A stretch of DNA of 52,611 bases. Origin: a virus. The notes under the pieces were generated by a model. That model worked only from the letters and a program-made list of their open reading frames with translations, did not search any database and had not been told where the DNA came from. The position numbers were made by a program, and so were the translations under genes. Numbering within the stretch: position 1 is the first letter of the stretch; the number at the start of each line of letters is the position of its first letter. The stretch is from IMG/VR virus record IMGVR_UViG_3300046660_000329, positions 1 through 52,611 of that record. One strand, written 5' to 3'. Below are positions 1 through 52,611 of this stretch, piece after piece.

Positions 1-1
1 C

Positions 2-298
2 ATGGCTGAAGAGAACGTTCTGTTCCGCGTCACCCGGCCGAACACGTCGATCTTCCACCCGGACCGGGCGGTCAGCCTGCTCCCGGTGCAGACCGGCGGC
101 GAGATCGAGCTTCCTCTCACGACCGCGAAGTACCACGTCCGTAACGGTGTCGGCGTGATCGTGGAGCCCGGCACCGACGTGGAGCCGGAGCCCGAGGCCC
201 CCGAGGCACCGAAGGAGCCCGAGGAGCCCAAGGCCCCCGAGGAGCCCAAGGCCCCAGTCAAGCGCGCCCCGGGCCGTCCGGCCAAGTCTGCCGAGTAA
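2..298 (+). CDS. Small head-region protein with Glu/Pro/Ala-rich tail
   Basis: A 98-residue protein beginning at the first ATG of the window; its ribosome binding site lies outside. Residues 1-58 look like a compact beta-rich domain, while residues 59-98 are a low-complexity run of EPEAPKEPEEPKAPEE type ending in a basic APGRPAK segment. It stands immediately before the head-tail connector gene, a place where actinophages often encode a small head-associated protein. The repeat-like GAGGAGCCCAAGGCCCCC DNA could vary in copy number. No family is recognised; a head-decoration or connector-assembly role is inferred from position only. Confidence 0.6.
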   Translation: MAEENVLFRVTRPNTSIFHPDRAVSLLPVQTGGEIELPLTTAKYHVRNGVGVIVEPGTDVEPEPEAPEAPKEPEEPKAPEEPKAPVKRAPGRPAKSAE

Positions 299-322
299 CA
301 CCAGCACGAAAGGAGGGCCGTC

Positions 323-778
323 ATGTCGTACGCCACGTTGACCAGCGTCAGGACGGCCCTCGCCGCTGGCGGCGTAATCGACCCGACCAACGCCGGATCT
401 CTGGCCGATGCGGATCTCCAGGACGCAATCGATGAGGCGGACGCCCTGATCGACGGCTACCTCACCGCCCGGTACGCACTGCCGATTGCCGGGGATGTCC
501 CGCCCATCGTCAAAATGGTGTCGCGGGATCTCGCTGCGTCGTACGCGACGATCACCTACCTGGGAAGCATTCCTCTGCTGCCTACGCATCCTGTGCAGAT
601 CAAAGCGGCGTCCGCCATGGCGACGCTGGAGAAGATCCGTACCGGGGACGTCATGCTGTCCCTGCCTGGTGCCGGGTCTCAGCAGCGCACGGATAACCCG
701 GCGGTGGAGAACCTCTACGAGGGCAACATGTTCACCCTGGAGCAGTTCGACCTCACCCGGGACTGGCGGAACTGCTGA
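323..778 (+). CDS. Head-tail connector (gp6/DUF1320-like adaptor)
   Basis: A 151-residue protein preceded by AAAGGAGG nine bases before ATG. The N-terminus (YATLTSVRTAL) and the segment ADLQDAIDEADALIDGYL followed by RYALPI match the general form of phage head-tail adaptors that form the ring below the portal: helices with alternating acidic residues, then a short loop giving way to a helix-rich C-terminal half. In the virion it would join portal and tail. Context supports this: the gene lies between the head genes and the tail terminator. Its stop overlaps the next start by one base (TGATG), so the two are translationally coupled. Family assignment is by pattern only. Confidence 0.65.
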   Translation: MSYATLTSVRTALAAGGVIDPTNAGSLADADLQDAIDEADALIDGYLTARYALPIAGDVPPIVKMVSRDLAASYATITYLGSIPLLPTHPVQIKAASAMATLEKIRTGDVMLSLPGAGSQQRTDNPAVENLYEGNMFTLEQFDLTRDWRNC

Positions 779-1224
779 TGGCCTCGTTCTCAGAGCACGC
801 CGACGAACTGATCCAGGCGACCGAGCATGATCTTGTGGGGTCGCTGACGGTGGACCAGGTGTACGCGCACTACCAAGAGGTGGGAGATACGTTCAACCAC
901 CCTCAGGGCGGTATTGCACGGGCCCTCGCCACGGCTCTCCTCACCAAGTACCCCGAGATCGTCCGCAACCTGGCAGACGCCGTCCTGGACGGCCGGGAAG
1001 CCATGCAGCAAGCCATGATCGACGGTACGGAAACGTTGAACCTGGAGTACTACGAGCTGGCCCCCCGCGAGTTCCACGACCTGCGGGCGTCCGGTTCTCC
1101 CGAGGTCATGGAGGGCGAGGAGCAGGTCTACCACCGGCCTCCGAACGTCCACCGGCTGTCCGAGGAAGAGCTACAGGCCAAGGCGGAACTCCGGGCACTG
1201 GGGATCTTCGATGCTGACTTCTGA
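778..1224 (+). CDS. Probable head-tail joining protein of unknown family
   Basis: 148 residues, ATG overlapping the previous stop. The protein is acidic and helix-rich, starting with SEHADELIQATEHDLVGSL and ending in a charged segment, LSEEELQAKAELRALGIF. It has no signal or membrane segment. It sits between the connector and the putative tail terminator, the place of head-closure or neck proteins in siphovirus maps. The end overlaps the next gene by 14 bases, typical of a tightly packed structural operon. Function is inferred from position; no motif was recognised. Confidence 0.55.
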   Translation: MASFSEHADELIQATEHDLVGSLTVDQVYAHYQEVGDTFNHPQGGIARALATALLTKYPEIVRNLADAVLDGREAMQQAMIDGTETLNLEYYELAPREFHDLRASGSPEVMEGEEQVYHRPPNVHRLSEEELQAKAELRALGIFDADF

Positions 1225-1654
1225 CTTCATCACCTGGCTGGCGGCCCAGGACATCGGTGTACCTATGCCCGTGATCTATCAGGGACCGAACGGGCCCGGT
1301 GCAGAGCCCCGGGAGCATCTCGTGGTCACCCCGGTCCCCGGCGGCGGCATGCAAGTGGACGGCCACATCGAGCAGCGGGTTTTCCAGATCAAAACTGTGG
1401 GCCCCATGGGACTGAATTCCCGTAACTGGAACGACGTCTTTTCTCAGACGGAACTCCTTGCCCGGCGCCTGGACAAAGTCATCATGAACACGTGGCGGCC
1501 GGTAATCGGCGGGGAACAGGTCGTCTACATTTCCCGTTTTGGTACACGGGTCCGGCAAGGAGGGCCGTCCGGCCAGCCTCTGGACAACGCCAACCGGCCA
1601 GCTTTCCAGACCATGTACGTGGTCGAGGCCGAGTCCGACATCTACGACGACTGA
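1211..1654 (+). CDS. Probable tail terminator / minor capsid-tail junction protein
   Basis: 147 residues. The N-terminus FITWLAAQDIG with PMPVIYQGPNGPG, then beta-rich blocks (FQIKTVGPMG), a helix with ALARRLDKVIMN-like spacing (actual LLARRLDKVIMN) and a C-terminal FQTMYVVEAES strand resembles the alpha-beta fold of siphovirus tail terminators that cap the tail tube and contact the neck. The gene is one before a small protein and two before the major tail protein, the usual place. Start ATG at 1211 overlaps the previous gene. Identification is moderate because terminators are poorly conserved. Confidence 0.55.
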   Translation: MLTSDFITWLAAQDIGVPMPVIYQGPNGPGAEPREHLVVTPVPGGGMQVDGHIEQRVFQIKTVGPMGLNSRNWNDVFSQTELLARRLDKVIMNTWRPVIGGEQVVYISRFGTRVRQGGPSGQPLDNANRPAFQTMYVVEAESDIYDD

Positions 1655-1664
1655 GGTAATCACC

Positions 1665-1916
1665 ATGGCAGAGGACAAGACCACGGAAAAGGCGGCTCCG
1701 AAGGCGCCTGCGGCACGAGTCCAGGAAGTTGCGCCCGAACCGGCGCCGGAGCCTCTGGTGTTCCTGTACCTGGAACACCCTCACACCTGTTTCGAACTGT
1801 CCGGGATGGGGCTTTCTGATCTCGTTCCGGAGGGGACCGCCTATTCCCCGAAGGACGCTGACATGGTCCGGATGATGTGCCTGAAGTACAGGATCCGTTA
1901 CCACGAAGGGCAGTAA
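1665..1916 (+). CDS. Small protein with Ala/Pro-rich N-terminus, upstream of major tail gene
   Basis: 83 residues from ATG 1665, preceded by GAGGTAAT. Residues 1-33 are a low-complexity linker (KAAPKAPAARVQEVAPEPAP), residues 34-83 a compact segment with one Cys. It pairs in style with the first gene of the window: both have a short globular part and a Pro/Ala/Glu-rich part at opposite ends. An upstream in-frame extension is possible but would overlap the preceding gene by over 100 bases, so the short form is preferred. Function unknown. Confidence 0.55.
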   Translation: MAEDKTTEKAAPKAPAARVQEVAPEPAPEPLVFLYLEHPHTCFELSGMGLSDLVPEGTAYSPKDADMVRMMCLKYRIRYHEGQ

Positions 1917-1918
1917 AT

Positions 1919-1974
1919 AGCCTGCCGTCGACAACCGTGATCCGGGTCTTTATACTTGCCACTGGCAGGCTTTT
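1919..1974 (+). terminator. Long-loop inverted repeat with T-run after connector operon
   Basis: AGCCTGCC (1919-1926) pairs with GGCAGGCT (1964-1971) followed by TTTT-like sequence. The 37-base loop is long for an intrinsic terminator, and the loop contains a good sigma70-type promoter, so the element may be a terminator, a processing site or both. Confidence 0.35.
1928..1956 (+). promoter_or_regulatory. Sigma70-type promoter candidate for major tail protein
   Basis: TCGACA (1928-1933), 17 bases, TATACT (1951-1956): one mismatch from TTGACA and one from TATAAT. It lies in the only sizeable gap of the early tail operon, about 105 bases before the major tail protein, the most highly needed tail subunit. 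It would lie inside the loop of the inverted repeat at 1919-1971. Confidence 0.5.
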
Positions 1975-2024
1975 AAGGTCCGGGCGTAAGGCCGAATTGC
2001 CGTAATCACGGGCCAAGAAAACGC

Positions 2025-2048
2025 CCCTCCCTGACGAAACGGGGAGGG
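2025..2048 (+). promoter_or_regulatory. Hairpin holding an SD-like sequence before the major tail gene
   Basis: CCCTCCC (2025-2031) can pair with GGGAGGG (2042-2048) around a ten-base loop. The right arm GGGGAGGG is a purine-rich ribosome-binding-like sequence 12 bases before GTG 2061, while the nearer AAGGA at 2055-2059 is very close to the start. The hairpin may tune translation or protect the mRNA 5' end made from the promoter at 1928. Confidence 0.35.
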
Positions 2049-2060
2049 CTATCGAAGGAA

Positions 2061-2654
2061 GTGATTACTATCCCGGGCGCAATCAATCCCAAGAACGTTG
2101 TCGTCGGTGTCGCATCGGCCTGGATTCAGCCGTACGACCCGAACGTCCCTGCCCTCCTGCCTGCGGTCACCATCGCCAAGGGCGCCGACTGGGGCGGCAA
2201 CTGGCAGAACCTCGGTGCCACTGACCAGGGCTGGAAGCTCACGGTGGGTACGTCCACCAAGTCGATCACCATCGAAGAGCAGTCCACTCCCGCTCTGGTC
2301 CTGGCCGACAACCACAGCTACCAGGTCTCGGGCGACATGGCCGAGGACACGCTCCAGCACGCTTTATGGGCGTACGGCGGCGGCACTCTGGTCACTACGG
2401 CGGCGGCCACCGGCATTCCCGGCTACCAGACCCTGAGCCTCCAGGACAGCCTGAACTACTGGGCGATCGGCCTGGAGACCGTCAACGTGCAGGGCTACTG
2501 GCGCCGGTACCTGCTTCCGCAGGGTGTCGTCGGCACCAACGTGGACACCTCGTTCCGCCGGTCCAACGAGAAGCGCATGTACTCCTTCCAGTTCGAAGGC
2601 ACCTGCGCCCCGACCGACGTGCGTATCCAGGAGATGATCGCCGCCGCACTCTAA
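2061..2654 (+). CDS. Major tail protein (tail tube subunit)
   Basis: 197 residues from GTG 2061. The protein is beta-rich with many Thr/Val strands (WKLTVGTSTKSITIEEQ, YQVSGDMAEDTLQHALW) and ends with FEGTCAPTDVRIQEMIAA, the general profile of siphovirus tube subunits, which polymerise as hexameric rings around the tape measure. Position confirms it: directly before the frameshifted chaperone pair and the tape measure gene. The AAGGA sequence lies only one base before the GTG, so initiation may instead rely on the GGGGAGGG at 2041; no other in-frame start exists nearby. Own promoter candidate at 1928-1956. Confidence 0.75.
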   Translation: MITIPGAINPKNVVVGVASAWIQPYDPNVPALLPAVTIAKGADWGGNWQNLGATDQGWKLTVGTSTKSITIEEQSTPALVLADNHSYQVSGDMAEDTLQHALWAYGGGTLVTTAAATGIPGYQTLSLQDSLNYWAIGLETVNVQGYWRRYLLPQGVVGTNVDTSFRRSNEKRMYSFQFEGTCAPTDVRIQEMIAAAL

Positions 2655-2709
2655 GCGGCGCGTCCCCTTCCAAGTTCTACTCACCCGGCACAGCGAGAAA
2701 GGTTTCACC

Positions 2710-3096
2710 ATGGCATTCGTTGCTCACGAGGCGATCGAGCCCCTGGACTACGATTTCACCCACTTCATGGACGGTCCCGAGGCAAAGGGGACTGTCCCGG
2801 AGCCGAGCCAGCAGGCCATGGCGGGGTACCGCAAGGCCGTTCTCGGGGTCATCCGCGAGTACAAGGACGTTCAGGACGTCGAGCCGGACAAGTTAGACAA
2901 CGACGAGCTTGACCGGATCACCGAGCGCGCTGAGGAGCTGGAGAAGCGCATGGACGAGCTGACGGCCCGTCTCTGCAAGAACACTCCCTCGGTGGAGACG
3001 CTCGGGAAGCTGCCGTGGCGCCACAAGGTGATGTTCTCGAAGTGGCTCCAGGAGCAGTTCAACCCGGGAAAATTGACGGGCGTTACGAAGGACTGA
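2710..3096 (+). CDS. Tail assembly chaperone, short form (gpG-like)
   Basis: 128 residues. Acidic helical protein (DELDRITERAEELEKRMDELTARL) made in the zero frame. In lambda-like siphoviruses the short chaperone binds tail tube subunits and, with the long frameshift form, loads them on the tape measure. Order major tail protein, chaperones, tape measure is invariant in siphoviruses and is seen here. GAGAAAGG stands before the ATG. The last eight codons are read only when no slip occurs at 3066-3072. Confidence 0.8.
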   Translation: MAFVAHEAIEPLDYDFTHFMDGPEAKGTVPEPSQQAMAGYRKAVLGVIREYKDVQDVEPDKLDNDELDRITERAEELEKRMDELTARLCKNTPSVETLGKLPWRHKVMFSKWLQEQFNPGKLTGVTKD

Positions 3097-3305
3097 CCGG
3101 GGGAGAGGACCAGCGGCGGTTGTATTACACGCTGCTGAAAATCTTCCACATCACCCGGCAGCAATGGGATGAAATGCCCTGGCACGATCAGCGCATGTAC
3201 GTTGAACAGCTGAACAAGGATCCCGAGTACAACGAGGACGGGGAATCCGGCGGGTCGGAGGCGCAAGAACTGACTAGCTGGGATGACCTTCCTCCGGGGG
3301 CCTAA
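2710..3305 (+). CDS. Tail assembly chaperone, long form by -1 frameshift (gpGT-like)
   Basis: Slipping back one base at GGGAAAA (3066-3072) changes NPGK-LTGVTKD to NPGK-IDGRYEG and opens a further 77 codons, giving a fused protein of about 198 residues. The T-like extension (LLKIFHITRQQWDEMPWHDQ) is rich in aromatic and acidic residues, typical for the tape-measure binding part. The zero-frame codons are GGA AAA at 3067-3072, so the heptamer has the correct X XXY YYZ register. The extension has no good start of its own, which supports fusion over independent translation. Confidence 0.8.
3066..3072 (+). other. Programmed -1 ribosomal frameshift slippery site
   Basis: GGGAAAA in frame G GGA AAA relative to the short chaperone ORF. 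This is one of the canonical slippery heptamers seen in siphovirus tail chaperone genes. The zero-frame stop is 22 bases downstream. Confidence 0.85.
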
Positions 3306-3330
3306 AAGACTCGCCGTGCCGGGTGGAGAT

Positions 3331-3376
3331 CGTAGGGTCGGGGCTGTAAAAGGCTCCGACCCTACGAGCGTTTTAG
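3331..3376 (+). terminator. Strong hairpin terminator between chaperones and tape measure
   Basis: CGTAGGGTCGG (3331-3341) pairs perfectly over 11 bases with CCGACCCTACG (3356-3366), followed by AGCGTTTTAG. The gap 3306-3460 holds no gene. A terminator inside the tail operon suggests that transcription is stepped down before the tape measure, of which few copies are needed. Confidence 0.65.
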
Positions 3377-3460
3377 ACTCTGGCTAATCGCCCCTTTTAG
3401 CAGGTAATCTTGGAATCTGCAACGCAATGCGGGTCAAGGGGATGATGAGAGGGAGCGCCA

Positions 3461-6400
3461 GTGTCCGGAACGTATTCGGCCGGAGACATCGAAGCCTCCC
3501 TCAAGTTAGACCGGTCTGACTTCAACCGGGAACTCACGCAGGCCAAGCGGGATGCCGAGGATTTCCAGAGTCAGAAGTACTCCCCGAAGGTTTCTCTGGA
3601 TGACACCGAGGCCAAGGCGAAAATCCAGTCGCTCAAGCAGGAACTCCAGAGTCTTCACAACATCACGGTCAGTGCCGCGTTATCAGGGTTTGACGGGGTC
3701 ACTACGCAGTTAGCAGCCCTCCAGGCGCAAGCCGACCACCTGAATGGCATGGTCATCACGATCCGTGCCGATGTGGACACGTCCGCAGCTGCAAGAGGCC
3801 TGATCTGGTTAGACGAGTCGATCACGGCAATGAACACCCGGAGTATCAACATCCACGCGGATGTTGATACTCGCGTTGCTGCGGCATCCCTGGCGGCTCT
3901 GAGAGCGGCGGCGGCGGATCCGATCACCATTCGTACCCGTACGGACGGGGATAATCCCACCCCCGATCCGGGGGTGCCCGGCGAACCCGGCGACCGCAAC
4001 CGGAACCGGAGAATCGGCGGTGGGGACGGCAACAGCGCGCTCTTTTCCAAGCTGTTCAGCCTCCCGGGGCTCATCGCCGCCGTGGCCCCTCAGATTCCCG
4101 CGCTCACCACACTGCTTGGGGGCGCTACCGCAGCTGTTACTTCCTTCGGTGTCGCGGCCGGTGGTGCTCTCGGTATCTACGGGGCCGCCACGATGGGTGC
4201 TGTCAAGCAGGCGACAGCGCACGAGAAAGCCGTCCAGTCGACCGACAAGGCCCTCCAGGCGGCCCAGGCCCGGCTTGCTGGAACCACGGCCGGTACGACG
4301 GCGTACAAGAACGCCCTGAAGGCTGCTACGGAGGCGGAGAAGGCCCACAAGAAGGCTCTGGACGACCTCACGCCGTCGGAGAAGTTGTTCACGGACTCCC
4401 TGAACAACACTCAGACCGCCTGGAAGCAGTTCATCGGGGCTACCGAGGCCTACACCCTCCTGCCGGTCAGCACGGTGCTTCAGGGAGTCACCGCAGCTCT
4501 GCCCAAGTTCATTCCCCTGGTCAAGGACTTGGCGCCGGTTGTACAGGGTGTCGCGGTCAGCCTGAAGGAGTGGATGTCGGGTGACGGGCTGGTCCGGTTC
4601 GTCGACTTCCTGCGTACCTATGGCGTGCCGATCGTCAAGAACACGATCGAGGGGTTCAAGGGCTTTCTGACGGCGGGTGGGGCGATCATCCGGGCGTTCG
4701 GTCCGTGGGCCGAAAAGATGTCCGAGTTCTTCAAGCACATCGGAGAAGAGGCGGACAAGTGGGGCCGGAACGGGGGACCGGAGCGCTTCAAGGACAGCGT
4801 CAAGCGGGCGTGGGTCCAGGTTGAGCCGATCCTGACCGGGCTATGGAAACTCGCCAGGCATGTGTGGGACGTTCTCAACGGAACCGGGCAAAGCAACGGC
4901 TCCGCTTTGGCGAATGTGATCAGTGGCGTCGGTACGGCCGTCGGCACCGTCAAGCCCGCAGCGGTCAAGGCCTTCACCGAGATCTTCACGTCTATCTCTG
5001 ACGTTGCTGTGCAGCTGGCACCCGTTATCGGGATCACATCCAAAGCCATCGTGGACATCATCAACGTGCTGCCTCCCGGCACGATCCGGGCCATCGCAGA
5101 CGCCATGATCGCGTGGAAGCTGGCTATGCTCGGCTGGAGCGCCGCTGTCGCTATATGGACGGGTCTGACCGTCGTATTCGGTTTGGCGATGGACGCCTGG
5201 CTCCTGTTGAGTCTTGCTTTCGCACTGTCCCCGCTCGGGGTCATCATCACAGGTGTTGTCCTGCTTATCGGCGTCATTGTCCTGATCGCCACAAAAACCA
5301 CGTGGTTCCAGACAATTTGGAAATACACCTGGAATGCGATCAAGGTTGCCTGGGACTACACCTGGAGCGCCATCAAGACCGCGTTCAGTGCCACGGTCGA
5401 ATTCTTGCGTGGCAAGTTCGGACTGCTTGCCCTGCTGCTTGGCCCTATCGGCGCCATCGCCTGGATTGCTGCGAACTGGCAGAAGGTCTGGGGCGTCATC
5501 AAGGGCGTCTGGAACGACATAGTTGCAGGCGCTCTGTGGCTGTGGGGCTACATCAAACCGGTGTTTCACGGAATCGCGGTCGCCTTCGAAACAATGGCCA
5601 TGATCTTTTGGAAGGTGCATGTCACCATCATCAAGGTCGTGTTCATCCTGCTGGAAGCAGCCGTCAAGGCGCTCTGGGTGTTCGTCCTCAAGCCGGTGTT
5701 CGGGTGGATCGCCGCAGGCTGGCACGCCCTGGGTGACGGCATCATGTGGGTCTGGCATCACGTCATCAAGGCCGCCTGGGACCAAGTTGCAGCAGGGGCG
5801 GGCTGGGTGTGGACACACGGGATCAAGCCTGCGATTGGAAAGATCACGGATGCCTGGCACGCCATGGGCGACGGCGTCATGTGGGTCTGGCGTCACCTGA
5901 TCAAACCGGCTTTCGATCTGGTGGCCGGGGGCTCCACCACCTTGTGGAAGAACCACATCTCGCCGTCCTTCGACGGGATCAAGGCCACCATCAGCTCAAA
6001 GTGGGATTGGCTCAAGAAGTGGGTCTTCAGCCCGATGGGGACGTTCTTCACCAAGATCATCCCTGGATGGGCCGATCTGATGAAGGGCAAGCTGATCACG
6101 GCCTTCGACACAGCCTGGAAGGGCATTCAGAAGGTCTGGGACAACGTCAAAAAGGCGATCGGTTCGCCTATTTACCTGGTGGCCAAATACGTCTGGAATG
6201 ATGCGATTTACGGCATCATGAACAAGATCAGCGGATTCGTACACCAGAAGAACCCGCTCGGGAAAATTCCGCTGGACAACATCCCGCACTTCGCAGCCGG
6301 TGGCCCGGTGCGCGGCGGCACCCCGGGCAAGGACTCGGTTCTGTCCATGCTGATGCCTGATGAACACGTCCTCACCCGCGAAGACGTGGCAGCCATGGGC

Positions 6401-8173
6401 GGACAGCAGGCAGTTGCCCGTTTCCGCTCCGCCCTGCACGGAGGAGCCCCGGTCCAAGGCGCCAACAACACCGGCTACTTCGGCATCGGCGGCTGGATCG
6501 GTGATGCAGGTTCCGCCCTGGCCGGGACCGTCAGCAAGGGTCTGGGCGTGCTCAAGGACGCCGTCCTGGGCGCTGTGGGTGTCGTAGCCAACCCGCTCCT
6601 GAACGCGGCCGAAAAGACCGTCAACACGCTCATCCCGGCGGACGGCGGATGGCACAACCTGGCCAACGGGGCTATGAAGCAGCCCATTGAGTGGATCAAG
6701 AGCTTCATCAACAAGGAAGACAAGAAGGCGCAGAGCGTCGGGGGAGTCATCCCGGCCGGACAGCACCTCGCGATCATCGACGCGGCACTGAAGGCCGCCG
6801 GTGCCCCGCCGCCCGGAACCAAGGAGCAGTGGGAAGCCGGGATGAACACGCTGATCCAGCGTGAGTCCGGGTGGAACGCCTCCGCCATCAACAACTGGGA
6901 CAGCAACGCGAAGGCAGGTCACCCGTCTCAGGGTCTGACGCAGACGATCCCGTCCACGTTCGCCGCGTATGTTCCGCCCGCGCTGCGGAGCCTGGGCATC
7001 CTCAACCCGATCGCCAACGTCGCGGCCTCCGTCCGCTACATCAAGTCCGTGTACGGCGGTATCCAGAACGTCCAGCAGGCGAACGCCAACAAGGCCCCCA
7101 AGGGCTACTGGACGGGTACCGACGGGGCGGCCCCGGGCCTTGCGTGGGTCGGTGAGAAGGGCCCCGAGCTGGTCGAGTTCCATGGCGGCGAGGTCGTTCA
7201 CAACCACATCGACTCCGCGCGTATGGCGGCGACCGGCAGCCTGCCCGGCTACGCCTCCGGTACCAAGAAGCAGCGGGCCGCCGTCCGTCATGCCTACAAC
7301 GAGCGGGACAACGACACGGACCGCCGTAACGCGGCCCAGAAGTCTTATAACGCGGCTCACACGAAGTACCTGAATGCCACCACGGTCAAGGAGCAGCAGG
7401 CCGCGCGCAAGGAAATGGACAAGTACGAGAAGCGGATCAACAACGCGAACAAGGAGATCGCGGCCGACAACAAGTTGATCAAGCTGAACGACAAGCGGTA
7501 CAAGGATGCTTCGGCGGCGGTCCGCAAGGAGCGGGCGGACGCTGCGGCCCTGGAAGCCGCCCGCAAGAAGTCGCAGAACGCGCAGATCTCGGCAATCAGG
7601 ACGGCGATCCAGAACAGGATCAACGCCGTGAAGGCCGAGATCGACGCAAAGATCCAGGTAGCTACCGATGCTCGTAACGGCTACTACGACGCGGCGAAGC
7701 AGAGCGGGCAACTGACCAACCTGACGGGCAACCGGGCGGCCGGGTTCACCCAGCAGCTCCAGGCCAAGATCACGGCTATCAAGAACTTCCAGGCCAACTT
7801 GCACAAGCTGGCCACCCTTGGTCTGTCCCAGGGTGTTATCCAGCAGATCGCGGCAATGGGTCCGGACCAGGGTGGGGCGCTTGCTCAGTCGCTTGCCCGG
7901 ACAACGACGGCAGCCGACGCGAAGGATCTGAACGCGAAATACGCGGAGCTGGACAAGGTCTCTGGACAGTACGCGGATTCCGCTGCCAATGACGGGTTCG
8001 GGTTGAGCAAGCTCAAGGCAGAATCCGCTGTCCTGTCCAAGACGAAAATTACTGTTACAGCACCTCATACGATCATGGTTACTATTGACGGAAAGACCTT
8101 CAAGGCCCACACGGAAGCGACCGTGGATGCGAAGGTGACCGAGATCGTAGCCGCTGCCGGAAAGAAGAAGTGA
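3461..8173 (+). CDS. Tape measure protein with lytic transglycosylase-like domain
   Basis: 1570 residues from GTG 3461, preceded by GAGGGAG. It sets tail length and is ejected during DNA entry. N-terminal coiled coil (about 1-70), Ala-rich helical region, hydrophobic membrane-like stretch at about 545-615 (SPLGVIITGVVLLIGVIVLI), Trp-rich repeats at about 660-830 in which GWHALGDGIMWVWHHVIK and AWHAMGDGVMWVWRHLIK are two copies, then a transglycosylase-like domain at about 1095-1215 with RESGWN (Glu1135 as likely acid) and QGLTQTIPSTF, and a charged helical region after 1265. The embedded muralytic domain would open the peptidoglycan locally. By the rule of about 1.5 angstrom per residue the tail should be near 230 nm. 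Confidence 0.92.
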   Translation: MSGTYSAGDIEASLKLDRSDFNRELTQAKRDAEDFQSQKYSPKVSLDDTEAKAKIQSLKQELQSLHNITVSAALSGFDGVTTQLAALQAQADHLNGMVITIRADVDTSAAARGLIWLDESITAMNTRSINIHADVDTRVAAASLAALRAAAADPITIRTRTDGDNPTPDPGVPGEPGDRNRNRRIGGGDGNSALFSKLFSLPGLIAAVAPQIPALTTLLGGATAAVTSFGVAAGGALGIYGAATMGAVKQATAHEKAVQSTDKALQAAQARLAGTTAGTTAYKNALKAATEAEKAHKKALDDLTPSEKLFTDSLNNTQTAWKQFIGATEAYTLLPVSTVLQGVTAALPKFIPLVKDLAPVVQGVAVSLKEWMSGDGLVRFVDFLRTYGVPIVKNTIEGFKGFLTAGGAIIRAFGPWAEKMSEFFKHIGEEADKWGRNGGPERFKDSVKRAWVQVEPILTGLWKLARHVWDVLNGTGQSNGSALANVISGVGTAVGTVKPAAVKAFTEIFTSISDVAVQLAPVIGITSKAIVDIINVLPPGTIRAIADAMIAWKLAMLGWSAAVAIWTGLTVVFGLAMDAWLLLSLAFALSPLGVIITGVVLLIGVIVLIATKTTWFQTIWKYTWNAIKVAWDYTWSAIKTAFSATVEFLRGKFGLLALLLGPIGAIAWIAANWQKVWGVIKGVWNDIVAGALWLWGYIKPVFHGIAVAFETMAMIFWKVHVTIIKVVFILLEAAVKALWVFVLKPVFGWIAAGWHALGDGIMWVWHHVIKAAWDQVAAGAGWVWTHGIKPAIGKITDAWHAMGDGVMWVWRHLIKPAFDLVAGGSTTLWKNHISPSFDGIKATISSKWDWLKKWVFSPMGTFFTKIIPGWADLMKGKLITAFDTAWKGIQKVWDNVKKAIGSPIYLVAKYVWNDAIYGIMNKISGFVHQKNPLGKIPLDNIPHFAAGGPVRGGTPGKDSVLSMLMPDEHVLTREDVAAMGGQQAVARFRSALHGGAPVQGANNTGYFGIGGWIGDAGSALAGTVSKGLGVLKDAVLGAVGVVANPLLNAAEKTVNTLIPADGGWHNLANGAMKQPIEWIKSFINKEDKKAQSVGGVIPAGQHLAIIDAALKAAGAPPPGTKEQWEAGMNTLIQRESGWNASAINNWDSNAKAGHPSQGLTQTIPSTFAAYVPPALRSLGILNPIANVAASVRYIKSVYGGIQNVQQANANKAPKGYWTGTDGAAPGLAWVGEKGPELVEFHGGEVVHNHIDSARMAATGSLPGYASGTKKQRAAVRHAYNERDNDTDRRNAAQKSYNAAHTKYLNATTVKEQQAARKEMDKYEKRINNANKEIAADNKLIKLNDKRYKDASAAVRKERADAAALEAARKKSQNAQISAIRTAIQNRINAVKAEIDAKIQVATDARNGYYDAAKQSGQLTNLTGNRAAGFTQQLQAKITAIKNFQANLHKLATLGLSQGVIQQIAAMGPDQGGALAQSLARTTTAADAKDLNAKYAELDKVSGQYADSAANDGFGLSKLKAESAVLSKTKITVTAPHTIMVTIDGKTFKAHTEATVDAKVTEIVAAAGKKK

Positions 8174-8174
8174 C

Positions 8175-9503
8175 ATGCCGGTTGTAGTCCCTACCGGAGC
8201 CCCGGTCTCCTCTTCAACAACGGATTCCACCTCGTTCGACAGCCGTATCCGGGTTATCGACGACCCGGCTTTCGGCGGCGTCCGAATCAAGATCGATTAC
8301 TCGCTGGACCTCAACTTATGGTCCAGCCCCTTCCAGTGCACGGTCTACCGGAAGCACGATGACGGCTCCGTGTACACCGTGCGAGGGGGCGACCCCTACC
8401 TGAACTACACAGGCAAGGGCTGGCTGTATGACCAGGAAGCCCCTTTGGGCCAGCCCGTGTCCTACTACGTCGTCCCTGTCGACGCCGACGGCACCTCCGG
8501 TGTCCAGTCCGCCGCCGCCTCCATCATCACCGGGACGCCCGCCGGGGGCTTCAACGCGCCGGATATGTGGCTGGTCAATCTGGCCGACCCCAGCGCCTCC
8601 CTCCGGGTTCGCGGTACCAGCACGCTTTCCGGTAACTACAACGGACGCAGCGACAAACAGGTTGTCCTCGGCAGCCCCTACCCCACAGTGACCCCGGACA
8701 CCCGGAACGGTCTGAGCACCCAGATAACCGTGCTCACGGTAGGAAAACAGGAGTTCCTTGCCATGCAGGAACTCCTGAAACAGAGCATCATCATGAGGAA
8801 GTCGTCATTATGGGAGCGCCCTGACGGCTATTTCACTGTAGACGATGTTTCTTACGCCTCACAGGCCGCCGCAACCGGTCGCGGCGTGTACGCGTGGCAG
8901 ATGAGCCTCACCGAGGTAGGCCGCCCCAACACGTACGGGCAGACCGTGGCCAGCCCCTCCTTCACATTCAAGGCATACCAGGCTCAGTACCCGCTGTTCA
9001 GCGACGCCCCCGCACTGCCCTTCGATGCCATCCAGGGGGGCAACGTCATGGACCCCAACACGTCCAGCCTGGAAACCGACGCCTCACAGTGGGTGGCAAA
9101 CACCAACACGACGATCGCGTGGTCGGCAGCCCAGGCCAAGCAGGGCACGCACTCCCTGAAGATGACCGCCACAGCGGCGGGTGTTTTCGGAGCGTTCACG
9201 GGGCCGCGTTTCCCAGTGAACCCCAACAGCACGTACACCTTCACCGCGTGGCTGTACAGCCCGAACGGGCTGGTGGCAGACCTTCAGCTCGACTGGAAAG
9301 ACGGCGCAGGCATCTACCTCTCCAGCGACTCCCTTGGCGAGTGGGGTCTGACCGTGGCCCTTACCCCGAACATCTGGACCAAGGTGATCCTGGCCGTCAA
9401 GCCGGTCCCCGGGTCTGCCCTGGTCACACCGCTGGTCCGCCTGACGGCGACAGCGGGAGGTCAGATCGGCTACGCGGATGCCATGACGCTGGAGAACATC
9501 TGA
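8175..9503 (+). CDS. Distal tail / minor tail protein with C-terminal jelly-roll-like domain
   Basis: 442 residues, ATG one base after the tape measure stop. Residues 1-290 form a beta-rich minor tail protein; the position directly after the tape measure is that of distal tail proteins (Dit) that form the hub at the tail tip. Residues about 293-442 (MDPNTSSLETDASQWV, then KQGTHSLKMTATAAGVF, PNSTYTFTAWLYS, and a final GYADAMTLENI) have the strand order and motifs of carbohydrate-binding jelly-roll modules that bind host surface glycans. The assignment is by pattern; the exact CBM family is not determined. Confidence 0.65.
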   Translation: MPVVVPTGAPVSSSTTDSTSFDSRIRVIDDPAFGGVRIKIDYSLDLNLWSSPFQCTVYRKHDDGSVYTVRGGDPYLNYTGKGWLYDQEAPLGQPVSYYVVPVDADGTSGVQSAAASIITGTPAGGFNAPDMWLVNLADPSASLRVRGTSTLSGNYNGRSDKQVVLGSPYPTVTPDTRNGLSTQITVLTVGKQEFLAMQELLKQSIIMRKSSLWERPDGYFTVDDVSYASQAAATGRGVYAWQMSLTEVGRPNTYGQTVASPSFTFKAYQAQYPLFSDAPALPFDAIQGGNVMDPNTSSLETDASQWVANTNTTIAWSAAQAKQGTHSLKMTATAAGVFGAFTGPRFPVNPNSTYTFTAWLYSPNGLVADLQLDWKDGAGIYLSSDSLGEWGLTVALTPNIWTKVILAVKPVPGSALVTPLVRLTATAGGQIGYADAMTLENI

Positions 9504-10651
9504 TGCTCACTCACTCGGAACGCCTGGGACGGATGCTGGCCGACGGCACTCCGCTGAAGATCGAACCGGTACTGGAGTGGTCCCCGGACTGGGCCAACTG
9601 GTATCCGCTGGACATCCTTGGCGGCAGCCACACCCAGGACCGCACGAGTACCGTCCGGTGGACCATGAGCTGCACCGTGGCGAAGAACATCCCGGTGGGG
9701 TTCGACGGCATCCACCCCTATGGCTGCCGTCTCCGGCTCCAACTGGCTGTGTCCTTCCTGGGGTCGTCACCCGAATACATCCCCGCAGGCCTGTATTCGG
9801 TCACGTCGGTCACAGAGAACTTCAACAACCTGGGTATCGCAGGCTCCAGTTTCGAACAGGATGTCATCGACAGCACGTTTCCCGTGGTCCGGAACCTGCC
9901 GGACAACCGCTCGATGACCTACCGCAGGCAAGCGGAAAAACTGATCTCCGAAGCTGTTCCGGACGCCCGGTACCTCTGGGATCCCCGGCTGTCCGCGAAC
10001 GCCGCCATGACCTCCATGGCCGTAGACAGTGACCGCTGGTCGGTCATCCACGGGACCGCCAACGACGCATCTGTGGCCACAGCGCTCGGTGCGGACGCCC
10101 TCTGCGATGCTTCGGGAGCGTTCTCTTTCGTCCGGCGCCCTTCCCTCGCAGACGATCCTGTGTGGGCGGTTTCTGAGGACACGCAGACCAAGATCTCTTC
10201 GACGTTCGCCTACGACCGGCAGAACGTGTTCAACCTTGTCGTAGTCACCGGGACCCCTGCCGATGGCGGCAGTCCGGTCGGCCCCGTGTTCGTGTGGGAC
10301 GACGATCCGTACTCCCCGACCTACGCAGGCCCGGATCCCGTGAACCATCCGGAACTCGCAGGGCACTTCGGAGTCAAGCCCTACCGGTACGACTCCCCGC
10401 TCATCACCAGCGACCGGCAGGCCTGGCAGGTCGGTCACGCAATCCTGGCCGACCTCGTAGGCGAATCCAAGACGGTGTCCTTTTCAGGCCGCTACAACCC
10501 CTGCCAGGAAGCCGGAGACGTCGTCCTGATCACCCGGGCGGACGGACAGCCGGAAGGCCACCTGGTGGACTCTCTCAGCTACACGTGGGCCTCGGGCGCC
10601 GCGTCCTACACCACGCGTAGTACCAAGCAGGAGGTCACCGTTCATGTCTGA
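9503..10651 (+). CDS. Minor tail protein (tail-tip hub, Gp37-like)
   Basis: 382 residues from ATG 9503, which overlaps the previous stop by one base. Begins MLTHSERLGRMLADGTPLK and contains WSVSCTVAK-like repeats (actual WTMSCTVAKNIPVGFDG) and a long helical-beta body typical of actinophage tail-tip proteins between the Dit-like protein and the fibres. Residues YSVTSVTENFNN and IDSTFPVVRNLPDNR are similar in style to ReqiPepy6 Gp37-like hub proteins, but this is inference. It would sit in the baseplate and contact the tape measure C-terminus. Confidence 0.6.
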   Translation: MLTHSERLGRMLADGTPLKIEPVLEWSPDWANWYPLDILGGSHTQDRTSTVRWTMSCTVAKNIPVGFDGIHPYGCRLRLQLAVSFLGSSPEYIPAGLYSVTSVTENFNNLGIAGSSFEQDVIDSTFPVVRNLPDNRSMTYRRQAEKLISEAVPDARYLWDPRLSANAAMTSMAVDSDRWSVIHGTANDASVATALGADALCDASGAFSFVRRPSLADDPVWAVSEDTQTKISSTFAYDRQNVFNLVVVTGTPADGGSPVGPVFVWDDDPYSPTYAGPDPVNHPELAGHFGVKPYRYDSPLITSDRQAWQVGHAILADLVGESKTVSFSGRYNPCQEAGDVVLITRADGQPEGHLVDSLSYTWASGAASYTTRSTKQEVTVHV

Positions 10652-11405
10652 GGCTGCGAACCTGCTGTCCAAACTCACTCAAAACGACCGCGCCGTAAAA
10701 ACGCTCCGAGCCACTGTCTCCTCCTACCGGGAAGACGGAACGGTCAACCTCAGCTACGGCACATCACGTATGTACGGGATCCCCTGCCTGGCCTCCTACA
10801 CCGCGCGGGCTATCGGGGACGTGGTGCAGGTGCTGGACCTCGGCAACAGCGTCTGGGTGGTCCTGGGGCGTATCGGCGGGACCGACTCCGGGTTTGTCGG
10901 CCCCGCTGCCCAGAACAGCGGATACCAGCAGTACTACCTGGACACTCTGACCAGCCGGGGTACAACGGATATCGGGTACGAAGGCTATATAGGATCTTCC
11001 GGCGCCGACAAAGAGCGGCCCCTCATGCTGGCATGGTCCTACTACAACGGCTTTGCCAACACGATGAACCTCGCTTTCTCACCCAAGACCTCCGCAACGG
11101 TTTACGTCGCCCGCAGCAACCGGTTACACGGACAGCGGGAAGCGGTGGAAATGCGGCTCTGCCCGCACAACTACAACACGCTTCCGAGCACCATCACACT
11201 GGATACAGCGTCTTTCAGTCCCGTCAATTTCCGGCTGGAAGTAGGGGAAGTACGAGCCATCCCCTTGCCCGCAGACTGGTTTGCGGCAGCCGCCGCAGGC
11301 ACCCCGACCATCAAGGGGTTCGCCGTCCAGCCCATCACGGTAAGCCCATCAACGTCGGGTTACGCGATTTTCAGTCCCACATCGGGCGGTTACCGCACGT
11401 TTTAA
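10644..11405 (+). CDS. Minor tail protein with N-terminal OB-like domain
   Basis: 253 residues, starting 8 bases before the previous stop. Residues 1-80 (LRATVSSYREDGTVNLSYG, then GIPCLASYTARAIGDVVQVLDLGNSVWVVLGRIG) show the strand pattern of small OB-like domains found in tail-tip and baseplate proteins. The rest is beta-rich (NTMNLAFSPKTSATVYVARS) and may pack against the hub. Function inferred from position within the tail operon. Confidence 0.55.
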   Translation: MSEAANLLSKLTQNDRAVKTLRATVSSYREDGTVNLSYGTSRMYGIPCLASYTARAIGDVVQVLDLGNSVWVVLGRIGGTDSGFVGPAAQNSGYQQYYLDTLTSRGTTDIGYEGYIGSSGADKERPLMLAWSYYNGFANTMNLAFSPKTSATVYVARSNRLHGQREAVEMRLCPHNYNTLPSTITLDTASFSPVNFRLEVGEVRAIPLPADWFAAAAAGTPTIKGFAVQPITVSPSTSGYAIFSPTSGGYRTF

Positions 11406-11440
11406 TCGGTATAGTTGTTCGACAGTAAAGGAGGGAATCC

Positions 11441-12076
11441 GTGGGAGCCACGTACAGCGCGTTTTCTGCACTTCCGGTGCCGGATACCGCAGCCAACAAT
11501 GACGTCCCCTACTGGTTATCCCAGCTGGTAGCCGTCATGGATACCAAACTTCTGCTCACCGCCACCTCCACGACGGACCGGGACAGCCGGTACTTCAACG
11601 CACCGTCAGGAGTGCTCTGCGTCGTCCGCGACGGCACTGGGGCGATTCTCGGCGTGTACGTGAAGACGTCCAACGCAGGGACGTCTGTCTGGGCTACTGT
11701 CTGGGCCGCCCCCGTTCCGCAAGTGCCGGTCAACATCCCCCTCTCGGACGGCGTGCAGGTAACGAACGGTAAACCGCCTGTTGCTGTTTACAACCCGGCG
11801 GTAAACACGTGGTCACTCTGGGGAAACGTCGCTTTCACCAACGGCACCAATATCCCGACCAACACCATTCTCGGAACTATTCCGGCTGCGATCTCCCTCA
11901 GTACGGTCCAGCCCTACTACGAAGGTGTTGCCCCCACCTCGGTCGGAGGAGCTGGCAGCCCGTCCGGAGGGGCAAAAATTTCTTTCCAGCCCGGCGGCAA
12001 TATCGTGGTATTCCTACCACCCGCTGTCTCCCCGGCCTGGGTCGGTTTTGACGGTATTGTACTTCCGGGCGCGTAG
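11441..12076 (+). CDS. Minor tail protein of unknown family
   Basis: 211 residues from GTG 11441 with AAAGGAGGG seven bases upstream. Contains YFNAPSGVLCVVRDGTGAI and a Gly/Ser/Thr/Pro-rich C-terminal half that resembles phage fibre or appendage modules. It lies between tail-tip proteins and the duplicated pair, so it is likely a virion component. A TATAGT sequence at 11411 in the short upstream gap is not accompanied by a good -35. Confidence 0.5.
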   Translation: MGATYSAFSALPVPDTAANNDVPYWLSQLVAVMDTKLLLTATSTTDRDSRYFNAPSGVLCVVRDGTGAILGVYVKTSNAGTSVWATVWAAPVPQVPVNIPLSDGVQVTNGKPPVAVYNPAVNTWSLWGNVAFTNGTNIPTNTILGTIPAAISLSTVQPYYEGVAPTSVGGAGSPSGGAKISFQPGGNIVVFLPPAVSPAWVGFDGIVLPGA

Positions 12077-12087
12077 GGAGAATTGAC

Positions 12088-13152
12088 GTGGCTCGTTTCA
12101 TTTACGGTGGCGGGGGTGACGGTGACATCATCAAGCCCACGGGTGTCCCGTACATCAACGCCGGTGCAAACGTGTTCGACGCCCGGTCTGGTGGGTCCCA
12201 GATTTCAGACCTCCAGAACATTTCCGGCGTCGCTATCACCTCGGTAACCACCGATGCATTCGGACAGGCGATTTTCTACGGCCCCGACAACTACATCGGA
12301 GTCCTCTGGCTCGACTTCGGCAGCGGCGTCCGATGGGCTGTATCCCCCAAGGCGGTGGACCTGGCGGCGACGCGTGCCGTCGCGGTACAGCGGGCGGCCG
12401 ACGCTGCGGCTACGACCCCCACCACGAAGGCAGGCCTCCCGTACAACGCGGCAGACCCCCTGGAGCAGGCTCTCGCCACTGCTCTGGACCCTCTGGTCAT
12501 CCCGCGCTTCGCCAGCCCGTCCGCCCGGGATGCGGCGTTCCCGTCCCCTCAGAACGGTGACCGCGTCTGGCGCACCGACCTGGCAGCGGAGCAGATTTAC
12601 AACGGCCAGCTGGGGTTGTGGCGGGCCACGTCCTTCGCCTACAACTTCGGCACCGTGGGCGGCTCTGTCACGGTCTCCAACACAACGACAGAAACTGTGC
12701 TGGCTACTGCGGCGGTTCCCGCAGGGGTGGTAGCCGGTGCCACCTACCGGATCACTGCCTACGGCACGCTGATTCAGGCTGCCAGCACCACCCCGAACAT
12801 CAGCTTCAGGACCAAAGTCGGCGGTATCTCCGGAACCACGATGAGTTCCACCCTCTTCACCGCCGCAAGCAACGCGTCCCCGGCTCCCCGCCCCTGGCGG
12901 GCGGAAGGGTTCATCACCGTTGTCTCCACAGGTACCAGCGGTACCTGGTTCGGAAACCTGGGCACGCAGTCTTCCATCACGTCCACTACCTCTTTGAATA
13001 CGGCTGACGCCTCGGTTCGTACCGACGGAACGACAGCGGTCACCCGCGATACCACGGTGTCTCAGCTCCTTGTGCTGACCGCACAGTGGAATACCGCGTC
13101 CACTTCCAACATTTGTGTCCAATACGGGTGGGTTTGGGAGAGGATCTGCTGA
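12088..13152 (+). CDS. Minor tail/appendage protein, first of a duplicated pair
   Basis: 354 residues from GTG 12088. Residues 1-178 (starting MARFIYGGGGDGDIIKP) are closely similar, residue by residue, to the next gene; residues 179-354 are a different beta-rich domain (VTVSNTTTETVLATAAVP, FRTKVGGISGTTMSS) that looks like a jelly-roll module of tail proteins. The N-terminal module probably attaches to the tail tip while the C-terminal domain binds a receptor or sugar. Stop overlaps the start of the paralogue by one base. Confidence 0.6.
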   Translation: MARFIYGGGGDGDIIKPTGVPYINAGANVFDARSGGSQISDLQNISGVAITSVTTDAFGQAIFYGPDNYIGVLWLDFGSGVRWAVSPKAVDLAATRAVAVQRAADAAATTPTTKAGLPYNAADPLEQALATALDPLVIPRFASPSARDAAFPSPQNGDRVWRTDLAAEQIYNGQLGLWRATSFAYNFGTVGGSVTVSNTTTETVLATAAVPAGVVAGATYRITAYGTLIQAASTTPNISFRTKVGGISGTTMSSTLFTAASNASPAPRPWRAEGFITVVSTGTSGTWFGNLGTQSSITSTTSLNTADASVRTDGTTAVTRDTTVSQLLVLTAQWNTASTSNICVQYGWVWERIC

Positions 13153-14114
13153 TGGCCCGGTTCCTTTACGGCGGCGGAGGCGACGGAGACGTCATCAAGC
13201 CTGCCGGTACACCGTTCATCAATACAACAGCGCTCGTGTACAACTCCCGGTCCGGCGGGTCGCAGATCACAGACCTCCAGAACATCTCCGGCACGTCCAT
13301 CAGCCAGGTGACAACGGACTCCGTTGGGCAGGCGATTTTCTTCGGGCCGGACAACTACATCGGGGTTCTGTGGCTCGACTTCGGGGCAGGCAGTCCCGTC
13401 CGGTGGGCAGTTTCGCCCAAGGCGGTGGATCTGGCCGCGAACCGGGCCATCGCAGTGCAGCGGGCAGCAGATGCGGCTACGCCGTCTTTCACTGCGAAGG
13501 CGCACCTTCCCTATAACACAGCGGATCCTCTGGAGCAGGCGCTCACTACCGCGCTCGACCCTATGGTCATTCCGCGCTTTGCCACGTCTGCGGCCCGGGA
13601 TGCGGCTTTCCCTGCCCCTACTGCGGGGGACCGGTGCTATCGCACTGACATCAAGAGCGAGCAGCTTTACAACGGGACAACCTGGATTTCTTCAGGTCTC
13701 TCGCAGACCTGGACAATGTCTCTGGCGGCGTCCACTACAAGCCCGACGAACCTCACCCTGGCAGGCAGCTATACCCAGGTGAACAAGCAGGTCAACGGCA
13801 TGTTTTCCATTCTGTTCGGCGCTACCAGTACGGCAGGCACCGGGACGTATCAGAACTTTGCTCTGCCTGTAACGGGGGCGCGGCCGGTGGACGGGATCGA
13901 AATAGCCATCGGGACGTTCACCGCTGTATTCGCTTCGAATACATATAACGGGTTGGTCATCGTCGGTACCGGCACTAGCACTTTCACAAATGTCGCGCGT
14001 TTCAGGTTCTCCGACGTGGCCGGGGCGGGCTCCTCCAGCTGGTCGGCTACCAGCCCTGCTGCCCCGGCCAGCGGCAACTATGTTTCAGGTACTTTCACTT
14101 ACACAGCAGTATGA
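13152..14114 (+). CDS. Minor tail/appendage protein, second of a duplicated pair
   Basis: 320 residues, ATG 13152 in TGATGG overlap with the previous stop. Residues 1-179 repeat the upstream protein (for example LQNISG, VTTD, GPDNYIGVLWLDFG, RWAVSPKAVDLAA, DPLEQAL, IPRFA). From about residue 180 the sequence departs: LSQTWTMSLAASTTSPTNLTL and a Thr/Ser/Gly-rich end. This is a tandem duplication followed by replacement of the distal domain, as expected for receptor-facing parts under selection. Confidence 0.6.
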   Translation: MARFLYGGGGDGDVIKPAGTPFINTTALVYNSRSGGSQITDLQNISGTSISQVTTDSVGQAIFFGPDNYIGVLWLDFGAGSPVRWAVSPKAVDLAANRAIAVQRAADAATPSFTAKAHLPYNTADPLEQALTTALDPMVIPRFATSAARDAAFPAPTAGDRCYRTDIKSEQLYNGTTWISSGLSQTWTMSLAASTTSPTNLTLAGSYTQVNKQVNGMFSILFGATSTAGTGTYQNFALPVTGARPVDGIEIAIGTFTAVFASNTYNGLVIVGTGTSTFTNVARFRFSDVAGAGSSSWSATSPAAPASGNYVSGTFTYTAV

Positions 14115-14139
14115 CCTCAAGTAACCAAGGAGATTTATC

Positions 14140-14424
14140 ATGCCTATGGAGCCTACGCCTTCAAGGATGTCCGGGTACCCGTTCACCAGCGTTTCGGTGT
14201 TCCCTGATCAGGGCAGTTTCGGCGCTACCATCTACATATCCACTCTCGAACAAGAATCACCGTGGACTCACGAGGAGTTACGTACTGCTCTAATCCTGGG
14301 CTTGCAGCAGCATCTGGGCGGTGTGGATTTGAACCGGATCTACGCCACGGAGTACACCGAAACCTCCGAAACTCTGGTCCTTCCGGACCCGGAAACTCCT
14401 ATAAACGTACCGCCCGTCGGCTAA
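14140..14424 (+). CDS. Small protein after the tail operon, unknown function
   Basis: 94 residues with AAGGAG eight bases before ATG. Sequence MPMEPTPSRMSGYPFTSVSVF then an amphipathic part (EELRTALILGLQQHLGG). No membrane segment, no cysteine motif. It stands between the tail and lysis genes and may be a virion accessory or a tail-fibre assembly protein; neither is supported by a motif. Confidence 0.5.
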   Translation: MPMEPTPSRMSGYPFTSVSVFPDQGSFGATIYISTLEQESPWTHEELRTALILGLQQHLGGVDLNRIYATEYTETSETLVLPDPETPINVPPVG

Positions 14425-14497
14425 CAACCGTTCTTCTGAAAAGGCCTTCTTTGGTACGATCCAAAGAGGCTGAATCTGGTTCCCGAGGGGTAAATCA

Positions 14498-14893
14498 ATG
14501 AGTGTTCCGTTAGATACCCTCATAACCACCGGTGCAGTGGTTTTCGGGAGCTTATCGACCTACGCAGGGACGCGGTACATGGGCCGGAAAACGCAGGCCA
14601 CAGAGAACCGCAAGGTAGACCTCAACGAATTCGAGGTCTTCAAGAAGGCCTACTACGAGCAGATCGCCGAATTCAAGGAACGCTATGCGATCCAAGAGCA
14701 GAAGATGAACAAGGTAGAACGGCTGCTCCGGCTGGCCCTCAAGCACATCCGCGACCTGCGTACAGACATGCGGCAGCACGAGGTCATTCCCTCGCACGGG
14801 ACCCCGCCCGAGCTGGAAACCCTGCTGTGGACCCTGACGGACGATGACGACGATGCGGAGGTAGCCGCGTCGCACCCTGGGCCGGGGGAGTGA
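14498..14893 (+). CDS. Membrane-anchored coiled-coil protein near the lysis genes
   Basis: 131 residues, ATG 14498 preceded by GAGGGG. One likely N-terminal membrane segment (about 8-27, ITTGAVVFGSLSTYAG), then a long charged helix with heptad-like spacing (NEFEVFKKAYYEQIAEFKER through RHIRDL-like repeats) and a very acidic end (TDDDDDAEV). The layout membrane anchor plus coiled coil just before endolysin-like and holin genes is that of holin-associated or spanin-like accessory proteins; actinobacteria lack the Gram-negative type, so the exact role is uncertain. Confidence 0.55.
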   Translation: MSVPLDTLITTGAVVFGSLSTYAGTRYMGRKTQATENRKVDLNEFEVFKKAYYEQIAEFKERYAIQEQKMNKVERLLRLALKHIRDLRTDMRQHEVIPSHGTPPELETLLWTLTDDDDDAEVAASHPGPGE

Positions 14894-15456
14894 TGCGTGT
14901 CTCCCGGGCCGTCCTGCGTCAGAGCCTGATAGCCGCAGGTGCGAAGAGCGGGACATGGGGTGAGCCCGGTCCCGCTGAAACCCTCGCAGCGATCGCCCTT
15001 GCGGCGTCAGCAGTCCACGGTGAAGCGGACTGCGGCAAGACGGAGGGGCCCCGGGTCGGCTGCTTTCAGATCGAAAGCCGTCCGGAACAGCTCGGACGGG
15101 GCACCCCCCGGGACCGGGAGTGGATCACTGCCAGCCTTTCCCACGAATGTCTGGCGGCTGTGGCTCTGACGCTCATGAACGGGCTGAAGATGTGGCCCGA
15201 GTACACGTCCGGGGCCTACCGGCGCTATCTCCCCGAGGCGCATCCGCCGTCTATCCAGCGGCCCGAGAACGCCGTCCCTTACCAGGAGGCCACTGTGTTT
15301 CCCGGTGTCCCGCTACGGCTGCTGATGCGCGCCTGCGGGTGGATCGCCCCGTCCAACAAGGATGCCGACCGGATCGCCAAGATCAACGGCTTTTCCTCCG
15401 CCGCAGACGTTCCCGCAGGGCACGTTGTGCGGATCCCCGTACAGCGGGGCTGGTAG
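14893..15456 (+). CDS. Lysozyme/transglycosylase-like protein with C-terminal LysM-like motif
   Basis: 187 residues from ATG 14893 (a GTG three bases earlier is also possible). Residues 22-62 (PAETLAAIALAASAVHGEAD and RVGCFQIES) resemble the AIALAESG...GLFQI core of soluble lytic transglycosylases and resuscitation-like lysozymes, with the usual ESG replaced by AAS and acidic Glu44/Glu51 close by. Residues about 155-187 (ADRIAKINGFSSAADVPAG, HVVRIP) look like one LysM repeat for peptidoglycan binding. It precedes the holin gene and overlaps the previous stop, so a lytic or virion-associated wall enzyme is likely, though the catalytic residue is not certain. Confidence 0.6.
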   Translation: MRVSRAVLRQSLIAAGAKSGTWGEPGPAETLAAIALAASAVHGEADCGKTEGPRVGCFQIESRPEQLGRGTPRDREWITASLSHECLAAVALTLMNGLKMWPEYTSGAYRRYLPEAHPPSIQRPENAVPYQEATVFPGVPLRLLMRACGWIAPSNKDADRIAKINGFSSAADVPAGHVVRIPVQRGW

Positions 15457-15492
15457 TCAGCTCCGTGGTGAAAACCGAGTGAGAGGACTCTC

Positions 15493-15711
15493 GTGAAGAA
15501 GTTCCTGGACATCCCCTTCCTGAAGGACGTTGCGGAGCGCACCGTCTCTACCTACGTACAGGCGTTTCTGGGCCTGGAACTGTCCGACATGGCCAACCTG
15601 ACGAGCATCGGCGCGACCAAGGCGGTTGCCATCGCCGCGCTGCCTGCGGCGTTAGCCGTGATCAAGGCGGGTTTCAAGGGCGCCGCGAAGCAGGACTCGG
15701 CTGGCGTCTGA
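15493..15711 (+). CDS. Holin, r1t-like
   Basis: 72 residues from GTG 15493 with GAGAGGA upstream. The pattern ERTVSTYVQAFLGLELSD, NLTSIGATKAVAIAALPAALAVIKAG followed by KGAAKQ is that of the r1t-type holins of actinophages: two hydrophobic segments (about 18-34 and 42-62) and a short positively charged tail. It would form pores in the membrane and time lysis. It ends just before a strong terminator, closing the late operon. Confidence 0.75.
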   Translation: MKKFLDIPFLKDVAERTVSTYVQAFLGLELSDMANLTSIGATKAVAIAALPAALAVIKAGFKGAAKQDSAGV

Positions 15712-15721
15712 CCTGCAAAGA

Positions 15722-15755
15722 GAGGGGCGGCAGTTCCTTGGAGCTGTCGCCCCTC
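15722..15755 (+). terminator. Late-operon terminator
   Basis: GAGGGGCGGCAG (15722-15733) pairs with CTGTCGCCCCTC (15744-15755), 12 bases with one G-T pair and a ten-base loop. It is 10 bases beyond the holin stop. A candidate -35 for the next gene (TTGGAG, 15738-15743) lies in its loop. Confidence 0.7.
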
Positions 15756-15766
15756 CGCTATATGAT
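15738..15766 (+). promoter_or_regulatory. Promoter candidate for the zinc protein gene
   Basis: TTGGAG (15738-15743), 17 bases, TATGAT (15761-15766). The -35 box is in the loop of the upstream terminator, so terminator folding in RNA and promoter function in DNA share the same bases. Confidence 0.45.
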
Positions 15767-15805
15767 CAGCGTTGGATGCAGGCTTTACAGCGGAGGTACA
15801 CAAGC

Positions 15806-15994
15806 ATGGCCGCTATGCAGCACACAGCGCAGGACCGGTGTGACCGGTGCCGGGCGCAGGGCTACACCACGTGGGACATTGCGGGCTCTTCGCTCACCTT
15901 CTGCGGGCACCACACCAACGCGTACGGGGACATTCTGACGCAGCGGGGTTACACGCTCCGGGTGGATGACACCATCGCACTTCACGCGAGGTAA
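15806..15994 (+). CDS. Small zinc-binding protein resembling host DUF7455
   Basis: 62 residues from ATG 15806, with CGGAGG nine bases upstream; an earlier in-frame ATG at 15776 lacks a ribosome site. CDRCRAQ and FCGHH give two Cys and a Cys-His pair for one zinc ribbon. Streptomyces proteins of the DUF7455 family have the same CDRCGAQ...LLFCGHH layout, so this looks like a phage version of a conserved host protein. It has its own promoter candidate and is followed by the next operon, so it may act early or on transcription. The molecular role of the family is not established. Confidence 0.6.
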   Translation: MAAMQHTAQDRCDRCRAQGYTTWDIAGSSLTFCGHHTNAYGDILTQRGYTLRVDDTIALHAR

Positions 15995-16015
15995 TAGGCC
16001 TCCCTACCACTCAAC

Positions 16016-16031
16016 TGTTAAGGTAGATACC
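16016..16031 (+). promoter_or_regulatory. Extended -10 promoter motif upstream of helicase operon
   Basis: TGTTAAGGTAGATACC: TG-T then TAAGGT (16019-16024) followed by the AGATAC part shared by the other phage promoters. No clear -35. The stretch 16032-16288 after it has one 16-codon ORF (16097-16147) and two inverted repeats but no credible gene. Confidence 0.5.
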
Positions 16032-16172
16032 GATCACCCCATGGTCTTCCGCAGGAAACTCCAGCGGACGCACGAAAGGTCAGGTGATTGCCCCTCATGA
16101 CGGACAGCATCAAGATCAAGCAGCCCGATATGACGGAAACGTCCTGACCTGAGGCGGTGATCACATCTCCCT

Positions 16173-16200
16173 GGTGGCCGGTCTGAGATGACCGGCCACC
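16173..16200. repeat. Perfect 11-bp inverted repeat in helicase leader
   Basis: GGTGGCCGGTC (16173-16183), six-base loop TGAGAT, GACCGGCCACC (16190-16200). There is no T-run after it. A second, imperfect GC-rich hairpin follows near 16224-16261 (GCCCCGGCGGG with CCCTGCCGGGGC). They could be an operator, an RNA structure that controls the helicase operon, or a T-less terminator. Confidence 0.45.
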
Positions 16201-16288
16201 TCGGAGAAGGGATCGACCCCATGGCCCCGGCGGGTCGAGCAAACAGCCCCCTGCCGGGGCTTCCGCACATCGACAGGAGGAAACCACT

Positions 16289-16384
16289 GTGAGAGTCCTC
16301 GGAGTGGTCGTGAACTTCCGGGTGATAGCCGTGGCTGTCCTCTGCCTCTGGGGCGCCGTGCGCGCTCTCCGGGACAGCCGATGA
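16289..16384 (+). CDS. 31-residue membrane peptide before the helicase
   Basis: GTG 16289 with GACAGGAGGAAA six to twelve bases upstream, a good ribosome site. The product, MRVLGVVVNFRVIAVAVLCL then WGAVRALRDSR, has a single hydrophobic helix and a basic tail. Its stop overlaps the helicase ATG (ATGA), the normal sign of translational coupling. It may be a true small membrane protein or just a coupling leader for the helicase; the hydrophobic character favours the former. Confidence 0.5.
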   Translation: MRVLGVVVNFRVIAVAVLCLWGAVRALRDSR

Positions 16385-17958
16385 CCGCCGTACTTGAAGC
16401 GCCCGTCAAGCCGCCTCTACGGCCGTATCAGGCGGCAGGGGTGGAGTTCCTCAAGGAACATAACCGAGCGTATTTGGCCGATGACCCGGGGCTCGGGAAG
16501 TCGAGACAACTCCTGGAAGCCTCCGTGGGCCGGACACTCATCCTCGCCCCCGCGATGATCCTGGACTCCGGTACCTGGCGGAACGAGGTCAACCGGTGGG
16601 CGGACGACCCCGGCCGGTTCACGTACGTCCCCTACACGTCACTGTGCCACCGGGAAACCACACCCGGAGAGTTCCTGTACGAGCGGATCGACGAACCCGA
16701 CCAGAGGCTCTTCGGTGCCCGGGACAACAACCCCCCTGCACTCATCACCGACGAAGACGTACTGGACGAAAACGGCAAACTGCTACTCGGTTTCATCCCC
16801 GTGCTCGACAAGAAGGGGAACCACAAGCGGCGCCCCTCCCGGTCCAAGGTCATCCCGATACCCCGTCCCGAGTACGACCAGCACTGGGACACGATCATCT
16901 GCGACGAAGCCCAGTTGCTCAAAGGCCGCAAAACCACCTGGGTCGACGCGCTCAAGATCCTCTCGAAGAAGGCAGACCGGCTGTGGCTGGCCTCCGGTAC
17001 CCCGATCTCCAACTACGCCCCCGAGCTGTTCGCCCCGCTCCAGCTGATCCACCCGGAGCTGATCGGCAACGGCCAGAAATTCGGCTCCTACTGGCGATGG
17101 GTCGGGCAGTGGTTCCACGTCAACGAGTCCCAGTTCGACAAGCACGCCAAGGACGTCGGGGACCTCCTGCACTGCTACCCGGAATGCCTTGTGCGCCCGC
17201 CGTGGGACCCGTGCGAGCACTACGAGAGATTCTTCAAGCAGAACCTCGGGGACCGGTACATCCAGCGCCTGCGGGACGACGTGCTGCCGGACCTGCCTCC
17301 GCTGGAGATGCAGACCGTGCTGACGCCGATGACCAAACGGCAGGGCGTCGAGTACCGCAAGATGAAGAAGGACTCTCTGGCCTACGCCCTGGACGGCCAG
17401 ATGATGGTCGCCTGGTCCAAGGGAGCGGCTCACGTGAAGCTGGACAAGATGGCGACCGGTCTAGGCCTTTTCACCGGGGGCATAGAGGAGTCTGGGAAGC
17501 TGGACCAGCTGCGATTCGACCTTGCGGAGCGGGTGTACCCCACGCTGGTGGTCGCGCACTACCAGGACACCGTGTCCGCGTGCGCTGAGGTGGCCCGGTT
17601 GCTTGGTAAGAAGGTCGAGCAGATCGACGGCCGTACCAGCAAGGGAGACAGGCTGAAGTTTGTGACGGACTTCCAGGCTGGCAAGCTGGATGTGCTGGTG
17701 GGATCTCTGGAGACGATCTCGGAGGGTCTGACGCTCACGGCCGCTGATCTTGTGATCTTCGTCGAGCACTCGTGGAAGCCTTCCAGGAATCAGCAGGCTC
17801 TCCGGCGGGTGCACCGGCTGGGGCAGACCCGCCCGGTTACGGCGTACGACTACGTGACCCCGAAGAGCGTGGACGAGGGCAAGCGGGAGCTGCTGGCTAC
17901 GAAGCAGGACAGGGCGATGCGTACGCTGACCTGGGGTGTTGTCAAGGCTCTCCTGTAA
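16381..17958 (+). CDS. SNF2-type superfamily 2 DNA helicase/translocase
   Basis: 525 residues. Motif I DDPGLGKS (Lys40), motif II DEAQ (175-178), motif III LASGTPISN, and in the C-terminal lobe DGRTSKGDRL, SLETISEGLTLTAADLVI and motif VI QQALRRVHRLGQ at about 470 are the signatures of SNF2-like helicases. Such phage proteins work in replication, recombination or fork restart as ATP-driven dsDNA translocases. The substrate is not evident. The protein is coupled to the 31-residue gene upstream. The -35 box of the next promoter (TTGTCA, 17939) is inside its 3' end. Confidence 0.9.
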   Translation: MTAVLEAPVKPPLRPYQAAGVEFLKEHNRAYLADDPGLGKSRQLLEASVGRTLILAPAMILDSGTWRNEVNRWADDPGRFTYVPYTSLCHRETTPGEFLYERIDEPDQRLFGARDNNPPALITDEDVLDENGKLLLGFIPVLDKKGNHKRRPSRSKVIPIPRPEYDQHWDTIICDEAQLLKGRKTTWVDALKILSKKADRLWLASGTPISNYAPELFAPLQLIHPELIGNGQKFGSYWRWVGQWFHVNESQFDKHAKDVGDLLHCYPECLVRPPWDPCEHYERFFKQNLGDRYIQRLRDDVLPDLPPLEMQTVLTPMTKRQGVEYRKMKKDSLAYALDGQMMVAWSKGAAHVKLDKMATGLGLFTGGIEESGKLDQLRFDLAERVYPTLVVAHYQDTVSACAEVARLLGKKVEQIDGRTSKGDRLKFVTDFQAGKLDVLVGSLETISEGLTLTAADLVIFVEHSWKPSRNQQALRRVHRLGQTRPVTAYDYVTPKSVDEGKRELLATKQDRAMRTLTWGVVKALL

Positions 17959-17978
17959 GTGTTAGGGTAGATACATAC
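17939..17978 (+). promoter_or_regulatory. Phage promoter, TTGTCA-N18-TAGGGT
   Basis: TTGTCA (17939-17944), 18 bases, TAGGGT (17963-17968) with TGT just before it, then AGATACATACC. Both boxes and the downstream part match the recurring phage motif. Confidence 0.75.
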
Positions 17979-18007
17979 CCGAGAGACACCAAACCAAGGA
18001 GACTCCC

Positions 18008-18217
18008 ATGGCCGACAGGATCCTGTACGTCGTAGCCACCTCCCGCGAGAAGGCAGAGCAGCAGTTGCTTGGTCTGGCGCCCGTGCAGTACGGCCTCACG
18101 GACCGGGCGGACGCGGACGACATTGCCCGCACCTTGAACGGTAAGAACTTGAAGGTGTACGCGGGCACGTACCAGGTTTTCCCGGCCAAGGTCACCGTCG
18201 AAATGCTGGAGGACTGA
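18008..18217 (+). CDS. Small protein of unknown function
   Basis: 69 residues, AAGGAGACTCCC before ATG. Alpha-beta pattern: MADRILYVVATSREKAEQQL, LTDRADADDIARTLNG, LKVYAGTYQVF, and a final acidic MLED. The repeating strand-helix order suggests a small ferredoxin-like fold, but no family is recognised. First gene behind the promoter at 17939 and only three bases before the resolvase gene, so both are probably co-expressed. Confidence 0.6.
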   Translation: MADRILYVVATSREKAEQQLLGLAPVQYGLTDRADADDIARTLNGKNLKVYAGTYQVFPAKVTVEMLED

Positions 18218-18220
18218 GCA

Positions 18221-18847
18221 GTGCCGAGCATCACCCCCAAGGCCGCACCCGTCAGCGCGGTGCGGCCCACCCCAGTCGTCTACCCGAGGGTCACCGAAGA
18301 CGACGCCGTGATCATGGGTTTCGACCCGGGCGGCAAGGAAGGTGACGACAAGGGCGGGCACGTCGGGATTGCCCTGGCCTGCCGGTCCTACACCGCAGAC
18401 CCTGAGGTCCCCGGGGGCTGGTCCCTTCAGTCGCCCGGCTGGAGGGTCTACGACACCTTCGAAATGTCCCCGGACGAGTTCATCCGGTGGTTCGCCACCA
18501 ATACGTCCGCGATCGACCTGATTTTCGGTGAGATGTTCCGGCTGGACAAGGAACGCGCCTACACGCTGATCGGGTCCAGCATGCCGACGTCACAGCTCAT
18601 CGGCTGGGTCCGCATGCACTGCATGCTCTACGCCACGAACATCCAGGTGAACTGGCAGTCGAACATGGTCCTGAAAGGCCCGACTGCGGCGATCCTGCGG
18701 GAAAAGGGGATCCGGCCGGTGTCCCCGGCGGGCAAGAACACTGCCCGGTTCAGCACGGGGGACCACCAGCGAAGCGCTGAACTCCACCTCTGGCACGGTC
18801 TGATGCGCGCTGGGCTTGTCGAAGGAATTAGCTCTGACATAGGGTAG
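18221..18847 (+). CDS. RuvC-like Holliday junction resolvase / RNase H-fold nuclease
   Basis: 208 residues from GTG 18221. GFDPGG (Asp35) with HVGIAL after it is the first RuvC strand; IDLIFGEMFRL has Glu104 on strand four; DHQRSAELHLW (Asp181, Glu187) is the C-terminal acidic helix. The three-part acidic set on an RNase H fold is the mark of RuvC-type resolvases, which cut four-way junctions or branched DNA prior to packaging. The N-terminal 25 residues are a Pro/Val-rich extension. The last codons hold the next promoter (TTGTCG at 18816). Confidence 0.7.
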   Translation: MPSITPKAAPVSAVRPTPVVYPRVTEDDAVIMGFDPGGKEGDDKGGHVGIALACRSYTADPEVPGGWSLQSPGWRVYDTFEMSPDEFIRWFATNTSAIDLIFGEMFRLDKERAYTLIGSSMPTSQLIGWVRMHCMLYATNIQVNWQSNMVLKGPTAAILREKGIRPVSPAGKNTARFSTGDHQRSAELHLWHGLMRAGLVEGISSDIG

Positions 18848-18849
18848 AT
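18816..18849 (+). promoter_or_regulatory. Phage promoter, TTGTCG-N18-TAGGGT
   Basis: TTGTCG (18816-18821), 18 bases, TAGGGT (18840-18845), followed by AGAT. It overlaps the end of the resolvase gene; -10 lacks the TG extension. Drives the HTH gene at 18893. Confidence 0.7.
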
Positions 18850-18892
18850 AAGACCACCGCGACGCCGCGCCCCCATACTCAGGAGACATCTT

Positions 18893-19156
18893 ATGACGAC
18901 AGCCCCTAGCGAAGAGAGTGTTTGGCACGAAAAGCGCAGTCGCCAACACCATCTGTACCCCGGACAGCGCCAGGCTCTTCAGCTCTACGCCCGGGGATTG
19001 AAGTACAGCGAGATCGCGGAAGAAATGGGCCTCGCCATCGGCACGGCTCGTTCCTACGTCGGAGCGGCGGTCACGGTGCTGGGGGCCGACAATCCGACGC
19101 ACGCTGTCGAGCTGGCCATCGAGCGCGGCGAGATCGAACCAGCCGACAACAGCTGA
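18893..19156 (+). CDS. LuxR-type helix-turn-helix DNA-binding protein
   Basis: 87 residues, CAGGAGAC before ATG. Residues 24-80 (YPGQRQALQLYARGLKYSEI, AEEMGLAIGTARSYVGAAV, LGADNPTHAVELA) follow the four-helix LuxR/GerE domain: RQALQLYARGLKYSEIAEEM is the helix-turn-helix with the recognition helix IGTARSYV. There is no receiver or ligand domain. It stands as a single-gene unit between its own promoter and a strong terminator, fit for an autonomous regulator of phage or host genes. Confidence 0.8.
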   Translation: MTTAPSEESVWHEKRSRQHHLYPGQRQALQLYARGLKYSEIAEEMGLAIGTARSYVGAAVTVLGADNPTHAVELAIERGEIEPADNS

Positions 19157-19174
19157 TCTGAACAACTTCCGCGA

Positions 19175-19208
19175 GGGAGGCACCGGATGATCCGGTGCCT
19201 CCCTTTTT
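19175..19208 (+). terminator. Strong intrinsic terminator after HTH gene
   Basis: GGGAGGCACCGGA (19175-19187), loop TGA, TCCGGTGCCTCCC (19191-19203), then TTTTT. A 13-base perfect stem. The following gap to 19376 holds only a promoter-like element. Confidence 0.9.
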
Positions 19209-19332
19209 GTGTTTCCTGATGTAGCCCTGTTCGCAGGACTTGTTGCAGGGCTATTTGCGGGTACACTTCTGAGCATCCCCGGAAAATAGCCGTCCAGCGG
19301 TGTCACCGGGTACTAGTAGCCACTCCTGGCGT

Positions 19333-19345
19333 TGCTAGGATAGAA
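19333..19345 (+). promoter_or_regulatory. Extended -10 promoter motif before nuclease gene
   Basis: TGCTAGGAT (TG-C-TAGGAT, -10 at 19336-19341) and AGAA. The -35 region is not clear. It is the only promoter-like element between the terminator at 19208 and the nuclease start at 19377. Confidence 0.55.
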
Positions 19346-19376
19346 CTCTCTTCCCCGCTGCTTCGGAGACCCCTCC

Positions 19377-20369
19377 ATGACCACACCCCTGCCGCATTTG
19401 AAGGTCAGCTACACCGGGCTCACCACCGGTCGTGACTGTCCGCTCAAGCACGCGTGGCATTACAGGCTCGGGTACCGGGCCATCGACTCCGACAAGAAGC
19501 TGCAACTCGGCTCCGCCTGGCACGAATGCGTCCTGGAGAACCACTACCGGACGATCAAGGACTACCAGGACTTCACCGACACCGGCCGCTCCCCGATGCG
19601 GGGAACCACCGACGAGGAAAGCCTCCTGTCCGTCGCCCGGGACAGCGTGCACGCCCACCTCAACGCCGCCCTCAAGGGCGAACAGTTCAGCAACCTCGCA
19701 CCCGACGACTACGACACGCTCAAGTGGATGTACGACGGCTACGTCCGGCACTACGGCTGCGACCCCCAGTGGCGCATCCACGACGTGGAATACAAGGGAC
19801 TCGCCCCCCTCGGCACCATCACCACCCCAGCCGGAGACCGTCCCGTCGTCCTCGACTTCCGGATCGACCTCGTGGTGGAAGACCTCGAACTGGGCGGCAT
19901 CTTCGCAGTCGAATCCAAGTCGGCCGCCTCCCTGTCGACCCGGTTCGCGATGGAACTGGACGACCAGACCGGCCTGTACGAGTGGGCCTTCCGCGTCAGC
20001 GACCACCCCATGGCCGGAGCAATCAACGGATGCGTCCGCTCCGAGGCCAAGAAGAAGATGAACGCCGGAGACGTCCCCGGGGCCACCAAGGGCAAGGCCC
20101 AGACCCTTGAGCAGCGTCACCAGCGCATCATGATCCCCCGGTCTGACATCGAGCTGGACGCCATCCGCCGTGACGCGCTGGCCACCACACAGGCGATGTT
20201 CGGCGGCAACCTCCCGGTCTACAGCGGCCCCAACCCGGGCCAATGTCAGTGGAAGTGCGCGTTCAAGGAAGTCCACATCCAGGCCCGGAAGGGCCAGTCC
20301 GTACCGCAGCTGATGAAGGACTTCGGCTTCAAGCAGGTACCCACCGAGTTCAACGGCCTTTCGGCCTGA
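19377..20369 (+). CDS. Cas4/RecB-like PD-(D/E)XK nuclease with cysteine motif
   Basis: 330 residues. GSAWHECVLE (His49) is the first RecB-nuclease motif; DFRIDLVV (Asp164) and AVESKSA (Glu179-x-Lys181) give the PD-(D/E)XK core, and the Q/Y-rich helix DDQTGLYEWAF follows. Cys21 (RDCPLKHAW) together with Cys290 and Cys294 (QCQWKCAFKE) recalls the iron-sulphur site of Cas4 and AddB nucleases. Such phage nucleases make single-strand ends for recombination. The neighbours Sak4-like ATPase and probable ssDNA-binding protein fit a recombination set. A complete four-cysteine set is not seen. Confidence 0.8.
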   Translation: MTTPLPHLKVSYTGLTTGRDCPLKHAWHYRLGYRAIDSDKKLQLGSAWHECVLENHYRTIKDYQDFTDTGRSPMRGTTDEESLLSVARDSVHAHLNAALKGEQFSNLAPDDYDTLKWMYDGYVRHYGCDPQWRIHDVEYKGLAPLGTITTPAGDRPVVLDFRIDLVVEDLELGGIFAVESKSAASLSTRFAMELDDQTGLYEWAFRVSDHPMAGAINGCVRSEAKKKMNAGDVPGATKGKAQTLEQRHQRIMIPRSDIELDAIRRDALATTQAMFGGNLPVYSGPNPGQCQWKCAFKEVHIQARKGQSVPQLMKDFGFKQVPTEFNGLSA

Positions 20370-20384
20370 CGAGAGGAGACTCCC

Positions 20385-20597
20385 ATGCCCGCACACAGGG
20401 GTTCAGCCCACCACCTAGCCGTGCTCACCGAAGACGTGGTACGTGAGGCCCGCCGGGAGTACCGGCTCGGTGGCATCTCCGCCCGGGAACTCGCCGAACG
20501 CTACGGCGTGACCTCCGGAGCCATGCGCAGGGCCATCAACGGGGTCACCTGGGCCCACATCACAACGGCCCCCCTGGATGACCGCGATGCCGCGTGA
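20385..20597 (+). CDS. Small HTH DNA-binding protein
   Basis: 70 residues, GAGAGGAG before ATG. AVLTEDVVREARREYRLGG, then ARELAERYGVTSGAMRRAI with INGVTW, is a compact helix-turn-helix of the type that often forms the tail of HNH homing enzymes (no nuclease part here). The same module occurs twice in the protein at 42644. Sits between a nuclease and a zinc ribbon protein; regulatory or DNA-targeting role inferred. Confidence 0.65.
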   Translation: MPAHRGSAHHLAVLTEDVVREARREYRLGGISARELAERYGVTSGAMRRAINGVTWAHITTAPLDDRDAA

Positions 20598-20724
20598 CCT
20601 GATTCCCGTCCGCTGCCACAACTGCGGTGTCCCAGGGACCGTCACCCGCACCCTCTGGCAGCGCGTCATGAAGCGCATGGCCTGCGGAAACTGCCGCAAA
20701 ACCACCACCTGGAATGAGAGATGA
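20587..20724 (+). CDS. 45-residue zinc ribbon protein
   Basis: ATG 20587, overlapping the end of the HTH gene by 11 bases. Product starts MPRDLIPVRCHNCGVPGTV and has RMACGNCRKTTTW: two CxxC pairs 23 residues apart, a classical zinc ribbon. The stop overlaps the ATG of the next gene (ATGA). Its short length hides it in gene tracks with a 60-residue limit, but the cysteines and the perfect coupling on both sides support translation. Likely DNA or RNA binding. Confidence 0.65.
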   Translation: MPRDLIPVRCHNCGVPGTVTRTLWQRVMKRMACGNCRKTTTWNER

Positions 20725-21251
20725 CCCCCATAGGCAAGACCACCGTCGTCCTGATCGCCGGAGCCCGCTGGCACCCCAACCCGGAGATCGCCACCACCGC
20801 TCTCGCCCGCTACGTCCTGAACGAGGCCCCCGGATGGGTCATCGTCCGGCACGGAGCCTGCCCCGGAAACCAGTCCATCGACCAGGCGGTATCCGAGTGG
20901 ATACGCGACTGCGGAGAAGCCCTCGGTGTCCTCGAAGACCCGATGCCCGCCGACTGGGACAGCTGCGGCCCCGGCTGCCCGCCCTACGGGATCATCGGCC
21001 ACCGCATTTTCAAGAGGCCTGGCGACGTGGCCCACCCCGGAAAGCTGGCCACCTACTGCCCGCAGGCAGGTGTCCGCCGCAACATCGCGATGACCCGCAA
21101 GAACCCCCGGGCGGACCGGGCGATCGCTGCCCCGTACGGCCAGTCGTTCGGCACCCGCAACTGCATCGGTCTGGCCCATGCCGCCAGCATCCCCACCACG
21201 GTTCTCGGTGACCGGTCCGCTCCCGCTGTTCTGATGGAGGCCCTGTTCTGA
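20721..21251 (+). CDS. SLOG-family (DUF2493/YspA-like) nucleotide-binding protein
   Basis: 176 residues. VVLIAGARWHPNPEI (strand-loop), GWVIVRHGACPGNQSIDQAV with WIRDCGEALGV, PADWD, then RRNIAMTRKNPRADRAIA and GTRNCIGLAHAASIPTTVL is the Rossmann-like SLOG pattern: a G-rich loop, an acidic helix, and a C-terminal GT motif. SLOG proteins bind nucleotides or nucleotide-derived ligands. The next gene is ThyX, suggesting a link to nucleotide metabolism, though this family also occurs as a sensor in defence systems. The exact substrate is unknown. Confidence 0.7.
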   Translation: MTPIGKTTVVLIAGARWHPNPEIATTALARYVLNEAPGWVIVRHGACPGNQSIDQAVSEWIRDCGEALGVLEDPMPADWDSCGPGCPPYGIIGHRIFKRPGDVAHPGKLATYCPQAGVRRNIAMTRKNPRADRAIAAPYGQSFGTRNCIGLAHAASIPTTVLGDRSAPAVLMEALF

Positions 21252-21967
21252 TGACTGCTGATCTCACCTTCAGCTCCAAGATCGACGTGAAGCTGATCCA
21301 GTTCACCGGAGACGACACCGGTATCTGCAACGCGGCCCGCGTCTCCACCCTCGGAGACTTGGCCGAGGGCGCCGGGTGCCCCACCAAGAACGCCGGACTG
21401 ATCAACTACCTGATGCGGGACCGCCACGGCAGTCCCTTCGAACACGGCTCCATGACGTTCTTCGTCAAGGCCCCGATCTTCGTCTTCCGCGAGTTCATGC
21501 GTCACCGTGTCGGCTGGTCCTACAACGAGGAGAGCGGACGCTACAAGCAGCTTGACCCGGAGTTCTACTACCCCGCCCCCGGCCGGAACCTTGTACAGAC
21601 CGGTAAGCCCGGCGCATACACGTTCGAACCCGGCGACGCCGAACAGTACGGGACCGTGCGGACCTACCTTCAGGACACCGCACAGGACGCGTACAAGGCC
21701 TACGAGTACATGCTCAAGTGCGGCATAGCGCGCGAGGTGGCCCGGATGTGCCTGCCGGTGAACATCTACAGCTCCGCCTACGTCACCTGCAACCCGCGCT
21801 CCCTCATGCACTTCCTGGGCCTGCGCACCCACCGCCCTGATGCCGCATTCGTGAGCAACCCCCAGCGGGAGATCGAGCTTGCGGCCGAGCAGATGGAAGA
21901 GATCTTCAAGGGCCTGTTCCCCGCCACCTGGAAGGCTTTCGAGCAGAACGGACGCGTGGCTCCCTAA
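21251..21967 (+). CDS. thyX: FAD-dependent thymidylate synthase
   Basis: 238 residues. RHRVGWSYNEESGRY (84-98) is the ThyX signature (RHRX7-8S); HGSPFEHGSMTFFVKAPIFV precedes it as in known ThyX proteins, and PRSLMHFLGLRTH lies in the C-terminal half. The enzyme makes dTMP from dUMP with methylene-tetrahydrofolate and reduced FAD. Phage copies support dTTP supply. Overlaps the SLOG gene and the next gene by single bases, so it is one operon with them. Confidence 0.93.
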   Translation: MTADLTFSSKIDVKLIQFTGDDTGICNAARVSTLGDLAEGAGCPTKNAGLINYLMRDRHGSPFEHGSMTFFVKAPIFVFREFMRHRVGWSYNEESGRYKQLDPEFYYPAPGRNLVQTGKPGAYTFEPGDAEQYGTVRTYLQDTAQDAYKAYEYMLKCGIAREVARMCLPVNIYSSAYVTCNPRSLMHFLGLRTHRPDAAFVSNPQREIELAAEQMEEIFKGLFPATWKAFEQNGRVAP

Positions 21968-22410
21968 TGGAACGTTTGATCAAGCACACGCAGCACGTTG
22001 CCCAACACCCGTGGCCGGAGGATGTGTATCTCCAGGGCGGGGGCCACGGACTGGTGTTCTCCAACGACGGCAACGACTACATCACCGCGTTCGTAGAGGC
22101 CTTCCCCGGTCAGACCTTCTTGCGGGGCGAGGGTAAGACCGTTGCCGAAGCCGAAGACTCCGCCTGGAAGCAGTATCTGCGGTATCGCAACTGCGACGGC
22201 AACCTCAAGTTCGGTGAGTGGCACGGTCCGTACGAGCGCCGTCAGTACCGCAACGGCGCCGGATTCTGCACCCGCTGCGGAATCTGGATGAACAAGGTCT
22301 TCGAGCCCCTCCCCGAGGACCCCAACCGGAAGCCCAGCCGCCTGGAGAAGTTTTTGCAGGCGGTAGTCAAGGGCGACAACGAGATTCAGCCTGAGGAGCC
22401 GGGACAGTGA
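21967..22410 (+). CDS. Protein of unknown function with CxxC motif
   Basis: 147 residues, ATG overlapping the thyX stop. Residues 24-85 have an alternating strand-helix pattern (GGGHGLVFSNDGNDYITAF, GKTVAEAEDSAWKQYL), and CTRCG (about residue 99) may form half of a zinc site with Cys78. The end is basic then acidic (QPEEPGQ). Same transcription unit as thyX. No family recognised. Confidence 0.6.
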   Translation: MERLIKHTQHVAQHPWPEDVYLQGGGHGLVFSNDGNDYITAFVEAFPGQTFLRGEGKTVAEAEDSAWKQYLRYRNCDGNLKFGEWHGPYERRQYRNGAGFCTRCGIWMNKVFEPLPEDPNRKPSRLEKFLQAVVKGDNEIQPEEPGQ

Positions 22411-22685
22411 CAGATCAGATGCCCCGCGCCGTCACCCCAGGGGAGCTTTCCGCGATCCTCCGCAGTGACGATGACGGACCGGACGCCCTGTACCCCTGCC
22501 GCATCGGCGTTTTCTGCGACGCGTGCCACGCCGTGGAAGAACGGGACTTCCTGGTCAACGACCGGACCAGCAAGCCGGAACGCCTGGAACTGATCCGGGC
22601 ATTCGCTTGCACTCTGGGCTGGTCCATCAACGCCTATGGGGACTGGTGCCCCCCGTGCGTGGCGGCCGGGAAGGCGGAGGGGTGA
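22407..22685 (+). CDS. Small protein with two CxxC pairs
   Basis: 92 residues from GTG 22407, overlapping the previous stop (GTGA). CDACHA and CPPCVA give a two-CxxC zinc ribbon separated by 43 residues with the helical insert RTSKPERLELIRAFACTL. Such phage zinc ribbons usually bind nucleic acid or a transcription protein. Coupled to its neighbours on both sides. Function unknown. Confidence 0.6.
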   Translation: MTDQMPRAVTPGELSAILRSDDDGPDALYPCRIGVFCDACHAVEERDFLVNDRTSKPERLELIRAFACTLGWSINAYGDWCPPCVAAGKAEG

Positions 22686-22921
22686 ACGCGTACTGGAGCT
22701 ACCTCCTGACCGCTGTGGGACTCCTCGGGCTGTGGCTGGCCGGTCGGAAGAGTTCAGGCGGCTGGGCCGTCGGGATCGGCGCACAGGCCCTTTGGATCGT
22801 CTACGCGGTTGCCACCCAGCAGTGGGGTTTTATCGTCTCTGCCTTGCTGTACGGGTTCGTCTACTGCCGCAACTTCATCACCTGGCGCAAGACCGAACTG
22901 GAGCAGGAGACCACGGCGTGA
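22682..22921 (+). CDS. Small membrane protein, PnuC-like pattern
   Basis: 79 residues from GTG 22682, overlapping the previous stop. Two or three membrane segments: YWSYLLTAVGLLGLWLAG (4-21), GWAVGIGAQALWIVYAVATQ, and WGFIVSALLYGFVYCRN, then RKTELEQETTA as a charged tail. The WIVYA...QWGF...YGFVYCRNF order recalls half of the nicotinamide riboside transporter PnuC, but the protein is far shorter. Could bring a nucleotide precursor, or be a plain membrane protein. Confidence 0.6.
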   Translation: MNAYWSYLLTAVGLLGLWLAGRKSSGGWAVGIGAQALWIVYAVATQQWGFIVSALLYGFVYCRNFITWRKTELEQETTA

Positions 22922-23283
22922 CTGAGTTCGTCACCAAGGACAGCGGGAAGCGGGAGCAGTACGTCACGGGCATGCAGCGGGACACTCAGGAGGGGAAGGC
23001 CCGGTTCGACCTGATGTTCCCAATGGGAGTGCCCTACGAGGAGCAGTTCCTCACCCGCTTCGCCCAGCTGCTGGCCCGAGGAGCAACGAAGTACACGGAG
23101 CGAAACTGGGAGAAAGCGGCAACTCAGGAGGAGTTGGACCGCTTCCGAGCGTCCGCCGCACGGCACCTCACCCAGTGGATGGCTGGTGACCAGGATGAAG
23201 ATCATGCGGCTGCGGTCGTGTTCAACCTGCTGGCCTACGAGACCACGTTCTACAAGGTGAACCAGGTCGAAACAACGGAATGA
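22918..23283 (+). CDS. dATP/dGTP diphosphohydrolase-like protein (MazG/MazZ-type, DUF5664)
   Basis: 121 residues from GTG 22918 (longer in-frame versions would overlap two genes). GKARFDLM, FAQLLARGATKYTERNWEKA, DRFRASAARHLTQWMAGDQD and AAVVFNLLAYE match the DUF5664 pattern, an all-alpha pyrophosphohydrolase fold with an acidic metal site. Members hydrolyse dATP/dGTP to the monophosphates; in some phages (MazZ) this feeds 2-aminoadenine DNA synthesis. No PurZ is in this window, so the wider pathway is unproven. Last gene of the thyX operon. Confidence 0.65.
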   Translation: MTEFVTKDSGKREQYVTGMQRDTQEGKARFDLMFPMGVPYEEQFLTRFAQLLARGATKYTERNWEKAATQEELDRFRASAARHLTQWMAGDQDEDHAAAVVFNLLAYETTFYKVNQVETTE

Positions 23284-23287
23284 TCCA

Positions 23288-23318
23288 TGCAGGGGGTTGC
23301 TGTCAGCGGCCCCCTGTA
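23288..23318 (+). terminator. Terminator of the thyX operon
   Basis: CAGGGGG (23290-23296) pairs with CCCCCTG (23310-23316) around TTGCTGTCAGCGG, extended by G-T and T-A pairs. Next base run has no long T tract. Confidence 0.55.
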
Positions 23319-23347
23319 GTCTGATTACTCCTGCTGCAACGAAGCCT

Positions 23348-23370
23348 GTTCAGCGACTTGAGCACTGAAC
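23348..23370. promoter_or_regulatory. Inverted repeat, possible operator before the Sak4 promoter
   Basis: GTTCAG (23348-23353) and CTGAAC (23365-23370) form a perfect inverted repeat with 17-base centre spacing. The right arm ends exactly where TTGACA begins, a fitting place for a repressor or activator dimer. Confidence 0.4.
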
Positions 23371-23399
23371 TTGACACTCGAAAACGATGTGTCTACCTT
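23371..23399 (+). promoter_or_regulatory. Consensus promoter TTGACA-N17-TACCTT
   Basis: TTGACA (23371-23376) is perfect; 17 bases follow to TACCTT (23394-23399). The -10 lacks TG extension, unlike the other phage promoters. It drives the Sak4-like ATPase, ssDNA-binding-like gene and possibly more. TGTCTACCTTAGTACTC here resembles the region at 47517. Confidence 0.75.
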
Positions 23400-23464
23400 A
23401 GTACTCAGCGATCCGGCGCCAACCCGGAAGTGACACGTCAACCCGTACAAGAAAAGAGAAGTGC

Positions 23465-24487
23465 GTGCCTCGCGTAGATGGAAAGCCCGTTCCTCCGGGC
23501 ACTCCTACCACACCCGCCCTCAGCGCCGTGCCCCCCGTGGACAGCGGCCCGTTCGATCCGATGGAAATGCTCGGACTCGTACCGCTGGAAGAAGCCGCCG
23601 AACACACCAACGCGATGTTCTTCGGAGACGCCGGTACCGGCAAGACGTCATGCATGGCGTTCCTCGCCAACCTCCCCGGCGACGGCATCACCGTCATCGT
23701 CAACGCAGAGGGCGGCCTGAAGAAGGACGCGCTGAAGCGGCTGGGGGTCGACACCGCCAAGGTAGTGCTCTTCCCCGACCGCAGCAAGGGCGAGGAAATC
23801 TCTTACAACTCCCTGGAGACCCTGCTCTACCGCCTGCGTAACGCCCTCCAGAGGTCGCCGGGCTGCATCAAGGGCGTCGGCTTCGACTCGTCCACCGACC
23901 TGTGCGCAAGCCTCCTTCAGGACATCACGGCCTACGCCTACGAGAAGGACCAGAACCTTCCGCAGATCCAGAAGGACAAGCGGATGGCCGAGGGCAAGCA
24001 GCTCCGCGAGAGCGTCCACGCGACGCAGCTCCAGGACTACGCCCTTCTGACCAACCAGATGCGCACCCTGATGCGCGGATTCCGGGATCTGGGCTGCCAC
24101 TTCGTCGTTACCGCCCTGGAAAAGGACGACGCGCTCAACGACATGGGCACCAAGGCCACCGGCCCCGAACTGCCCGGCAAGACGTCCGCCTCCCTGCGCG
24201 GTTACGTCGACCTTGTGCTCCGCTTCACCGCCGAGACCCTCAAGACCGGCCCCGGACAGCAGGAGACGCTGGTCGTCGCCGAGACCAAGGCCTCCCTGAC
24301 GAAGCTGTGCAAGGACCGCGACGGCGTCCTCCCCTTCGATCTGGTCAACCCGACGTTCGACCGGGTTCACAAGTACGTCAAGGGCGAGCTGACCGAAGCG
24401 AACGACCCGGAAATCGAGCGTTACCGGCAGGTCCGGGCCAAGGCCGAGGCTTTCCGCATGGCCCGCAAGCAGCGCCCCGCAGCCTGA
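23465..24487 (+). CDS. Sak4-like RecA-fold ATPase (single-strand annealing/recombination)
   Basis: 340 residues from GTG 23465. Walker A GDAGTGKTS (54-62, Lys60), Walker B KGVGFDS (Asp141) and a beta-strand core VIVNAEGGLKKD fit the Sak4/RecA-like ATPases common in actinophages, which help single-strand annealing together with an SSB partner. The C-terminal part (VKGELTEANDPEIERYRQVR) is helical and basic at the end. The next gene has an SSB-like tail, the expected partner. An alternative is a UvsX-like or AAA loader. Confidence 0.78.
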   Translation: MPRVDGKPVPPGTPTTPALSAVPPVDSGPFDPMEMLGLVPLEEAAEHTNAMFFGDAGTGKTSCMAFLANLPGDGITVIVNAEGGLKKDALKRLGVDTAKVVLFPDRSKGEEISYNSLETLLYRLRNALQRSPGCIKGVGFDSSTDLCASLLQDITAYAYEKDQNLPQIQKDKRMAEGKQLRESVHATQLQDYALLTNQMRTLMRGFRDLGCHFVVTALEKDDALNDMGTKATGPELPGKTSASLRGYVDLVLRFTAETLKTGPGQQETLVVAETKASLTKLCKDRDGVLPFDLVNPTFDRVHKYVKGELTEANDPEIERYRQVRAKAEAFRMARKQRPAA

Positions 24488-24530
24488 TACACCTGAACCG
24501 CCAGCACTCACACGCGAGGATAAAAGAGAC

Positions 24531-25187
24531 ATGCCGAAGCTGAACCCGAACCAGGTCGCCGCCGCCCAGGCCCAGGGCTACGAGGAGAAGTCCGAGGAGC
24601 TGAAGCCGCTGCCGATCGCCGACGGCAAGCCGTACGTGTACAAGCTCGTCGGTTGCACGTCCGGCCCGGCGAAGAGCAACCCGTCCAAGATCCAGTGGAC
24701 CTGGGAGATGACGCTCGACGGGCTTTACCACCCGGAGTTCGTCGGCAAGGGCTACCTGGAGCGGATCTGGCACTACACCCCCGTGGACGGCGGGCAGGAG
24801 TGGGCCATCGCCAAGATGCTGCACGCGTTCGGCTACAGCCCGGACACCGACACGGACGAACTGATCAACGATGAGGCGACCGTCCTGGCGTTCCTCACGC
24901 TGGACTCGTACGGCACCCCGCCGAAGGTCACGATGAAGGCCCGCCGGTTCGCCTACCACGATGAGACGGAGTTCCCGCCCGCGCAGGGTACCGAACCGCC
25001 GTTCGGCGGCGCCGACGACCCGAACGTCCCGGCTCAGGCCTACGCGTCCGTGGCGGCTGCTCAGCAGGCCCCGAGTGCTGTCGCTGTGACGGCTCCTGCG
25101 GATGACCCTTGGGCGAAGGCCCCGGAGACCCCGGCTGCGGCTTCTGTCCCGCCGCAGGCTCAGGCGGACGAGAACGACACGTTCTAG
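24531..25187 (+). CDS. Probable phage ssDNA-binding protein with acidic tail
   Basis: 218 residues, ATG with GAGGATAAAAG upstream. The first 145 residues are beta-rich (YVYKLVGCTSGPAKS, KIQWTWEMTL, VTMKARRFAY) in OB-fold style. Residues 150-210 are Ala/Pro-rich and disordered, and the end is ADENDTF: an acidic tip with terminal Phe, as in the SSB tail (DDDIPF) that recruits partner proteins. Location after the Sak4-like ATPase supports an SSB or a Sak4 partner. Family not confirmed. Confidence 0.65.
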   Translation: MPKLNPNQVAAAQAQGYEEKSEELKPLPIADGKPYVYKLVGCTSGPAKSNPSKIQWTWEMTLDGLYHPEFVGKGYLERIWHYTPVDGGQEWAIAKMLHAFGYSPDTDTDELINDEATVLAFLTLDSYGTPPKVTMKARRFAYHDETEFPPAQGTEPPFGGADDPNVPAQAYASVAAAQQAPSAVAVTAPADDPWAKAPETPAAASVPPQAQADENDTF

Positions 25188-25206
25188 TCCAGGGGTGAGG
25201 TAGTGA

Positions 25207-25239
25207 TTCGACCCCCTGCGTGCCTCGCAGGGGGTCGAA
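25207..25239 (+). terminator. Perfect 14-bp stem hairpin after ssDNA-binding gene
   Basis: TTCGACCCCCTGCG (25207-25220), loop TGCCT, CGCAGGGGGTCGAA (25226-25239). No T tract, but stem strength and position 20 bases after the stop favour termination. Confidence 0.7.
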
Positions 25240-25267
25240 CTCATGCCCGGGTGAGAGCCCTAGTATG

Positions 25268-25276
25268 TGCTAGACT
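25268..25276 (+). promoter_or_regulatory. Extended -10 motif TGCTAGACT
   Basis: TGC then TAGACT (25271-25276). TGTCAC...GTGAACA around 25276-25292 is a weak inverted repeat just downstream that could be an operator. No -35 seen. It serves the gene at 25319. Confidence 0.5.
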
Positions 25277-25318
25277 GTCACTATTGTGAACAGTACACAT
25301 ATCGACAAGGAGCCTCTC

Positions 25319-25603
25319 ATGGAAGAGCCAACCCGGCAGCGCGGAGCGTCCCCCTCCAAGGCAGCCCGCACACCCGAAGAGGCCATGGCAATCGCCCGCA
25401 AGAGGCCCGGCTACAAGGTGCTTGCCTCGCAAGGCCACCAGAAGTTCGGGGCCCGGGTCAAAGCCAACGACATCCGCTCTGGCAAGCGAGGACCCTGGAA
25501 GCAGTACTTCGGAGAAGTCCGCACGTCGGCGATGAAGCAGCCCGACGGAACGTACAACGTGTACGTATATGTCGAGCCCGAGACCGCCCCTCTCGACGAC
25601 TAG
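25319..25603 (+). CDS. Small basic protein of unknown function
   Basis: 94 residues from ATG 25319, with AAGGAGCC before it. Lys/Arg-rich N-terminal half (ARTPEEAMAIARKRPGYKVL, VKANDIRSGKRGPWKQYF) and an acidic C-terminus (YVEPETAPLDD). The basic part could bind nucleic acid. It is a single-gene unit between its promoter and a terminator at 25657, directly before the polymerase gene. No family recognised. Confidence 0.55.
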   Translation: MEEPTRQRGASPSKAARTPEEAMAIARKRPGYKVLASQGHQKFGARVKANDIRSGKRGPWKQYFGEVRTSAMKQPDGTYNVYVYVEPETAPLDD

Positions 25604-25656
25604 CAGGCACCCGAGGTACGCATGGCCTCCACCCGCCCATACAGAATCCGCAACCG

Positions 25657-25693
25657 CCAGTAGGGACCTTCCAACGCCGGAGGTCCCTACTGG
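25657..25693 (+). terminator. Terminator before polymerase gene
   Basis: CCAGTAGGGACC (25657-25668) and GGTCCCTACTGG (25682-25693), 12-base perfect stem, with inner TCC/GGA pairs. Followed by TCTATAC. A 13-codon ORF (25622-25663) runs into its left arm; I do not call it a gene. Confidence 0.75.
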
Positions 25694-25729
25694 TCTATAC
25701 AGGCGGTCCTTCGCCGTCCGGGAGTAACC

Positions 25730-27733
25730 ATGCAAACCACAGCACCCGTACAGCACCGGGTCCAGATCCTCCCCTCTCAGCTTCCCGCCGGGCTCACCAC
25801 ACCGGTCGCCTTCGACTTCGAGACCTCCGCCTTGTATTTCGACGAGGGCGGCATCGCTACCGCGTCCGTCGCCTGGTTTGAGAACAACATCGAGGACGCG
25901 GACCACATTCGCACCGCCGCGTTCCCCTTCGCCCAAGGAGAGGAAGGCAAGCCGGACTGGAACGGCCAAGAGGCTCTGTTCGGCAGTGCCGAGGACACCA
26001 ACCTCCCCCTTGAGGAGTGGAAGGCTCTCACCGCGTGGCTCAGCCAGCAGCGGCTGATCGCCCACAACGCCCAGTTCGATGTGATCATGGCCGCCGGTGG
26101 GGTCATGTCCTACCGGTGGGGCAACGGATACGGCATCGACCTGTCCGAACAGCTGTACTGGGACACCATGTTGGCGAACTACGTACTGTGGCCCCGGCAC
26201 CCTCTCGGCCTCAAAGAGACCGCTGACCGGCTGTGGCCGGGCGAAGGCCAGAAAGACTCTCAGGAGCGGCTCAAGCAGCACCTGAAGAACCAGAAGAAGA
26301 AGCGCGGCAACAAGGGCGGCGTCCGCTACGACCTGGCCAACTGGGAGGTCATGGAGCAGTACGCCGACGACGATGCGCACAAGGCCCTCCGGCTGTACCT
26401 CGTACAGAAGAAAGAGTTCAAGGCCCCCGACCACCCGCAGTACCACCACCTCAAAGCCACTCAGCTGCCCGTCCTGCGGCTCCTGGTGGAAGAAGAGAAG
26501 CGGGGCATGCCCTACGCCGTGGAAGCCTCCCGTGCAGCCGCACAGCGCATCGAACCGGTCAAGCAGAAGCTAGCCAGCCAGCTTCCCTTCCTGCCCACCG
26601 GAGACCACGCCAAGAACTACTTCTACGGCGACGCGGATCAGACGAACGTCCGGGGCCACAAGTCCTTGGGGCTGTCTCCCGCTTACCGCAGCCCGAAAAC
26701 CGGAGAACCCTCCCTCAACTCCGAAGCGCTCCGGGAACTGGCCGAGCAGGAAGTTCCGTGGGCGCAAGAGTGGCAGACGTACACCCTGCTGGACCGCGCC
26801 CAGTCGATGTACTACAACGGGTGGGCCGACAAGTGCGGGCCGGACAACAGGATCCGCGCGCGGATCCGGCAGGTGGGCACCGTCTCCACCCGGTTCAGCA
26901 TCGAGCGGGCCAACCTCCAGGCCATTCCTCACGGACGCAAGCTGGAAGGCCTCGCCTTCGTGGGACTGAGCGACCTGCCCACCCCGCGCGCGCTGATCCG
27001 GCAGCAGGTGGTCGACACCATGCCCGGCTGGGTCCTCATGGAGTACGACCTGTCGCAGGCAGAGTTGCGCCTCGGGGCCTTGCTGTCCAACTGCAAGAAG
27101 ATGCTGGAGGCGTATTTCAACGACGTCGACCTGCACACGTTCACCGCTGAGCAGCTCGGAACACCCCGGCAGGTGGGCAAGGTCGCGAACCTGTCACTGG
27201 AGTACGGCGCCGGACCGACGACGCTCGGGAACATGATGGTCAAGATGACCGGCGGCATGGTCAAGATGCAGCCCTGGGAGCTGAAGGAGGTCCATGCGGG
27301 CTTCCACCGGACGTACCCGGAGCTGAATCAGGCCATCGAGCGGTGGGACAACTTCGCCCGCCGCAACAAGTTCGTCCCGCTGATCGGCGGTCAGAACCGG
27401 TATATCCGTTTTGGTGAAGATACCCGTTTGGCCTGGAATCAGCACGTACAGGGCAGTTTGGGCCAGTACATGCTGCACTGGCTGCTGGAAATCGAGGGCA
27501 TCGGACACCGGCTGGGCGTGCACAAGCGGGCCAAGCAGGACGGTATTGGCGGGGCCGGGCTGCTCATGGAAGTCCACGACTCGGCAATCAACCTGATCCC
27601 GGCAGACCTGGAAGAAGAGTTCTCGTACCTGGTCAAGAAGGCAGGCGTGGACTTGTGGCGCGACTACTTCGGCTACATCAACGGAGGTGTCCCCATGAAG
27701 GTGGACGGCAAGCCGTTCGCAGAAGGAGAATGA
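25730..27733 (+). CDS. Family A DNA polymerase with 3'-5' exonuclease
   Basis: 667 residues. Exonuclease: DFET (Asp29, Glu31), HNAQFD (Asp117), YADDD (Tyr211, Asp215). Polymerase: motif A EYDLSQAELR (Asp440), motif B RQVGKVANLSLEYG (Arg480, Lys484, Tyr492), motif C EVHDS (His616, Asp617). No 5'-3' exonuclease domain. The residue equal to E. coli Phe762 is Leu488, and the Glu after the motif C Asp is Ser618, as in some phage PolA lineages. Replicates the phage genome. ATG preceded by GGGAGTAACC; no clear promoter seen upstream apart from the region after the terminator. Confidence 0.95.
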   Translation: MQTTAPVQHRVQILPSQLPAGLTTPVAFDFETSALYFDEGGIATASVAWFENNIEDADHIRTAAFPFAQGEEGKPDWNGQEALFGSAEDTNLPLEEWKALTAWLSQQRLIAHNAQFDVIMAAGGVMSYRWGNGYGIDLSEQLYWDTMLANYVLWPRHPLGLKETADRLWPGEGQKDSQERLKQHLKNQKKKRGNKGGVRYDLANWEVMEQYADDDAHKALRLYLVQKKEFKAPDHPQYHHLKATQLPVLRLLVEEEKRGMPYAVEASRAAAQRIEPVKQKLASQLPFLPTGDHAKNYFYGDADQTNVRGHKSLGLSPAYRSPKTGEPSLNSEALRELAEQEVPWAQEWQTYTLLDRAQSMYYNGWADKCGPDNRIRARIRQVGTVSTRFSIERANLQAIPHGRKLEGLAFVGLSDLPTPRALIRQQVVDTMPGWVLMEYDLSQAELRLGALLSNCKKMLEAYFNDVDLHTFTAEQLGTPRQVGKVANLSLEYGAGPTTLGNMMVKMTGGMVKMQPWELKEVHAGFHRTYPELNQAIERWDNFARRNKFVPLIGGQNRYIRFGEDTRLAWNQHVQGSLGQYMLHWLLEIEGIGHRLGVHKRAKQDGIGGAGLLMEVHDSAINLIPADLEEEFSYLVKKAGVDLWRDYFGYINGGVPMKVDGKPFAEGE

Positions 27734-27737
27734 TCAG

Positions 27738-28304
27738 ATGAGCCCTAAGTTAGGTGGCGATTCTCCCCGCCCGGGGCGCCCCTCCAGAGAACAAGTGGTG
27801 GCCCGTACGCAGGCGATGCAGCTACGCCGCCGCATCCTGGACGAGAACGCCTTCGGTGGTGGGTTCGATGTGCCCGAGGACATCACGCCGACCGAGGCAG
27901 CCATCGAGGCGTTCCGGCGGTCTCTGGCGATGGTCCGCTGGATCGAGTCTCAGATGGCGCAGTGGGCCCCGAACTTGCTCCCGCTGACTGAGAACAACTT
28001 CGATGACAAGGGCGCGCTCCAGTCCATGCCCTCGCATGAGGCGGCGTGGCTGGACCTGTGGATGCAGGAGCGGCGGGAGCTGCGGGAAGCTATCAAGCTC
28101 TGTCACACGATCGGCGTGGAGGAGCGGCAGCTTTCGTTGCAGGAACAGCAGGCTGACGCGATGTTCAGCATCCTGGAGCGGATGATCGATGCGCTCGGGT
28201 TGTCGGAGGACCAGCGGCGCCGCGTTCCCGAACTCATGCCGGAGATCATTCGCACGGTGGCGATGCCGTCGTTCGGGGGAACGGTCCACACCCCGCAGCT
28301 GTAA
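27738..28304 (+). CDS. Helical protein, possibly terminase small subunit-like or replication accessory
   Basis: 188 residues, four bases after the polymerase stop. Basic start (RPGRPSREQVVARTQAMQLR), then helix-rich with EAAWLDLWMQERRELREAIK and CHTIGVEERQLSLQEQQADA. The pattern of a long amphipathic helix pair followed by ALGLSEDQRRRVPELM resembles small proteins that sit near terminases in actinobacterial prophages. Here the neighbour is the polymerase, so a packaging role is doubtful. Its C-terminal codons precede a promoter motif. Confidence 0.5.
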   Translation: MSPKLGGDSPRPGRPSREQVVARTQAMQLRRRILDENAFGGGFDVPEDITPTEAAIEAFRRSLAMVRWIESQMAQWAPNLLPLTENNFDDKGALQSMPSHEAAWLDLWMQERRELREAIKLCHTIGVEERQLSLQEQQADAMFSILERMIDALGLSEDQRRRVPELMPEIIRTVAMPSFGGTVHTPQL

Positions 28305-28305
28305 G

Positions 28306-28319
28306 TGCTAGGGTAGATG
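28306..28319 (+). promoter_or_regulatory. Phage promoter motif TGCTAGGGTAGATG
   Basis: TGC and TAGGGT (28309-28314) followed by AGATG. No gene follows for 690 bases, so it likely transcribes the structured region 28315-28960. No convincing -35 at 18 bases (TCCACA). Confidence 0.6.
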
Positions 28320-28388
28320 CAGCGCATCACCGGCGCGGTCCCGCCAAGCCGCTTCAAGCGGCGACGCGGCCGGACCAAAGGTGCAAAT

Positions 28389-28421
28389 GCCCGCTCCCTT
28401 CCCAGACCTGGGGGAGCGGGC
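28389..28421 (+). terminator. GC-rich hairpin within non-coding region
   Basis: GCCCGCTCCC (28389-28398) with GGGAGCGGGC (28412-28421), 13-base loop, then GTTCTGCTGT. May end a short transcript from 28306 or be part of the larger RNA. Confidence 0.5.
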
Positions 28422-28525
28422 GTTCTGCTGTCTCGGACCGTAGTAGGGTCAGCACTGTTGCAGTTGATTTGGAGTGTGTTGGTCGGGTCCGACACAGCCG
28501 CGCGCGGGGTGGTGCCCACGCACAA

Positions 28526-28558
28526 GAGCCCCCGCTCTCACTAGGAGAGCGGGGGCTC
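28526..28558 (+). terminator. 14-bp perfect hairpin within non-coding region
   Basis: GAGCCCCCGCTCTC (28526-28539), loop ACTAG, GAGAGCGGGGGCTC (28545-28558). Strong but without T tract; acts in both directions if a terminator. Confidence 0.55.
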
Positions 28559-28989
28559 AAGGCTGTGTGTTCCCGGGAGCCTCTGCCCCGCTTCGCTGAT
28601 AGGCCCCTGAGCGGACCGTCGATTGCGGGAGGGATTGCGGTTACCCGCGCCCGGCTTGATCCCGGCGAACACTGCGGTACAGCCTAGCCGAAGCCAGGTC
28701 ACCCCTGTACCGCATACCTTCCCGACCAGACAGCTCGTGTGATCGGGAAGGAGTAACGGAGTCAGCGCTGTTGTATCTGGGCTTCGCGCTGGTCCTGTCC
28801 AATCCGGGTGAGTTACGCCAGACCCGGATCACGCTGAAACCCGCTCGGCTAACGCACCGACTGTTCTCGGGGGCCAAGGTTTCCCAGGGCAGACGAGCGG
28901 GTTTGTTGCAGGCTTCCCCGCAGATAAGTCCGGTCGCGGCCTGCGGTACGCACTCTAGCACCAAACGAGGGGGAGTCCTAGCACTTCCC

Positions 28990-29004
28990 TGCTAGGGTAG
29001 ATCT
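28990..29004 (+). promoter_or_regulatory. Phage promoter giving a leaderless mRNA
   Basis: TGCTAGGGTAGATCT with TAGGGT at 28993-28998 and ATG at 29005, six bases after the -10. Transcription should start at or within one or two bases of the ATG. Confidence 0.65.
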
Positions 29005-29205
29005 ATGACGAAGCGACCGATCATCCGCTGGGAACGCAAGACCCGCCCCGGCAGCATCTACGGACCGTTCACGGTGTTCCGCGCCAGCAAGACCGGCGGG
29101 CCACTGCTCAAGGAGGAGGCCCACGGCATCAAGGACGTCAACGGGTTCATGATCCAGACGAAGACCCGCAAGCTCCTGGTGGAGTTTCGGCGCCGGGGCA
29201 ACTAA
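29005..29205 (+). CDS. Small basic protein, leaderless
   Basis: 66 residues, highly basic (MTKRPIIRWERKTRPGSIYG, TKTRKLLVEFRRRGN). The ATG follows the -10 box by six bases, no ribosome site exists, so translation is expected from a leaderless transcript, which actinobacteria handle well. Single-gene unit ending in a terminator at 29209. May bind nucleic acid; unknown family. Confidence 0.6.
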   Translation: MTKRPIIRWERKTRPGSIYGPFTVFRASKTGGPLLKEEAHGIKDVNGFMIQTKTRKLLVEFRRRGN

Positions 29206-29208
29206 CGC

Positions 29209-29238
29209 ATCGGGGGAGGCTTGCAATCCTCCCCCGAT
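29209..29238 (+). terminator. Terminator overlapping the next promoter
   Basis: ATCGGGGGAGG (29209-29219) with CCTCCCCCGAT (29228-29238), perfect 11-base stem, eight-base loop. The loop carries TTGCAA, the -35 box of the promoter at 29221. Confidence 0.7.
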
Positions 29239-29260
29239 CTGCTAGGGTAGATATATCAAG
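29221..29260 (+). promoter_or_regulatory. Phage promoter TTGCAA-N16-TAGGGT
   Basis: TTGCAA (29221-29226), 16 bases, TAGGGT (29243-29248) with TGC extension and AGATATATCAAG. The UTR then shows GGACACCGCCCCCGAGGAG, the element shared with right-arm cassettes. Confidence 0.75.
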
Positions 29261-29289
29261 TCCCGGACACCGCCCCCGAGGAGACCGCC

Positions 29290-29592
29290 GTGAAGCACCG
29301 TAAGCCGAGCATCAGCCTGTTCGAAACGGAAGACCACATCTTCCAGCGAATCAGCAACACGGCGTGGGCGTATGGGACCGCCGACCAGCTGTTCGAGGGC
29401 GATTACGTCCTCACCTCGGAGCAGTATTACGAGTACCTGGACGGCCAGTACGAATGGGAGCCGGAGCAGCACGTGGCCCGCAACTTCGGGGACTGTGGCG
29501 CCCCCATCACCGGCACCGGGGACTACGAGCAGATGATGGCCGAGGAAGCCCGAGCACACTTTTACGGCGCCCCCAACCCCTACCTGATCTGA
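29290..29592 (+). CDS. Acidic protein of unknown function
   Basis: 100 residues from GTG 29290 with CGAGGAGACC before it. Glu/Asp and Tyr-rich (EDHIFQRISNTAWAYG, LTSEQYYEYLDGQYEWEPE), no cysteine motif other than one FGDCG. Acidic Tyr-rich small proteins can mimic DNA, but no evidence beyond composition. First gene of a three-gene unit (29290-30185). Confidence 0.55.
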   Translation: MKHRKPSISLFETEDHIFQRISNTAWAYGTADQLFEGDYVLTSEQYYEYLDGQYEWEPEQHVARNFGDCGAPITGTGDYEQMMAEEARAHFYGAPNPYLI

Positions 29593-29601
29593 GGAGAATC
29601 C

Positions 29602-29832
29602 GTGCCCAACGACTACGCCAACGCCTCTGGCGAGGTCTCCGAGGACTACTACGACATCGCCACCTGGAACAACCGGGAACACGAGTGGGAGTTGAACGGC
29701 TACTTCCTCACCCTGGAAGAGGGCCGCAAGCGTCTGGCCGCCAAGCGCGGCAGCATCCGAACTACCAAGCGCAACGCGGATTTCCGCCTGGTCCGGGTCC
29801 AGGCCACCACCACCCTCACCGAAGTCGACTAG
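29602..29832 (+). CDS. Small protein of unknown function
   Basis: 76 residues from GTG 29602 with GAGGAGAATCC. Begins acidic (NDYANASGEVSEDYYDIATW) then YFLTLEEGRKRLAAKRGSIR and ends TTTLTEVD. A strand-helix-strand pattern with basic middle. Co-transcribed with the genes on both sides. No family recognised. Confidence 0.55.
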   Translation: MPNDYANASGEVSEDYYDIATWNNREHEWELNGYFLTLEEGRKRLAAKRGSIRTTKRNADFRLVRVQATTTLTEVD

Positions 29833-29840
29833 GAGACGTC

Positions 29841-30185
29841 ATGACCGAGAACCCCACCGCCCCCGTATTCACCCCCGACGAGCGAGAGGCCAAGCTGCCC
29901 GTGTGGGTCCGGCAGGAGCTTCAGAACCTCCGGAACACCGTGCGCGATCTGCACAACCAGGTGCAGGCAGTCAAGGGGGAACATGCGGGCAGCAACGTCC
30001 AGATGCTCGACAAGGCCGGGCTCGGAAGCACCCCTCTGCCGAAGGGCTCCATGGTCAAGTTCGATTCCAACTGGGGCGGTATCACGGTTCACCACGACAC
30101 AGACGGCCGGGTGCGTATCCAGGGCGACAACACCCTGTTGATCCGGCTGAACGCAGGCAACGCCCTCACTGTCGAACTGGAGTAG
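29841..30185 (+). CDS. Coiled-coil plus beta-domain protein, unknown function
   Basis: 114 residues, AGGAGACGTC before ATG. A heptad-like helix at residues 18-45 (KLPVWVRQELQNLRNTVRDL), then a beta-rich domain of about 50 residues (KGSMVKFDSNWGGITVHHD, RVRIQGDNTLLIRLNAG). This oligomeric stalk plus beta head is seen in small tail or DNA-binding proteins; nothing further can be said. Followed by a strong terminator. Confidence 0.55.
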   Translation: MTENPTAPVFTPDEREAKLPVWVRQELQNLRNTVRDLHNQVQAVKGEHAGSNVQMLDKAGLGSTPLPKGSMVKFDSNWGGITVHHDTDGRVRIQGDNTLLIRLNAGNALTVELE

Positions 30186-30206
30186 CCCCGCTCACCTCGC
30201 CTAATC

Positions 30207-30237
30207 GTCCCGCCTGGATCCCCAGGCGGGACTTTTT
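30207..30237 (+). terminator. Strong intrinsic terminator
   Basis: GTCCCGCCTGG (30207-30217), loop ATCC, CCAGGCGGGAC (30222-30232), TTTTT (30233-30237). Confidence 0.92.
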
Positions 30238-30252
30238 GCGTGTGTGCCCGAG

Positions 30253-30261
30253 TGTTAGGAT
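30253..30261 (+). promoter_or_regulatory. Extended -10 motif TGTTAGGAT
   Basis: TGT then TAGGAT (30256-30261), 28 bases before ATG 30289. The same TGTTAGGAT string occurs on the minus strand at 43738-43746. Confidence 0.6.
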
Positions 30262-30288
30262 CAGTGGTAGGCAACATCGGGAGGGCTC

Positions 30289-30666
30289 ATGTGCCGCCAC
30301 CAGCGGTTTCTTGAACTTGCAGCACGTAATGCAGCGCTCTCAAACTGCCAGTTCAAGCACGGCTCACTGATAGTGCGAGGCGGAGCCGTCCTGTCCAGCT
30401 CCCCCAACCGGCACCGCAACCCCCCGGCGATCGATTACCTCGGGTCTTCCGTGCACGCAGAGGTCGCCGCGTTACGCCGCGCCAACGCCGCCGGAGCAAC
30501 CCTCTACGTCGTTCGTCTCGCCCCGTCCGGACTGGCCCTCAGCCGTCCCTGCCCCCGTTGCTGGACGGCTATCGAGCGGTCTGGCGTGAAATCGGTCGTG
30601 TACTCCACGGGCTCCGGATACGAGGTCGAACGCGTCACGGCCCAGTCTCCCTTGATCGCCTGCTAG
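30289..30666 (+). CDS. Cytidine/dCMP deaminase-like zinc enzyme
   Basis: 125 residues from ATG 30289, with GGGAGGG upstream. HAE (56-58) and PCPRC (Cys88, Cys91) are the zinc site and proton shuttle of the cytidine deaminase superfamily, with the order beta strand-HAE helix-PCxxC as in dCMP and related deaminases. Small size (125) fits free nucleoside or nucleotide deaminases, or a nucleic-acid editing type. In a phage with thyX, dCMP to dUMP would feed dTMP synthesis. Substrate is inferred. Confidence 0.75.
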   Translation: MCRHQRFLELAARNAALSNCQFKHGSLIVRGGAVLSSSPNRHRNPPAIDYLGSSVHAEVAALRRANAAGATLYVVRLAPSGLALSRPCPRCWTAIERSGVKSVVYSTGSGYEVERVTAQSPLIAC

Positions 30667-30674
30667 GAGGTCCC

Positions 30675-30932
30675 ATGAGCCCCTTTGAATCGGCTCCTCT
30701 CCCGGAGATACCCACGACCCTTGCGAGCCTGTCAAAGGCCGTCCAGGGGCATTACAAGGAGCACCCTGCCCACACTGCGGGATGTACCTGCCTGGACCCG
30801 ATGATCATTGCGATTGCGCGCGATTTGCTGCCTCGTGACGGGGAGGGCTACTGGCGTCAGGCTGCGGTGGGCAGTGACCGGACCCGGGACGGTCTGGCGC
30901 ATGTCCTCACTGAGATCGCCAGGAGGCTCTAG
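30675..30932 (+). CDS. Small protein with C-x-C, unknown function
   Basis: 85 residues, AGGAGG before ATG, coupled to the deaminase by eight bases. MSPFESAPLPEIPTTLASL, then GCTCLDPM and a helical end (DGLAHVLTEIARRL). HPAHTAGCTCL has Cys and His residues that could bind a metal. No family recognised. Confidence 0.55.
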   Translation: MSPFESAPLPEIPTTLASLSKAVQGHYKEHPAHTAGCTCLDPMIIAIARDLLPRDGEGYWRQAAVGSDRTRDGLAHVLTEIARRL

Positions 30933-30934
30933 CT

Positions 30935-31258
30935 GTGGCCTGGGTGCACCCCGCTCTGTCGTCTGAGCGCTTGGAGATGCTCCGTTTCTGGGCGCTGCGG
31001 TCGGCGGAGCAGTCCCGGGAGTTCGGGGAGCCGGAGGCCGAGTGGTCGAGCTATCTGGATACGGCAGACCGGGCTGCGGACCTACTGGACCAGCGGGCGC
31101 ATTGTCACCATACCTCCCGTTATGCGGGTTGCGCTGCGTTGCGAATGCGAGCTTCGGAAGAAAATCGCAAAGCAAGAGACAGCTGCTTTTTCCCTTTGTG
31201 CTTAATTTCGGCCAGAAGAAATCGACCTGGTCATATCCGGTTTCATTTCGACAAATAG
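30935..31258 (+). CDS. Small protein of unknown function, possibly over-long at the C-terminus
   Basis: 107 residues from GTG 30935. Residues 1-60 are helical (LSSERLEMLRFWALRSAEQS, EWSSYLDTADRAADLLDQRA). From about residue 63 on the sequence becomes Arg/Cys-rich with AT-richer DNA (31130-31258), unlike a folded domain, so a frameshift or a fresh C-terminal end is possible. The ribosome site of the next gene overlaps the end. Confidence 0.45.
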   Translation: MAWVHPALSSERLEMLRFWALRSAEQSREFGEPEAEWSSYLDTADRAADLLDQRAHCHHTSRYAGCAALRMRASEENRKARDSCFFPLCLISARRNRPGHIRFHFDK

Positions 31259-31267
31259 GAGAGTCCA

Positions 31268-31450
31268 GTGCCTACGTACGCGTACAAGTGTTCGAATGAC
31301 GAGTGTCACGCGACCCACGACCTCACAACGTCCATGGAGCAGCGGGGCACCTGGCAGGGGAAGACGTGTCCCACCTGCGGAGACGGCACTCTCCGTAGGC
31401 TCTTCACTCCTTATCGCATTCTTAACGCAGGACTCGGAGACATCATCTGA
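31268..31450 (+). CDS. FmdB-like zinc ribbon protein
   Basis: 60 residues from GTG 31268 with AGGAGAG upstream. MPTYAYKC...C (Cys8, Cys13) and CPTC (Cys34, Cys37) give the FmdB/CxxC_CxxC_SSSS regulatory-protein fold, almost always starting MPTYEYxC. In bacteria these proteins bind zinc and often sit beside regulators; their exact role is unclear. In phages they may help transcription or folding. Last gene of the 30.3-31.4 kb unit. Confidence 0.75.
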   Translation: MPTYAYKCSNDECHATHDLTTSMEQRGTWQGKTCPTCGDGTLRRLFTPYRILNAGLGDII

Positions 31451-31529
31451 CGCAAGGTGTCGTACAACTCTCAACGGGCAGGATTCGGTTGCGAGTTATC
31501 GCGCAGGTGCCGTATGTTCCCTGTTACGC

Positions 31530-31575
31530 GCTAGTAGGAGCAGGTGGCCGTAAACGGCGGTCACTGCGTACTAGC
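31530..31575. repeat. Long nested inverted repeat in a gene-free stretch
   Basis: GCTAGTA (31530-31536) pairs with TACTAGC (31569-31575); inside it GCA-GTG pairs with CAC-TGC and GCCG with CGGC around loop TAAA (31551-31554). A rod of about 17 pairs with small bulges. The surrounding 31451-31792 carries no gene apart from promoter-like parts and is AT-richer than average. It could be a protein binding site, a T-less terminator or an attachment-like element. Confidence 0.5.
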
Positions 31576-31605
31576 AATAGATTCGGGTGGTAGAGTTCGT
31601 TAAGG

Positions 31606-31622
31606 TTTAGTGTAGAGACATA
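31606..31622 (+). promoter_or_regulatory. Promoter-like TAGTGT motif
   Basis: TAGTGT (31608-31613) then AGAGACAT, close to the TAGTGTAGATACAT of the right-arm promoters. About 185 bases before the next gene. GCCACTC (31623) and GAGTGGC (31650) form a 7-base inverted repeat just after it. Confidence 0.4.
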
Positions 31623-31792
31623 GGCCACTCGATTCGACCCGAGACAACCTGAGTGGCGCGAACATGGCAAAACGTTAGTAAAGTAGTACTTATCGGACAT
31701 GCGTCCCGTAACCTGGTTGAAGGACGCGGACCGATCGTTTTGGCATGCGTGCGACAAGCACGACCCAACCCACACCCAGGAGACGTAAGAGC

Positions 31793-32170
31793 ATGCAGAC
31801 AGAACGAGACAGCCATCTTTCGCCCGAGACTCTGGGCGCCCTCGCTACAGGAGAAACCACGCTGCGGGCGGTGGACCGGGCTCGCAAGCGGGATGAGGTG
31901 CAGACCTACTTCGACAACCTCGTTACCGAGGCGTACCAGAAGTGGGTAGAAGCAGGAAAGCCAACAATCCGGCGCGAGCGCCCCGCGCTACGCGTGGACG
32001 CCCCCTCACGGGAGCTGGCACAGGAGGTGTGGAAGCGGCTCCGTGCGTCTGCCGTTCACCTCAACGTCGGTATTTCGCTGGACCCCGTGCATCGCCTCGC
32101 GGAGGACAAGTGGCGCGTCGCATTCTCCGCACAAGACATGCGGCCCCGGAAGACTACCCGGGCGCGTTAG
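31793..32170 (+). CDS. Protein of unknown function with basic C-terminus
   Basis: 125 residues from ATG 31793 with CAGGAGACGTAAGAGC before it; upstream in-frame ATG 31745 lacks a site. Helical, charged: LRAVDRARKRDEVQTYFDNL, TEAYQKWVEAGKPTIRRERP, a possible beta-alpha part SAVHLNVGISLDPVHRLAED, and a basic tail (RPRKTTRAR). It may bind nucleic acid; no family is recognised. Confidence 0.55.
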   Translation: MQTERDSHLSPETLGALATGETTLRAVDRARKRDEVQTYFDNLVTEAYQKWVEAGKPTIRRERPALRVDAPSRELAQEVWKRLRASAVHLNVGISLDPVHRLAEDKWRVAFSAQDMRPRKTTRAR

Positions 32171-32243
32171 GCCAGTTGCTAGGGGGACAGGGGCAAAGCG
32201 GAGTAATGTGTTCTTCACAAGGTCTCCACTCGGGGGGACGGTG

Positions 32244-32262
32244 ACGGCGGATCGCCGTTTTT
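32244..32262 (+). terminator. Attenuator-like hairpin before a small gene
   Basis: ACGGCG (32244-32249), loop GAT, CGCCGT (32253-32258) and a T-run (32258-32262). It lies 17 bases before ATG 32279 and after a TGCTAGGGGG promoter-like string at 32177-32186, so it may control read-through rather than end a unit. Confidence 0.6.
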
Positions 32263-32278
32263 GCGCCAGGAGTCGTCT

Positions 32279-32446
32279 ATGCCCGTTTTTACTGCCCTCA
32301 TGTCATCCGCATTCGGGCCGCAAGACCCTTTCAATGCACTTGTCCGGAATGACCGGACTGAGGATGACAAAAATGTCCGGGTTCTCCCGGTGTGGGTGGC
32401 GGAAACACTGGAGCGGGACCTCCAGTTCCGTCAGATAGTGCTGTAA
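32279..32446 (+). CDS. 55-residue protein of unknown function
   Basis: ATG 32279 with CAGGAG seven bases before it; a TTG upstream in frame is less likely. Sequence MPVFTALMSSAFGPQDPFNA, LVRNDRTEDDKNVRVLPVW, AETLERDLQFRQIVL. No motif. It is a single-gene unit between an attenuator-like hairpin and a strong terminator, which suggests that its expression is tightly set. Confidence 0.5.
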   Translation: MPVFTALMSSAFGPQDPFNALVRNDRTEDDKNVRVLPVWVAETLERDLQFRQIVL

Positions 32447-32458
32447 CGGCAAGACAGT

Positions 32459-32494
32459 GGCCCCGGAGAAGCCGACATCTCCGGGGCCTGTTTT
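32459..32494 (+). terminator. Strong intrinsic terminator
   Basis: GGCCCCGGAGA (32459-32469) with TCTCCGGGGCC (32478-32488), 11 perfect pairs, then TGTTTTA. Confidence 0.88.
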
Positions 32495-32706
32495 ATGGGT
32501 AGATATAACGTAAGGTTACACGCGGTAACCCCGGCGCTTGCAGTCTCTGCCGCAGAGACTGCGTGAGACGATCCCCACAGAAAAAGTCCCGTGGTTCGTA
32601 CAACCTTCACGGTTGTTACAGAACCGCGATACACAGGAACCTCTCACCTACTCGTGATGCCTGCTTTACCCGACTTGCTAGCGATCCCGGCGATACTTAG
32701 CTGTTT
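32495..32706 (+). promoter_or_regulatory. Structured leader before the peptidase gene
   Basis: No gene. TATGGGTAGATATAAC (32494-32509) resembles the phage promoter but with an off-consensus -10. Three hairpins follow: GGTTAC/GTAACC (32514-32530), GCAGTCTCT/AGAGACTGC (32540-32562) and GGTTC-CAACC/GGTTG-GAACC (32593-32625). A promoter-like TTGCTAG stands at 32676. A long 5' UTR with hairpins before a lysin-like gene could delay its translation. Confidence 0.4.
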
Positions 32707-33597
32707 ATGAACGCTGCAAGGAAGGTTGCTTCAATGCTCCCGTTAGGGCGGTTACATGCTCAGCCCGGACGTCCGCAGCTACGTCTAGCGGACTATCTCA
32801 CCGGCTCTCTCCCCTCACCTCCGGCCTCCGTCGACTGGTACAGCAAGGTCAAGTCGTGGCCTATGTACGGGAATGATCAGGTGGGCGACTGCACTTGTGC
32901 GGCCGTGGGGCACCTGCTTCAGGGCTGGACGGCATACAGCACCGGCACCGCGTTCACGGTTGCCGACAGCTATGTCCTTGGCCTCTACGAGGACGTCACC
33001 GGGTACACCCCGAACGACCCCTCGACGGACCAGGGCGCGTACATTCAGGACGTGTTGGGCTACTGGCGCAAGAACGGCGTGGCAGGTCACAAGATCACTG
33101 CCTACGCGAGCGTCAAGGTCTCCAACATGACGCTGATCAAGCAGGCCATCGACCTGTTCGGCGCCGTCGACATCGGATTCAATTTCCCCGCGTCTGCGAT
33201 GACCCAGTTCCAGCAGGGCAAGCCCTGGAGCGTCGTCTCCGGAGCCAAGATCGAGGGCGGTCACTGCGTCACGGTCGTCGGCTACAAGGCCAACGGCAAC
33301 CTCGTGTGCGTCACTTGGGGCGCTATCCAGGAGATGAGTCCTGCCTTCTGGACGAAGTACGTGGATGAGGCGTGGGCGATCATCACGCCTGACTGGCTCG
33401 ACGCCAACGGAAACACCCCGCTGGGGATCAACCTGTACGGGCTGGGACAGGACTTCGCGGTACTCACCGGGTCCCCGAACCCGATCCCGCAGCCTTCCCC
33501 GCAGCCTACGCCGGTTCCGGTGCCTGTCGTGGATCCGGACATCCTGGCGGCGTACCGCTCGCTCCAGGTGTGGGCAAAAGCCAACAACGTGGCCTGA
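32707..33597 (+). CDS. Papain-fold cysteine peptidase, candidate endolysin
   Basis: 296 residues from ATG 32707. QVGDCTCAA (Gln58, Cys64) mirrors the oxyanion Gln and catalytic Cys six apart in papain; GGHCVTVVGY holds His185; VTWGA replaces the usual NSWG so the third residue is unclear. The papain part ends at about 255, followed by a Pro-rich linker (NPIPQPSPQPTPVPVPV) and a 20-residue helix. No signal peptide. In actinophages such proteins are annotated as cysteine endopeptidases of the lysin group that cut peptidoglycan cross-links. It is 17 kb from the holin, unusual for a main endolysin. Confidence 0.65.
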   Translation: MNAARKVASMLPLGRLHAQPGRPQLRLADYLTGSLPSPPASVDWYSKVKSWPMYGNDQVGDCTCAAVGHLLQGWTAYSTGTAFTVADSYVLGLYEDVTGYTPNDPSTDQGAYIQDVLGYWRKNGVAGHKITAYASVKVSNMTLIKQAIDLFGAVDIGFNFPASAMTQFQQGKPWSVVSGAKIEGGHCVTVVGYKANGNLVCVTWGAIQEMSPAFWTKYVDEAWAIITPDWLDANGNTPLGINLYGLGQDFAVLTGSPNPIPQPSPQPTPVPVPVVDPDILAAYRSLQVWAKANNVA

Positions 33598-33600
33598 CCG

Positions 33601-34005
33601 ATGTACGAGTACAGCGCGATCATCCGGAACGTGCACGACGGGGACAGCATCACGGTCGATTTGGATCAGGGCCTGGGGACTTGGAAGCACGGTCTGGCGC
33701 TGCGGTTGTACGGCTGCAACGCGCAGGAGCTGGGCCAGCCGGGGGGAGGAGAGGCCCGGGACAACCTGGCGGCCCTCCTTCCGGTTGGTACCCGGGTGAC
33801 CGTGCGGTCCTACAAGGCGGACAGGGACCTGTCCCAGGACAAGTACGGCGGTCGCTATGACGCTGCTGTCACGCTGCCGGACGGCAGGGATCTGGTGGCT
33901 CTTCTGATCGCGCAACAGTGGGTGGCAGCATGGGATGGAAAGGGGTCTCGTCCGGTGCCTCCGTGGCCGCGCACCATTTCAACTGCGGGGCAGGGCAAGT
34001 ACTGA
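33601..34005 (+). CDS. Thermonuclease (staphylococcal nuclease)-like protein
   Basis: 134 residues, start three bases after the peptidase stop. VHDGDSITVDLD, LRLYGCNAQELG, GEARDNLAALLPVGTRVTV, KYGGRYDAAV and LLIAQQWVAAWDGKG are the SNase OB-fold motifs. Arg35, Glu43 and Arg85 fit catalytic positions, while the calcium-binding Asp40 is Asn40, as in some phage relatives. No secretion signal. May degrade host DNA or act as a DNA-binding OB protein if inactive. Expressed with the peptidase. Confidence 0.75.
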   Translation: MYEYSAIIRNVHDGDSITVDLDQGLGTWKHGLALRLYGCNAQELGQPGGGEARDNLAALLPVGTRVTVRSYKADRDLSQDKYGGRYDAAVTLPDGRDLVALLIAQQWVAAWDGKGSRPVPPWPRTISTAGQGKY

Positions 34006-34018
34006 CACAATCAGCGGT

Positions 34019-34210
34019 ATGCCACGTGTACGCCAGTTGAGTGATGAAGAGCTGGAAGAGATCGACGCCGACAAGGAGCGCCGGGACGCCGTTGCTCTGA
34101 TCCGTCGGTCGTTCTCCGGCCGGGGTGATGGCGGGGCCGGAGTGCGGGAGCGGGGCCGGGAGTTGGCCGATGCGTACCTGCGGGATATTGGTCTGCTGCC
34201 CCCGGTGTAG
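34019..34210 (+). CDS. Small highly charged protein
   Basis: 63 residues, ATG 34019. Acidic then basic helical sequence: LSDEELEEIDADKERRDAVA, LIRRSFSGRGDGGAGVRERG, and end LADAYLRDIGLLPPV. No ribosome site is evident; translation coupling to the nuclease gene is weak (13 bases gap). Coding status moderately sure from its codon pattern. Function unknown. Confidence 0.45.
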   Translation: MPRVRQLSDEELEEIDADKERRDAVALIRRSFSGRGDGGAGVRERGRELADAYLRDIGLLPPV

Positions 34211-34228
34211 GCCTCACTGAGCGGAAAG

Positions 34229-34258
34229 ACCGGTCGCCCCCACGGCCGGTTTTTCTTT
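34229..34258 (+). terminator. Intrinsic terminator
   Basis: ACCGG (34229-34233) with CCGGT (34246-34250), loop 12 bases with internal pairs, then TTTTCTTT. Confidence 0.65.
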
Positions 34259-34269
34259 GCCCTCAGATG

Positions 34270-34285
34270 TGATAGGGTAGACAAA
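34270..34285 (+). promoter_or_regulatory. Phage promoter TGATAGGGTAGACA
   Basis: TGA and TAGGGT (34273-34278), then AGACAAAAC. Drives the two genes at 34311 and 34577. Confidence 0.65.
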
Positions 34286-34310
34286 ACTAACTGCCCGAGG
34301 GAGTTACGCG

Positions 34311-34574
34311 ATGAGCTGGGAAGAGCAGATGCGCGTCGCCATTCAGGAGCAGAGCACCCTCCGACGTACCGTCATATGCGAGCCCGAACACGCAGAAGAG
34401 ATCCAGCGCCTCGTAACCGCGAACGGCCTGTCCGGGCTCTGGAAAGTCCGCTCTAGCTACGTCTGTCCGGCCGGGAAGATCCTTTTGATCGACGAGACCG
34501 CCTTGCGCGCTGCGATCTGGGGCAACACCCAGGATGTGCCCGACATCGCCACCTACTCGCCGACCGAGGAGTAA
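34311..34574 (+). CDS. Small protein of unknown function
   Basis: 87 residues, GAGGGAG before ATG. Sequence begins MSWEEQMRVAIQEQSTLRRT; helical first part then strand-like WKVRSSYVCPAGKILLIDE. Two cysteines (CEPEH, VCPAG). No family recognised. Followed after two bases by the next gene, so co-translated. Confidence 0.55.
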   Translation: MSWEEQMRVAIQEQSTLRRTVICEPEHAEEIQRLVTANGLSGLWKVRSSYVCPAGKILLIDETALRAAIWGNTQDVPDIATYSPTEE

Positions 34575-34576
34575 CC

Positions 34577-35002
34577 GTGTCCGATCTGACCACCACTACC
34601 CTGCACACCGTCGTCCGGTGGGTCGCCTCGGACTACGACGGCGAGACTTACCAGGGCTCCTACGACGTCGTCACGAAGGATGTGGGGGCCACCATCGGAG
34701 TCGGCGTGTACAGCGGCGAGAAGCTCATCCACAGCTTCTACGCCCACACCCGGTACGGGTTCACCGCCGCCGAGATCGCCCGAGACCTGATCGCCAACAC
34801 CGTGGAACGTATCCGGGACGACATGGGCGCCAAGTCGGTAGCCGTCCAGTTTTGGCGCGTCTTCCCCACCCTCGTTCGCCAGGCCGGACACAACGAGTTG
34901 GACCCGGTCCTCCTGACCGACGCCTGCATCTGCCCCACCGACCCGGCTGAGTACGGTTTCTGCCCTCGTTGGCAGGGCGAAGACCCGGTCTGCCGCAACT
35001 AG
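34577..35002 (+). CDS. Protein of unknown function with C-terminal cysteines
   Basis: 141 residues from GTG 34577. Beta-rich N-terminal half (TTLHTVVRWVASDYDGETYQ, GATIGVGVYSGEKLIHSFY), helix AAEIARDLIANTVERIRDDM, and end with CICPTDPAEYGFCPRW and VCRN that could bind zinc. Co-transcribed with 34311. No family recognised. Confidence 0.55.
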   Translation: MSDLTTTTLHTVVRWVASDYDGETYQGSYDVVTKDVGATIGVGVYSGEKLIHSFYAHTRYGFTAAEIARDLIANTVERIRDDMGAKSVAVQFWRVFPTLVRQAGHNELDPVLLTDACICPTDPAEYGFCPRWQGEDPVCRN

Positions 35003-35016
35003 CCCAAGGAGAAGTG

Positions 35017-35036
35017 TGCTAGGGTAGATACATCCC
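35017..35036 (+). promoter_or_regulatory. Phage promoter TGCTAGGGTAGATACAT
   Basis: TGC and TAGGGT (35020-35025) with AGATACATCCC. No -35 of TTG type at 18 bases. Confidence 0.7.
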
Positions 35037-35061
35037 GAGCCACCGAGACGAAGGACAAACC

Positions 35062-35643
35062 ATGCACAGCACCCAAGGGCCCTCCGGCCAGTGGTACCAG
35101 CACAACGGTGACTTTTCCGGCCCCATCGTCATCACGGATCTGGACACCGCGATCAACAACGAATACGGCTATCCCCGCATCGAGATCCCCTTCGAGGACA
35201 TCCGCGCCATCTACCTGCGGTACGCCCGCAGCAAGATGATTTCCGAGCTGGAGCAGGCCTCCGACGACGACCTGGAAGCCGACTGGGTAGGGATCGCACA
35301 GGAACCCCGGCCGACGGTGTTCCCCAAGATTTCCCCCGTCCCCACCCCGGAAGCACAGGAACGGGAGCAGGCGGCACGCTGGACGCGGGAGTTCCTGCGG
35401 GATTCCGAGTCCTACAAGTGGGTCAGAATCGGATCCATCTACATCCACAGTGAACGCCCGTGGGTCCTCGCCCGCGTAGAGGAAGTTCCCGTGGACGGCA
35501 GCGTTCACTTTTCGGTATGGAATCCTCTCCAGGGGTACGACTGGCAAGGCGGTGCCGGACTGAAGTCACAGGACTCCTTCATGAGTCTCTACCCCCTCAA
35601 GTACACGGGCCCCGCCCCGGAGACCCTGCGGATCGGGGAGTAG
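35062..35643 (+). CDS. Protein of unknown function
   Basis: 193 residues from ATG 35062 with GAAGGAC upstream. Residues 1-80 have strand and helix parts (GPIVITDLDTAINNEYGYPR), 80-130 an acidic, Pro-rich helix (EAQEREQAARWTREFLRDSE), and 135-193 a beta-rich part (YKWVRIGSIYIHSERPWVLA, VHFSVWNPLQGYDW). Single-gene unit closed by a terminator. No family recognised. Confidence 0.55.
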   Translation: MHSTQGPSGQWYQHNGDFSGPIVITDLDTAINNEYGYPRIEIPFEDIRAIYLRYARSKMISELEQASDDDLEADWVGIAQEPRPTVFPKISPVPTPEAQEREQAARWTREFLRDSESYKWVRIGSIYIHSERPWVLARVEEVPVDGSVHFSVWNPLQGYDWQGGAGLKSQDSFMSLYPLKYTGPAPETLRIGE

Positions 35644-35707
35644 GAAAAAGGAAATTCTGGGCGGTTGTGTACGGCATACGCCTGGTATGGCTCGGTAACT
35701 AGTAAGC

Positions 35708-35743
35708 AGCCCTCGGCCTTCGGGTCGGGGGCTGATTCATTTT
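35708..35743 (+). terminator. TTCG tetraloop terminator before tail fibre genes
   Basis: AGCCCTCGGCC (35708-35718), TTCG, GGTCGGGGGCT (35723-35733), 11 pairs with two G-T, then GATTCATTTT. The gap to 35828 then has ACATACTATTGACT but no clear promoter. Confidence 0.7.
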
Positions 35744-35828
35744 CAGCGGCGCCTTCCCGACATCTGCGGCGCATGAAACAATCGAGACATACTATTGACT
35801 GTGCGTCACTTCCGCCTAGGAGAAACAG

Positions 35829-37283
35829 ATGCCGTTACCCGCTGGATTATCCACGGTCACCGTAAACGGCACCGCGCTGCGCCCCGGCACCGGCGAACCC
35901 CTCATCGGGCGTATCACGTTCACCCCGGAAGTCCCGCAAATCATCGACCTCGGATCCGGGACCCTGCTCACCGGATCCGTAGCGGTAGCACCTGACGGAT
36001 CCGGCAATTACCAGGCAATCGTCCTCGCCCCCGACTCGCCTGGAATCACCCCCACCGGGTGGACCTACCGGGTTGACATGGATTTCGTCGGGGTCGCCCC
36101 CAACACGTTTTACATCGCCCTCTCCGCCGCCCAGCCGACGGTCAATATGGGCGATCTCATTCCCGTAGGCCCGACTACCGGCAATGTGGTGGGCGGCGCC
36201 ACGGTGGAAGGCGACTTGCATGTCACGGGGAATCTCACCGTGGGCAGCGCAGCGCCGGGTGTCATTCAGGCAGCCCCTCACGCGGCCACACACGCCTCCG
36301 GCGGCTCCGACCCGGTCACCGTTCAGCAGGCCCAGGTAGCGGGCCTCCCCGCCGCTCTGACAGCTCTCGGAGGCAGCAGGCCCCCATCCGGGGCAGCAGG
36401 CGGAGACTTGTCGGGCAGCTATCCGAACCCGGGAGTCGCCAAGATCAACGGGGTCGCGGTAAGCGGAACACCCACAGCGGGCCAGGTTCCGACCGCCACC
36501 TCCGGCACCGCCGCCACCTGGCAGACCCCCGCCGGTTCCTTGACCGCTGCAAGCACGGTGACAGCGGGAACAACCGCCGGGCAGCCGTCCAGTGCGGGCA
36601 GCGCCACCACGTACTCCCGAGGCGACCACGCCCACGGCACCCCGGCCGTGCCCCGCCTGGACCAAGTCGGCGCACCCACCGCAGACGTGAGCATGAACTC
36701 CCACAAGCTCACCGGCCTCACCAACGGATCCGCAGCCTCCGACGCAGCCGCCTTCGGGCAGATCCCCGTCGCAGGCACCGCAGCAGGCACCTATGCCGCA
36801 GGCAACGACACCCGCATCACCGGGGCACTCCAGGCCGCCAACAACCTGTCCGATGTGGCGAACAAGGTCACCGGGCTCACCAACCTCGGGCTCCCTGGCA
36901 AAGCCTGCGCCACGAACGAGACCAACTCGACCACGACCCAGCAGGCCTCCACCCAACTGGTGGTGCCTGTAGTGGCCAATGCCGTCTATTCGATGATGGG
37001 CAAGCTCGCGATACAGACCCCCTCGGCCGTGAACTTCGTCCACGGGTTTACTGGCCCCACCGGGGCCACCATGATCTGGGGCGACTCCAGTACATTCCTC
37101 AGCACCATCGGTTCCACTGACAGCTGGTCCGGTACCGGAGCCACCAAGTGGGCGAACATATTCGGGACCCTCACCACCGGCGCCAACGCCGGAAACCTCA
37201 CAGTCACATTCGCCTCCGGCACCGCTGCAAACACCGCGACACTGGCAGCCGGGAGCCAGATCGTCCTTATGAGGGTCGCATGA
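35829..37283 (+). CDS. Tail fibre protein, short form
   Basis: 484 residues with TAGGAG before ATG. Residues 1-150 (LPAGLSTVTVNGTALRPG, PLIGRITFTPE, GDLHVTGNLTVGSA) match the N-terminus of the next gene and look like the beta-rich tail-attachment module. The middle is Gly/Ala/Thr-rich (PTADVSMNSHKLTGLTNG, DAAAFGQIP) typical of fibre shafts, the end (TTGANAGNLTVTFASGTAA, IVLMRVA) a trimer head. Receptor binding inferred. About 21 kb away from the tail operon. May be expressed late from its own, unseen promoter. Confidence 0.75.
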   Translation: MPLPAGLSTVTVNGTALRPGTGEPLIGRITFTPEVPQIIDLGSGTLLTGSVAVAPDGSGNYQAIVLAPDSPGITPTGWTYRVDMDFVGVAPNTFYIALSAAQPTVNMGDLIPVGPTTGNVVGGATVEGDLHVTGNLTVGSAAPGVIQAAPHAATHASGGSDPVTVQQAQVAGLPAALTALGGSRPPSGAAGGDLSGSYPNPGVAKINGVAVSGTPTAGQVPTATSGTAATWQTPAGSLTAASTVTAGTTAGQPSSAGSATTYSRGDHAHGTPAVPRLDQVGAPTADVSMNSHKLTGLTNGSAASDAAAFGQIPVAGTAAGTYAAGNDTRITGALQAANNLSDVANKVTGLTNLGLPGKACATNETNSTTTQQASTQLVVPVVANAVYSMMGKLAIQTPSAVNFVHGFTGPTGATMIWGDSSTFLSTIGSTDSWSGTGATKWANIFGTLTTGANAGNLTVTFASGTAANTATLAAGSQIVLMRVA

Positions 37284-37349
37284 CGGTCCGTCCGGAACAG
37301 CAGACGGCTGTTTCCCGCATTTCGCTTACGGGCGTACAGGAGAACTGAA

Positions 37350-40300
37350 ATGTCGTTACCTCCCGGTTTATCGACGGTCACCGTATCGGGCCGGGTCACT
37401 CGTCCCGGTCAGGGCACCAGCCCTGATCCGCTGGTCGGCCGTATCACGTTCATTCCTGACGCCTCGCAGGTATTGGCCACCGCTTCCGGGGCGATCATCA
37501 TGGGCACCGTCACCGCTGAACCTGACGGCGCGGGGAATTTTCAGGCGGTACTCCTTGCCCCTGATGCCACCGGTATTTCTCCCACCGGCTGGACGTACTC
37601 GGTACGGATCGATTTCATCGGGACAACGGATCCCGAGGTTTTCCACATCGTGCTGTCCAAGAACACTCCGACGGTCAACCTGACGACCCTCATTCCTGCG
37701 GGCCCGTCTCTCGGCAATGTCACCGGCAGTGCCACCATCTCAGGTGACCTGCACGTCTCAGGGGACCTTTCGGTCGGCGGGACCGCCAGCATTCATGCCC
37801 TGCCGCATGCCTCAAGCCACGCTGTGGGCGGCAGCGACCCGGTCACCCCCGCTTCCATCGGAGCCGACCCCGCCGGAGCGGGTGCAGCCGCGCAGGCGTA
37901 TGCGGACACTCTGGTGCCCAACGACTGGATCAACGTCCGCAAAGCCCCTTACAACGCGGCCGGGGACAGCATCACCGACGACCGTGCGGCCATTCAGGCG
38001 GCGATCAACGCCGCGCAGGCACGCGGAGGCGGCACCGTCTACCTTCCCGCCGGTACGTACGGGCTCGGGGCGACGCTGAACATTCCGGCGGGGGACGGCA
38101 TTCAGATCGTCGGGTCCGGCTGGAAATCCGTCCTCAAGATCATGTACGGGGCGAACTGCTACGCCATCACCTTCCCCGCAGCGGACACCCGCATCGCCAT
38201 CCGGGACCTGACGATCGACGGCAACTGTGGCAGCCAGACCACCGCTTCAGGCGGCATCTACGCTGCGGGAGCGGTCGCCTGCGACTTCGAGCACATCCAC
38301 TTCATCGCCTGCCGGGACAGCGCGCTGTATCTCGGCCCGCAGACCGGCGGCGCGTTCGGCCACAACAACCGGGTCGCCCGCTGCCTGTTCGACCAGTCCA
38401 TGAACTCGACCGGTGCGGGCCGTGGCATCCACATGAACAGCTCGGACGAGAACCAGATCCTGGGCTGCGACTTCGAATATCTGGGCGGATCCGGCGGTAC
38501 CGGATCCGGTACCGCTTCCATGATCTACGACCAGGCCGGTACCCAGTTCATCTCCGACTGCAACTTTGTCAACGGCGCCAACAACGTCATCGGTGTCCGG
38601 GTGCAAGACGCCAAGTCCACCAAGATCAGCGGATGCAACTTCGACGGTCTCGCCGGAACCGCGATCTTCCTCGCGGCACAGCGGTGCATCGTCACCGGCA
38701 ACACGATTTTCTCCCCGGGGCACTCCGGTACAGCGGGCCAGGCCTCCGGCATCCACCTGGAGTACGGCACCGCAGACAACATCATCGCGGACAACGTCAT
38801 CACGTCCGACGCGGCCAACGGCATCTCCCGGGGCGCCATCCGCGAAGCCTCCGACGGCGCCGCCGGTGGCAACAACATCAGCAACAACACGATCGTCACC
38901 CTGGGCACCTGGTCCTATGCCGCGCTCGACCTCAGCGGCAAGGGCTCCCAGGTAGTGGGCAACATCGGCGGAGGCCTGCCGGGCAACCAGGGACTGTTCA
39001 TCAACCCCAAGACGCCCGCTTACAAGGCGGTCGGAGACGGCGTCACAGACGACACCGCCGCGATCCAAGCCGCTATCAACGACTGCCCGCAGGGCGGCAC
39101 CGTCTACCTTCCCAGAGGCGTCTACGGCACTACCGCACCGCTGACCGTGCCTCCCGGGGTCACGCTCCAGATGCCCCGGGCCAGCCTCATGGTCGGCGCC
39201 GGTCTCACCAACCCGCCGTGCGCGATCAAACCGCTGGCCTCGTTCAGCGGAGCCGCTGTGATCGTGCTGAAAGACGCGGCCACCGGCGGATATGGCGCCG
39301 TGTCAGCGGAACAGCGGCTGACCGACGTCCAGATCGACGGCTCCGGGTACACCGCTACCGCTCTGGACGGCATTCAGGCCAAAGGGAACGTGCAGAACGT
39401 CGCCATGCGGGGCGTCACCGTCCGCTACATGTCCGGCAACGGCATCTTCACCGGGGTCAACGCGGGCGCCTACCCGTACTCGTGGCGGCTGTACCGGGTG
39501 ATGTCCGACAACAACCAGGGCCACGGATTCTCCTTCACCCTGATGACCGACATCACGATGTTCGACTGCCAGGCCATCGGTAACGTGGCCAACGGCTTCA
39601 ACCTGGTGAACCTGGCCAACAGCCAGCTCACCAACTGCCGGTCCGAATGGAACGGGAACTACGGCTACCTGTTCACCGGCAGCTGGGGATCCGGGGTCAG
39701 TTCCGGCGGTATGCAGATGACCGGCTGCTCCACCGACCGCAACGGTTTCGACGGCATCCGCATCGATTCCACCGGCACCGTGCCGTACGTCTTCAGCGGA
39801 CTCATGCTGCGCCGGGACGGACGTAACGGAGGTGCTGGGGGAGGCGGTTACGCTGCCTTCGCCACCTACGGAGCCACCACCCCGGTCGTGGTGTCCGGAC
39901 TGACCGTGTTCCCTGGAGTCGACGACGGCGGAGCGGGGACGAACAGCCCGCAGTACGGCGTCAACGTCCAGAGCGTCACCTCCCTGTTCAGCCTGAACAA
40001 CGCCTACGTGCAGGCGGCTACTACCGCTGTGCGGGATGACGGAACAAACGGTGCGGTGCTCATCGGGCCCGACGTGTTCACCGCGACGGGCACCACTGCT
40101 GCCCCTGTCGTTGCGGCCACGGCCCCGTGGAACTGGCTGGGTACCGCTATCGCACGGCACACGGCGGCTGCGTCGAACATCCTGGAAGGCCGGGTGGCCG
40201 GTGAAAACTTTTCCCGGGCGGTGATGCGGGCGGACGGGATGATCGTCCTCGGGAACGGCACCGGCGCCCCTGACACGACCGGCTTCTACCGCGAGTCTGC

Positions 40301-40655
40301 GGGCAACCTGAAGACCGATGCGTTCCTGGTGATGAACGGGAGCGGGCAGTCCAACGGAACGTTCACCGTGTGGGGTGCGGACAAGAAGGCGCTCAAGGCC
40401 GGATCCCCGGGCGCGGGTGTGTCGGTTGCGGAGGGCGCCAACGCCCGTTTGGGCGTGGCAACCCTGGTAGCGGGTACGGTCACCGTCTCCAACACGAGTG
40501 TGGCGGCGAATACCCGTATTTTCCTGTCCCGGGCTACAGCGGGCGGCACGCTGGGCCAGCTGTCGTACACGGTGAATGCGGGTGTCGGCTTCACGATCAA
40601 CGCCTCGACTGCTGAAACGTCCACGGTGAACTGGATGCTTGTCGAGCCTGCGTAG
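37350..40655 (+). CDS. Tail spike with two pectate-lyase-like beta-helix domains
   Basis: 1101 residues, CAGGAGAAC before ATG. Residues 1-170 repeat the short fibre N-terminus. Residues about 193-570 and 577-900 each start with a pectate-lyase superfamily entry motif: GDSITDDRAAIQAAINAAQ with GGGTVYLPAGTYG, and GDGVTDDTAAIQAAINDC with GGTVYLPRGVYG, followed by NxI/VxxN parallel beta-helix coils. The C-terminal 200 residues (NFSRAVMRADGMIVLG, TVSNTSVAANTRIFLS) form a trimer head. Right-handed beta-helix spikes bind and usually cut surface polysaccharide, which suggests a capsule or wall glycan receptor. Confidence 0.85.
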   Translation: MSLPPGLSTVTVSGRVTRPGQGTSPDPLVGRITFIPDASQVLATASGAIIMGTVTAEPDGAGNFQAVLLAPDATGISPTGWTYSVRIDFIGTTDPEVFHIVLSKNTPTVNLTTLIPAGPSLGNVTGSATISGDLHVSGDLSVGGTASIHALPHASSHAVGGSDPVTPASIGADPAGAGAAAQAYADTLVPNDWINVRKAPYNAAGDSITDDRAAIQAAINAAQARGGGTVYLPAGTYGLGATLNIPAGDGIQIVGSGWKSVLKIMYGANCYAITFPAADTRIAIRDLTIDGNCGSQTTASGGIYAAGAVACDFEHIHFIACRDSALYLGPQTGGAFGHNNRVARCLFDQSMNSTGAGRGIHMNSSDENQILGCDFEYLGGSGGTGSGTASMIYDQAGTQFISDCNFVNGANNVIGVRVQDAKSTKISGCNFDGLAGTAIFLAAQRCIVTGNTIFSPGHSGTAGQASGIHLEYGTADNIIADNVITSDAANGISRGAIREASDGAAGGNNISNNTIVTLGTWSYAALDLSGKGSQVVGNIGGGLPGNQGLFINPKTPAYKAVGDGVTDDTAAIQAAINDCPQGGTVYLPRGVYGTTAPLTVPPGVTLQMPRASLMVGAGLTNPPCAIKPLASFSGAAVIVLKDAATGGYGAVSAEQRLTDVQIDGSGYTATALDGIQAKGNVQNVAMRGVTVRYMSGNGIFTGVNAGAYPYSWRLYRVMSDNNQGHGFSFTLMTDITMFDCQAIGNVANGFNLVNLANSQLTNCRSEWNGNYGYLFTGSWGSGVSSGGMQMTGCSTDRNGFDGIRIDSTGTVPYVFSGLMLRRDGRNGGAGGGGYAAFATYGATTPVVVSGLTVFPGVDDGGAGTNSPQYGVNVQSVTSLFSLNNAYVQAATTAVRDDGTNGAVLIGPDVFTATGTTAAPVVAATAPWNWLGTAIARHTAAASNILEGRVAGENFSRAVMRADGMIVLGNGTGAPDTTGFYRESAGNLKTDAFLVMNGSGQSNGTFTVWGADKKALKAGSPGAGVSVAEGANARLGVATLVAGTVTVSNTSVAANTRIFLSRATAGGTLGQLSYTVNAGVGFTINASTAETSTVNWMLVEPA

Positions 40656-40657
40656 GC

Positions 40658-40927
40658 CTAGCGGTTCTGGTTGTCGTTTTCAGCGGGGATCGTCAGGGAC
40701 GTATCTCCGCTCGCCGCCCGGAGCAGCGGGAGCAGCAGTCTCCGCTGAAGAGCAGCTTGCAGCAGCAGGCGGTGCAGCTCGATCGCCAGTTCGGTCATGA
40801 GGATGCGGCGGTCGTGGTCTTTCCGTCGGCACAGCGGGGAGCAGTACTGCGCTTTTCTGCCGAGACGGCCCAGCAGAAAGGTTTCGCCGCAGCGCAAGCA
40901 GTCACGGGAAGGTCCCATTTCAACCAT
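40658..40927 (-). CDS. Minus-strand zinc finger protein
   Basis: 89 residues, ATG at 40927 on the minus strand with GGAGAGG eight bases before it. CLRCGETF...RKAQYCSPLCRRKDHDRR has four cysteines (CxxC, CxxxC) like a small DNA-binding zinc finger of HNH or transposase-associated type. Its C-terminal helix (ELAIELHRLLLQAALQRRLL) may dimerise. Ends three bases from the spike stop, convergent. A zinc finger in the antisense of such short space is better explained as a gene than chance. Confidence 0.55.
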   Translation of the reverse strand: MVEMGPSRDCLRCGETFLLGRLGRKAQYCSPLCRRKDHDRRILMTELAIELHRLLLQAALQRRLLLPLLRAASGDTSLTIPAENDNQNR

Positions 40928-40953
40928 GGTCGCTGGCCTCTCCGGTGTAGGTG

Positions 40954-40972
40954 TGTTAGGGTAGATACATCG
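40954..40972 (+). promoter_or_regulatory. Phage promoter TGTTAGGGTAGATACAT
   Basis: TGT and TAGGGT (40957-40962) with AGATACATCGAA. It is divergent from the minus-strand zinc finger gene by 30 bases. Confidence 0.7.
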
Positions 40973-40988
40973 AACAAGGAGCGCTATC

Positions 40989-41138
40989 ATGGAACTGGTC
41001 AAGCTCTTTCTCTGGGTCCTCGCAAGCTACTTCCTCATCTGGCTTGTCTGTGCTGCCCCGTACGTGGTGTTCATAGCCTGGGTCAAGCGCACCTGGAGAC
41101 TCAAGCGTAGACAGCACCGCGCCCGCCACCGGTCTTGA
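40989..41138 (+). CDS. 49-residue membrane protein
   Basis: ATG 40989, AAGGAGCGC upstream. Product MELVKLFLWVLASYFLIWLV then CAAPYVVFIAWVKRTWRLKR: one or two hydrophobic helices and a very basic Arg/His tail. Small membrane peptides behind strong phage promoters often protect against superinfection or disturb host membranes; not shown here. Stop overlaps the next promoter (TTGAAAGGGTAG). Confidence 0.6.
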   Translation: MELVKLFLWVLASYFLIWLVCAAPYVVFIAWVKRTWRLKRRQHRARHRS

Positions 41139-41153
41139 AAGGGTAGATACATC
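41139..41153 (+). promoter_or_regulatory. Phage promoter with near-leaderless start
   Basis: AAGGGT (41139-41144) with AGATACATC then ATG 41154, nine bases after the -10. Any 5' leader would be about 0-3 bases. The -10 has A for T at its first position, so activity may be lower. Confidence 0.5.
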
Positions 41154-41336
41154 ATGAACAACCAAAATCCCCATATCACCCCCAACAACGACGGTACGGT
41201 AACCGTCACCCTCACCAGGGCACACGTCCGGGACCTCCTGGAGGACACCGAGAGTGCCTCCCTCCCCGGCCTCGCCAGCGCCGACACCACCGACTCACTG
41301 CTCATCGGCCTCAAGTCCTGGTACCGCAACGCCTGA
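41154..41336 (+). CDS. Small protein, near-leaderless
   Basis: 60 residues, ATG 41154. Sequence NNDGTVTVTLTRAHVRDLLE then SLPGLASADTTDSLLIGLKS and WYRNA. No ribosome binding site fits in the nine bases after the -10, so leaderless translation is expected. Function unknown; the strand plus two helices could be a small dimer. Confidence 0.55.
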   Translation: MNNQNPHITPNNDGTVTVTLTRAHVRDLLEDTESASLPGLASADTTDSLLIGLKSWYRNA

Positions 41337-41387
41337 CCTGCAAAAACCAGGCACAACCCACGTCACCCCCCCTTGAAAGGCATACCT

Positions 41388-41849
41388 GTGAAGACCCGTC
41401 ACCTCCTCGCCGCCATAACGCTGGCGCTCCTCCCGCTCACCGCCGCGTGCAACGGTTCCACGGACGACCCGAAGCCGTCCCCGTCCAAGACCGCCACACC
41501 CGCCCCGGCGGCCGACCCCACGACGGAAGAGCCCGCCCCGGAGTACACCCCGGACACGTCCGACTTCCTGATGACGGTCAAGACCACCCAGCGCCAGTGC
41601 TTCGGCTACGGCGTCGGCTGCAACGTCACCGTTGAGCCGGACGTCACCTACATCGGCACCGACACTATCGACCCGGACAAGACGTACTCGCTCACCTACG
41701 AGATCCACGGTGACGAGAGCGGCCCCGTGATCGATACCCTGACGCTGTCGAACGGTACGGACCTGCACTACCACTCGTCGATGCTGTCGACCGCCGGTTC
41801 CTACACCAAGATCAGCATCGAGATCACCGACGTGGAAGAGACCCTCTGA
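41388..41849 (+). CDS. Lipoprotein of unknown function
   Basis: 153 residues from GTG 41388. Signal: KTRH, hydrophobic LLAAITLALLPL, and lipobox TAAC (Cys21). Residues 22-65 are a Pro/Thr/Ala-rich spacer, the rest is a beta-rich domain (MTVKTTQRQCFGYGVGC with two Cys, and SLTYEIHGDESGPVIDTL). It would be attached to the outer face of the host membrane. Phage lipoproteins often block superinfection; inference. Ribosome site is weak (GAAAGG). Overlaps next gene by one base. Confidence 0.65.
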   Translation: MKTRHLLAAITLALLPLTAACNGSTDDPKPSPSKTATPAPAADPTTEEPAPEYTPDTSDFLMTVKTTQRQCFGYGVGCNVTVEPDVTYIGTDTIDPDKTYSLTYEIHGDESGPVIDTLTLSNGTDLHYHSSMLSTAGSYTKISIEITDVEETL

Positions 41850-42064
41850 TGAACGACTACTTGGAAACTCAACGGGATATCCGCCGACATGCCCTGGAGA
41901 TGGCAACCCGTAGCAGCGTTCCAGGAACCGGCACCATCGCGGTAGTAGACAGAGCGCACTACTACGCGCACTACCTGAACGGGGACAGCACCGTCAACTG
42001 CAACAACAGGTGCCCCTTCGCCCCTCCCAAGGTCACCGGGGGACTGGACCTCGGCAAGGACTGA
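41849..42064 (+). CDS. Small protein of unknown function
   Basis: 71 residues, ATG overlaps the lipoprotein stop (TGATGA). Helical start NDYLETQRDIRRHALEMATR and a Cys-containing end (CNNRCPFAPPKV). Expressed with the lipoprotein. No family recognised. Confidence 0.5.
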   Translation: MNDYLETQRDIRRHALEMATRSSVPGTGTIAVVDRAHYYAHYLNGDSTVNCNNRCPFAPPKVTGGLDLGKD

Positions 42065-42077
42065 CCCCGGACAGCGA

Positions 42078-42116
42078 GAAAGCCCCTTCCGACCGAACCG
42101 GAAGGGGCTTTCTCTG
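42078..42116. terminator. Bidirectional terminator between convergent genes
   Basis: GAAAGCCCCTTCCG (42078-42091), loop ACCGAAC, CGGAAGGGGCTTTC (42099-42112), a perfect 14-base stem with T-rich sides on both strands. It separates the plus-strand unit from the minus-strand gene at 42151. Confidence 0.9.
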
Positions 42117-42150
42117 TGCGTGGGGAACCTGCCGCCTGAACGGCACAAAG

Positions 42151-42426
42151 TCAGCGGTTGCGCGGGTAGTCCTCCATCAGAACCGCCCACCGGGCCACCA
42201 TGTTGGAACCCTCGGGGCCGATCACGGCGTTGGCGGGGACACCGTTCGCGTAGCACTCCGCTACAAAGTCGGTGACCGCGTCCAGCGTCGGGGCACCTGC
42301 CATGGGACGTACAAACGTCTTGGGGCGCATCGGGTGGATGTTCTGATATTGGGCAGCCACTTTCGGGTCCAGGCGGGGCAAGGGGTCCTCCAGGGCAGAC
42401 AAGATGGGCGACAGGTTCTCGGACAT
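42151..42426 (-). CDS. Minus-strand small protein, leaderless
   Basis: 91 residues, ATG at 42426. Sequence MSENLSPILSALEDPLPRLD, PKTFVRPMAGAPTLDAVTDF, and AVIGPEGSNMVARWAVLMED. No recognised family; the protein has an orderly helix-strand pattern. The start lies six bases after a TAGCGG -10 (minus strand), the same distance as for the gene at 29005, so it should be leaderless. Ends 39 bases from the bidirectional terminator. Confidence 0.6.
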   Translation of the reverse strand: MSENLSPILSALEDPLPRLDPKVAAQYQNIHPMRPKTFVRPMAGAPTLDAVTDFVAECYANGVPANAVIGPEGSNMVARWAVLMEDYPRNR

Positions 42427-42441
42427 AATCTACCGCTATCC
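42427..42441 (-). promoter_or_regulatory. Minus-strand phage promoter, leaderless type
   Basis: On the minus strand GGATAGCGGTAGATT then ATG: TAGCGG at 42438-42433 followed by the conserved TAGAT part and a six-base gap to the start. It is a variant of TGCTAGGGTAGATCT at 28990. Confidence 0.5.
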
Positions 42442-42517
42442 GTTGCGAAAATCCCACCCGGTATCGGCCAAAGAGATATGCTCCACAATGGTTGAGTCGC
42501 CTGCTTCAACCGCTCCA

Positions 42518-42562
42518 ACCGCAGCCCCTGACGTCTCATCTCGTCGGGGGCTGCGGTGTTTT
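42518..42562 (+). terminator. Hairpin with T-run ahead of HTH gene
   Basis: ACCGCAGCCCC (42518-42528) and GGGGCTGCGGT (42547-42557), then GTTTT. It isolates the unit at 42605 from upstream. A minor ORF here (42404-42610) is judged non-coding. Confidence 0.7.
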
Positions 42563-42604
42563 CACCCCGGCTACCGCTGTAACGGTATCTCTACCCTCCA
42601 GATA

Positions 42605-42622
42605 TGCTAGGGTAGAGATACC
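42605..42622 (+). promoter_or_regulatory. Phage promoter TGCTAGGGTAGAGAT
   Basis: TGC and TAGGGT (42608-42613), AGAGATACC. Drives the double HTH gene. Confidence 0.65.
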
Positions 42623-42643
42623 ATCGTTATCAGGGGGCTACCA

Positions 42644-43060
42644 GTGGCATTCCGGGACGACCTCCGCCCACGCGGAGAAGACCATCACAAAGCAGTCCTG
42701 ACCTGGGCAAAAGTCAGGGCCATCCGCACCAGATACGCGCAGACCCGCGAAAGCGTCCAAGGCATCGCAGACGACTACAGGGTCTGCCGCAGCACCGTAC
42801 GCGCCCTCCTGGAAGGCAAAACATGGAAAGATCCGGAGTACACCCCACCTGACCCCCCAGGGGCCAACAAGGGGGAACGGGCCCACACCGCAGTACTCAC
42901 CCTGGACCGGGCCAAGGAGATCCGGGTGAGATACGCAGCAGGCGGGACATCCATGGAAAAGATCAGCCACGAGTACGGCGTCAGCGTCATGACGATTCAC
43001 CGGGTCATCTGGAACAAATGCTGGAAAGACCCTCAGTACACCCCACCGCTCAACCGCTGA
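42644..43060 (+). CDS. Tandem helix-turn-helix protein
   Basis: 138 residues from GTG 42644 with AGGGGG upstream. Two repeats of about 60 residues: residues 15-66 (KAVLTWAKVRAIRTRYAQ, IADDYRVCRSTVRALLEG, TWKDPEYTPP) and 82-134 (TAVLTLDRAKEIRVRYAAGG, ISHEYGVSVMTIHRVIWN, CWKDPQYTPP). Each is an HTH of the type seen at 20385. The linker PDPPGANKGER connects them. It resembles the DNA-binding part of homing HNH proteins without nuclease. May bind a repeated operator, possibly the phage promoters; inference. Confidence 0.7.
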   Translation: MAFRDDLRPRGEDHHKAVLTWAKVRAIRTRYAQTRESVQGIADDYRVCRSTVRALLEGKTWKDPEYTPPDPPGANKGERAHTAVLTLDRAKEIRVRYAAGGTSMEKISHEYGVSVMTIHRVIWNKCWKDPQYTPPLNR

Positions 43061-43067
43061 AACGCCA

Positions 43068-43098
43068 CGACCCCCGACAGATACATCGTCGGGGGTCG
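43068..43098. terminator. Bidirectional terminator
   Basis: CGACCCCCGAC (43068-43078), loop AGATACATC, GTCGGGGGTCG (43088-43098), perfect 11 pairs. It stands between the plus HTH gene and the minus operon 43114-43649. Confidence 0.75.
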
Positions 43099-43113
43099 CG
43101 GTGCGTCTGGGTC

Positions 43114-43293
43114 TCAGGTATCCGGACTCTCCAGCCCGTCCCGGATGTACGCCTCCACCGCCCGCAGCTCATCATGAGACGACAGCTCCATCGACGCCTC
43201 CCTCCCGTTCAAAGACAGCATCAGGATCGGGTTCTTCCCCTGCCCGAACACCGCCATCGCAGCCCACGCCCGGATCTGCTGATCATCCGTCAC
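43114..43293 (-). CDS. Minus-strand 59-residue protein
   Basis: GTG start at 43293, overlapping the stop of the upstream minus-strand gene (GTGA). Product MTDDQQIRAWAAMAVFGQGK, NPILMLSLNGREASMELSS and HDELRAVEAYIRDGLESPDT: an amphipathic helix, two strands, helix. The single-base-level coupling and regular pattern support coding. Function unknown; acts with the gene before it. Confidence 0.6.
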   Translation of the reverse strand: MTDDQQIRAWAAMAVFGQGKNPILMLSLNGREASMELSSHDELRAVEAYIRDGLESPDT

Positions 43294-43649
43294 GACTGCT
43301 CCCTCTCCGCTTCGAGATACTTCCGAGCCTGCTCCAGCTCACCCGTGGACGGCTTCGTACCCGGACCGTAAACGCCCAAAGAGACCACCCGGTCATCCCC
43401 CGACTCCGCGAAGGTGTGCGTGTAGGCCAGATCGGGCTTACAACGCGTGGCGAACTCTCCCCGGTTCAACAGGAAGACGCCGATAGCAGCGGAGGGGAGA
43501 GTCCCCTCGTCGTCCTCCCAGGCCTCCCAGACGAACCCGATCAGCGGGTACACCTCATGGAACGGTGCCAGCTCAGGTTCGACCGTGGCCACCATCACGT
43601 GGTAAGTGAACCCGGGAGGTGCAGGACAGATCTTCCGCTTACTTGTCAT
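43290..43649 (-). CDS. Minus-strand protein of unknown function
   Basis: 119 residues from ATG 43649 (minus). Begins MTSKRKICPAPPGFTYHVMV; beta-rich body (FVWEAWEDDEGTLPSAAIGV, YTHTFAESGDDRVVSLGVYG) and helical end ELEQARKYLEAEREQS. GGAG lies ten bases upstream on the minus strand. First gene of a two-gene minus operon that is divergent from the ribbon-helix-helix gene at 43767. Function unknown. Confidence 0.6.
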   Translation of the reverse strand: MTSKRKICPAPPGFTYHVMVATVEPELAPFHEVYPLIGFVWEAWEDDEGTLPSAAIGVFLLNRGEFATRCKPDLAYTHTFAESGDDRVVSLGVYGPGTKPSTGELEQARKYLEAEREQS

Positions 43650-43737
43650 ACTGGTTCTGCTCCAAACGCTGCGAGGCCCAAAAGGCCCGCTGACCTGCGG
43701 TAATTGGTACTTGTTCTTCGATGTTTAACGTGGCATG

Positions 43738-43746
43738 ATCCTAACA
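43738..43746 (-). promoter_or_regulatory. Minus-strand extended -10 TGTTAGGAT
   Basis: Minus-strand TGTTAGGAT (43746-43738) 88 bases before the start at 43649. It overlaps the leader of the plus-strand gene at 43767, so the two units probably interfere. The plus strand shows TTGTTC (43711-43716), 17 bases, CATGAT (43734-43739). Confidence 0.45.
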
Positions 43747-43766
43747 TTGTTGAAGGAGGATCAGCT

Positions 43767-43946
43767 ATGTCCAAGAACACCGCTTTCATCGGGTTCCGCG
43801 CCCCCGAATGGATGGCAGACGGCATCAAGGCCGTCGCCGAGAAGCGCCGCGTACCCGCCGACTCCATCGTCCTGCGGTGGGCCCTCGAAGACCTGCTCGC
43901 CCGGGAAGGCATCACCGAACCCGACGCCGAACACACCGCAGCCTGA
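43767..43946 (+). CDS. Ribbon-helix-helix-like DNA-binding protein
   Basis: 59 residues from ATG 43767 with GAAGGAGGATCAGCT before it. KNTAFIGFRAPEWMADGIKA, VAEKRRVPADSIVLRWALED, LLAREGI has the beta strand followed by two helices of Arc/CopG type, with ADS at the turn. A short dimeric repressor is likely. It is divergently arranged with the two-gene minus operon, a typical setting for autoregulation of both. Confidence 0.65.
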   Translation: MSKNTAFIGFRAPEWMADGIKAVAEKRRVPADSIVLRWALEDLLAREGITEPDAEHTAA

Positions 43947-44000
43947 CCCGACCCCACCACCCTGAACTATCCGTACCGTTGGGAGTGGAGAGACCCCAAA

Positions 44001-45815
44001 ATGGGTCAGACGATCAATCAGCACACCGAACAGGACCCGCAGACACTCGCTACCGGGACGCTCGACACCGGCTATCTGTCCTCGGTCAACGGTGTCCTGT
44101 GTGTCCAGGCGATGAAGACCGTTGAAGTAGACGGCAAAGAGAAGCGGGTGGAAGTCCCGGAGGAGTACGCCAACTTTGACATCAAAGCCCGTGCGGTCAT
44201 CCGAGACGACACCACCAGTACATGGGACGTCCGGTTCACCCGCAAAGCAGACGGGGCGCCCATCGACGACCTCGTACCCGCTGCCGTCCTCACCGACCGC
44301 CGCAAGACCGAAGCGTGGCTGGCAAACCACGAACTGACGTGCGGAGACCCCATCGGTATCCGGGGACGCTTCCAGCCGGGACAGCGGATCATGCGCTACC
44401 TGATTCACCAGAAGCCCAAGCCCGCGAAGATCGTGCGGCAGCTCGGCTACCACGACCATCTCCGGATGTTCCTCACCCCCAAGGGCGTGATCATCCCCGG
44501 AGAGATCGACTTCGACAACGCGCTGCCGTACCTGCCCGCTTGCAAGCTGGACAAGACGAACCCGCTGCCGTTCTCGTTCGGGTTCTCCCACCGTGGCGTC
44601 GGCGAGGTGCGGGAAGTCCTCGCGGAAGTCCTCGGGTTCCATGATGAGACCGCTACCGCTCTGTTCGCCTCATGGTCCGTTATGTCCCTCATCCAGTCCG
44701 CTCTGATGAGCTACGTGGACCACTTCCCGGTGTTCGCGGTGGAAGCACCGTCAGGTACCGGCAAGACGACCGGCGCCCTGTCCATGCTGGCTGAGCTGCT
44801 CACCGGCTACAGCATGGGAGAGTCCCAGACGACGCTTCCGGTGACCCGGGATCTCATCGCCTCCACATGGTCCGGCTTCATCCACACAGACGACCTGGAT
44901 GACCCCAAGCGCCTGTTTGAGCTGTTGCGTCTGTCGACGGCGAAGGGCACCGCCGGTAAGAAGGTCCCGGGTGCTACGGGTGCGTTCGGCAGCAACGGTC
45001 TGATCCAGCTGACGGGTTCCATGTACATCACGGGCGAGTACCTGGGGATGAACGAGGAGAAGGCTCTTCTGGACCGTGTGGTGAAGATCGGTCTGACGTC
45101 GCCGGTGGACCGCAAATCTCTCCGTCCGGGCCGTGAGCACGTGTCGCAGGGACGCGATTTGAAGGAGATGCAGCGGAGGTATCCCCGGGAGTGGGGTGGT
45201 CTGGCTGCGATTTCGGCCACGGTGATTTCCGAGGTTCTTCTGTATGTGGACCGGCTGTGTGAGCTGGTTGATCTTCTGAGGCCTTCCAGTGGTCGTGCGG
45301 GAGACAAGTACGCCGTGCTGCTCGCGGGGGCACGCATGGTGGACTGCCTGCTCGGTGACACCTACGCCTGGAATGGCGAGGGCATGACAAGCCAGCGGGT
45401 GCAGACCTGGGTGAACGGAGAACTCAACACCACCAGCTTCGACGGGGACAACAAGCTGACGCTCAAGGTGATCCCGGAGATCCTGGCGCTCGGCCTCCGC
45501 CCGGGGGAGTCGTTCAAGGGCGTCAAGATTGAATACCCGCCGTGCGGGTTCCACCGTCACGCCCGCAGCGGAGAGGTCCGGCTGTTTTTCCAGGACAACC
45601 TGCTCCCGCTGTTCTGGGAGGTGTTCAAGGGCGGTCACAACGTGGACAAGCGGACCGAGTCGGCATCGTCGCTGCGGGGGCAGGCCGAGGGTATGGGGTT
45701 CATCAAGAGCCAGCAGATCATCATCGAGGGGGTCAACCGACGGGTGTGGGTCGCTCCGCCGGAGGTGACGGAGACGATGCTCCAGCGGGTCCCTGATAGC
45801 ACCGTGTACGGCTAG
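44001..45815 (+). CDS. Primase/helicase-type P-loop ATPase (DUF927-like)
   Basis: 604 residues from ATG 44001. The N-terminal 200 residues are beta-rich (DIKARAVIRDDTTSTWDVRF) and probably bind DNA; Walker A EAPSGTGKTTG has Lys255; WSGFIHTDDLDD provides acidic Walker B and arginine-finger region AGKKVPGATG; the C-terminus ends with a winged-helix-like part (LFFQDNLLPLFWEVFKGG, SSLRGQAEGMGFIKSQQ). The layout resembles DUF927 and D5-like primase-helicases that load at phage origins. The iteron array begins two bases after the stop, which supports an origin-related role. Confidence 0.75.
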   Translation: MGQTINQHTEQDPQTLATGTLDTGYLSSVNGVLCVQAMKTVEVDGKEKRVEVPEEYANFDIKARAVIRDDTTSTWDVRFTRKADGAPIDDLVPAAVLTDRRKTEAWLANHELTCGDPIGIRGRFQPGQRIMRYLIHQKPKPAKIVRQLGYHDHLRMFLTPKGVIIPGEIDFDNALPYLPACKLDKTNPLPFSFGFSHRGVGEVREVLAEVLGFHDETATALFASWSVMSLIQSALMSYVDHFPVFAVEAPSGTGKTTGALSMLAELLTGYSMGESQTTLPVTRDLIASTWSGFIHTDDLDDPKRLFELLRLSTAKGTAGKKVPGATGAFGSNGLIQLTGSMYITGEYLGMNEEKALLDRVVKIGLTSPVDRKSLRPGREHVSQGRDLKEMQRRYPREWGGLAAISATVISEVLLYVDRLCELVDLLRPSSGRAGDKYAVLLAGARMVDCLLGDTYAWNGEGMTSQRVQTWVNGELNTTSFDGDNKLTLKVIPEILALGLRPGESFKGVKIEYPPCGFHRHARSGEVRLFFQDNLLPLFWEVFKGGHNVDKRTESASSLRGQAEGMGFIKSQQIIIEGVNRRVWVAPPEVTETMLQRVPDSTVYG

Positions 45816-45817
45816 AA

Positions 45818-46094
45818 CTGCTAGGCGGTACTGCTAGCGGCACTGCTAGAGCAAGAATGTGAGAGGCTATCACCTCCGAGGGGGGAAGTGATAGCCTCTC
45901 ACGCTTTTCCAGTTCTAGCAGGAGCGCTAGCAGTACCCGTAGCACCAAAGACACCCCCTCTGATCAGGCATATAGCAGTTCTAGCAGTTCTAGCAGTAAT
46001 TTTTAGCCTTACGCGCGTACTCTCCTCCGTTCCTGTCTTGGGGGGTCTATCTCACTATGGGGCTCACGTTTCCGAAATCACTGCTAGTTGCTAG
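45818..46094. other. Probable replication origin with CTGCTAG iterons
   Basis: CTGCTAG at 45818, 45831, 45843 (starts 13 and 12 bases apart), then a perfect 15-base inverted repeat GTGAGAGGCTATCAC/GTGATAGCCTCTCAC (45859-45902), then CTAGCAG at 45915, 45927, and, with ATAGCAG at 45972, at 45981 and 45990 (nine bases apart), followed by AATTTTTAG, and CTGCTAG at 46081 with TTGCTAG at 46088. About ten iterons in two orientations around a central hairpin and an AT-rich part, next to a primase/helicase gene. The stretch up to 46470 has no credible gene. Confidence 0.75.
45859..45902. repeat. 15-bp perfect inverted repeat inside origin
   Basis: GTGAGAGGCTATCAC (45859-45873), 14-base loop, GTGATAGCCTCTCAC (45888-45902), then GCTTTTCC. 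May double as the helicase terminator. Confidence 0.75.
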
Positions 46095-46174
46095 ACGATC
46101 ATGGACTCAGTACAAAAACAGGGCATGACAGCCTGCTCAGTGCACACCCGTACACCACTACTAGGGCTTGAAAC

Positions 46175-46190
46175 ATGCATGCGCATGCAT
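46175..46190. repeat. 16-bp perfect palindrome
   Basis: ATGCATGCGCATGCAT is fully self-complementary with no loop, a likely protein binding or cruciform site about 80 bases beyond the iterons. Confidence 0.6.
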
Positions 46191-46207
46191 CTACCATCAG
46201 CCACTAG

Positions 46208-46230
46208 GCCCCGCTCGACGGGGCTTTCTC
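46208..46230 (+). terminator. Short terminator
   Basis: GCCCCG (46208-46213), loop CTCGA, CGGGGC (46219-46224), TTTCTCTC. Confidence 0.6.
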
Positions 46231-46368
46231 TCGTGGAAGACCCAGACACCCAGCGGATAACGCGAAAAACTATTTCCACTAGGCGGAAGCCCTCCAGGGG
46301 TCGTGACGACTGCTATTCGTCGTATCTGTGCTCTCGCGCGTGTAGTGATCTCCGGTCTTGGCGCGGCT

Positions 46369-46405
46369 GCCGGGTGTCCTTGTATCTGGGGGCATCCGGC
46401 TTTTT
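46369..46405 (+). terminator. Terminator at the edge of the cassette array
   Basis: GCCGGGTG (46369-46376) and CATCCGGC (46393-46400), 8 pairs with one G-T, then TTTTTG. Followed within 20 bases by the first cassette promoter. Confidence 0.75.
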
Positions 46406-46419
46406 GTTGTCTCCGGGTG

Positions 46420-46439
46420 TGGTAGGGTAGATATATCAA
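46420..46439 (+). promoter_or_regulatory. Cassette promoter TGGTAGGGTAGATATATCA
   Basis: TGG and TAGGGT (46423-46428), AGATATATCAAG and GGACACACCGATCCGAGGAG in the leader. No clear -35 at 18 bases. Confidence 0.7.
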
Positions 46440-46470
46440 GTCACGGACACACCGATCCGAGGAGAGTTCC

Positions 46471-46860
46471 ATGGACACCCAGTACACCGAGCAGGCCCTC
46501 ATGAACCTCGGCTTCCTCCCCGTCACCCGGAACAACGGGATCACCTACGGCGGCTTCGAGGTCACCCGGGAGGACAACGGCGACTCCAGGATCGTCTACG
46601 TGCTCGCCACCGGAGCCGACCGCTTTTCCACCGAGGTGCGCCGGGCCACCGTAGGCAGCTACATCAGCCGGATGGAGCGGGAACTCTCCCGTAAGGGCTG
46701 GAAGGTCACGATGTTCGAGCCGGACACCGGCACGGACTTCTGGCTCCGGGTTCAGGCGGAGGACACCGCTTACCAGCTCCCCGGGGAGACGGAGGAGGCC
46801 TATACCGAGCGCATGGATACTGCGTCCGACCGTGCTGCCTGGGCTGCTCAGGACCGGTAG
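46471..46860 (+). CDS. Protein of unknown function, cassette 1 first gene
   Basis: 129 residues with CGAGGAGAG before ATG. Starts MDTQYTEQALMNLGFLPVTR and has ITYGGFEVTREDNGDSRIVY, then RATVGSYISRMERELSRKGW (amphipathic helix) and an acidic end EETEEAYTERMD-like (actual PGETEEAYTERMDTASDRAA). Alpha-beta protein without recognised family. Confidence 0.55.
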   Translation: MDTQYTEQALMNLGFLPVTRNNGITYGGFEVTREDNGDSRIVYVLATGADRFSTEVRRATVGSYISRMERELSRKGWKVTMFEPDTGTDFWLRVQAEDTAYQLPGETEEAYTERMDTASDRAAWAAQDR

Positions 46861-46883
46861 ATCCTTCTGAAGGGGGAGCAGCG

Positions 46884-47102
46884 GTGAAGCGACAGACGGT
46901 CAAGGCGGCGCGTACCCGGCTCCGGTGGATCGCGTATCAGGTGGGCTGTCACGGTGTCCTGGAGATGCGGTACAGCCTGGTAGCGGGTTTCTCGGGGCAG
47001 ACCCGGGTGACGGAGCGGACGGGTTCGAGCGGTGTGGTGGTGGTGCCGTGGAAGCATCCGGCGTACTGGAATCCGGATGGTACGGAGATTCCGGATCTTT
47101 GA
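46884..47102 (+). CDS. Small basic protein, cassette 1 second gene
   Basis: 72 residues from GTG 46884, AGGGGGAGCAGCG upstream. Arg/Lys-rich start (MKRQTVKAARTRLRWIAYQV), then beta-rich with SSGVVVVPWKHPAYW. A basic N-terminus may bind nucleic acid. One unit with 46471. No terminator hairpin of the standard type follows; GGGGTTGCATCCCC at 47133-47146 is a small stem holding the next -35. Confidence 0.5.
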   Translation: MKRQTVKAARTRLRWIAYQVGCHGVLEMRYSLVAGFSGQTRVTERTGSSGVVVVPWKHPAYWNPDGTEIPDL

Positions 47103-47135
47103 TCGGGGAGCAGCGGGGGTGTGACCCACAAGGGG

Positions 47136-47176
47136 TTGCATCCCCGCTTCCTCATGTGCTAGTGTAGATACATCAG
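47136..47176 (+). promoter_or_regulatory. Cassette promoter TTGCAT-N18-TAGTGT
   Basis: TTGCAT (47136-47141), 18 bases, TAGTGT (47160-47165) with TGC, AGATACATCAG. TTGCAT lies in the small hairpin GGGG-TTGCAT-CCCC. Confidence 0.8.
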
Positions 47177-47207
47177 AACACGGAGACACCACACCGAGGA
47201 GATTCCG

Positions 47208-47456
47208 ATGATCGAGACCACCGAGACCGGCACCTTTGAGACCGTGAAGCTCCGCCAGCTCCAGAAGGGCGACACCTTCAGCGTCAAGCTCCACGGGCAG
47301 TACGCCTGGGGGGACAAGGTCATCCAGGGTGTTCTGGTCGGCGGTTACACGGTCGTCGGGAACGCCACCAAGTGGCACATCGTGATCCAGCTGGAGACGG
47401 GCAAGCGGATCACGCGGCAGATCCACCCGAACCACCCGGTTCGCCGGTACATCTGA
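47208..47456 (+). CDS. Small protein, paralogue of the 49014 C-terminal half
   Basis: 82 residues, CGAGGAG before ATG. FETVKLRQLQKGDTFSVKL, GQYAWGDKVIQGVLVGGY, WHIVIQLETGKRITRQI and final HPVRRYI: a small beta-barrel-like domain. The 49014 protein has FETVEIDEIKAGDEISFKD and PVRRYL at its end, so they share a module. Cassette with its own promoter and terminator. Function unknown. Confidence 0.6.
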   Translation: MIETTETGTFETVKLRQLQKGDTFSVKLHGQYAWGDKVIQGVLVGGYTVVGNATKWHIVIQLETGKRITRQIHPNHPVRRYI

Positions 47457-47472
47457 GGGAGCGGTACACCAG

Positions 47473-47503
47473 AGCCCTCCGGAGAGATCCGGGGGGCTTT
47501 TTC
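47473..47503 (+). terminator. Cassette terminator (AGCCCTCCGGA type)
   Basis: AGCCCTCCGGA (47473-47483), GAGA, TCCGGGGGGCT (47488-47498), TTTTTC. GTACACC precedes it as in the other cassettes. Confidence 0.88.
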
Positions 47504-47514
47504 TTTGTCAGGGG

Positions 47515-47553
47515 TTGTATCTACCCTAGTACTCGTGTAGAGTATGAGTATCA
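47515..47553 (+). promoter_or_regulatory. Cassette promoter TTGTAT-N17-TAGAGT
   Basis: TTGTAT (47515-47520), 17 bases, TAGAGT (47538-47543), then ATGAGTATCAG. The region TATCTACCCTAGTA (47518-47531) is the reverse complement of a TACTAGGGTAGATA promoter core, so a minus-strand promoter may overlap. Confidence 0.65.
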
Positions 47554-47582
47554 GCAAGGGACACCAAACCTAGGAGACTCTG

Positions 47583-47792
47583 ATGTTCTTCAACCTCCCC
47601 GACCTCGGCACCGACGAAAAGTACCTGATCCAGGGTGGCGGCCACTACAACTCCTCCAGCGCCTCGGCTTACACCGTGAAGGCCGCCCGGGAAGCGTTCA
47701 AGAGCATGAGGAGCCAGTACTCCTCAGCCACGATCACTATCGTCAACACGACTACCGGCGTTGGACGGATCGTGAAGTCCTGGGAGCGCTGA
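47583..47792 (+). CDS. Small protein, cassette gene
   Basis: 69 residues with TAGGAGACTCTG before ATG. MFFNLPDLGTDEKYLIQGGG, YNSSSASAYTVKAAREAFKS, YSSATITIVNTTTGVGRIVK: strand, helix, strand-strand. Size and pattern like small anti-host proteins but no motif. Single-gene cassette. Confidence 0.58.
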   Translation: MFFNLPDLGTDEKYLIQGGGHYNSSSASAYTVKAAREAFKSMRSQYSSATITIVNTTTGVGRIVKSWER

Positions 47793-47812
47793 ACCCCTGC
47801 TGATACACCGAG

Positions 47813-47841
47813 AGCCCTCCGGAGAGATCCGGAGGGCTTTT
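47813..47841 (+). terminator. Cassette terminator
   Basis: AGCCCTCCGGA (47813-47823), GAGA, TCCGGAGGGCT (47828-47838), TTT; 11 perfect pairs. GATACACCGAG precedes. Confidence 0.9.
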
Positions 47842-47844
47842 GTG

Positions 47845-47884
47845 TTGTCTGGGCGCAGCAGAATGTGCTAGTGTAGATATATCA
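47845..47884 (+). promoter_or_regulatory. Cassette promoter TTGTCT-N18-TAGTGT
   Basis: TTGTCT (47845-47850), 18 bases, TAGTGT (47869-47874) with TGC, AGATATATCAG. Confidence 0.8.
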
Positions 47885-47911
47885 GTAAGGGACACCACGA
47901 AGGAGACCCCG

Positions 47912-48157
47912 ATGAACGCCGCCAAGACCGTCGCCACGGCCCTCATTGCCGCCACCGCCATCACCGGCCTCACTGCCTGCGACCCCGGCACCGAGCCCAC
48001 CGGAATCGTCACCAGCCGCGCCGGAGGCAACCCCATGGCCGGTAAGGGCGCTACCCTCCTGATCACCGCGAAGGACGGCAAGACCGCCCACGTGACCATC
48101 CCGGCCGGTGTGTACGAGAGCTGCCACGTCGGATCTCAGTACCCCAAGTGCAAGTGA
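47912..48157 (+). CDS. Small lipoprotein, cassette gene
   Basis: 81 residues from ATG 47912 with AAGGAGACC upstream. Signal MNAAKTVATALIAATAITG then lipobox LTAC (Cys23). The mature part is about 58 residues (DPGTEPTGIVTSRAGGNPM, LLITAKDGKTAHVTIPAG, two Cys at VYESCHVGSQYPKCK). It should sit on the outer face of the host membrane. A superinfection-exclusion or cell-surface role is inferred. Second lipoprotein of the window (see 41388). Confidence 0.72.
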   Translation: MNAAKTVATALIAATAITGLTACDPGTEPTGIVTSRAGGNPMAGKGATLLITAKDGKTAHVTIPAGVYESCHVGSQYPKCK

Positions 48158-48178
48158 ACCCCTGCTGATACACCGAGA

Positions 48179-48206
48179 AGCCTCCGGGAAACTCCGGGGG
48201 CTTTTT
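48179..48206 (+). terminator. Cassette terminator
   Basis: AGCCTCCGG (48179-48187), GAAACT loop, CCGGGGGCT (48194-48202 with one G-T), TTTTT. Confidence 0.85.
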
Positions 48207-48218
48207 CGTTGTCAGGGG

Positions 48219-48257
48219 TTGTATCTACCCTCTCACTCGTGCTACTATTTATCTATC
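48219..48257 (+). promoter_or_regulatory. Cassette promoter TTGTAT-N18-TACTAT
   Basis: TTGTAT (48219-48224), 18 bases, TACTAT (48243-48248) with TGC, TTATCTATCAG. TATCTACCCT (48222-48231) again contains the inverse of GGGTAGATA. Confidence 0.65.
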
Positions 48258-48288
48258 AGCAAGGGACACCACCACCAGGGAGACCCAA

Positions 48289-48534
48289 ATGTTCCGGAAC
48301 CTCTTTTCCGCCAAGACCAATCAGGAGCAGTACGGCACCCCGTGGCTGATCACCTCCCACGACGGCTCCGAGCACCGCCCCTTCGACTCCTCGGAGAACC
48401 TGCTGGAGCTGCTGGACTACCTCTGCCCCACCCCGGAGCGCCCCGTCACCCTGGCCCACGAGAAGACCACCCTGGTGGCCACCGAGTACTCCCAGGCCGT
48501 GCGCTTCATCTACGCCCACGCGCTGTACTCCTGA
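48289..48534 (+). CDS. Small protein, cassette gene
   Basis: 81 residues, GGGAGACC before ATG. MFRNLFSAKTNQEQYGTPWL, SEHRPFDSSENLLELLDYLC, and TLVATEYSQAVRFIYAHALY. Acidic-helical with strand start. No family recognised. Single-gene cassette. Confidence 0.58.
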   Translation: MFRNLFSAKTNQEQYGTPWLITSHDGSEHRPFDSSENLLELLDYLCPTPERPVTLAHEKTTLVATEYSQAVRFIYAHALYS

Positions 48535-48551
48535 TCACTCCGAGCACACCG

Positions 48552-48579
48552 AGCCCTCCGGGAAACCGGGGGGCTTTCT
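48552..48579 (+). terminator. Cassette terminator with GAAA loop
   Basis: AGCCCTCCGG (48552-48561), GAAA, CCGGGGGGCT (48566-48575), TTCT. Confidence 0.85.
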
Positions 48580-48590
48580 GCTGCGCCCTG

Positions 48591-48631
48591 TTGCACACCG
48601 TCTACTCGATGTGCTAGGGTAGATATATCAA
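48591..48631 (+). promoter_or_regulatory. Cassette promoter TTGCAC-N18-TAGGGT
   Basis: TTGCAC (48591-48596), 18 bases, TAGGGT (48615-48620) with TGC, AGATATATCAAG. Confidence 0.85.
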
Positions 48632-48659
48632 GACGGCGCACCACACCGAGGAGAGCCCC

Positions 48660-48911
48660 ATGTCGAACACCACCGGCCTCACCGTCACCCGCGAGATCCG
48701 TGGCGGCACCGCCCACTGGATCCACATCACCGGCCCGATCGCCCTGGACCGCAACGCCCCCCGTAAGGCCGGTGCAGCTGCTCGCCAGTGGGCGCGGGAC
48801 CTCGGCAAGGGCCGGGCGTACCGGGTGTCCGGTGGCGGCTCCTACAACTGCGACGAGTCGGGCGGCCAGGGTACTTTCCGCTACAGCGTCTGCTACGGGT
48901 TCGAAGGCTGA
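48660..48911 (+). CDS. Small protein, cassette gene
   Basis: 83 residues, CGAGGAGAG before ATG. Beta-rich: GLTVTREIRGGTAHWIHITG, then an Arg-rich helix (RKAGAAARQWARDLGKGRA) and YNCDESGGQGTFRYSVCYG with two cysteines. No family recognised. Single-gene cassette. Confidence 0.58.
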   Translation: MSNTTGLTVTREIRGGTAHWIHITGPIALDRNAPRKAGAAARQWARDLGKGRAYRVSGGGSYNCDESGGQGTFRYSVCYGFEG

Positions 48912-48922
48912 TCGGGGCGTAG

Positions 48923-48960
48923 CGAGAGGGTCACGGCCTACGGGTTGTGGCCCTTTCTCG
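48923..48960 (+). terminator. Terminator overlapping next promoter
   Basis: GGGTCAC (48928-48934) with GTGGCCC (48947-48953), one G-T, and an outer CGAGA/TCTCG pair with a TT bulge. The loop contains the start of TTGTGG, the next -35. Confidence 0.6.
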
Positions 48961-48984
48961 TATGTGCTAGTGTAGATATATCAA
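48945..48984 (+). promoter_or_regulatory. Cassette promoter TTGTGG-N17-TAGTGT
   Basis: TTGTGG (48945-48950), 17 bases, TAGTGT (48968-48973) with TGC, AGATATATCAA. The leader has ACACCACACCGAGGAG. Confidence 0.75.
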
Positions 48985-49013
48985 CCGGGAACACCACACC
49001 GAGGAGAACCCCG

Positions 49014-49454
49014 ATGCTCACCTCCGCGCAGATCGACCAGGCCATCAGCACCCGCGCACTCGTCCGCATCTCCGACACCCACGGGTGGGCACCGGGAGTC
49101 ACCGGCATCGCCATGGGATTCCGCCCCAACTACGGCACCATCAAGATCGGATTCGTAGACGGAAACGGCAAGTACACCGGAGAGTTCACCGTCGTCTCCT
49201 ACAAGAGCGTCGAGCTGGTCGAACCGATGATCATGGAAGAGTTCGAAACCGTCGAGATCGACGAGATCAAGGCGGGCGACGAGATCAGCTTCAAGGATCT
49301 CTACGAACAGCGTTACATCCGGGGCACCGTCACCGAGATCACGGCCTCCCGCGACGGCTACAAGGACCCCTTCATCCCCTCCGTACGCAAGGCCAACGGA
49401 TTCAGCACCCACCCCGAGATCTCCCCCGGCACGCCCGTACGCCGCTACCTCTGA
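49014..49454 (+). CDS. Two-module protein, cassette gene
   Basis: 146 residues, CGAGGAGAACCCCG before ATG. Residues 1-70 are a beta-rich domain (ALVRISDTHGWAPGVTGIAM, IKIGFVDGNGKYTGEFTVV), residues 73-146 (FETVEIDEIKAGDEISFKD to PVRRYL) repeat the module of the 47208 protein. Possibly a fusion of an additional domain with the common small module. Function unknown. Confidence 0.6.
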   Translation: MLTSAQIDQAISTRALVRISDTHGWAPGVTGIAMGFRPNYGTIKIGFVDGNGKYTGEFTVVSYKSVELVEPMIMEEFETVEIDEIKAGDEISFKDLYEQRYIRGTVTEITASRDGYKDPFIPSVRKANGFSTHPEISPGTPVRRYL

Positions 49455-49471
49455 TCCACCCGCAACACCAG

Positions 49472-49498
49472 GGGCGCAGTCACACCGGCTGCGCCCCA
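49472..49498 (+). repeat. GGGGCGCAG/CTGCGCCCC hairpin, copy 1
   Basis: GGGGCGCAG (49472-49480), nine-base loop, CTGCGCCCC (49490-49498). Followed after 9 bases by CATTCAGGAGACACC and ATG. The same arrangement recurs at 49851. May be a terminator with leaky read-through or an mRNA stabiliser. Confidence 0.65.
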
Positions 49499-49517
49499 CA
49501 ACCATTCAGGAGACACC

Positions 49518-49829
49518 ATGCGCACCGTCCGCATCACCACCCGCACCCTCGAACCCACCCTCACCCGGGACAAGCGGATCCGCGTCCGTTCCGCAGACGG
49601 CACCGTCGCCGACTACCCCTGGGACCACCGGTACGACGCACCCGAGGCACACCAGGAAGCTGCCCGCAAAGTCGCCGTGATGGAGAACCCCAACCAGGAG
49701 ATCACCATGCAGCGCACGGGATCCGACGCCATGGGATACACCTTCCGCGCGATCATCGGCCGAGCCGAAGCGGTGGACCGGATCCGCCAGGGCAACGCCG
49801 AAACCCTGGGCAGGCTGAAGGACCAGTAA
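49518..49829 (+). CDS. Protein of unknown function
   Basis: 103 residues, CAGGAGACACC before ATG. Arg/Thr-rich start (MRTVRITTRTLEPTLTRDKR), helical PEAHQEAARKVAVMENPNQE, and beta part TMQRTGSDAMGYTFRAIIGR with end QGNAETLGRLKDQ. No phage promoter is seen between it and 49014; it probably is read through the hairpin at 49472. Confidence 0.55.
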   Translation: MRTVRITTRTLEPTLTRDKRIRVRSADGTVADYPWDHRYDAPEAHQEAARKVAVMENPNQEITMQRTGSDAMGYTFRAIIGRAEAVDRIRQGNAETLGRLKDQ

Positions 49830-49850
49830 GCGGGGGACGGCTGACACCAC

Positions 49851-49880
49851 GGGGCGCAGCCGCTACACCAGCTGCGCCCC
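49851..49880 (+). repeat. GGGGCGCAG/CTGCGCCCC hairpin, copy 2
   Basis: GGGGCGCAG (49851-49859), 12-base loop, CTGCGCCCC (49872-49880), then CATTCAGGAGACACCG and ATG 49903. Same stem as copy 1 but a different loop, so the stem is conserved. Confidence 0.65.
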
Positions 49881-49902
49881 CTTGATCATTCAGGAGACAC
49901 CG

Positions 49903-50163
49903 ATGGAACGCCCCCTCACACCCCTCATGCACACCGCCCTCGAACAGATCCGGGGAGGCGGCGAAAACTACCGCTACGGCCCGATCACACCCTCCCTGAA
50001 CCGCCCCACACCCGTGAAGCCGTCCGACCTCACACCAGTCATCTCCGGCGGCCTCCAGTGGCGCACCGTCGCCGCCCTCGAACGCCGGGGCCTCGTCGAG
50101 CTGGTCCCGTACACACCGACCACCGGACGCGTCGTAGCCGTACCCCAGGAGGACACCGAATGA
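49903..50163 (+). CDS. Small protein with winged-helix-like segment
   Basis: 86 residues, CAGGAGACACCG before ATG. MERPLTPLMHTALEQIRGGG, then ISGGLQWRTVAALERRGLVE and LVPYTPTTGRVVAV: helix, helix-turn-helix-like QWRTVAALERRGLVEL and a beta wing. Suggests a small transcription factor of MarR or phage type; moderate. Overlaps next start by four bases. Confidence 0.6.
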   Translation: MERPLTPLMHTALEQIRGGGENYRYGPITPSLNRPTPVKPSDLTPVISGGLQWRTVAALERRGLVELVPYTPTTGRVVAVPQEDTE

Positions 50164-50324
50164 GCTGGCTCAAGCGGATACACCGCCGATGGCGGGCAAT
50201 CGTGCTGCACGCGGTACTCCTGGAAACGACGGAGCTATCCGGCGGCTGCCAGTGCACCGGCTGGGACGGCTGCCCCAGCCCCTCCGCCTGCGGTACACCC
50301 TACGGCTGCTACTGCGGCGCCTGA
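50160..50324 (+). CDS. 54-residue cysteine-rich protein
   Basis: ATG 50160, overlapping the previous stop (ATGA). Basic helix MSWLKRIHRRWRAIVLHAVL then TELSGGCQCTGWDGCPSPSA and CGTPYGCYCGA: six cysteines in the last 30 residues, which could form disulphides or a metal cluster. Translationally coupled to the winged-helix gene. Function unknown. Confidence 0.58.
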   Translation: MSWLKRIHRRWRAIVLHAVLLETTELSGGCQCTGWDGCPSPSACGTPYGCYCGA

Positions 50325-50343
50325 ACACACCAGGAGACCACCG

Positions 50344-50550
50344 ATGAGCAGTGAAATCCGCCGCCTGGAGATCACCTACACCACCGCCGACACCGACAAG
50401 CAGCACGCCCGGGGTCTGTCGGTATGGGAGCAGATGAGCCACGACGAGATCAGCGAAGACCTCGCAGGCGCCCTGAACCAGGCTCTGAAGACCTGGTACG
50501 CCCGGGTAGGACACCGGTACCTGGCATGCGAGCCGGAAGGGTTCGCGTAA
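50344..50550 (+). CDS. Small protein of unknown function
   Basis: 68 residues with CAGGAGACCACCG before ATG. MSSEIRRLEITYTTADTDKQ, then EQMSHDEISEDLAGALNQAL and end RYLACEPEGFA. A strand and an acidic helix. Ends the four-gene string 49518-50550 that lies behind the promoter at 48945. Confidence 0.55.
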   Translation: MSSEIRRLEITYTTADTDKQHARGLSVWEQMSHDEISEDLAGALNQALKTWYARVGHRYLACEPEGFA

Positions 50551-50557
50551 CACCACT

Positions 50558-50590
50558 GGACGGCTTACAGCGGGTGTAGTCTGGCCGTCC
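50558..50590 (+). terminator. Hairpin after the four-gene string
   Basis: GGACGGC (50558-50564) and GCCGTCC (50584-50590), then TCCCTCTC. A 19-base loop. First of two hairpins. Confidence 0.55.
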
Positions 50591-50619
50591 TCCCTCTCGG
50601 GGCGGATGGATTGATCACG

Positions 50620-50673
50620 GAAAAGAGTCTCTCCGGTTGGGCCTAGGAACTCACGGCCGGAGGGGCTCTTTTC
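50620..50673 (+). terminator. Long-stem terminator
   Basis: GAAAAGAGTCTCTCCGG (50620-50636) with CCGGAGGGGCTCTTTTC (50657-50673), 17 pairs with two G-T, 20-base loop, ending in TTTTC. Thirteen bases before the next promoter. Confidence 0.8.
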
Positions 50674-50685
50674 TGCTGTCCGGGG

Positions 50686-50725
50686 TTGTGTCGGCACACC
50701 GAGGCATGCTAGGGTAGATATATCA
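50686..50725 (+). promoter_or_regulatory. Cassette promoter TTGTGT-N18-TAGGGT
   Basis: TTGTGT (50686-50691), 18 bases, TAGGGT (50710-50715) with TGC, AGATATATCAAG. Confidence 0.85.
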
Positions 50726-50751
50726 AGCCGGACACCACCAGGGAGACCGAA

Positions 50752-50943
50752 ATGATCGAGACGCCCATCCTCAACGACATGATCAACACCCCGGCGGAGT
50801 GCGACCTCGGATACGACGGCTGCGAGGGAACGGCGACGCAGTACATCGACCACCCGACCGGAGAGGCGCTGGGAGAGGACACCTGGGGCATGGTCTGGGT
50901 ATGCGACGGGCCGTGTGCGTACCAGGCGGCGCGGGAGTCCTGA
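50752..50943 (+). CDS. Small protein with four cysteines, cassette gene
   Basis: 63 residues, GGGAGACCG before ATG. CDLGYDGCEG and VCDGPCAY give CxxxxxxC and CxxxC pairs around the acidic core, likely one zinc. Acidic overall (PTGEALGEDTWGMVWV). Similar Cys layouts occur in zinc-binding phage proteins of unknown role. Single-gene cassette. Confidence 0.6.
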   Translation: MIETPILNDMINTPAECDLGYDGCEGTATQYIDHPTGEALGEDTWGMVWVCDGPCAYQAARES

Positions 50944-50963
50944 TCAACCCGATACACCAAGAG

Positions 50964-50989
50964 CCCTCCGGAAAACCCCGGAGGGTTTT
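50964..50989 (+). terminator. Cassette terminator
   Basis: CCCTCCGG (50964-50971), loop AAAACC, CCGGAGGG (50978-50985), TTTTC. GATACACC precedes. Confidence 0.88.
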
Positions 50990-51002
50990 CTCGTGCCCGG
51001 GA

Positions 51003-51042
51003 TTGCACACCGCCGGTTCGACATGCTAGGGTAGATACATCA
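51003..51042 (+). promoter_or_regulatory. Cassette promoter TTGCAC-N18-TAGGGT
   Basis: TTGCAC (51003-51008), 18 bases, TAGGGT (51027-51032) with TGC, AGATACATCAG. Confidence 0.85.
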
Positions 51043-51073
51043 GCAAGGGACACCACCACCGAGGAGACCCAAA

Positions 51074-51268
51074 ATGACCACCACCCTCACCGCCATCGCC
51101 GCCGGTAACGCCATCGCCCGGGTCCGTATCATCCTGGACAAGCTCGGAGCCTCCTACACCGTGCAGCCCGGCCTGTACCAGTCGAAGATCGCCGTGAACG
51201 CCGCGTCGACCCTTCAGGCGAAGATCGTCCGAGCCAAGCTGAGCCAGATCGTTCTGGTCGCTGGCTGA
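51074..51268 (+). CDS. Small protein, cassette gene
   Basis: 64 residues with CGAGGAGACCC before ATG. MTTTLTAIAAGNAIARVRII, LDKLGASYTVQPGLYQSKIA, VNAASTLQAKIVRAKLSQIV: an alpha-beta pattern with repeated Ala helices and no cysteine. Could be a small ferredoxin-like fold. Single-gene cassette. Function unknown. Confidence 0.58.
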   Translation: MTTTLTAIAAGNAIARVRIILDKLGASYTVQPGLYQSKIAVNAASTLQAKIVRAKLSQIVLVAG

Positions 51269-51281
51269 CCCTGATACGCCA

Positions 51282-51310
51282 AGCCCCCTGGGAAATCCCG
51301 GGGGGCTTTT
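51282..51310 (+). terminator. Cassette terminator
   Basis: AGCCCCCTGGG (51282-51292), AAAT, CCCGGGGGGCT (51297-51307, one G-T), TTTT. GATACGCC precedes. Confidence 0.88.
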
Positions 51311-51313
51311 GTG

Positions 51314-51353
51314 TTGCTGCGCCCAAGTCTGATGTGCTAGGGTAGATACACCA
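51314..51353 (+). promoter_or_regulatory. Cassette promoter TTGCTG-N18-TAGGGT
   Basis: TTGCTG (51314-51319), 18 bases, TAGGGT (51338-51343) with TGC, AGATACACCAG. Last promoter of the array in this window. Confidence 0.82.
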
Positions 51354-51382
51354 GAAGGAAACACCACACCGAGGAGATTCCC

Positions 51383-51757
51383 GTGACCACGAACTACATC
51401 GAAGCCCCCGCCGGAGCCCTCGGCAAGGACATCCCCGCCAACTACCTGATCAAGGTCGGCGGCAAGGAGACCCTCACCACCGGAACCGTCCAGAGCGTCC
51501 GCCGCGTCGGTGAGATGAAGATCGAAGTCACCCTCAAGCACCGCAAAACCGGAGAAATCCACACCAACATCCTGGACGCCCGCCAGACCGTCCACGTATG
51601 GGCGATCTTCCTCCAGGACAGCTACACCCAGGAAGTCCAGAACGGGCTCCCCTGGGACGGTGTAGGCGAAATCTGGACCGAGGGCCTGGTGAAGCAGCTG
51701 CGAGACCGCCTGAAGTCGAACATGTGGACGTTCTCGGGTATGCCGATCGAAGCCTGA
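51383..51757 (+). CDS. Protein of unknown function, cassette gene
   Basis: 124 residues from GTG 51383 with CGAGGAG before it. Residues 20-75 beta-rich (YLIKVGGKETLTTGTVQSVR, MKIEVTLKHRKTGEIHTNIL), then an aromatic part (AIFLQDSYTQEVQNGLPWDG) and helix GLVKQLRDRLKSNMWTF. No family recognised. Followed by a terminator-like hairpin and then a tight string of small genes. Confidence 0.58.
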   Translation: MTTNYIEAPAGALGKDIPANYLIKVGGKETLTTGTVQSVRRVGEMKIEVTLKHRKTGEIHTNILDARQTVHVWAIFLQDSYTQEVQNGLPWDGVGEIWTEGLVKQLRDRLKSNMWTFSGMPIEA

Positions 51758-51772
51758 TACACCCCGCCGCGC

Positions 51773-51796
51773 CCCCCAGGGACCTCCTGGGGGCTT
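51773..51796 (+). terminator. Weak cassette terminator
   Basis: CCCCCAGG (51773-51780), GACCT, CCTGGGGG (51786-51793), CTTC. No T-run of four. GATACACC lies just before it, as in the other cassettes. Confidence 0.6.
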
Positions 51797-51818
51797 CCCG
51801 CTACCACCAGGACACACC

Positions 51819-51968
51819 GTGACCGCACGGGCAACCCTTCACTACGCCTCCATCCGCCTGTACCGCCTACGCCTTTTCCACGGCCGGTGGTACCCCACCA
51901 CGTACGAACAGCCCCTGCATGGCCGCCCCTACGGCGCAGTCAAGCTCACCCGGGAGAAACGCCGATGA
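51819..51968 (+). CDS. 49-residue basic protein
   Basis: GTG 51819 with ACCAGGACACACC before it. Product MTARATLHYASIRLYRLRLF, HGRWYPTTYEQPLHGRPYGA, VKLTREKRR: Arg/Tyr-rich. Stop overlaps the next ATG (ATGA), which supports translation. Function unknown. Confidence 0.5.
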   Translation: MTARATLHYASIRLYRLRLFHGRWYPTTYEQPLHGRPYGAVKLTREKRR

Positions 51969-52150
51969 CCCAAACCCGTGAACGCCGCATGTACCTGTAC
52001 TGGAAGGCGTTGAAGCACGACCGGGAGTACATCCACGGCTGGCACAAGGGCTGGCTCCCCGGGCGCCTGATGATGACGGCCCGACAGTTCAAGACACCGA
52101 TCCGAGAAGTCCGCGACATCCTGGATGCCCAGAAAGGCCCCACACCGTGA
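51965..52150 (+). CDS. 61-residue basic protein
   Basis: ATG 51965 coupled to the previous gene, which has AGAAACGCCG before it. MTQTRERRMYLYWKALKHDR, EYIHGWHKGWLPGRLMMTAR, QFKTPIREVRDILDAQKGPT: amphipathic helices, the last resembling a small HTH (TARQFKTPIREVRDIL). A DNA-binding role is possible. Overlaps the next GTG by four bases. Confidence 0.55.
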   Translation: MTQTRERRMYLYWKALKHDREYIHGWHKGWLPGRLMMTARQFKTPIREVRDILDAQKGPTP

Positions 52151-52443
52151 CCTTTGCATCCGAATCCCCGGAAGACGCCGCCTGGTACGCCCTCACAGGA
52201 CTGCAACGCCGCCTGGTGGAGAACTACATGGCCGCCATGGAGGATCACCTGTCCCAATCCGACTCCCTGCTGGACCGGCCGAACGCGCTCACCCTCATGT
52301 TCATGTTCGACGTCGAACCGGAAGACGCCATGGCCGCAGCCAACTGGTTCGCCCGGATTGACGCTGAGGACCGCATGAGGGACCGAGTCAACGCAATCCT
52401 CCGCACCGGGGAAGCCCAGATGGGGGGCTCCGATGGCTCGTAA
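52147..52443 (+). CDS. Helical protein of unknown function
   Basis: 98 residues from GTG 52147. Helical and acidic: DAAWYALTGLQRRLVENYMA, NALTLMFMFDVEPEDAMAAA and RIDAEDRMRDRVNAILRTGE. A four-helix bundle is likely. In the same coupled string as its neighbours. Function unknown. Confidence 0.52.
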   Translation: MTFASESPEDAAWYALTGLQRRLVENYMAAMEDHLSQSDSLLDRPNALTLMFMFDVEPEDAMAAANWFARIDAEDRMRDRVNAILRTGEAQMGGSDGS

Positions 52444-52611
52444 GATGCCCCGATTCATCTGCCCCGGCTGCAAACGGGATGTCGCCGGGCTGCCCACCAA
52501 ACGGATCGGATACGCCTCCCTGGCGGATCACAAGAAGGAGCGCCGCGCTCTGGTGCTGTGCGGGTGGTCGGAGTCGCACGTGCCGTTGAAGGACGCTAGG
52601 GCGTGGCAGGA
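52433..52611 (+). CDS. Zinc-binding small protein, cut by window end
   Basis: ATG 52433 overlaps the previous gene by 11 bases; no stop before 52611, so only 59 residues are seen. MARKMPRFICPGCKRDVAGL has a CxxC, then RALVLCGWSESH with another Cys. Likely a zinc ribbon, related in style to the small zinc proteins at 20587 and 22407. Continues outside the window. Confidence 0.5.
   Translation, partial: MARKMPRFICPGCKRDVAGLPTKRIGYASLADHKKERRALVLCGWSESHVPLKDARAWQ

Follow-up and report, generated by a model that had tools for sequence, protein, structure and literature searches.

The DNA under study is the IMG/VR record IMGVR_UViG_3300046660_000329, whose full 52,611 nt (positions 1-52,611) are referred to here as the window. 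Next to the helicase gene 44001 lies a compact region in which the octamer ACTGCTAG occurs ten times on both strands, seven copies being exact and three carrying one mismatch (Table 1). This direct reading bears out the original prediction, which had described about ten CTGCTAG/CTAGCAG copies in two orientations at spacings of 12-13 and 9 bases. The copies fall into four sets, and the degenerate first copy of set 1 overlaps the stop codon of the helicase gene. Exact CTGCTAG is found eight times in the array region and four times elsewhere in the 52.6 kb, the chance expectation for the whole record being 3.8. Counted per 300 bp, the best words are CTGCTA (nine copies), ACTGCTA (eight) and ACTGCTAG (seven); the corresponding maxima for hexamers, heptamers and octamers in 1000 dinucleotide-preserving shuffles of the region are 6, 4 and 3. 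Whichever of these word lengths is counted, the array is the top 300-bp segment of the record, and no other segment comes near it. Rfam and tRNA searches returned no matches.

Table 1. Coordinates of the features discussed in the text
Feature	Position	Strand	Remarks
Sak4	23465-24487	+	replication cassette
g55-like	24531-25187	+	replication cassette
g57-like	~25325-25567	+	replication cassette
DNA polymerase A	25730-27733	+	replication cassette
TGCTAG(G/T)GTAGAT boxes	28306, 28990, 29240, 35017, 47157, 47866, 48612, 48965, 50707, 51024, 51335	+	
TGCTAG(G/T)GTAGAT variant	42605		
Putative initiator helicase gene	44001..45815	+	604 aa; predicted SaPIbov1 Rep / SCCmec Cch fold; no primase domain
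Walker A, SGTGKTT	44751..44771	+	residues 251-257; AAA+ domain
C-terminal winged-helix domain	45453..45791	+	~residues 485-597; proposed iteron reader
Whole putative origin	45808..46094	both	repeats, statistics, position kept in relatives
Iteron set 1, four copies	45808..45849	+	start-to-start 9/13/12; first copy degenerate
Iteron set 2, two copies	45915..45934	-	start-to-start 12
Iteron set 3, three copies	45972..45997	-	start-to-start 9 and 9
Iteron set 4, one exact copy and one TGCTAG	46080..46094	+	
ACTGCTAG, exact	45817-45824, 45830-45837, 45842-45849, 46080-46087	+	
ACTGCTAG, exact	45927-45934, 45981-45988, 45990-45997	-	
ACTGCTAG, one mismatch	45915-45922 (-), 45972-45979 (-), 45808-45815 (+)	both	
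Further TGCTAG	46089-46094	+	set 4
Hairpin, 15-bp perfect inverted repeat	45859-45873/45888-45902		between iteron sets 1 and 2; 19 bp at 95% when extended
AT-rich patch	45976..46011		overlaps and abuts set 3; candidate melting site

The perfect 15-bp inverted repeat and the AT-rich patch that had been noticed in the array were likewise recovered. The former is flanked by sets 1 and 2; the latter overlaps set 3, sits between sets 3 and 4 and reaches 67% AT in 30 bp (starts 45976-45982), a value equalled by 0.06% of 30-bp windows. The hairpin (45859..45902) also scores as a terminator, and it may act as a terminator, an extrusion site or both. Because the iterons are inverted here, sets 1 and 2 fold together with the hairpin as one stem-loop of about 125 nt (285-nt DNA fold, z=-6.1). 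One could envision an origin of the pRN1 kind, in which replication requires such a large stem-loop and the repeats merely make up the two sides of a long cruciform; pRN1, which has no iterons, depends on a 100-nt stem-loop immediately 3' of its replication gene (PMC4234260). This appears unlikely, however, since the long stem is a consequence of the inverted iterons, many relatives carry large direct-repeat arrays, copies distant from the hairpin change with the others (see below), and the product of 44001 lacks the Prim-Pol that characterizes the replication protein of pRN1-type replicons.

The adjoining gene had been taken for a primase/helicase gene, a description of which the helicase part stands and the primase part does not. 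The 44001 product matches PHROG 5177 ("DNA polymerase/primase", 876 aa; E=9e-89) over profile residues 302-874 only, and it is devoid of the Prim-Pol and PriCT_1 domains present at the N-terminus of its longer (880-aa) relatives. No Prim-Pol was found in the 52.6-kb record, which may be incomplete; three relatives of the 44001 subgroup have a separate Prim-Pol gene elsewhere. Within the Walker A motif, S251, K255 and T256 are invariant in alignments of 19 and of 46 sequences. An AlphaFold model made with 46 sequences (pLDDT 88.3, pTM 0.84) was matched by Foldseek to the SCCmec protein Cch (5dgk, E=3e-14) and to SaPIbov1 Rep (8tch, E=5e-12). In VIA comparisons, Cch was the best fold match (Z 19.8, 459 aligned residues, rmsd 4.8, residues 16-604), followed by SaPIbov1 Rep (Z 17.3, 449 aligned, rmsd 5.7, residues 22-604), and the next chains, at Z 11.3, were other AAA+ helicases. 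The predicted structure is thus that of SaPIbov1 Rep and Cch across the N-terminal, AAA+ and C-terminal winged-helix domains. Modelled alone, the C-terminal domain (pLDDT 91.5) has its best VIA match in residues 453-561 of SaPIbov1 Rep, with a modest Z of 6.0 that is tied with other winged-helix DNA-binding proteins; Foldseek gave no significant match for this domain alone. As a sequence-profile search of the PDB with the helicase produced no significant match, the proposed kinship with Rep and Cch rests on the fold. It is supported by weak DUF927 (PF06048) matches in 17 of 46 relatives (E<=0.5, best 4.6e-5); the window protein itself has no DUF927 match.

No close relatives of the window were found by nucleotide comparison, or by a single-protein search of IMG/VR and GTDB. 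An alignment query matched 80 loci in IMG/VR and none in GTDB, and the helicase family matched 147 sequenced phage records, many of them culturable. Repeat arrays lie in the gaps beside the homologous gene in phages of Streptomyces, Arthrobacter, Microbacterium and Micrococcus and in IMG/VR contigs, with words that include GATACAC, GTTACAG, TGCTAGAAC, GGGTAAC, GATTACA, CTTACCA, CAGAACA and TGGAACA and have a mild TGT/TAAC bias in common. Dereplication at about 85% identity left 50 loci; in 25 of them the gene adjoins the locus's strongest heptamer cluster, and these clusters use 23 different words. A second form of this test gave 28 of 50, whereas 300 sets of random anchors averaged 5.4 and did not exceed 13. 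About 15 of the 50 relatives have no cluster beside the gene. In three loci (L008, L014 and L019) a gene is inserted after the helicase and the array lies beyond the insert, so that L008 is array-less only next to the gene itself; in the Gordonia phages L009 and L016 no array was detected. In most of the window's closest relatives (L020-L033), the array is located just upstream of the gene and not downstream. The upstream regions of these same loci, within 500 bp of the helicase, also keep boxes that are not iterons, namely GCAGGTCAGAG, an alternating CG/CA stretch and ACGTGTTAGGGT. Another locus, L073, has two adjoining arrays after the helicase gene (~5700-6600), one with many copies of GCGTTACC and one with GGTGTAC about 12 times. 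With iterons masked, words that include ACGCGCG and CCCCTCT are enriched over 38 origins.

The usual order of genes in the relatives is Sak4, g55, primase-helicase, origin, small gene(s) and PolA. In the window, neither a gene nor an array lies between the g55-like and g57-like genes, and the slot that holds helicase and origin in the relatives is empty. Helicase and array are found together at 44.0-46.1 kb, apart from the Sak4-g55-g57-PolA cassette at 23.5-27.7 kb, which argues that they moved as a unit. Close to the replication genes are a gene for a ThyX-type thymidylate synthase and a dATP/dGTP diphosphohydrolase-like gene (21251-21967 and 22636-23283), a possible sign of nucleotide-pool control or of a modified base. 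Farther along, positions 37350-40655 encode a tail-spike-like protein with a pectate-lyase-like domain and a K1 capsule lyase C-terminal domain.

Korravirus offers a closer view of how the arrays change. We compared twelve distinct genomes with alignable arrays; about 19 of the 105 matched Arthrobacter phage records were used. The arrays fall into a TGTTAC and a TGTAAC class that differ by a single base, with the copies of either strand making the switch jointly. Class membership is tracked by only 7 of the 2191 variable sites over 5.2 kb; the origin contains five of these, and the PolA region and the helicase contain one each. Four of the five origin sites clearly correspond to one iteron position, on either strand and with the expected complement, and the remaining variable spacer sites do not follow the class. 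Because two copies had served to define the classes, only the remaining copies count as independent evidence. The members of the pairs L003/L040 and L054/L011 are 94-95% identical over the helicase, yet belong to opposite classes. Concerted change of this sort is the pattern expected of sites that are read by one protein. Within the helicase, the class-following site falls on the first base of codon 859, which lies in the predicted wing and encodes V with TGTAAC and L or T with TGTTAC. This single site is about what a random split would give and is notable only by its location in the wing; the C-terminal excess in Korravirus has p=0.010 locally and 0.147 family-wise. The comparison suggests that the helicase might be the protein that reads the Korravirus iterons. 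A covariation scan along the helicase in 56 diverse loci did not single out the C-terminal domain, with peaks also at residues 77-148 and 335-374.

Repeated words next to a hairpin that scores as a terminator could also be regulatory. In this scenario, operators, commonly repeated elements, would make up the array together with a terminator and control the genes beyond 46471; the protein bound there would be the tandem-HTH 42644 or the product of 43704-43946, both encoded just upstream. We find this very unlikely: the 42644 and 43704 proteins are not conserved with the arrays (3 of about 99 loci for each), no good promoter match overlaps the array, the next clear gene begins some 375 bp on, and what the arrays consistently adjoin is the helicase gene. 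The original prediction had also named 42644 for a gel-shift test of iteron binding, and it is a poor candidate binder because its tblastn relatives are confined to those three loci while iterons are widespread. The 43704-43946 product, which reads like a ribbon-helix-helix protein, and that of 42010-42495 are found only in the window and in two other loci; one of these, L031, also has its iterons (GATTACA) downstream of the helicase. Some partition sites are made of short direct repeats bound by ribbon-helix-helix proteins, and the presence of such a gene upstream might suggest a centromere-like partition site, or a recombination site, in place of an origin. This idea is hardly tenable given that a scan of window proteins (small ORFs in part) revealed no partition ATPase and that the gene which the arrays follow is one for an initiator-type helicase and not for partition.

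A link between replication and transcription had been proposed from the TGCTAG common to the iteron and the promoter core. The longer element TGCTAG(G/T)GTAGAT accounts for 11 of the TGCTAG copies outside the origin, and several of these boxes have a TTG-type hexamer about 17-18 bp upstream; from its sequence, it looks like the extended -10 promoter element of the phage. None of the origin copies continues into this element, and the iterons of relatives are quite different. We rejected the link, as the overlap amounts to six letters shared by chance.

Comparison strongly supports the proposal that the window has its phage origin here with the initiator gene adjoining: the arrays have a conserved place next to a helicase with the fold of an initiator, their copies change in concert, and gene and array have been relocated together. 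GC skew, which had been suggested as an indicator, has no clear switch at 46 kb. We put at roughly 85% the probability that 45808-46094 is the phage origin and 44001-45815 encodes its dedicated initiator. This reading is based on the repeat array and its statistics, on the fold predicted for the protein, on the adjacency maintained in relatives and on the way in which the relatives' copies change in concert. The 44001 protein would be an AAA+ helicase of the SaPIbov1 Rep/SCCmec Cch type that works as a ring. By its fold, its adjacency and the literature on such proteins, we infer that its C-terminal winged helix binds the ACTGCTAG iterons that start at its own stop codon. Several molecules might then gather on the mutually facing iteron sets on the two sides of the hairpin, beside the AT-rich patch, and form facing rings. 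These rings would melt the DNA at the patch and load as the fork helicase, after which the phage DNA polymerase A, presumably the product of 25730, would copy the DNA.

To our knowledge, the origins of most actinobacterial phages are unknown. Two surveys of Arthrobacter and Microbacterium phages are silent on iterons and on origins, and a wider search of open-licence papers found no description of these actinophage origins; a SaPI-like rep-ori module in free-living actinophages is apparently new to the literature. The analysis provides concrete predicted origins and an initiator for a family present in 147 phage records (for example, Korra at ~33.15-33.5 kb) and connects predicted actinophage origins with a staphylococcal satellite replication system. 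It is tempting to speculate, with somewhat less than even confidence, that many actinobacterial phages carry portable rep-ori modules of the SaPI type in which the word turns over fast while gene and array stay linked. Each lineage would have its own "password", near relatives might ignore each other's origins, and a residue in the wing may underlie the Korravirus switch. Near-identical phage pairs with different iterons constitute a natural test of how an initiator changes its recognition site.

Several known systems invite comparison. Like the window with its putative origin, pRN1 has a stem-loop and a helicase-type protein with a C-terminal winged helix (ORF904) whose origin lies directly downstream; unlike the window, it has a Prim-Pol joined to an SF3 helicase, and no iterons. 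The RepA/pi initiators of iteron plasmids are small winged-helix Rep proteins without a helicase motor, whereas 44001 has an AAA+ motor with an invariant Walker A. The "DNA primase/polymerase" genes of Korravirus, Goodmanvirus and Streptomyces phages such as LazerLemon have a homologous helicase part (28-35% identity) and adjoining iteron arrays. They differ from 44001 by a fused N-terminal Prim-Pol and PriCT_1, by their iteron words and by lying, together with the origin, within the Sak4-PolA cassette. The FireCastle iteron, TGCTAGAAC, is close to the window's word.

The closest parallels are in staphylococci. Cch, a DUF927 protein related to SaPIbov1 Rep (PMC7581432), is carried by the staphylococcal chromosome cassette and is 12% identical to 44001. 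SaPI Rep reportedly reads, through its C-terminal domain, the iterons that come right after the rep gene (PMC7581432). In PICIs, the origin adjoins the 3' end of the initiator gene and has an AT-rich region flanked by two iteron sets, and rep-ori segments replicate plasmids (PMC6092414). The SaPIbov1/PICI replicon shares with the window the full-length fold, predicted for 44001, of the initiator helicase, including the C-terminal winged helix, and iterons immediately 3' of the gene in several sets near an AT-rich stretch, the window array being a putative origin. There are also differences: protein identity is about 13%, the window has a hairpin between two iteron sets, no primase gene (pri), adjacent or fused, was found in its record, and the iteron word of the phage family varies by lineage. 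Moreover, PICI satellites have no virion gene set of their own, whereas the window record has tape measure, tail and tail-spike genes, placing the module in a tailed-phage genome. The module is most likely a SaPI-like rep-ori that has been adopted by, or is shared with, tailed actinobacterial phages, and not a PICI.

Follow-up and report, generated by a model that had tools for sequence, protein, structure and literature searches.

The window analysed here is the whole 52,611-nucleotide stretch of IMG/VR virus record IMGVR_UViG_3300046660_000329, a virus whose hosts are probably Streptomyces-like bacteria. Through identical 127-bp ends, it joins with IMG/VR contig G006 into a circle of 128,608 bp. 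The best relatives of the phage's polymerase and primase are those of actinophages, and a collection of 84,980 genomes contained no close relative of the polymerase. Near the right end of the window, at positions 46,420-51,383, ten predicted promoters on the plus strand head small open reading frames (ORFs) starting at 46471, 47208, 47583, 47912, 48289, 48660, 49014, 50752, 51074, and 51383. The initial annotation described ten promoters of one design; all ten are present, eight being near-perfect (0-1 mismatches to TAGNGTAGATAYATC) and two degenerate. The latter, upstream of 47583 and 48289, carry 4-5 mismatches, yet retain a -10 element (TAGAGT and TACTAT, respectively) and ATCA. A TTG lies 17-18 nt before the -10 in nine of the ten and is missing from the first. 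Every one of the ten leaders contains ACACC together with GGAG or GGGAG.

The first promoter core (46420-46438), which lacks a TTG at 15-19 nt, precedes ORF A (129 aa, 46471-46860) and a second gene of the same unit, ORF B (72 aa, 46884-47102; 73% to its homolog in the related contig G011). The promoter of ORF C (47136-47175; TTGCAT, 18 nt, TAGTGT, AGATACATCA) has its -35 inside the hairpin located 3' of B, and ORF C itself (82 aa, 47208-47456) is followed by a terminator-like hairpin of the AGCCCTCCGG type (47471-47500). In the promoter of ORF D (47515-47552), an inverted half-site, TTGTATCTACCCT, supplies the -35, and the normal copy of the motif is degenerate; ORF D (69 aa, 47583-47792) ends before a terminator-like hairpin, AGCCCTCCGG/CCGGAGGGCT with TTTT (47809-47842). 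ORF E (81 aa, 47912-48157; promoter core 47866-47884) carries a lipobox-like signal, as read from its sequence, and is 86% identical to its G011 homolog, with further homologs in G009 and G003. The promoter of ORF F (48219-48257) again combines the inverted half-site TTGTATCTACCCT with a degenerate normal copy, and ORF F (81 aa, 48289-48534) is separated by an intergenic flank of hairpin, promoter, and leader (48535-48659) from ORF G (83 aa, 48660-48911; promoter core 48612-48630), whose only homolog among the relatives compared is in G003 (44%). The next core (48965-48983) heads ORF H (146 aa, 49014-49454), which is 94% identical in G011 and for which the structure model is all-beta at low confidence, together with ORFs I (49518-49829), J (49903-50163), K (50160-50324, placed by eye), and L (50344-50550), none with its own motif promoter. 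The remaining units are ORF M (63 aa, 50752-50943; core 50707-50725), ORF N (64 aa, 51074-51268; core 51024-51042) with a terminator-like hairpin at 51281-51308, and ORF O (124 aa, 51383-51757; core 51335-51353), whose homologs (31-45%) include several loci in relatives as well as another copy in its own phage. ORFs D, F, M, and N have no homolog among the relatives compared.

The proposal that every unit holds one gene, expressed alone, fits seven of the ten units clearly by anatomy; two units are operons, with two ORFs behind the first promoter and five behind that of the 49014 ORF, and ORF O is trailed by more ORFs without a motif promoter. The ORFs are mostly different from each other, as had been stated, apart from C and the C-terminal half of H, which look paralogous. 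A fixed string with a hairpin after each ORF was expected; among the ten first ORFs, four are followed by GATACACC exactly and three more by near matches. Exact AGCCCTCCGG occurs on the plus strand at four places (47473, 47813, 48552, and 50962), and units without it carry other GC-rich hairpins. Folding gave stems after ten of the twelve stop codons examined, a stem-plus-T search marked seven of 14 array ORFs examined, and a generic terminator scan found six terminator-like sites in the region against 2.7 by chance, a weak enrichment. These hairpins may act as terminators.

The suggestion that the array carries small anti-host or defence genes was not borne out, as Pfam, PHROGs, and PADLOC gave no such family: PADLOC marked 0 of 10 first ORFs, while Pfam matches of array ORFs were all sub-threshold and PHROG matches were of unknown function. 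In G011, such promoters precede genes for an ArdC-like anti-restriction domain, an ADP-ribosylglycohydrolase, and a TerD domain; these genes would fit host-interaction roles and are uninformative on the array ORFs.

The promoter motif, noted at first in the right arm, is spread through the genome. With up to three mismatches, TGCTAGGGTAGATA has 23 matches on both strands of the window against 1.3 expected, ten within 46,420-51,348 and 13 elsewhere. The whole phage (the circle of window and G006) carries 62 sites with up to two mismatches to TAGNGTAGATAYATC, including sites before many other non-late genes. A perfect core at 29240-29258 (plus strand), for example, precedes the ORF at 29290-29592, and a leaderless copy at 28990-29007 (plus strand) places its predicted +1 on the ATG of a 66-aa ORF at 29005, an arrangement also present in G011. 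None of the 62 sites falls in the 35.6-kb late block, the limits of which were set only once the site positions had been seen; the late block of G011 has one, adjoining an extra primase gene. The exact motif was found in none of the 84,980 genomes. In cultured Streptomyces griseus phage JackieB, three sites of the TACTRTAGAT type lie at the starts of genes, and they form no array.

Of 200 sites with up to two mismatches, 170 have a same-strand start codon downstream, and these were analysed further. A TTG at 16-19 nt spacing occurs in 89 of the 170 sites, compared with two for the control CAA; TG also precedes the -10, and both elements lie outside the search pattern. In 21 of the 170, the start codon falls exactly on the predicted +1. 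The TTG spacing and these leaderless starts support a promoter function. Position -9 is G in 0.85, T in 0.13, and A in 0.02 of sites. The design would read TTG, 17-18 nt, TGn TAGnGT, AGATAY, with a predicted start at the A of AYATCA; the short leader that follows holds ACACC and a Shine-Dalgarno run. It is most likely read by host RNA polymerase with a housekeeping sigma factor, since sigma region 2 (Sigma70_r2) was absent from all six phage records searched; four of the six gave only region-4/LuxR-like HTH matches, so that a phage-encoded sigma factor, expected of a phage-specific sigma regulon, was not found there. A generic scan returned no sigma-70 consensus promoter in the array region. 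The motif, its spacing, the leaderless copies on the predicted +1, and the emptiness of the phage's own late block are all present in the sequence itself, from which the motif would be an active promoter and the genes behind it would be expressed at non-late times.

If the array is a modular platform, gene content should vary among relatives while the flanks stay, and this is what the comparison with G011 and the shared flanks revealed. At an equal gene-score cut-off, six of 16 window-array genes have a G011 homolog compared with 134 of 161 outside the array (Fisher p 1.7e-4); with low-scoring array genes included, the count is 6/18 (p 1.8e-5). The difference persists among genes with the same promoter, where four of ten first ORFs have a homolog against 36 of 45 outside the array (p 0.018). 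Over 120 nt, the flank at 48535-48659 shares 90% identity with a flank in G011, yet the neighbouring ORFs on either side are unrelated. The nucleotide match to G011 that runs through B stops at the start codon of C. Comparison across genomes gave 198 alignments of flanks that were 80 nt or longer, 167 of which link flanks whose neighbour ORFs are both non-homologous (for short ORFs, by a blastp E 1e-4 criterion), with 39 of these reaching at least 75% identity; shared function alone could preserve flanks, and thus most of the 167 may reflect only that. Flank likeness over 85 nt is no higher within a genome (0.658) than between genomes (0.661), so gene conversion among flanks was not seen.

Content varies between conserved flanks, and in the clearest examples the breaks fall close to start and stop codons; the array is therefore best read as a modular platform. 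We favour, with a probability of about 0.72, a genome-wide set of standardised flanks acting as sockets, of which the array is the right-end part. Each flank would consist of the preceding unit's terminator-like hairpin, a promoter, and a short leader, a design that would serve non-late genes about 60 times in the phage. An ORF between two flanks would be swapped for an unrelated one with breaks at the start and stop codons, and the newcomer would therefore form a separate unit at once, with its own transcription, translation, and termination. The exchange may proceed by homologous recombination between flanks.

It is improbable that all relatives carry one set of array genes, diverged past detectable homology without any exchange. 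The ORFs are small and the reach of blastp is limited, but two genes of this very array, E and H, are highly conserved in G011, ORFs that pair by position are unlike in both length and character (82 aa for C against a 42-aa hydrophobic peptide), the unit from the promoter of A to its stop codon (46417-46860) is homologous to one near the helicase gene in G007/G010 and to one in G003, and array-gene homologs in G003 occur in a changed order. Even less probable is integron-like, site-specific cassette movement with the flank as target of a recombinase or transposase. A phage-integrase-like gene in G011 and the matching of cassette A as a whole unit are consistent with it; against it, the conserved bases are those of the -35, -10, +1, and ribosome site, the leader is missing from leaderless copies, and no fixed crossover site was noticed at unit ends on general inspection.

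The sockets may also be wired to a common regulator. The AGGGTAGATA element recurs in inverted orientation in the -35/spacer region, with a preference for promoters whose normal copy is degenerate. Among 87 leader-defined starts, the inverted half-site accompanies 10 of 69 intact, none of three intermediate, and eight of 15 degenerate or absent normal copies (p 0.0026), against a chance level of about 0.0009 per promoter in shuffles. It lies at 19-21 nt in 14 of the 18 cases, and three of the eight cases with a degenerate normal copy have no clear -10. At nine of the 14 exact inverted sites, the adjoining base also suits the -10 T of the opposite strand, and such sites may therefore be weak antisense promoters. 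The distribution suggests a shared operator, and the AGGGTAGATA part of the promoter may double as the operator of one phage-wide regulator, probably a repressor, because AGGGTAGATA overlaps either -10/+1 or the -35/spacer. We tentatively propose, at odds below even, that one phage-encoded regulator reads AGGGTAGATAY at about 60 promoters, where the site lies over -10/+1 in its normal orientation or over the -35/spacer when inverted; captured ORFs would then be expressed and at the same time come under phage-wide control.

Only slightly less plausible is that the conserved 19 bp are a promoter and nothing else, a strong extended -10 with a favoured discriminator selected for high expression, with turnover by ordinary illegitimate recombination and selection keeping the expression signals intact. 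The variation at -9 is typical of a -10, TTG and TG suit the housekeeping sigma factor, the flanks are not homogenised within genomes, and JackieB has its sites at gene starts without an array. Housekeeping discriminators are not known to be as conserved as AGATAY (-6 to -1) is here, although the search pattern itself accounts for part of that conservation among the 170 sites; the preferred spacing of the inverted half-sites, their enrichment at degenerate normal copies, and the existence of perfect dyads also count against a promoter alone. A more doubtful alternative is that the motif is the operator of a temperate phage's immunity repressor (stoperator- or CIR-like), present at every promoter and silencing the genome in lysogeny. 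The repressor would be a small HTH_26 protein encoded divergently from an ArdC-like gene, with a promoter of its own that lacks AGATAY (-10 to +4 of the HTH operon: TAGAGT or TATAGT, TCACAC, ATCA). The half-site occurs in both orientations, over the -10 or the -35, and G011 encodes ParA and phage-integrase-like genes beside the HTH_26 gene. However, that gene was found only in G006 and G011 among 12 contigs, several being fragments, and the 84,980-genome collection holds neither the exact motif nor a close polymerase relative.

Two features of this proposed socket system are new: one promoter core throughout the genome in a lineage unrelated to T4-like phages, and the inverted AGGGTAGATA element in the -35/spacer. 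Exact start sites can now be predicted for about 60 transcripts per phage, the exchanged orphan ORFs are listed as candidates for testing, and JackieB offers a cultured distant relative for start-site and operator tests.

Among known systems, cluster A mycobacteriophages have a short asymmetric site that recurs more than 20 times across one genome, both within promoters and between genes (PMC9283540). As far as that account goes, many stoperators are remote from promoters, and the monomeric repressor that binds them is known, whereas the actinophage copies nearly all lie on -10/+1; most sites (170/200) face a downstream start, inverted copies also occur at promoters, and HTH_26 is the sole candidate repressor. 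In cluster K mycobacteriophages, the SAS/ESAS sequences, short and conserved, precede many genes, an inverted repeat being added in roughly half of them, and are conserved along with the gene family between relatives (PMC3203893). In the portion consulted, SAS is tied to translation starts, while in the actinophage it is a promoter, its +1 predicted, that is repeated. The host-takeover module of SPO1 likewise groups small ORFs with numerous early promoters and terminators close to an end of the genome; exchange at flanks is not known for SPO1.

T4-like phages have tens of early promoters, 57 being predicted in RB69, before conserved early genes and novel ORFs, and their late promoters form a separate class (PMC1524935). 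Many similar promoters are thus common to both, but the consensus differs, and the parts of that report consulted mention no shared operator-like half-site. The closest known kind appears to be the PeSLs (promoter early stem-loops) of T4-like phages, said to have been described as mobile regulatory cassettes by Arbiol in 2010 and Comeau in 2014. In PeSLs, a repeated intergenic hairpin and an early-type promoter lie between small variable ORFs and are credited, in the accounts consulted, with gene shuffling among related phages (PMC4503421, PMC3950731); a similar motif is noted in haloarchaeal virus HGTV-1 (PMC3950731). The actinophage likewise has a promoter and stem-loop composite in intergenic space, the same composite beside unrelated ORFs in relatives (flank 48535-48659), and a dense set, ten in 5 kb, in a hypervariable region. 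It differs in its backbone, which is not T4-like, its GC-rich genome, the conserved discriminator/+1 region, leaderless versions, the ACACC leader, the inverted half-sites in the -35/spacer, and about 60 sites per genome. Kinship by descent was rejected, the polymerase and primase relatives being actinophages and the consensus unlike the T4 early promoter. The regulator proposal, if true, would join PeSL-like shuffling to a genome-wide switch with a single operator. A shuffling design of T4-like phages, also proposed for a haloarchaeal virus, is indicated in an unrelated, GC-rich actinophage lineage, and standardised intergenic sockets may therefore be a general route by which large phages try out new genes.

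The array, a row of small ORFs (A to O) between window positions 46,420 and 51,796, had been described in the initial annotation as ten promoter-like flanks in one row, and this was borne out from 46,420 to 51,383 by sequence reading of 45,500-52,611 together with a motif scan. The motif of that annotation was matched 23 times in the window (1.3 expected), ten times in the array and 13 times elsewhere. Eight of the ten array promoters fit TAGNGTAGATAYATC with zero or one mismatch; in those before 47583 and 48289 this place is degenerate, with the -10 and the ATCA start region retained. TTG is found 17-18 nt before the -10 in nine of the ten, and the predicted leaders are 30-36 nt long. The claimed contrast between differing ORFs and nearly identical flanks is real, but only moderate in size: in pairwise global alignments of the ten units, mean identity was 0.646 for the 85 nt before the starts (0.48 when shuffled), 0.538 for the first 240 nt of the ORFs (0.516) and 0.554 for the 60 nt after the stops (0.488). 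The layout of one gene per promoter holds for C, D, E, F, G, M, and N, but not for A, which is followed by a second ORF, or for H, which heads five. After O come a hairpin that lacks a clear T-run and further ORFs. Strong stems were obtained by folding after 10 of 12 array stops examined (a count without shuffle control), a stem-plus-T search marked 7 of 14 array ORFs, and a generic terminator scan gave six sites compared with 2.7 by chance. Within the H-L operon, a promoterless intercistronic element is repeated at 49455-49517 and 49830-49902, consisting of a hairpin GGGGCGCAG...CTGCGCCCC followed in the window copies by CATTCAGGAGACACC; a similar element precedes position 80633 of the related contig G003. 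The stretch that separates the array from the primase gene contains many short CTAG-containing repeats (GCTAG, TCTAGCAG), at 45815-46110.

The window is a single IMG/VR record and less than a whole genome. Its end is identical over 127 bases to the start of G006, and its start to the end of G006, so joining the two contigs gives a circle of 128,608 bp. The junction of the G006 end and the window start is spanned by contig G005 at >99.9% identity, while the support for the other junction consists of the 127 bases alone. Since such a length is a typical assembler overlap, the shared ends suggest a circularly permuted or terminally redundant phage. The related contig G011 (124,939 bp) is syntenic, with long matches mostly 80-88% identical and a primase sharing 55% of amino acids; further relatives are G003, G009, and smaller pieces. 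Protein comparisons point to actinophages: the tailspike-like protein has matches in 54 records, of which 49 belong to Streptomyces phages, and the best polymerase (40%) and primase (33%) matches belong to the JackieB group of Streptomyces phages. DNA searches of GenBank phages with 28,001-52,611 (near matches) and 46,380-51,820 (distant matches) returned nothing. A 71-base promoter-leader query hit 78 records, and all but one of these (77) were Vibrio phages; the matches listed covered 27-28 bases with E of at least 0.6 and were taken as chance. Plasmid relatives sought through the DNA polymerase were likewise rejected (59 records, all below 60% identity; 22-25% in the ten listed of the 59). 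In a genome collection, the exact motif was absent, a polymerase search, which finds close relatives only, gave none, and no prophage or host link emerged. An apparent tandem duplicate was observed at window 12088-14114, where two neighbouring ORFs (354 and 320 aa) have near-identical starts; cross-matches of this pair occur also in G011 and G005.

The use of the motif extends far beyond the array. A search of eight records, one of them scanned in part, gave 200 sites that differ from the pattern at no more than two positions. Of these, 170, in seven records, have a start codon downstream on the same strand; the other 30 were left out of the logo. Two features of the 170 sites lie outside the search pattern: the -10 is preceded by TGC (T 0.88, G 0.96, C 0.74), and 89 sites have TTG at a spacing of 16-19 nt, compared with two for a CAA control. 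At 21 of the 170, the start codon is located on the predicted +1 itself, which is the arrangement of leaderless actinobacterial mRNAs. The circle carries 62 sites, none of them in the 35.6-kb late block (window 1-15.9 kb plus G006 56.4-76 kb), whose limits were picked post hoc; the corresponding block of G011 has one, at 65,694. Judged by these site features and this distribution, the motif looks like the common non-late promoter of the phage. The circle genes behind a site or an inverted half-site (at most three mismatches) also number 62, an equality that is coincidental. As a genome-wide signature, AGCCCTCCGG was discarded, as the circle has 37 copies at one mismatch against about 24 expected from composition. 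A phage sigma factor was looked for in six phage records and none was found. The window encodes an 87-aa protein (18893-19156) with a sigma-70 region 4 or LuxR-like HTH, which has homologs in G011 and G009 and a weak motif copy ahead of its gene at 18837.

The genome of phiC31, a phage with conserved inverted repeats and early promoters, contains no match at two or fewer mismatches. JackieB, a cultured S. griseus phage, has three TANNNTAGAT sites (record positions 29,721, 32,171, and 35,076), all on the coding strand, compared with 0.3 expected. Two are leaderless, lying exactly at annotated starts, and the third combines TTG-18-TGC with a 36-nt leader. A control discriminator, AGTA, also gave three of three sites near starts; AGAT alone is therefore not special, and the weight lies on the fuller match TTG-18-TGCTACTGTAGATACATC.

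The initial annotation had proposed that genes are exchanged at the flanks and that content should vary among relatives while flanks stay; the latter was found, and makes exchange at the flanks probable. At an equal gene-score cut-off, 6 of 16 window array genes have a homolog in G011, compared with 134 of 161 outside the array (p 1.7e-4), while the flank at 48535-48659 is kept at 90% identity over 120 nt between neighbours that in G011 are unrelated to F and G. The fraction becomes 6 of 18 if weaker gene calls are included, and is 13 of 24 in the continuation of the array on G006. Of the first ORFs, 4 of 10 have a G011 homolog, and 6 of 10 have one in any compared relative; outside the array, 36 of 45 genes behind this promoter have a G011 homolog (p 0.018 for 4 of 10 against 36 of 45). 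Gene calls came from our own simple caller and not from published software, ORF K was identified by eye, and low-scoring calls, the near-duplicates G002, G004, G005, and G008, and most of G007 (a duplicate of G010) were dropped before the counts.

The order of A, B, E, H, and J is kept in G011, with different genes in between, but differs in G003, where homologs (25-60% identity) follow the direction of transcription as C/H, G, J, A, E, O. The nucleotide match through B spans the next promoter and leader and stops at C's start codon; at that place G011 carries an unrelated ORF of 42 aa. Of 198 flank alignments of at least 80 nt across all genomes, 167 have non-homologous neighbours on both sides (39 at 75% identity or more), 20 have homologous neighbours on both sides, nine downstream only, and two upstream only. 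The whole of unit A, including its promoter and ending with its stop codon (46417-46860), is matched as one block, which is located one small gene downstream of the helicase gene in G007/G010 (76-77% nt) and in G003's own array (73-74%). Flanks within one genome show no excess similarity over those between genomes, and concerted evolution was not seen, which counts against recombination among flanks within a genome.

The AGGGTAGATAY part of the motif also occurs as an inverted half-site: inverted AGGGTAGATA, that is TTGTATCTACCCT, supplies the -35, and in 14 of 18 cases it precedes the -10 by 19-21 nt. Among leader-defined starts whose intergenic space measures 80 nt or more, an inverted copy accompanies 10 of 69 intact normal copies, 0 of 3 intermediate ones, and 8 of 15 that are degenerate or absent (p 0.0026), with about 0.0009 per promoter expected by chance from shuffles. 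Five of these eight are clear promoters with a -10 and a leader (window 47583 and 48289, G011 121535, G009 535 and 1162); the other three are less clear. A perfect dyad, GGTATCTCTACCCT-N11-AGGGTAGAGATACC, covers an HTH gene promoter at window 42590-42632 and is absent in G011; its two arms depart from the usual half-site by corresponding changes. A convergent dyad AGGGTAGATAAG...CTTATCTACCCT, also perfect, occurs in two phages, at circle 73,270 (G006 near 20,790) and at G011 16,323, with a similar one at G003 61,457; it covers promoter and leader, and its arms are altered yet match each other.

A shared putative repressor-type regulator of the sites is plausible. The inverted sites may possibly be antisense promoters instead; 9 of 14 exact inverted sites also contain the T that a -10 on the opposite strand would require. 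As to the putative regulator, the HTH gene at 42644, preceded by the perfect dyad, was ruled out because its G011 homolog lacks both dyad and motif. A candidate regulatory switch is an operon (G006 16928-17649, G011 11809-12530) that encodes a putative membrane protein together with an HTH_26 protein and is oriented divergently to the ArdC-like gene next to it. Its promoter has TATAGT or TAGAGT and ATCA, with TCACAC replacing AGATAY, as expected of a gene escaping the site.

The anti-host or defence roles proposed for the array ORFs found no match, since none has a known function by Pfam or PHROGs, or by PADLOC for the first ORFs. By sequence reading, E resembles a small lipoprotein. C and H's C-terminal half appear to be paralogs. 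The AlphaFold model of H is all-beta (mean pLDDT 66) with weak matches; its structure search gave no solved-structure match at E ≤0.001 and three viral ones, and no function was assigned. IMG/VR searches with A, E, and H returned only contigs already known, and with O none. In G011, genes behind such promoters encode ArdC-like, ADP-ribosylglycohydrolase, TerD, ParA, GntR-like, and LuxR-like domains, which makes host-interaction roles plausible. The ParA-type ATPase gene behind a motif promoter lies at G011 42191-43162; G011 also encodes a phage-integrase-like recombinase (18289-19203), and the lineage might persist as a plasmid prophage.

A literature search (titles and abstract openings, with subscription journals thinly covered) turned up no description of flanks of this kind from Streptomyces phages. 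The closest parallel in working is that of the promoter early stem-loops (PeSLs) of T4-like phages (PMC4503421, PMC3950731), and a similar motif is reported for the haloarchaeal virus HGTV-1 (PMC3950731). Stoperators (PMC9283540) and SAS/ESAS (PMC3203893) are neighbours in kind. The array flanks work like PeSLs but are not members by descent, and they have a promoter, leaderless copies, a leader, and inverted half-sites of their own.
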